DNA of 24,379 bases from the IMG/VR virus record IMGVR_UViG_3300009071_000069, positions 1 to 24,379 of that record; one strand, given 5' to 3'. The stretch is from a virus. The first letter of the stretch is position 1, and every line of letters begins with the position of its first letter. The notes below the pieces were generated by a model. That model did not search any database, was not told the origin of the DNA, and worked only from the letters and a program-made list of their open reading frames with translations. Positions 1 through 24,379 of this stretch are shown piece by piece. The position numbers were made by a program, and so were the translations under genes.

Positions 1-19
1 CTTCAAAATTTAAATTCAT
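1..19 (-). other. Possible start of a further minus-strand gene, cut by the window edge
   Basis: After the PLP-enzyme stop, minus-strand 60-1 contains one ATG (19-17) whose frame (MNLNFE) is open to the edge. There is no clear ribosome site, and an earlier in-frame pair of ATGs at 40-35 runs into a stop after a few codons. It may equally be intergenic sequence. Confidence 0.2.
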
Positions 20-60
20 ATCACTGTTAATGACATGATCATTTCGCTGATAAGGTATAT

Positions 61-828
61 TCACGATCCTACATTCCAAAAAAGTGCGCCAGGTGACGCA
101 TGATCCTTGATAAACTCCCACGCTTTTGCGTCGTAGGTTGGTGCGGACGGGAATGGGGGCAACACTTTGGTTGCTTTGTTGAAGGCGTATTTCGACTGGT
201 AGGTCTTAGCCTTTCCGTACTCGCCGCTATGTCCCACACGGACGCAGTGAAAGGAGGATCGTGGCCACGCGAGTTGTAGTCCTCTGGTGAGTGTTCCACT
301 TGATCCTACCGTCCAGACTTCATCTGGAGATACATCCATGCTACGAGCAACCCGAATGATGGAAGCGATAACAGTAGGATGGTCAAAACCAATAGGAAGT
401 AATCTGCGATGCTTTGGATCTTCTGCAACATAATCTCTTGCCCTTTTTTCAGTAACACTAAGCATTCCGTTTGGAACCCAGTGCATTATAGCACCTGCTT
501 CGATTGCTTGCAACTGATAAGAGTGTCTTTTTTCAACAGCACGATCTGCCATGAAGATCACTGCCTTCTTATCATACCTGCCACACAGATGTGCAAGTGA
601 GATCTGAGCATAACCAGTGGCAGGTGAACTACCATATACCCACTCCTTGATCTCGGGTTGTGACTGGATCAGGTGATCTGCAAATCGCATCTTCGATCCA
701 CCACCGATGAGATCGTCGCGGACGACGAGGATCCCCTCATGCTCCTCTACGACGGGAGCAGGGAGGGAGTCCGTCCAATCACCAATCATCTCTAAGTAAT
801 CTTCTGCTGTCTCTGTGAATAGACTCAT
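61..828 (-). CDS. Fold-type-II PLP-dependent enzyme-like protein
   Basis: A 255-aa protein resembling the fold-type-II PLP family (tryptophan synthase beta, ACC deaminase and threonine synthase type). VVRDDLIGGGSKMRFADHLI (35-54) offers Lys46 as the probable cofactor-binding lysine, YGSSPATGYAQISLAH matches the substrate-binding loop, and VWTVGSSGTLTRGLQLAW resembles the glycine-rich phosphate-binding loop. It is shorter than the usual 300-400 aa but shows both halves. The substrate is unknown. PLP enzymes occur in some phage DNA-hypermodification pathways, but no partner gene for that is visible here. The gene overlaps the gene 46 stop (ATGA) with a weak ribosome site. Its ends are about 57-63% G+C in sampled lines while gene 46 is about 30%, suggesting later acquisition. 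Confidence 0.75.
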   Translation of the reverse strand: MSLFTETAEDYLEMIGDWTDSLPAPVVEEHEGILVVRDDLIGGGSKMRFADHLIQSQPEIKEWVYGSSPATGYAQISLAHLCGRYDKKAVIFMADRAVEKRHSYQLQAIEAGAIMHWVPNGMLSVTEKRARDYVAEDPKHRRLLPIGFDHPTVIASIIRVARSMDVSPDEVWTVGSSGTLTRGLQLAWPRSSFHCVRVGHSGEYGKAKTYQSKYAFNKATKVLPPFPSAPTYDAKAWEFIKDHASPGALFWNVGS

Positions 829-2543
829 TTTTTCTTAAGAGAACTGAAATTGTTCTTTTTCTCTACGACAACTGTTTTATCAAACTTATCAGACATTTGA
901 TCTAACTTATGGGAAATTACAACAACGCTTCCAGACTTCTTGAGTGAGTAAAGATTTCTCATCAATTCTTCTGTGCCAGATGCATCCAACGAAGAATCAA
1001 AAATTTCATCAAGAATAAGTAAATTGCAGTTTGCACTATTCTTTACTTTGGCAACTTCTCTCCACGCAAACAACAAAGCAAGATCAATTCTTAATTTTTC
1101 ACCTTCACTAAAACTCATATAACTAAATTTATCTCGATGCCTGCTTTTAATCGTTTCTTCAAATTCTTCGTTTAGTTCAAACTTGGTGAAGAAATTCATA
1201 TTTGTTAAAAATGTATTGATAACTTTATTGATTAACGGAAGATAATGCTTAATAATTTTAGATTTAATACCACTGTCTTTTAAAAGAGAAACGCAAGAAG
1301 AGTATTCCATCTTTTCAATATCATACTGAGACAAAGATTCTTGTAGTGTTTGTTTTTTAATCTCAAGTTCTTCTAAATTTTTGTTTTCTTTTTCTAATTC
1401 ATCTGCATCTTCGTGGGGTTTTTGTAACTCTTTCTGGAGATCAATCAACTCTTTTTCATATCTTTCAATCATAGTTAGATTGATGTTATATTTTTCTTCT
1501 AATTTTTTATTGCTACTATGATCTTCTAGTCTGGAAGAAAGGAATTTTTCACACTTACCTAAAGAATCTTTTGCAGTTTCAAGGTTTTTTTCCAGTGCTT
1601 TTAGTTCTTCTGAAAGACTACTTATTTTATTTTCTCTAAATGTTACATCAATTGACTGTTTACATACTGGACAATTTTCATTATCCTCATAAAAATCAAC
1701 ACTCTTTTGAGACGAAACAATCTTATTGATAAAGGATTTTTCTTCTGTTCGAAGAGTAACCTTTTTATCCTTGAGAGATTCTATTTCGGTTTCAATGTCA
1801 CCTGAAATCATAGATGATAGAATTTCTTTCATCGTATCTCTGCTAGAAAAAATAGATTTGTTTATCTTTTCTATGTTTTCTTTGATCTTTGATTCCGAAC
1901 TCTTTTTTTGATCTTGTATTTTAGCGATGAATTTCTTCTGGTATTCGATTTTTTCTTCAAAACTTTCAATTTTACGGTTCGTCTCATTTATTTTCTCCTT
2001 AACAAAGGAAAGTTTTCCCTTTGCAATTTGATTCATGTTTGAAAACACATTGATATCAAGAATATTTTCTATAATATTTCTTCTATCTGCTGGGGACAAC
2101 TGTAAGAACGGAACAAAAGATGATCTACCAAGAATTACCACTTGAGTGAATGTCTTGTAGTTCATCTTAATTATCTGTGATTCAAGAAATTCTTGATAAT
2201 CTTTAGCCTTTGCATTTTGATCTAAAAGTTTTCCGTTCTTGTGAATTTCAAAAATCTTAGGAGAAAGACCTCTCTTAATAAAATAATTATTTGTTCCGAT
2301 AGAAAACTCAAGTTCCACTAAACAGTTTTTAGCATTAACTGTATTTACGAGTTGAGGTATATTAATTTTTCTAAATGGTTTTCCGTATAAAGCAAAGGTG
2401 ATTGAGTCGAGGTAAGCAAATGACTTACCTCGACCATTCAACCCAGATACTAATATCGACTCATTTTTTGTAAAATCTACTTCTGTGAAGTAATTACCAA
2501 AAGAACCAAAATTTTTAAATTTAAGTTTCTTGAATGTTATCAT
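825..2543 (-). CDS. 46: Recombination endonuclease subunit gp46 (SbcC/Rad50-like ATPase)
   Basis: ABC-type ATPase that binds gp47 and controls its nuclease. 572 aa (T4: 560). Order of elements: Walker A GLNGRGKS (34-41), coiled coil, zinc hook CPVC (Cys291, Cys294), returning coiled coil to about 400, ABC signature MSFSEGEKLRIDL (about 475-488), Walker B LLILDEIFD (about 508-516) and the H-loop VVISHKLDQM. The protein is complete. GAGG lies 6 nt before the ATG, inside the end of the SET-domain gene. The stop overlaps the next ATG (ATGA), so all five genes of the operon are translationally linked. Confidence 0.97.
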   Translation of the reverse strand: MITFKKLKFKNFGSFGNYFTEVDFTKNESILVSGLNGRGKSFAYLDSITFALYGKPFRKINIPQLVNTVNAKNCLVELEFSIGTNNYFIKRGLSPKIFEIHKNGKLLDQNAKAKDYQEFLESQIIKMNYKTFTQVVILGRSSFVPFLQLSPADRRNIIENILDINVFSNMNQIAKGKLSFVKEKINETNRKIESFEEKIEYQKKFIAKIQDQKKSSESKIKENIEKINKSIFSSRDTMKEILSSMISGDIETEIESLKDKKVTLRTEEKSFINKIVSSQKSVDFYEDNENCPVCKQSIDVTFRENKISSLSEELKALEKNLETAKDSLGKCEKFLSSRLEDHSSNKKLEEKYNINLTMIERYEKELIDLQKELQKPHEDADELEKENKNLEELEIKKQTLQESLSQYDIEKMEYSSCVSLLKDSGIKSKIIKHYLPLINKVINTFLTNMNFFTKFELNEEFEETIKSRHRDKFSYMSFSEGEKLRIDLALLFAWREVAKVKNSANCNLLILDEIFDSSLDASGTEELMRNLYSLKKSGSVVVISHKLDQMSDKFDKTVVVEKKNNFSSLKKK

Positions 2544-3252
2544 TCTTTTCCTCTATTCTCGAACGAAACTTTTTTTGTTGACATGAGGAACAACCACCTT
2601 TCTTACCAGATGCATTTGCTGTTCCAAGTTTACTCTTAATCGTATCCCCTGTCAAGTCATAATATTCCTTTGGAGTTATCCCTGAAGGTCCTATTCCATT
2701 TTTTGGATATCCAATAGTAACTACTTCTCCTCGATCTAGATCTCGGAGTGCATAAATTCTAAGTACTCGCATCATTGAGTCAAACTGAACATAAGCGTTT
2801 GGTGTTGCTGAGGGACCATATGCAAGAGCATTACCGAGAGGTAAAATTACATGGTTACCAACTTCATCTGACTTATAAACAGCATCATCTTCGGGTAAAG
2901 TCCACATGAGATATGCTGCAACCTTATCTCGTAATGCCATAAACATGTCATCCCTGCGAGACTCCATGACATAGTAGTAGCATTCTTCTAAAAGATCTCC
3001 TCTTTTAATTTCTTTTTCGGTTACTACTTGAGATAACCCAGTCGGGTTAACCGTGAGACGAACAGAACTTGCAAAGTTTTCTTTGTTTGGAACAATTTTA
3101 GTTGTTCCGCTCTTCACTCCGTGGATTGAAGATTCCATTCGATACGCACTTGCAGCCTTTTTAATTCTTTCAACTTTGTCAGACGAATCAGTATCTACCT
3201 TTGCAGATTCTGGAATTTCTTCTTCGGTGACAGATATTTCTTCACTCTTCAT
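2521..3252 (-). CDS. SET-domain protein (putative lysine methyltransferase) with a C-terminal CxxC tail
   Basis: A 243-aa protein between 47 and 46. Residues about 62-183 fit a SET domain: a first strand with SQVVTEKEIKRGDLLEECYY, then VILPLGNALAYGPSATPNAY (136-154, the place of the NHSCxPN knot motif, here not exact), VLRIYALRDLDRGEVVTIGY (163-182, matching the usual I-A-x-R-D-I-x-x-G-E-E-I-x-x-x-Y ending). SET proteins use S-adenosylmethionine to methylate lysines; the substrate is unknown. Residues 1-60 are charged and flexible, and the tail holds GGCSSCQQKKFRSR with Cys221 and Cys224. GGAGAG lies 8 nt before the ATG. It overlaps gene 47 by 11 nt and gene 46 by 23 nt. Activity is uncertain because the knot motif is degenerate. 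Confidence 0.72.
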   Translation of the reverse strand: MKSEEISVTEEEIPESAKVDTDSSDKVERIKKAASAYRMESSIHGVKSGTTKIVPNKENFASSVRLTVNPTGLSQVVTEKEIKRGDLLEECYYYVMESRRDDMFMALRDKVAAYLMWTLPEDDAVYKSDEVGNHVILPLGNALAYGPSATPNAYVQFDSMMRVLRIYALRDLDRGEVVTIGYPKNGIGPSGITPKEYYDLTGDTIKSKLGTANASGKKGGCSSCQQKKFRSRIEEKNDNIQET

Positions 3253-4303
3253 TTGTTATACTCTCCATGTAAAGGGTTTTCATTATTCTTTTTAACGAAT
3301 CTTTATTCAAATCAGTTTCGATTAAATCAATTTCTGTGCTTATAATTGTTAATGTATCTTGTGCAAGATCAACTTTTTCTTCTTGATCTAAGTCCGCAGA
3401 AAAGTCTTCGATCACAGAAATGTCAGCAACATCTAGTTCATATAAAGCATCAATGAAAGATTCAAACAAACTTGACTTGGTTTTATTCTCTACAATAATT
3501 TTAACATATCTATTTTTCAGTTTATCAGTTAATTCTGATTGAAGATCTTTGAGTGCTTTCTTATCCATGTCGTCATAGATGTATGAATAGAACATCTTAT
3601 CTGGGTTCTCTACAAATTCAAGATCTCTGGTTTCGCTGTCAAGAACATGAAAACCTTTCATGTCATGAAGATCGCTAAATGTAATTTGGTATTGTGTCCC
3701 AAGATAATGAACATTGTTCTTTTGACTTTTTGTATGAAAGTGTCCGCTCAAAACTTTTTCAAACCGTCTCAGCGGTTTATCAGACATTCCTCCATTAAAA
3801 TTCATACCTCGCATAACTTCATAACCTTCTAGTTCAAAATGCCCTCCTATAATAGAGCATCTGCAAGACTTAAGAAAATCTAAAGTGGAGTCTTTATTCT
3901 CACTGTTAATCCAAGGAATTAATCCAACAAGCAATCCTTCATAGTCTAATGTTACGGGAGACTCATGAATAATGATGTTATCGTAATTAGAAAGAAGTTC
4001 TTTAGGGGAATTTACCTTGTTAGTATTTTTATAATAGGTGTCATGGTTGCCCAAAGAAAGATTGATGGTGACACCCATCTCCTGTAAAGGATCTAAAATA
4101 CTTTTTCGTACTTTCTGTAATGTACTAAAATTAATATATTTTCTGCGATCAAAAAAATCACCCAAATGAATCACTTCTTTTATTTCATTTTTTTTGATAT
4201 ATGGAAAAAATACATTTTCATAAAATGAAATAAAATAATCTAGAAACAATCCAGAATCGTTTCTAGCACCAAAGTGCGAATCATTCAAAACACCTATTTT
4301 CAT
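3242..4303 (-). CDS. 47: Recombination endonuclease subunit gp47 (SbcD/Mre11-like)
   Basis: Metallophosphoesterase nuclease that works with gp46 in resecting DNA ends for recombination-dependent replication and host DNA breakdown. 353 aa (T4: 339). All five metal motifs are present: NDSHFG (Asp8, His10), HLGDFFDRR (Asp49), LGNHDTY (Asn86, His87), GGHFE (His155) and SGHFH (His188, His190). The C-terminal ~120 residues are the capping and gp46-binding part. The start overlaps the gene 55 stop (ATGA) and the 3' end overlaps the next gene by 11 nt. Unlike T4, where 47 and 46 are separated by other small genes, a SET-domain gene lies between them here. Confidence 0.96.
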   Translation of the reverse strand: MKIGVLNDSHFGARNDSGLFLDYFISFYENVFFPYIKKNEIKEVIHLGDFFDRRKYINFSTLQKVRKSILDPLQEMGVTINLSLGNHDTYYKNTNKVNSPKELLSNYDNIIIHESPVTLDYEGLLVGLIPWINSENKDSTLDFLKSCRCSIIGGHFELEGYEVMRGMNFNGGMSDKPLRRFEKVLSGHFHTKSQKNNVHYLGTQYQITFSDLHDMKGFHVLDSETRDLEFVENPDKMFYSYIYDDMDKKALKDLQSELTDKLKNRYVKIIVENKTKSSLFESFIDALYELDVADISVIEDFSADLDQEEKVDLAQDTLTIISTEIDLIETDLNKDSLKRIMKTLYMESITNEE

Positions 4304-4818
4304 TTCTTACCTTTTTTCTTTGAACTAGATCCAAATTTTTCAATATCTTTATCTGTTAGTTCAAATTCCTTTTTCAGTGCATCATCAATATTTTCTTCTT
4401 TCTTTTTCTCAAAATAGTTTTCTTTATACCAAGATAAAGTGGAGTCTGGATGTTGCTCCATCAGTTTATACTTAATATACATTTGCTTCTTTTCCTTTTC
4501 TATTCTTCGAAGAAAGGCAAAGTAAGTAATTTGAGTAAAGTAAGAAAATGGATTCTTAGATTTATCTGGATCAAAGTTGTGTGCGTACATTACACAGTTT
4601 TCTATCGCATCACTTATCATATCGTCTCGAAAAGGATACTTGATAAAGTTACCTTTCTTCGATAAGTTTTCAGCAATGCTCATAAAGCATTCTCCAATAT
4701 AGTTTGTTATTGGAGGATTCTTTTCGTCTGCGTTTTGTGCTTCACGAACACCCTTAATCCAGTCTGTCATACTTTCATAAAATTTAGTGTTATCAATATA
4801 GTGCGTGGGTTTTTTCAT
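4300..4818 (-). CDS. 55: Late transcription sigma factor gp55
   Basis: Phage sigma factor that directs host RNA polymerase to late promoters (TATAAATA -10 boxes, no -35). 172 aa (T4: 185). The N-terminal YIDNTKFYESMTDW lines up with T4 YVNNKELLQAIIDW, supporting the start at 4818. The conserved core is SIAENLSKKGNFIKYPF, DDMISDAIENCVMYAHNFD followed by NPFSYFTQITYFAFLRRIEK, corresponding to sigma region 2. The C-terminus is Ser/Lys-rich (FGSSSKKKGKK) and lacks a copy of the T4 clamp-binding ending SLDFLYE. There is no ribosome site in the predicted transcript, which should begin at the ATG. The TGA stop overlaps the gene 47 ATG (ATGA). Confidence 0.93.
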   Translation of the reverse strand: MKKPTHYIDNTKFYESMTDWIKGVREAQNADEKNPPITNYIGECFMSIAENLSKKGNFIKYPFRDDMISDAIENCVMYAHNFDPDKSKNPFSYFTQITYFAFLRRIEKEKKQMYIKYKLMEQHPDSTLSWYKENYFEKKKEENIDDALKKEFELTDKDIEKFGSSSKKKGKK

Positions 4819-4824
4819 ATACGA

Positions 4825-4852
4825 ATTTTACATCCTAAAAAGATTTTGTCAA
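4825..4852 (-). promoter_or_regulatory. Sigma70-type promoter of the gene 55 operon
   Basis: On the minus strand TTGACA (4852-4847), a 16-nt spacer and TAAAAT (4830-4825), then TCGTAT and the ATG at 4818. With standard geometry the transcript starts at the A of the ATG. This is the only good promoter before the 55-47-SET-46-PLP operon and implies transcription by host RNA polymerase before late genes are on. Confidence 0.85.
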
Positions 4853-4866
4853 GTTTTTACTTGACA
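4847..4866. repeat. Perfect 8-bp inverted repeat holding both divergent -35 boxes
   Basis: TGTCAAGT (4847-4854), TTTT, ACTTGACA (4859-4866). Each arm contains one TTGACA, the left arm on the minus strand and the right arm on the plus strand, so the dyad couples two back-to-back promoters. It could also be an operator for a dimeric regulator. Confidence 0.85.
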
Positions 4867-4888
4867 GTTTTTTGTTCACGATTATAAT
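4861..4888 (+). promoter_or_regulatory. Consensus sigma70-type promoter on the plus strand (antisense direction)
   Basis: TTGACA (4861-4866), a 16-nt spacer and TATAAT (4883-4888): both hexamers are perfect. Expected start is near 4895. No convincing plus-strand gene lies downstream; the transcript would run antisense into the 3' end of the Sm-like gene and uvsW. A ribosome-site-like AAAAGGAG at 4905-4912 is followed by stop codons, not by a start. Confidence 0.7.
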
Positions 4889-4914
4889 CTCTGTGTGGAG
4901 AGAGAAAAGGAGTA

Positions 4915-4937
4915 ATAAGTTAACTAAGCTTACTTAT
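4915..4937. repeat. Short imperfect dyad at the end of the Sm-like gene
   Basis: ATAAGT (4915-4920) and ACTTAT (4932-4937) flank 11 nt, spanning the Sm-like gene stop. The stem is short and AT-rich with no U-tract, so I do not call it a terminator in either direction. I saw no better terminator between the Sm-like gene and gene 55. Confidence 0.25.
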
Positions 4938-5652
4938 AGTCTTCGTTAGATAAATCATTATCCCAATCAGTCCACCTATTACCATATTCTGGATTATCTT
5001 TGTCTTCAATAGTTGATTCATCGCTAATTTCTTCACTGTTCATTTTATTGTTAGGTCCATAATACATTTCTTCAAGCATATCGAAGATCTTCGAAGAAAT
5101 TATACCATCTTCGAACAAACCTTTCAAATCATCATACGATAAATCCATATTCAGATAGATTCTATCTTTACCATTAGGCTCAGGATTATTTAATTCGTTT
5201 GAGTCGAATGCTTCTAATTTTTCTTCTAAAGCATCCAGTTCATTAAAAATGTCATTATTGTTAGTTGGTGGAAATTTAAACATTTGCTTTATGGTGTCTT
5301 CCAGACTTTTTTGATTCATCGCATCTGGGTCCATTTTAGTTACTTTGCCTGGTTTGTGAGGCTGAACATCTAGATCATGCTTTGCTTTATCATACATGGT
5401 CACGACTAATTGATCTGGTGTAAAAATAGAGGTGATATGAGATTCTTTAATTTTTGCTTGAACATCGTTAGTGTATGACATCCAGTCTCTTAAGAATACT
5501 ACTTCCTTTTGAGACACCATAGTGTTCATCATAGTTTGAGTTTTAAATATCATTGGACGATCAATTAAAATCTTGTCCTTTTCTCGACCTTTTATATTTC
5601 CTATTATTTCTTCGCCGCTACTTAGTTTAATGATTCTATAAGAAGTCTTCAT
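4930..5652 (-). CDS. Sm/Hfq-like N-terminal domain protein of unknown function
   Basis: A 240-aa protein from the ATG at 5652 (MKTSYRIIKLSSGEEIIGN), preceded by GGAGAG 8 nt upstream and one base after the uvsW stop; an in-frame ATG at 5703 lies inside uvsW and has no ribosome site. Residues 1-50 (YRIIKLSSGEEIIGNIKGRE, then KILIDRPMIF) resemble the strand pattern of Sm-fold proteins, in which a conserved Gly follows two strands. Residues 90-240 are acidic and low-complexity with no recognised domain, including a Met/Asn/Glu-rich tail. An RNA-binding role is inferred from the fold guess only. It is the last gene before the divergent promoter region, and a plus-strand promoter would transcribe antisense to it. 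Confidence 0.7.
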   Translation of the reverse strand: MKTSYRIIKLSSGEEIIGNIKGREKDKILIDRPMIFKTQTMMNTMVSQKEVVFLRDWMSYTNDVQAKIKESHITSIFTPDQLVVTMYDKAKHDLDVQPHKPGKVTKMDPDAMNQKSLEDTIKQMFKFPPTNNNDIFNELDALEEKLEAFDSNELNNPEPNGKDRIYLNMDLSYDDLKGLFEDGIISSKIFDMLEEMYYGPNNKMNSEEISDESTIEDKDNPEYGNRWTDWDNDLSNEDYK

Positions 5653-5653
5653 G

Positions 5654-7144
5654 TTATTCTCTCCGAATCGGTATGGCAATTGACTCATAATTAAAACCTT
5701 CATTAGTATATATTTTAATTCTTTCTTCTAAATGTTTCAGAGTATGGTTTTTGTAACTTTTATACTGAAGATCATCACCGATATCGTATAGTTTTGCAAT
5801 ATCTTTTGTGGAAGAAGTTCTTAGACCTCTTCCTATAGATTGAAGTACTCTGATTACAGACTTAGAAGGAAAAGCAAAAATGATGTTGTGGATGTTCCTT
5901 ATATTTATACCAGTTGAACATGTCCCATATGAAGCAACTAAAATAGAATTCTCTTCAGTGTCTATAATCTTTCGGATCATTTCTCTTTCTTCAACATCTT
6001 TATTACCGTGGATAAAGTACACAGGGTTGTCCGAGGAGTCCCTCAGAGACTCGTAGAGAGGTTTGCCGTGTTTCTCCACGAAATTGAACAGTAGAAGAGT
6101 GTTTCCTTTCAATTTAGTTGCTAAATCAATAATGAACTTGTTTCTTTTCTCCGAGGATACAAGCCAATCAACTTCTTCTTGATACTTCGCTCTTTTAACT
6201 TCCTTACAGTCTTCCTCGTCATACTTTAGAGTAATGCAACTAATTTTAAGTTGAGAAAGAATCTTCTGTTCCATTAGTTTTACGGTAGATGTTACCTTTA
6301 TGGTAGGTCCAAACAAACCCTCAATCATAAGTTTGTGTGTTTTCGTATTGTCCAAAGTACCAGTTGTCCCGATACGAACATAGGCATTTTTTATTTTAGT
6401 AAGGAGTTCTACCAGCGACTTTGCTTTATATAAGTGACACTCGTCACCAAATACCCCTGCAACATCATCAAAATATGATTCGGGCATCTTGTACAAACTT
6501 TGCCATGTAGATACCACCACTCTTCTTTTGGTTTCTTTCTCCTTACCGGAAAAGATCATGTGAATGTCTTCTTCATTAAAAGAGTTATCATTGACTGAGT
6601 ATTCTAAAAAGTCAGACTTCATCTGAGAAGCAAGTCCGGTTGTTGGAACGATCACTAAGAACTTTTTATCTTCTGGAAAACAAGAAAGATAATACCTTAG
6701 AAGGCAATAAATGATAAGAGACTTGCCGCTTCCGGTAGGAGATAATAGAAGACACCTTCTGTTCAGTAATGCTTCACGAATAGCCTTTACTTGATGATCG
6801 TGTAATGTGATCGGATCTTTACCATTGCTTATGCTTAGTTTAGAAAGAAATGTATCGATATCATCGCATGGTTGTTTTTCTTCTTTATGTAAATCCAAAA
6901 CATAAGGATAATTTCTATCTTCGCAAAACTTCTTTACATGAGATGAAAGTCCCGCATAAATTGTGCGATTGAAAATATTAAACAGGCGTATTTTACCGTC
7001 CCAGTATTTGTTCTTGTATGCAGGGGTATATTGGTAATTTGGAACCATGAATGTAAAGTATTCGCTCAGTTCCTTTGCAAACCCTTTATCACAATCAACT
7101 TTAAGGTTTACTGCATCTATTTGTTTTATTTTAAAATCACTCAT
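5654..7144 (-). CDS. uvsW: UvsW recombination/branch-migration helicase
   Basis: Superfamily 2 helicase that remodels branched DNA and R-loops and takes part in the switch from origin- to recombination-dependent replication. 496 aa. The N-terminal domain has the family feature PAYKNKYWDGKIRLFN (41-56) followed by YAGL. Motif I is SPTGSGKSLI (Lys141), motif II DECH (234-237), motif III GTTGTL (259-264), later IHGNKD (378-383), SYGTCSTGINIRN (405-417) and motif VI QSIGRGLR (435-442). All helicase motifs are intact. The start overlaps the uvsY stop (ATGA), and the end provides the ribosome site (GGAGAG) for the next gene, so uvsY-uvsW-Sm-like form a coupled unit. Confidence 0.96.
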   Translation of the reverse strand: MSDFKIKQIDAVNLKVDCDKGFAKELSEYFTFMVPNYQYTPAYKNKYWDGKIRLFNIFNRTIYAGLSSHVKKFCEDRNYPYVLDLHKEEKQPCDDIDTFLSKLSISNGKDPITLHDHQVKAIREALLNRRCLLLSPTGSGKSLIIYCLLRYYLSCFPEDKKFLVIVPTTGLASQMKSDFLEYSVNDNSFNEEDIHMIFSGKEKETKRRVVVSTWQSLYKMPESYFDDVAGVFGDECHLYKAKSLVELLTKIKNAYVRIGTTGTLDNTKTHKLMIEGLFGPTIKVTSTVKLMEQKILSQLKISCITLKYDEEDCKEVKRAKYQEEVDWLVSSEKRNKFIIDLATKLKGNTLLLFNFVEKHGKPLYESLRDSSDNPVYFIHGNKDVEEREMIRKIIDTEENSILVASYGTCSTGINIRNIHNIIFAFPSKSVIRVLQSIGRGLRTSSTKDIAKLYDIGDDLQYKSYKNHTLKHLEERIKIYTNEGFNYESIAIPIRRE

Positions 7145-7575
7145 TGACCGTTTGTAAATTTAAGCCAATCAATTGCTGAACGAATGTTCCACTGTCGATT
7201 GGAAATTACCTTAATAATGCTATCTAAATAATCAACCACTGTTCTTCTGTACTGAATTCTATTATAAATTTTTTGTATATCTTCATCTGATTCCATGAAC
7301 TTATCAATATCGGTTTTTAGAATTGAAAGTTCAAAAGGTTCCCACTCAAATTCAGAGAGTTCTTCTTCTGATAATTTTCCGGTATAGTAAAGCCACCTAT
7401 ACTTTTTAGTGATCTTATACTCACTCTCTAATTTAGAGAGTATTAGTTTTTCGTCGGAAAGGAAATTTAAATATTTTGAATGTAATTGGGGGGTTCTGAG
7501 AGATTCTGTGTCAAGTTCTGTTTCATTAATATTAAGATCGACTTCTACCATCTGTCGATAATCACTTAGATTCAT
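7141..7575 (-). CDS. uvsY: Recombination mediator UvsY
   Basis: Loads UvsX recombinase onto gp32-covered single-stranded DNA. I use the ATG at 7575 (MNLSDYRQM, 144 aa; T4: 137 aa) because AGGAG lies 6-7 nt upstream in the end of the previous gene, whose TAG stop is one base away. An in-frame ATG at 7602 would add nine residues and overlap more. Family-like features are the N-terminal acidic helix, LHSKYLNFLSDEKLILSKLE (T4: MLYSKWLNKHSSIKKEMLRIE), KYRWLYYTGKLSEEEL (T4: LDYYSGRGD) and the C-terminal VVDYLDSIIKVISNRQWNIR followed by SAIDW. Position directly before uvsW agrees with the conserved order. No uvsX is in this window. Confidence 0.9.
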   Translation of the reverse strand: MNLSDYRQMVEVDLNINETELDTESLRTPQLHSKYLNFLSDEKLILSKLESEYKITKKYRWLYYTGKLSEEELSEFEWEPFELSILKTDIDKFMESDEDIQKIYNRIQYRRTVVDYLDSIIKVISNRQWNIRSAIDWLKFTNGQ

Positions 7576-7576
7576 G

Positions 7577-8140
7577 CTATACTCCTGATTGCACAATTTC
7601 AAAATTAGAATAATTAAATGTCACTGATCCCAATAAAGGGGATGCTGAAGGTTCGAGTGAAGTAAACTCTAGAGGACTTAACACTGTAGGAAAGGCATCC
7701 ACAAAAACAATTCTGACTTTTTCCTGATATGCACTGTTTTTAACTGAAATGGTAATGTCAGATGTATGAGACTCTCTGGGTAAATTGGTCGTATCTGTTA
7801 GGAACGCCATAGATTCCATCCACCTAAACAACTCCTGATAACCCAAAAATCTTTCATCAATACCAAATCCTACAATAAGAGGGGAAAATTCATAACCACT
7901 TCCCGGAAATGCAGGTGCTAAACCTAAAGTTGTTGGTTGAGTCAATTCACTAAAAGAAAACTGAGGAAGAGTAACACTCTGAACAAATCTTTGAAAGTTA
8001 GGAACTCTAGGTATTTCCAGTTGGAAATAATTCCTACCAAGATAATTGTTTTCTGTCTTACCATCATATGTTACACCATATGACTTATATTGAATGTCCG
8101 GCATTTCCGGAATTTCGCGGGTGATATCAGAATCAGACAT
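7577..8140 (-). CDS. Tail-tube-like protein in the gene 3 position
   Basis: A 187-aa protein right after gene 23. In related marine T4-like phages this place is usually annotated gp3 (tail completion/sheath stabiliser). The sequence reads like a tail-tube-fold (gp19/gp54-type) protein: NYFQLEIPRVPNFQRFVQSV followed by TLPQFSF near 35-65, AFPGSGYEFSPLIVGFGID near 75-95, then YQELFRWMESM. I cannot decide by eye between a gp3-like terminator and a tube initiator. GGAG precedes the ATG by 7 nt. The terminator and late-promoter-like box upstream make it the first gene of a new unit; uvsY follows after one base. The overlap of tail and recombination genes in one operon fits late expression. Confidence 0.65.
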   Translation of the reverse strand: MSDSDITREIPEMPDIQYKSYGVTYDGKTENNYLGRNYFQLEIPRVPNFQRFVQSVTLPQFSFSELTQPTTLGLAPAFPGSGYEFSPLIVGFGIDERFLGYQELFRWMESMAFLTDTTNLPRESHTSDITISVKNSAYQEKVRIVFVDAFPTVLSPLEFTSLEPSASPLLGSVTFNYSNFEIVQSGV

Positions 8141-8160
8141 GATTAACTCCAGTATACTAT

Positions 8161-8168
8161 TATGTATA
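8161..8168 (-). promoter_or_regulatory. Late-promoter-like box TATACATA for the gene at 8140
   Basis: Minus-strand TATACATA differs from the T4 late consensus TATAAATA at one base. It begins immediately after the terminator U-tract and 20 nt before the ATG at 8140; the expected transcription start leaves a short leader containing TGGAG. Position after a terminator makes a promoter here logical. One mismatch in AT-rich DNA is weak evidence alone. Confidence 0.55.
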
Positions 8169-8170
8169 AC

Positions 8171-8201
8171 AAAAAACGAGGGGGAGTAAAACTCCCCCTC
8201 G
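8171..8201 (-). terminator. Rho-independent terminator after gene 23
   Basis: On the minus strand CGAGGGGGAGT, TTT, ACTCCCCCTCG forms a perfect 11-bp GC-rich stem with a tiny loop (8201-8177), followed directly by TTTTTT (8176-8171). It lies 30 nt after the gene 23 stop and separates the head operon from the tail/recombination genes. Confidence 0.95.
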
Positions 8202-8230
8202 CTTCGTTCAGATCTTCTATTTTTGTGTTA

Positions 8231-9649
8231 TCAGTTGGAACCGTTACCGTGAAGGTTCTTGACAACGAAGAGTCTGTAGTACTGGTTACCACCGGCAGTA
8301 AGAATGTCGGTGTTAGTTGCGAACGGATTGCTTACGACTCCGTATCGAGTCTTGAATCCGATCTTCGGCTGGAAGGTGTTCTCACCAACCGCACGCACCA
8401 TCTGGAGTGGGACATACGGGCAGTAGAAGAGTCCGGCGTCATATGGGGATGTACCCTTGTAACCGACACAGACATGGTTTTGTCCAGTGGCGACATAAGG
8501 ATCAACATAGACGCGGATCTTACCGTTGAGAAGACCAGCGAAGGTGTTACCAGTATCATCAACATCTAGGCTCTGGTTGAGAGCGGGTGAGATGTTGAGG
8601 AATCCACCCATTGCGAGGGCTGAAGCAACATCGGCAGAGACGATGATGAAGTTACCCTTACCGCGACGAGTTTCCTTGGCGATCTGGTTGCATTCACGCT
8701 CAATTTGGAACATAAGTCCACGGAAGCGTTCTGCTGACCATCTACCATCGGAGTCAACTTGGAGGTCGTACATACCGGAGACTGCACCATCAGCAGCACC
8801 TGCTGCGGCAAGGTCAGTTTGGGTACAACCGATTTCAGCATTGAAGTAGACATTTCTGATGATCTCTCGGTTGATTTCAGACAGAATCTCAGTGCTAAGG
8901 ATGTTAGCAAGTTCTGTTTCGGCATCGAGTCCGTGAACAGCCTTGAGATCCTGAGCGAGTTCAGTACTGTACTCAGCCTTGAGGGCCCGAGTTCTTGCTT
9001 CAACAGAAACTCTTTCGATGGAGAATGCCATCTGGTTGAAAGAACCACCGGCACCGCCGAGTCCTTCAGCATTAGCAGCACTAATACCTTGGAAGTCAGT
9101 ACCGAAGACAGCAGCACGAGCAAACTCACCAGCGGTGAGAGTTACACCGGGGGTGTCGCTGACGAATGTAACACCACTACCGGCGTTTTCGGCTGCACCC
9201 GCAGTTGTACCACCCTTACCTGAGAACTTGGCGAATGCTTCTTGGAAGAGTGCTTCCTGCGACGATCCTTGTGAATCATACTTGCTCTTCATCGCAAAGA
9301 TGAGTCCTGTTGGTGCGCTCATTGGCTGAACACCACAGATGTCGTATGCCATAAGGTTAGGCATTGAACGACGGATCAGGCTGATAAGCACTGGGTCGTA
9401 ACCAGCAATGCTACCTGCTTGATTAGCAGCCTGGGTTACGCTAAATCCACCACCGAGTGAGTTGGTGGGGGCCTCAGCGAGGTACTGCTGCTTCATGGCA
9501 GTTTCTTGGTTCTCAAGAAGAACTGCGGTGACTTTTTTCTTGTATGAATCGCCGATTGTGTCGAACGAGTCGTGATCTAGTACTGGGTTCCACTTTTCTA
9601 CGAGTTGATCGTAGGGCTGTGTACCGTAATTTTCGAATTCAGATGACAT
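8231..9649 (-). CDS. 23: Major capsid protein gp23
   Basis: HK97-fold major head protein, 472 aa (T4: 521). Strong family matches: SLIRRSMPNLMAYDICGVQP followed by M near residue 85-110 (T4: VRRAIPNLIAFDICGVQPM), LKAEYSTELAQDLKAVHGLD in the centre and FIIVSADVASAL later. The expected gp21 cleavage site is visible as QQYLAE|APTNS after Glu59, so about 413 residues should remain in the virion. The gene is richer in G+C than its neighbours, which produces several long but meaningless open frames on the other frames. The ribosome site AAGGAG lies 8-9 nt before the ATG. A strong terminator follows 30 nt after the stop, closing the head operon. No gp24-like vertex paralogue is seen in this window. 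Confidence 0.98.
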   Translation of the reverse strand: MSSEFENYGTQPYDQLVEKWNPVLDHDSFDTIGDSYKKKVTAVLLENQETAMKQQYLAEAPTNSLGGGFSVTQAANQAGSIAGYDPVLISLIRRSMPNLMAYDICGVQPMSAPTGLIFAMKSKYDSQGSSQEALFQEAFAKFSGKGGTTAGAAENAGSGVTFVSDTPGVTLTAGEFARAAVFGTDFQGISAANAEGLGGAGGSFNQMAFSIERVSVEARTRALKAEYSTELAQDLKAVHGLDAETELANILSTEILSEINREIIRNVYFNAEIGCTQTDLAAAGAADGAVSGMYDLQVDSDGRWSAERFRGLMFQIERECNQIAKETRRGKGNFIIVSADVASALAMGGFLNISPALNQSLDVDDTGNTFAGLLNGKIRVYVDPYVATGQNHVCVGYKGTSPYDAGLFYCPYVPLQMVRAVGENTFQPKIGFKTRYGVVSNPFATNTDILTAGGNQYYRLFVVKNLHGNGSN

Positions 9650-9693
9650 TTTGGATCTCCTTTGATCTCTGGCGTTAGCCTTATTTTAGTTTT

Positions 9694-10635
9694 TCAAGAT
9701 TCGTAAAGTTCTCTGCTTTTTGCTTGTCTATTTAACGCTTCGACATATTGACCGATTGGACTGTCTGTGTTTTCGTTTAAAACTTTAGCGTTAGAAGCAA
9801 CTTCTTCTGTTTCTGTTGATGCTACTGTTGGTGTTGAATTTCCGAAGTAACTTTCCTTCAGGATGTTGAGTTTATTTGTGAATGACTCTTCATCCTCGAA
9901 ATCAAGGTCTTCGACCATTTTGCCAAACTTATCGATTTGAACATCGCTAAGATCGTTGGCAACATCACCGAAGAGTTCAGACTTTCGGTAATTCTCGACA
10001 AGACTGTTTAACTCAATGTTAGCATTAATTGCTTCGTTGAGTGTGTCTGTCATTTCTTCGTTTTCTTTAATCATTTCTTCGAGGACATCAACCTTTTCGT
10101 CGGGAATGTCGATGAAGTTTGATTCGAATAGAGTCTTGAGTCCACCGATGAATGATTCGGCTACTTCAGTGCGAAGACCCTTATCAACGGCAACTTCATT
10201 CTCTTTAACCCACTCTTCGACGACATAGTTGAGATAGTCGTCGATTCGTTCGGTTAGTTCTTCCTTGAAGGTTTCAAGTTCAGTTTCGAAGGACTCTTCA
10301 ACTGCTGAACGGAGTTCTTCTTCAATAAGAGAAACTCTTTCACCTACAGCGGCTTCAAAGATAACTTCGGCTTTGTCCTTGAATTCTTCAGAGAGATCTT
10401 CACCACTGAAGAGTGACTCAATATGTTCCTTGAAAGGAACTGGAGCAACTACTTGTTCTGGTGTTTGAATTTCTGCTGAAGCGTCAGAAGGTTTAGGTGC
10501 AATAGACCCTCGGTTCTGATCTGCGGTTCCGTCACCTGCAACGGCTGTTGCAATCTTGGCGCCTTTTCCGCTTGTATCTTGGTAAAGAGCATCGCTCTCT
10601 ACGCTTGATGTGTTTAATGTGTTATTCGATTCCAT
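9694..10635 (-). CDS. 22: Prohead scaffold protein gp22
   Basis: Main internal scaffold of the prohead, removed by gp21 during maturation. The protein has 313 aa (T4: 269) and is strongly acidic and almost entirely predicted helical, with a scaffold-like segment HIESLFSGEDLSEEFKDKAE followed by VIFEAAVGERV near residues 90-120 and later heptad-like helices. The N-terminal ~80 residues are low-complexity (Ser, Ala, Thr). A late promoter TATAAATA and a GGAGGT ribosome site within a 14-bp palindrome lie immediately upstream. Identification rests on composition, position between 21 and 23 and the conserved segment. Confidence 0.92.
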   Translation of the reverse strand: MESNNTLNTSSVESDALYQDTSGKGAKIATAVAGDGTADQNRGSIAPKPSDASAEIQTPEQVVAPVPFKEHIESLFSGEDLSEEFKDKAEVIFEAAVGERVSLIEEELRSAVEESFETELETFKEELTERIDDYLNYVVEEWVKENEVAVDKGLRTEVAESFIGGLKTLFESNFIDIPDEKVDVLEEMIKENEEMTDTLNEAINANIELNSLVENYRKSELFGDVANDLSDVQIDKFGKMVEDLDFEDEESFTNKLNILKESYFGNSTPTVASTETEEVASNAKVLNENTDSPIGQYVEALNRQAKSRELYES

Positions 10636-10642
10636 TTTCTTT

Positions 10643-10656
10643 AACCTCCGGAGGTT
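10643..10656. repeat. 14-bp perfect palindrome overlapping the gene 22 ribosome site
   Basis: AACCTCCGGAGGTT is its own reverse complement. On the minus strand it includes the ribosome-binding sequence GGAGGT (10649-10644), 8 nt before the gene 22 ATG, and it lies exactly where the late transcript should begin. As RNA it could form a 5-bp stem with a CCGG loop. Confidence 0.8.
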
Positions 10657-10663
10657 TCTAGGA

Positions 10664-10671
10664 TATTTATA
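10664..10671 (-). promoter_or_regulatory. Late promoter TATAAATA for gene 22 (and 23)
   Basis: A perfect match to the T4 late -10 consensus on the minus strand, in the 69-bp gap before gene 22 and 28 nt upstream of its ATG. The predicted start is near 10657. The 8-mer occurs by chance a few times in AT-rich DNA of this length, so the intergenic position is the real support. Confidence 0.75.
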
Positions 10672-10704
10672 TTTCTTGTAATTTCTAAATCTAAACCGTC
10701 TACG

Positions 10705-11355
10705 CTACCCATTCAGACCACTAATAAACTTATTAAAGATATTGATGGTCTTTTCTTCTAATTCTTTTTTGGATGCTCTTTGAATCTCTTTTTGGTATTC
10801 CGCAATTTTCTTTTCTTTAAGTAGTCCATTGTCCCATACCCACTCTGCACCTTCCATAATACCATTAACAAAGGCACTTGGAGCGGAAGGATCTGCTACA
10901 ATGTCAACTGCGGATAACATAAAGTCTTGTTGGACTTCATTAATTCCACCTCTGTCTTTGAGCGATCCCATACCTCTAGAGGAAACTCCTAATTGAGCGC
11001 CCTCATCGATTAAACTCTTTACGATTTTACCCATAGGAGTTTCCATTACTTTTGCTTTTCCGTAACAATCATTACCTCTGAAATTTAATTCAGTGATCAT
11101 ATGAGAAACTCTATCTAAGTTAACAGTTGGACCTTGTGGGTGGTTTAATTCACCCAAAGCCCTTTTCTTTTCAACTAAGTCACAGTGATATCTTTTGACT
11201 TCTTTTTCTAGAATTGAATATGGGTAAATTCTACCGTTTCTATTTTTTTGTTCTGCTTGCATAAAAATACCTTCGATGTAGTAATTCTTTTTACCATCTT
11301 CGGTTTTTTCTGTTACCAAGCGAACATCTTCGTTCATTTCAGTAATGAGTTTCAT
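10705..11355 (-). CDS. 21: Prohead core protease gp21
   Basis: Serine protease that matures the prohead by cleaving the scaffold and the N-terminus of gp23, 216 aa (T4: 212). The herpesvirus-assemblin-like catalytic features are visible: His72 in GELNHPQGP, the nucleophile Ser in LGVSSRGMGS (Ser125/126), and DIVADPSAPSAFV downstream. The N-terminal GIFMQAEQKNRNGRIYP is also typical of the family. The C-terminal ~40 residues are a charged helix. The start overlaps the previous stop (ATGA), with AAGGAAG upstream. Its substrates, gp22, gp23 and the presumed core proteins, are encoded on both sides. Confidence 0.95.
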   Translation of the reverse strand: MKLITEMNEDVRLVTEKTEDGKKNYYIEGIFMQAEQKNRNGRIYPYSILEKEVKRYHCDLVEKKRALGELNHPQGPTVNLDRVSHMITELNFRGNDCYGKAKVMETPMGKIVKSLIDEGAQLGVSSRGMGSLKDRGGINEVQQDFMLSAVDIVADPSAPSAFVNGIMEGAEWVWDNGLLKEKKIAEYQKEIQRASKKELEEKTINIFNKFISGLNG

Positions 11356-11717
11356 TTGTTGTGCTTCCTTGTTTTTCTAAGGGCTTCTTTTTTACTCATT
11401 CCGCTTCTCTTCATTCTAGTCATCATGATGTCTGCAAAATCACCGTCTCCATCACCATCTTTGTCGTCACCTTCTTCACTTCCTTCTTCTGTATCATCTT
11501 CCTCTTCTGTATCATCTTCCTCTTCTTCATGCTTTTTATCTTTTTTCTTTTCTAGCATGTAGGAGAAGTCATTCTCGTAAACGGAATCAATTAATCCCTT
11601 TTTCATTTCGTCCATTTGATCATTTACTTTATCAGAAAGTGCTTGATCTACGGTATCAATAACTGCTTTTGCGTTATCATCAAATATATTTTTTAGTATT
11701 TCTGATGCGTAATTCAT
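11352..11717 (-). CDS. Acidic prohead core protein (gp67/gp68-like position)
   Basis: A 121-aa protein with three parts: a helical N-terminus (MNYASEILKNIFDD), an acidic centre (EEEEDDTEEEDDTEEGSEEG, then DKDGDGDGDF) at about residues 64-95, and a basic C-terminus (RMKRSGMSKKEALRKTRKHN). Highly acidic small proteins here in T4-like phages are prohead core components, which fits. The acidic part contains two perfect copies of an 18-bp unit. Both ends overlap neighbours by ATGA, and AAGGAG lies 10-11 nt before the ATG. Confidence that it is a gene is high; the exact family is uncertain. Confidence 0.68.
   Translation of the reverse strand: MNYASEILKNIFDDNAKAVIDTVDQALSDKVNDQMDEMKKGLIDSVYENDFSYMLEKKKDKKHEEEEDDTEEEDDTEEGSEEGDDKDGDGDGDFADIMMTRMKRSGMSKKEALRKTRKHNK
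11487..11522. repeat. Two perfect tandem copies of an 18-bp unit
   Basis: TTCTGTATCATCTTCCTC occurs twice head to tail (11487-11504 and 11505-11522), in frame with the acidic core protein, encoding the repeated EEDDTE block. Probably a slippage or duplication product that lengthens the acidic region by whole codons. Confidence 0.9.
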
Positions 11718-12397
11718 TGGGATTCTTCTCCTTCGTCGAGTTTCTGAATTGCTTTATTGACAAAGTTTATCATTCTTTCGAATGATTCTTCGTTAAGAGT
11801 AATTTCATCTCGGAAGGAAATTTGATTATCTCTTGCAAGTGAATCATGAACCTTTGCAATATTTTCAGCCATTTCGCTTTCGATTGTGACTTCTGTTCCG
11901 TCATCAAGAACCATTTCAACCGAACCGTTTTCGATTGCTTCTTGTAGATCATTTCCGAGTTCAAAGAATGGAATGTAGATATCTACGCTTTCTACTAAAG
12001 TATCATATACAACTGAGACCATATCTTCGTGATCAACAGATTCAAGATAGAGTCTATTTCCAATTTGCTTGACGCAAGATTCGCACATCCCCTTATCCAT
12101 GAGATTCTTCTTTGCTTTCTTTGCTTCATCAACGGAATTGAATCTGTAATCGTTAACTTCGCTTTTTATTCTTTCCCATCTATTAGAAAGAACTTCATTG
12201 CTTTCGTCTACAGTTTCTTCGACTTCTTCTGGTTTATTCCAGACACCCTCTGGTTGTAATACATTTTTTCGGATTCCGTCGTGCATAACAGAGACTTTTT
12301 CATTAACTCTGTCAACGAATTCCTTAACAAAACTATCGAGGAAGCCTTCTTTGTCTTCTTCGATTGCTGAGTTTATCATGGGTGAAAGGTTTTTCAT
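11714..12397 (-). CDS. Putative prohead core protein (between gp20 and gp21)
   Basis: I do not recognise this 227-aa protein by sequence. It occupies the place of the small prohead-core genes 67/68 in T4 and is predicted to be acidic and mostly helical, with Glu/Asp-rich stretches (EEVEETVDESNEV) and a C-terminal helix (FERMINFVNKAIQKLDEG). Residues near 100-125 contain one CxxC (KGMCESCVKQIGNRLYLES) inside what may be a small folded domain. GGAG lies 6 nt before the ATG, overlapping the end of gene 20. The stop overlaps the next ATG (ATGA). A role as internal scaffold cleaved by gp21 is inferred only from position and composition. Confidence 0.62.
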   Translation of the reverse strand: MKNLSPMINSAIEEDKEGFLDSFVKEFVDRVNEKVSVMHDGIRKNVLQPEGVWNKPEEVEETVDESNEVLSNRWERIKSEVNDYRFNSVDEAKKAKKNLMDKGMCESCVKQIGNRLYLESVDHEDMVSVVYDTLVESVDIYIPFFELGNDLQEAIENGSVEMVLDDGTEVTIESEMAENIAKVHDSLARDNQISFRDEITLNEESFERMINFVNKAIQKLDEGEESQ

Positions 12398-12400
12398 TTC

Positions 12401-13966
12401 TTACTCCGTTGGTTGAGGTGGTTCTTGATCCACCATTTGCGGTTCTGCTGGTTGTTGATCTAACTCGTTCTGAAGATCTTCTATCTCTTCATCAGTCATT
12501 TTTAGAATATTCTTTCTGACATAATCCTCAGAAAAGAATTGTCCAACAAATGGCTGTACATTATTTAGCATATTCAGCCTTTCGGACAATATTTCATTTT
12601 CCTTAAGTTCGTCGAAGTAAGTATCTCTATTGAATACCACTCTTATATCATCATTAATAATTTGCCAATCTTGGGGGGTAACGATACCCTTGAGTATCAA
12701 CTGAGTTCTTAGAAGACTCATGAACATCTTTTGAAATCTAACCTGAAGTCTTTGAATAAATTTCTGAAATTTGACTTCATCTCGTGTAATTTCTGAAGAC
12801 TTACCCATGTTAAAACCGTTATCAGTCTCTAATCTACTGACAGGAACATTCAAAGATCTATAGAGTTTCTTTTGAAGATACTCGACATCATCCATTTGTC
12901 CTAAGTTTTGTCCACCGGGGAGTGTTTGAATTTCAGTTCCTCTACCACCTTCTCGTCTTGGTAGCCAATAATCTTCCAACATTGACAAATGATCTCTGTC
13001 ATCTTTAACAGTTCCGGTTGCTTTGTCGTAAATAACTTTTGTTCTATATCGATTCATCAACTCTCGTAGATATTGTTCCGCTTTTTGTTTCGGAAGATTA
13101 CCAACATCAATATAAAAGATTCTTCGTTCGGGGGCCCTAGATATTCGATAAATTACTACAGCATCTTCTATTTGACGAAGCATATTAAGTGGTCTAATTG
13201 CTTTGTGAAGATAACCAATTGCTTGTTTTGTGTTACCATCAATCATACCAGAATGAACATAGCAGATAGAATCGGTTGTTATTCTTATACCAGCCCTGTT
13301 GGTTTGGTAAAGTGTATTTTGATCTGTGTTGGTGTAGATAAAATATTCATCTACCTTTTCTATAATATCCAGTTTTGATGTGGGATTTGCTGAAAGAGCC
13401 CCTTCTTTGGGTTTCTTTTTAACATTTCTAATTCGTTTAATCTTTGTTGGATCAATAGGTCGAAGTTCGACAATACCTTTTTCTGGATGTTTGTCATCAA
13501 TAATTATATGGTAGTAAAGTTTACTATCGATATACCATCTTCTATAAATATCATGCGCTCTAAAATTAAAATCTAAAAGTTTTACAAGATTACTAAATTC
13601 TTTATGTATTTTATTTTTAATTATCTCGGAAACTTTAAGTTCGTCTAGATTTAATTTTACTGGGTGAAAATCAGATCCTGGCACAACAGATTCATTTATA
13701 ATATCTTCGATTGCTTGATCGACCTCTGGATAGAGAGACATTCCTCTATATTGCTGTATCAGTGCGTTTTCGTTTTTAACTTGTCCGGCAAAGTCTACGG
13801 AAGTTCCGAAAACACCGCCCGCTTCAAATGTATAAGTTCCATCATATGTTTCGGGTGCAACGAAAGACTCGGGATCATTCTGGATACCCAGGTCTAGTGG
13901 GTCCAGAATGGTTTTCCCGATGTCTTTCTTACGCCCGATTGTAAAACCAAAAATATCAATTGCCAT
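12401..13966 (-). CDS. 20: Portal vertex protein gp20
   Basis: Dodecameric portal at the unique head vertex, the DNA entry channel and docking site for gp17 and the neck. The 521-aa length matches T4 (524). Family signatures are YRGMSLYPEVDQAIEDIINE near residue 75, SRAPERRIFYIDVGNLP in the centre, and GQNLGQMDDVEYLQKKLYRS followed by LNVPVSRL near 345-380. The C-terminus is Pro/Gln-rich (QQPAEPQMVDQEPPQP). GGAG lies 8 nt before the ATG. The 40-nt upstream spacer contains no good TATAAATA box. It ends 3 nt before the next gene. Confidence 0.97.
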   Translation of the reverse strand: MAIDIFGFTIGRKKDIGKTILDPLDLGIQNDPESFVAPETYDGTYTFEAGGVFGTSVDFAGQVKNENALIQQYRGMSLYPEVDQAIEDIINESVVPGSDFHPVKLNLDELKVSEIIKNKIHKEFSNLVKLLDFNFRAHDIYRRWYIDSKLYYHIIIDDKHPEKGIVELRPIDPTKIKRIRNVKKKPKEGALSANPTSKLDIIEKVDEYFIYTNTDQNTLYQTNRAGIRITTDSICYVHSGMIDGNTKQAIGYLHKAIRPLNMLRQIEDAVVIYRISRAPERRIFYIDVGNLPKQKAEQYLRELMNRYRTKVIYDKATGTVKDDRDHLSMLEDYWLPRREGGRGTEIQTLPGGQNLGQMDDVEYLQKKLYRSLNVPVSRLETDNGFNMGKSSEITRDEVKFQKFIQRLQVRFQKMFMSLLRTQLILKGIVTPQDWQIINDDIRVVFNRDTYFDELKENEILSERLNMLNNVQPFVGQFFSEDYVRKNILKMTDEEIEDLQNELDQQPAEPQMVDQEPPQPTE

Positions 13967-14006
13967 TCACATTACTCCTAAAGTATTTCATAAAAAAAGT
14001 TTTAAA

Positions 14007-14567
14007 TCAACTAAATGTTTGAGCAGCGATCGAGTCCGCACCGACAATTCCCGGAGTGTACTTGATGTAATCATATCTGATGGTTGCATTAAATGTTAAC
14101 AGAGCGTTTTTCTCGGCTGCGTTCAATTGAACCGGACCGATACCTGTTAACCAGCAACCAACAAGTTCAAATTCTTTAATAGGAAATGGATTTGGACCAG
14201 ATTGATCTAGGTGTTGAATTGTCCAGTTTCCTCGATTACCTGTGTCGAAACCACTAGTTGCATCATTTGTTTCATGATTGTTAATTTTATTTTGCCAATC
14301 TTGAAGAGCATCATATATTTCTGAATTCCTATCATCAAGAATTGTTATATTCCATGGCATGTAATCTCTATCACCGGGAACATAAACGGTTCTACCCCTA
14401 TAGTTTACAGGAATTTCTCCTATTGCAATCTCTGGCAGATTGAAAGCATATGCATGAAAAACATCAAGTGCAGTACCATCAGGTAATTTTGCTATAATAT
14501 CAAATCGATTGGGTCTTGTTCCCCCAAAGAAATTGGTTTTAAATGTGTTAATGCTATTATTAGCCAT
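14007..14567 (-). CDS. 19: Tail tube protein gp19
   Basis: Subunit of the inner tail tube, 186 aa (T4: 163). Recognisable features are FKTNFFGGTRPNRFDIIAKL at the N-terminus, AFNLPEIAIGEIPVNYRGR, VYVPGDRDYMPWNITILDD and the central ALQDWQNKINNHET, a pattern typical of the gp19 family. It has a strong ribosome site (AGGAGGT, 8 nt before the ATG) and lies 19 nt after gene 18, so sheath and tube are probably co-transcribed from the promoter upstream of gene 18. The stop is followed by a 40-nt spacer before gene 20. Confidence 0.93.
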   Translation of the reverse strand: MANNSINTFKTNFFGGTRPNRFDIIAKLPDGTALDVFHAYAFNLPEIAIGEIPVNYRGRTVYVPGDRDYMPWNITILDDRNSEIYDALQDWQNKINNHETNDATSGFDTGNRGNWTIQHLDQSGPNPFPIKEFELVGCWLTGIGPVQLNAAEKNALLTFNATIRYDYIKYTPGIVGADSIAAQTFS

Positions 14568-14586
14568 TAGTAGTTACCTCCTGAGA

Positions 14587-15852
14587 TCAACCTAGATCGG
14601 CTGACTCCGATTTGTTAGTGAAACGAATTCTGACGAAGTTAACAGACTTAGTTGGTTTGATGAAAATATCAGCAATAAACTGATTCGAGTCTATGACATC
14701 TGCTGTGTTATTTGTTTCGTCACATATAACTCTGAAGTCTGTAATACCCCGTCCTCCTTGAATGTTTCTTAGAACTGGAGTCACTGCATTAATGAACAAG
14801 TTACGAGTTGTACTGTCATTTAGTTCGAAGAGAATTGTTCGAGCGGCTCTACCAATGATATTCTTGAGGTACACAAACAGTCTTGCAACATTAATTCTGC
14901 TTAATGTGCTTGTTGCAACTGCACCTGTCTTGTCACCGAACAACATAGTTCCTTCTCCAGCAAAACTTACCACTGGATTAATTTTTGCGGCGTATAGAGT
15001 ATCTTGTTCGCTGTCGGTTAGTTCTTTTGCTAACTTCACAACATCAAGAATCTGTCCTCTTCTTGCACCTGCTGGTGAGAACCATTGATGTGCAAGTCTA
15101 TCTGTTCTTGCGAGGCATCCGGCGACATCACATGTAAGTGGACTTGTGATGAGATCGGAATCGACTAAGAAGTCTTCTGTAACTCTGTTGATGTTTCTGT
15201 GCTTTTTCTCACCATAAACATGTATGATGTTCTCGCTTGTACCGGGAATAACTGCCGCAGATGCCGGTGTAGTGTCGGATGAAATACCTACGATTCCAAC
15301 ACAATCATTTCTGAGTCCAACTACTGTTGCAATTTCATTATTGGCATCGGTTGGTCCAAAGAGGGAGTCGATTGTTGCGAGTTTATCCGATGCTTTCACC
15401 TTTGCTGGAAGAATACCTGGTCCAGTACCACCAAAGACTACTGCGACACCACCATATTGCAGGTAGTTGTGAACATTCCACCAGTCTTGTTCCCATTCAC
15501 CAGTTGGTCCGTTTGGCCATCTTTCGAATGTTCCACCCGCGAATCGGTTACCACCGGCAGTTTCACCTCCAGAATATCCTCCGAAGGGTCCCTGATCGTT
15601 ACCAACAGAAGCTGATGTGCCATAAACAGCAGAATAACCAGTTCCTGCGGCTGACTTAAGTCGTCCGAACCAGTCGTTGATGTTATCTACAACCATAAAT
15701 TGATTTGTTCTGTCAGCGGTATATCCTACAGCATCAATAAGGGTGGCACCTTGAGCGCAGAGGTAGCCTGCTCTATGCGCTCCTCCTGATTCTGTACCAC
15801 TAATCACGAATGAGTCATCGTTGACAATAACTGTTACATTCGGTCTAGCCAT
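14587..15852 (-). CDS. 18: Tail sheath protein gp18 (compact form)
   Basis: Contractile tail sheath subunit, 421 aa, much shorter than T4 gp18 (659 aa), suggesting that outer insertion domains are missing. The conserved C-terminal half is diagnostic: AGCLARTDRLAHQWFSPAG, then RRGQILDVVKLA (T4: LCARTDNVSQTWMSPAG, then RGQILNVIKLA), MLFGDKTG, STLSRINVARLFVYLKNIIG, and the ending CDETNNTADVIDSNQF with KPTKSVNFVRIRF, which build the inner sheath domain. The N-terminal part has YLQYGGVAVVF near residue 125. Expression looks strong: a consensus-like ribosome site AAGGAGAT lies 5 nt before the ATG, and a late-promoter-like TATAAATG sits 41 nt upstream. Its sheath features are shared with the two genes upstream. 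The single compact gene is probably the main sheath because only it has the complete core in one chain. Confidence 0.93.
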   Translation of the reverse strand: MARPNVTVIVNDDSFVISGTESGGAHRAGYLCAQGATLIDAVGYTADRTNQFMVVDNINDWFGRLKSAAGTGYSAVYGTSASVGNDQGPFGGYSGGETAGGNRFAGGTFERWPNGPTGEWEQDWWNVHNYLQYGGVAVVFGGTGPGILPAKVKASDKLATIDSLFGPTDANNEIATVVGLRNDCVGIVGISSDTTPASAAVIPGTSENIIHVYGEKKHRNINRVTEDFLVDSDLITSPLTCDVAGCLARTDRLAHQWFSPAGARRGQILDVVKLAKELTDSEQDTLYAAKINPVVSFAGEGTMLFGDKTGAVATSTLSRINVARLFVYLKNIIGRAARTILFELNDSTTRNLFINAVTPVLRNIQGGRGITDFRVICDETNNTADVIDSNQFIADIFIKPTKSVNFVRIRFTNKSESADLG

Positions 15853-15892
15853 TTTTATCTCCTTGAGAATAAACTCTATCTGCTGTATTTAG

Positions 15893-15900
15893 CATTTATA
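15893..15900 (-). promoter_or_regulatory. Late-promoter-like box TATAAATG for gene 18
   Basis: Minus-strand TATAAATG has one mismatch to TATAAATA and overlaps the stop codon of the sheath-paralogue part B. Expected start is near 15886, giving a ~34-nt leader with an AAGGAGAT ribosome site. It would let the abundant sheath and tube proteins be expressed more strongly than the genes upstream. Confidence 0.55.
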
Positions 15901-17148
15901 TGTTTTCGGTATTTGTGAACCGAATCTTTATGAAGTTGATGGATTTTGTTGGTTTCACTGAAACATCCACGATTAATTGATTGGAATCAATGATATCTGG
16001 AGTATTATTAGATTCGTCGCATGTAATCTGATACTCGGATATACCACCATCTGCTTTTATTTTTCTTAGAAGTTGATTTATCGCTGTTGAAACTTTAGAT
16101 CTAGTTGTCGAGTCATTCTGATCGAATAGAACATCACGAATCGCTTTTCCTATAAGTTTTTTTAATTTCACAAAAAGAAGACTTACATTAATTCTAGAAA
16201 ATGTTGATGTTTCTTCTTTTCTGGTTTTATCCCCAAAAAGAATATACTCTTCTAGATCATCTTCATATTTAACAAAATTAATTCTATTGTTGTATAAATT
16301 TTCTAACCTTTCATTTGTTGGGCTAGGTTGAATATATTCTGCTTTTTTAATAACCCCTCTAGATTGTCCGGCCGGAGATTTGAATTTACCATCTAATATG
16401 GTTCTGGATATACAACCAGATGCATCTACGGAAATTTTAGTGGGAATCAAATAATCATCTCCGTCCCACCTATGAAAATACTTTTCACCGGCCGCCGGGA
16501 ATTCAAATTCATTTGCTGATGTAGCCAAAAAAGATTCTTCTAAAGTTAAATCTGTGTTAACAAATCCATTATTATTTATTTGATTTGCATTTCGATTTGC
16601 GTTTGGATCAGTAAAATCATCAGATCCGCCACCAGCACCATCGCTGGGCCCAGAAAGTATTTCTTTTATGAATAATGTCATACCTGTCGTGTATGCCTTA
16701 CTCCAATCCACCCCTGATTCTGATCCGCTAGTTACTCCTATAAAATCAGAACCCTGAATATTAGTCTCGTAATGTAATCGATGCTTAAATACAGGAAGTT
16801 CATATCTATAAGCATTAAACTTGTATATCCACCAAGAAGGCTGATCCCCATCCACATCGGGTAAATAGTCTGGACCTATGACAGCGACTTGAGTATAAAA
16901 ACTCACTGGTTTAGACAATGTGTAATAGTCTATCATTCTGGAACTATATTTTAGATAATCTCCAACATCTTGCATTCCAAATAGTCTACCATTAGAATAA
17001 AAACTTTCCAACTCTTCAGGAGTTTCTACTTGCTCAGGATTATCTGCACTTTCCCCGACAAACACTCTATTTGCCGCAGTTCTGTAATTTATTCTTGTCA
17101 TGTGAGGAACTGAAACTACATCAGTAAAATTAAATTGAGCAATTGGCA

Positions 17149-17149
<1 letters not shown>
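15896..17149 (-). CDS. Sheath-paralogue part B: unknown N-terminal region plus tail-sheath C-terminal domain (417 aa)
   Basis: The C-terminal ~180 residues are clearly a tail sheath domain. Compared with gp18 of this phage: ASGCISRT, then FKSPAGQSRG (near 240-260) against AGCLART, then FSPAGARRG; FGDKTRKEETSTFSRINV (near 303) against FGDKTGAVATSTLSRINV; and the ending CDESNNTPDIIDSNQ, KPTKSINFIKIRFTN against CDETNNTADVIDSNQ, KPTKSVNFVRIRFTN. By eye about half of the positions in this segment are identical. Residues 1-235 are unrecognised and include a Gly/Asn-rich linker near 185-210. I chose the ATG at 17149, which overlaps the previous stop (TAATG) and has GGAG about 8 nt upstream inside that gene; an in-frame ATG at 17194 would overlap 45 nt and lacks this support. 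The complementary halves of A and B suggest one split sheath paralogue made by coupled translation. Confidence 0.78.
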
Positions 17150-22259
<5,110 letters not shown>

Positions 22260-22276
<17 letters not shown>

Positions 22277-23006
22277 ATGTAACATCTCCACTTGTTCCTG
22301 TTGCGTAATCACCAGTAACCTGCGCTCTTAAGATCTGAGGATCGCTTATAGAATCATACTTGTACATATCTATTACATCTAATGTAACACCTTCAATAGG
22401 CTTGCTAGTTGTAATCGGTCCATAGACATAACTTTTTGCAGTAAAACTTAAAGTAGAAACGACGGATCTTCTCGTTTGAAAATCACCAGCGTAATCTTCC
22501 TGAATCTGCATAGCATTTAAATTGATGGGAACATCAACCTTAGTATGAGCAGGATTTAAATTAAGTGTCATGTTAAAATTTGGAGAGAAATATGGAAGTA
22601 TTTGTTCTACAATTTGCAAATTTTCTTCAATATATCTGGTAAAGATATACAATCCAAAACTTACATTATATGGAACTTCGTTATACATTTGATTCGAAGT
22701 TGCGCCATTTCTATATTCTTTTTTTCTTAACTTATTTGTTACTCGTTCAAGATCGTAAATAACTGCGGTAATATCAAATCCCATTGCAGGCAAAGTTACT
22801 TGAGTCTTTGTAATGTCATCGGAAATGGAACTCATATTTCTTATTCTTCTGATAAACTTTTCTTTCGGTGCATACGAAAGAGGAACTCTTATCTTTTCAG
22901 ATAGATTATCAGATGAATCATATTTACCTATTTGAATTTGATTGAACAAATTACCAAATGCAACTACCAATTTTCTTAAAGATTCGTTATAGTAATATTG
23001 AAACAT
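22260..23006 (-). CDS. 15: Tail sheath terminator / tail completion protein gp15
   Basis: Forms the hexameric ring at the head-proximal end of the tail that caps the sheath and docks to the neck. The protein has 248 aa (T4: 272). Matches to the family are clear: MFQYYYNESLRKL at the N-terminus (T4 MFGYFYNSSFRR), IRVPLSYAPKEKF, the central GATSN and FTRYIEENLQIVEQILPYF followed by PNFN, which parallels T4 FTRYEDDMFQIVEQILPYFQPHFN. The start overlaps the gene 14 stop by one base and the 3' end overlaps the start of gene 16. The partner sheath is presumably gp18. Whether this ring also fits the split sheath paralogue encoded just downstream is an open question. Confidence 0.93.
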
Positions 23007-23668
23007 CAGTAATTACCCTCCGAGAATGGATCTTTATCCGTAAAGTCAATTATAGAAGATCCTTCTGATTGCAATTTGTCATTATCACCTGCTGTGATTC
23101 CTGTCGGATCCATTGGTATGACGATATCACCACTCAGTCCTTCTCTATTAGATTCTAATTCGTCGATTATTGTCGCTCCCGTATTGAATTCTTCATTGCT
23201 ATAAGTGAAGACTTCACATTGTAATTGGTAAGAATATAGTTTACCAACTTGATAAAATGGATTTTCATGCTCTACGAAATTAATTTCGAACATTGTTCTG
23301 CTGAGAGGAAAAAATATTAAATCACCTTCTCTGGGTCTTTTGATTGTGGGGAGAAATGTCGTTATTTCTCGTTCAAACCTTTTCCTCGCTACAATCAAAT
23401 TCATTCTATCTTTAATATCAAGACCTATTTGAGAAAGTACATCACCGGGCCCTTCGAACCCAGCAACTGACTCTATGTACATTTCCAACGGAAAACTATT
23501 TGTAAATGTACTAGTGGGATCTTCACCCAAAATTTCATCCAAATTGGCTAAAGTTCTAGGAATGAATATCATATCCTGTCCCATTGCCTTTATTGTTTCC
23601 ACGGTAAGATCTTCTACCAAATCTTGTTCGTTGGAATTTCCTTGTCGAATATACGGATTGGTTGCCAT
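23006..23668 (-). CDS. 14: Neck protein gp14
   Basis: Partner of gp13 in the neck between portal and tail. The protein has 220 aa against about 256 in T4. Family-like stretches are MGQDMIFIPRTL followed by LDEILGEDP near residues 30-52, REGDLIFFPLSRTMFEINFV in the middle and NPFYQVGKLYSYQL after it; T4 gp14 has the comparable GEDP, KEGDLIYFP and DPFYQVGK segments. The ATG is preceded by GGAT about 8 nt upstream. The TGA stop shares one base with the gene 15 ATG (TGATG), so translation of 14 and 15 is probably coupled. The C-terminus is acidic and probably flexible. Confidence 0.9.
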   Translation of the reverse strand: MATNPYIRQGNSNEQDLVEDLTVETIKAMGQDMIFIPRTLANLDEILGEDPTSTFTNSFPLEMYIESVAGFEGPGDVLSQIGLDIKDRMNLIVARKRFEREITTFLPTIKRPREGDLIFFPLSRTMFEINFVEHENPFYQVGKLYSYQLQCEVFTYSNEEFNTGATIIDELESNREGLSGDIVIPMDPTGITAGDNDKLQSEGSSIIDFTDKDPFSEGNY

Positions 23669-23672
23669 TTAA

Positions 23673-24379
23673 TTATCCAGTCATGAAGTCCACTGGAAGT
23701 TCATAACTTCGGAGGGCGTCTTGCTCAATTTGTATAATCTCCGCATTTGCTTCTGCGACGATTTGACCACCCCTTAGCATTACACCGCCCGGAAGTTGAA
23801 CCCCATCGAACTTAGAAAGATTCTGTCCCCATTGTCTTTTAACCAACGCAGTAAAATATTCTTTAAAATACCTGTCGTTATAGATCTGGGTAAAGATTTC
23901 TGGATTTAACGAAACATAAGTCTCAAAGCAAAGATAATCACCAACATCCAACTCTTGTCCCCAGTCCATTGGAATGTGAACTCTATTGGAAACCTTGTTA
24001 AAGGTTAATGGTTTTTCTGGATTAAAAAGATCTTGTATTAGAGTAATATATCTCTTAGTTGAATCATAAGTAGACAATCCAAGAGCAGAACTGCCTCCTA
24101 AACCACGATTGATTCCAAAGTAATCACTCAGAGCCATTTGATACCTAATATCAAACATGTTTATATTTGCAAAATCAGAAAACTGAAAGACTTTGATTAC
24201 ACTAACAATATCTTTTCCGGTAGGTTGATCAGCAGCAGTTGATCCGTTTATAGAACCAAAGGAGTCTGTATTAACATACCTGTTAGTAATATCTTCTTGT
24301 GTCACTTGATGTCTAAAATACGCTCTTTCGACACCATCAAAGTGACGCTCTTGAAAGTACTCAAGTGCGTCTTCTAGGC
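23673..24379 (-). CDS. 13: Neck protein gp13 (head completion), 5' end outside window
   Basis: Forms the neck with gp14, closing the DNA-filled head and preparing it for tail joining. The reading frame stays open to the window edge: upstream of a possible GTG start at about 24305 it continues without a stop (LEDALEYFQERHFDG...), so the real start lies outside and the GTG is probably internal. Family-like segments are the N-terminal FQERHFDGVERAYF, the central MFDIRYQMALSDYF and the C-terminal KRQWGQNLSKFDGVQLPGG, a region I associate with T4 gp13. The stop is followed after 4 nt by gene 14, matching the T4 order 13-14-15. The identification rests on remembered family sequence plus gene order. 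What I see is 235 codons of an open frame; the number of missing residues is unknown. Confidence 0.87.
   Translation of the reverse strand, partial: LEDALEYFQERHFDGVERAYFRHQVTQEDITNRYVNTDSFGSINGSTAADQPTGKDIVSVIKVFQFSDFANINMFDIRYQMALSDYFGINRGLGGSSALGLSTYDSTKRYITLIQDLFNPEKPLTFNKVSNRVHIPMDWGQELDVGDYLCFETYVSLNPEIFTQIYNDRYFKEYFTALVKRQWGQNLSKFDGVQLPGGVMLRGGQIVAEANAEIIQIEQDALRSYELPVDFMTG

Follow-up and report, generated by a model that had tools for sequence, protein, structure and literature searches.

A putative antisense early promoter with a covarying start-site hairpin is conserved beside gene 55 of marine T4-like phages

Opposed σ70 promoters packed into a short stretch of DNA are known from Escherichia coli, where occupancy of one promoter can exclude the other, and these bidirectional promoters share a –10 element, with starts about 10, 18 or 23 bp apart, commonly 18 (PMC12825309 and work cited there). 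In T4, origins consist of a promoter and an unwinding element, and their transcripts form R-loops, which UvsW unwinds; oriE apparently uses an early-mode promoter (PMC3016281). The early promoters of T4-like cyanophages are σ70-like, of the TTGACA/TATAAT type, and are presumably read by unmodified host polymerase, and a single theta origin was predicted in Syn9 (PMC2984593). An antisense RNA, CfrI, is known at psbA in the T4-like cyanophage S-PM2 (cited in PMC2984593, PMC5931967).

The promoter pair beside gene 55 resembles each of these systems in part. It likewise holds opposed σ70-type promoters in a short stretch but, unlike those of E. coli, they stand back to back through their –35 boxes, with separate –10s rather than a shared one and predicted starts 77 bp apart. 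One of the two directions runs antisense, and its RNA is predicted to stay untranslated. As in T4 oriF, oriG and oriE, the element is predicted to give rise to a promoter-borne transcript. It is of the same type as the early promoters of T4-like cyanophages and would form a subclass of them, set apart at the start by a fixed leader and a hairpin whose arms covary and, in the gene-55 copy, by the antisense direction. In contrast to CfrI, the gene 55 element is nearly universal in its family and carries a start-site hairpin. No description of an antisense promoter element at gene 55 was found in a literature search. The Kyanoviridae rank with the most abundant viruses of the sea. For the start of their replication and the timing of their late transcription, an antisense promoter kept almost universally next to the gene of the late sigma factor offers one precise place to test.

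The window analysed here is a 24,379-nucleotide stretch of the viral record IMGVR_UViG_3300009071_000069 (Table 1). Read directly, positions 4847–4866, TGTCAAGT-TTTT-ACTTGACA, contain two perfect –35 boxes facing outwards. The initial annotation had described a divergent promoter built on this inverted repeat at the boundary with the gene 55 operon, and direct reading bore out its geometry, namely both perfect –35 boxes, the 16-nt spacers and good –10s, as well as its location, with gp55 on one side and the uvsW operon ending on the other. Every gene of the window lies on the minus strand, among them gp55, the GC_139-family gene, uvsW, uvsY and gp23, and the operon formed by the last four ends at the gap beside gp55. 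Therefore, the leftward promoter belongs to gene 55, whereas any transcript of the rightward promoter would be antisense to the genes it enters. The same synteny of the GC_139-family gene was found in P-HM2, S-BM3, Syn9 and S-PM2. The predicted +1 positions are 4818 for the leftward promoter and G4895 for the rightward one.

Table 1. Coordinates of the features at the gene 55 boundary of the window
Feature	Coordinates	Strand	Details
Inverted repeat, 8 bp	4847–4866		Left arm TGTCAAGT 4847–4854, loop TTTT 4855–4858, right arm ACTTGACA 4859–4866; holds both –35 boxes
Leftward gene 55 promoter	4825–4852	–	TTGACA 4852–4847, 16 nt, TAAAAT 4830–4825; 11/12 match
Rightward (antisense) promoter	4861–4888	+	TTGACA 4861–4866, 16 nt, TATAAT 4883–4888; 12/12 match
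Hairpin around predicted start	4889–4902	+	CTCT 4889–4892, loop GTGTGG 4893–4898, AGAG 4899–4902
Purine-rich tract	4897–4912	+	GGAGAGAGAAAAGGAG; directly 3′ of hairpin
gp55, late-transcription sigma factor	4300–4818	–	phrog_234, E 1.4e-55
T4-GC_139 family gene ("methylamine utilization" in annotations)	4930–5703	–	phrog_471, E 3.7e-11; would be entered antisense by the rightward transcript
uvsW helicase	5654–7144	–	phrog_16, E 1.9e-93; upstream gene of the operon faced by the rightward promoter

When window positions 1–20000 were scanned for promoters, the rightward and leftward promoters ranked first and third among 72 promoter-like sites, and one 12/12 promoter was found where about 0.03 would be expected in the shuffled window. 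Only one of the two promoters counts as an independent surprise, because any palindrome with TTGACA in it brings a second –35 along; inverted repeats that are perfect over arms of at least 8 are themselves not rare in the window (8 against 3.7 expected). The dyad was also considered as a terminator and rejected, since its stem is weak, with three G-C pairs, and its T run is found only on the plus strand, where no gene arrives.

Searches with gp55 retrieved 326 upstream regions, of which 249 were kept once near-identical ones had been removed. TTGACA in the rightward orientation was present in 202 of these 249 relatives, against 17 expected, and its reverse complement in 86, against 21 expected. 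Alignment on TTGACA alone caused a –10 (T-A-x-A-x-T; TAnnnT) to emerge 16–17 nt downstream, followed by T-G near +1 and then by a purine-rich stretch, after which conservation faded within about 50 nt. A formal promoter search located the element in 226 loci. The remaining 23 comprise the two outgroups, T6 and Vibrio phage VH7D, both of which lack the rightward promoter, 15 loci with a promoter farther off or with a weaker –35 (such as TTGATT-17-TACACT, or TTGCTT-17-TATATT in Melnitz), and six with none. The 226 and the 15 loci, some of the latter assigned by eye, therefore place the rightward geometry in about 241 of 247 marine loci. No feature of the locus is more constant than this consensus, TTGACA-16/17-TAnnnT, which in every case runs antisense to the uvsW operon, and the strict pattern occurs once per genome, at the gene 55 spot, in HTVC008M, P-HM2, S-BM3 and P-TIM68. 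With a TTGACA-like –35, a TAnnnT hexamer, 16–18 nt spacing and conservation in relatives, the rightward promoter has the properties of the σ70 type. Taken at the level of sequence, a conserved antisense promoter very probably exists beside gene 55 in marine T4-like phages, and it is better conserved than the leftward one.

The leftward promoter, for its part, is mostly present in the relatives, often with a –35 shared with the rightward promoter: of the 226 loci, 184 have a match of at least 10/12 in the stretch that separates gp55 from the element, against 8.4 expected. The distance from its –10 to the ATG shows a sharp peak at exactly 6 nt (28 loci, a group that includes L005, L009, L010, L003, L007, L192, L224 and others), and in the window the predicted +1 coincides with the A of the gp55 ATG. 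At this spacing, seen in the window and in many pelagiphage-like loci, the gp55 mRNA should be leaderless; in the window it probably is. A leaderless mRNA for the late sigma factor is predicted in the window's group and the pelagiphages, while cyanophages have leaders of 20–37 nt. Another site with strong likeness to a promoter (TTGAAA-17-TATAAT, its –10 preceded by TG) lies at 5127–5099 on the minus strand, within the GC_139 gene and about 280 bp upstream of gp55, and points the same way as gp55.

The divergent pair at the boundary between the uvsW and gene 55 operons is therefore real and conserved among relatives, but the same does not hold for the dyad. An arm match of at least 7/8 was found in just 8 of 226 loci, which runs against the expectation that alignment of relatives would show the dyad conserved while its flanks drift; it is kept in the sets closest to the window (L005, L009 and L010), nearly kept in L075 and lost in most others. 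What recurs instead is closeness of the two –35 boxes. One –35 common to both promoters was found in 79 of 161 loci with TTGACAA, against 14.8 expected; this shared box is CTTGTCAAG read both ways, where the reverse TTGTCA serves a leftward –10 at the right distance. About 40 further loci have –35 boxes 2–10 bp apart. The 8-bp dyad of the window is one local form of a close or shared –35 arrangement.

This closeness is what favours the bidirectional switch put forward in the initial annotation, in which one polymerase would exclude the other and gp55 output would be set against the antisense transcript. In the window, as in roughly half of the relatives, the boxes leave no room for two polymerases, and competition at strong bidirectional promoters has been shown in E. 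coli (PMC12825309). However, the two –35 boxes may coincide or stand more than 50 bp apart, a range that rules out occlusion as the general function. The gap exceeds 30 bp in 41 loci, and in about a dozen other genes separate gp55 from the element; the rightward promoter is nevertheless kept in both, and the dyad is not conserved. Mutual exclusion of the two promoters is therefore plausible but not universal, and the switch is improbable as the explanation of the pair.

The initial annotation had recognised the promoter pair and overlooked three features of the rightward promoter: its antisense direction, its better conservation and a hairpin at its start site. Directly 3′ of the rightward –10, two complementary arms surround a conserved TGT centre. 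Watson–Crick helices of 5 bp or more were found in 49 of 201 distinct relatives, against 7.6 (maximum 12) when arms were swapped between relatives, a control in which the kinship of the sequences is only partly accounted for. There are 50 different stem sequences of at least 4 bp around the conserved TGT; among departures from pairing, T.G is in excess (41 vs 19) and C.A does not occur, and of the two strands the rightward one gives the better fold in 141 of 188 cases. Such a pattern points to a covarying hairpin surrounding the rightward start site. A hairpin in the gp55-sense RNA was rejected, since the fold of that strand is poorer and the excess is of T.G, not of C.A. If transcription starts about 7 nt after the –10, the 5′ arm would lie in the discriminator, and it would be the non-template strand of the DNA, and not the RNA, that folds into the hairpin; a start 1–2 nt after the –10 would instead yield an RNA hairpin. 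An alternative helix, between the –10 and the start region, showed a mild excess (27 vs 8.7 at 5 bp), and in TACACT lineages (L099, L094, L081 and S-H34) it pairs the –10 ACACT with AGTGT of the start region. Downstream, purine content at +10 to +20 reaches 77% over the 226 loci, and A+T content at +20 to +50 rises weakly (71–75% vs 67%), with no clear unwinding element.

The RNA from the rightward promoter is probably not translated: an ATG-started ORF of at least 25 aa within 60 nt was found in just 13 of 226 loci, and a small peptide was rejected as its product, since there is no consistent start codon or ORF. An untranslated leader and a covarying hairpin could suggest a small trans-acting regulatory RNA with the hairpin and purine tract at its 5′ end, which would also agree with the better folding of the rightward strand and with the excess of T.G but not C.A. 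Nevertheless, no common intrinsic terminator was found within 1.5 kb in the 226 loci (19 candidate bins vs 9 shuffled), Rfam gave no match in the window or in 18 relatives, conservation fades within about 50 nt and, with the usual start site, the 5′ arm falls outside the RNA. A classical small RNA was rejected on the first three of these grounds, and there is little likelihood of a small trans-acting RNA. Less probable still, and indeed very unlikely, is an operator for a dimeric repressor, whether at the –35 dyad, as previously proposed, or at the start-site palindrome. The copies within one genome have stem and loop oddities in common, as the operators of one regulator would, but recent duplication also explains this likeness; the –35 dyad is not conserved, and a two-fold DNA site would not predict the asymmetry of the start-site stem by T.G (41) and not C.A (0).

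Sixteen complete genomes were scanned with a weight matrix. The gene-55 copy ranks first in Syn9 (where it is at 123.7 kb), S-PM2, P-SSM2, S-CREM1, S-H9-2 and S-CAM9, none of which was used for the matrix. Extra copies were found that read in the direction of the genes. Those of S-PM2 and S-H9-2 follow the gene for the baseplate lysozyme, those of S-CREM1 and S-CAM9 precede clusters of tRNA or small genes, and S-RIM8 and Syn9 have theirs in regions of small genes. In several of these sense copies the hairpin is closely followed by a ribosome binding site and ATG, with the ribosome binding site where the purine-rich tract lies. Since extra copies head sense early operons in several cyanophages, the rightward promoter belongs to a promoter class. 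Sense-early-operon copies were seen in S-PM2, S-CREM1, S-H9-2, Syn9, S-RIM8, S-CAM9 and ACG-2014f (L422, L423, L424, L414/L495, L496, L497, L498), and some extra copies are followed by a late-promoter-like TAAATA motif. The oddities common to the copies of one genome are CTGCC in S-CAM9, TTGTAGTGTCA in S-H34 and AACACTG in Syn9, and the ACG-2014f copies have a TTGCCA –35 in common. In S-H34 (NC_070965.1), four copies with the leader TTGTAGTGTCA lie at about 12242, 37301, 79605 and 100314. Beyond the –10, two of the four are alike for about 35 nt, a likeness suggestive of recent copying.

The position of the gene-55 copy is kept independently of what it faces. Where genes are inserted between the element and gp55, as in L021, L022, L193, L233, L242, L301 and others, the element remains where the uvsW operon ends; in S-SSM7 (L088), a carbamoyltransferase gene replaces uvsW before GC_139 and the antisense promoter is kept; and the element persists in pelagiphage loci with no detected GC_139 homologue. 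So there is no fixed antisense target. The leading but unproven and tentative reading is that the rightward RNA serves as an origin transcript, and it is inferred because the place is kept and not the target, because the element lies at an origin-like GC-skew minimum and because of the match to T4 initiation. Back-to-back early promoters of the host σ70 type stand at the uvsW/gene 55 operon boundary of the Kyanoviridae, the leftward one predicted to give the gp55 mRNA and the rightward one an RNA antisense to the 3′ end of the uvsW operon, probably untranslated. On the origin reading this RNA would anneal as an R-loop and prime the leading strand, as in T4. Two features would help the RNA–DNA hybrid to form: the hairpin at the start site, in the strand that is displaced, and the richness of the leader in purines. 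The stronger version, a family-wide origin on an antisense early promoter whose hairpin stabilises the open, RNA-hybridised state, a type not described before, must be regarded as rather unlikely.

The detrended cumulative third-position GC skew was computed for 15 complete genomes, which share synteny and are not independent. In 14 of them its value at the element belongs to the lowest 16% of the genome; the mean rank is 0.09 and the maximum is usually distant, which an origin would predict. In some genomes the minimum lies up to 32 kb away, and one genome gave no signal; the minimum also coincides with the boundary between the structural and replication modules, so that gene-class codon usage could cause it. 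Plain GC skew showed no switch at the element in the two genomes considered. Of the features of a T4 R-loop origin, a promoter whose transcript would run through the origin is present and conserved at the level of sequence. On the other hand, copies of the same class elsewhere head ordinary sense operons, which speaks against origin-specificity, and the element differs from T4 origins in being antisense and in having no clear A+T-rich unwinding element. Dependence on MotA is not possible either, as the Kyanoviridae lack this protein, which T4 oriF and oriG use (PMC2984593), and this counts against an origin.

A close rival to the origin transcript, somewhat unlikely in its own right, is that polymerases coming through the uvsW operon would meet transcription from the antisense early promoter and the antisense RNA that it makes, so that early transcription on the uvsW and gene 55 sides would be kept apart, by position rather than by action on a target. 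This interference would fit the strong promoter match and the constant placement at the operon boundary facing the uvsW operon, also after insertions on either side, and antisense RNA has a precedent in this phage group in CfrI (PMC2984593). Nevertheless, it leaves the start-site hairpin and the GC-skew position unexplained, and no interference is needed at the ordinary operons that sense copies of the class stand before. Returning to the origin transcript, T4 oriF is situated in the uvsY region, and the gene 55 element lies about 2.5 kb from uvsY. Even if the element is not an origin, an untranslated antisense transcript at this boundary would be under selection across cyanophages, pelagiphages and methylophages; the interest of the locus lies in the antisense promoter, almost universal and structured at its start, and not in the dyad.

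Two other features of the window were recorded, both on the minus strand: a 243-aa ORF between gp47 and gp46 (2521–3252), with no PHROG match, and a strong intrinsic terminator with a 15-bp stem and 8 G-C pairs (8173–8205), just downstream of gp23.
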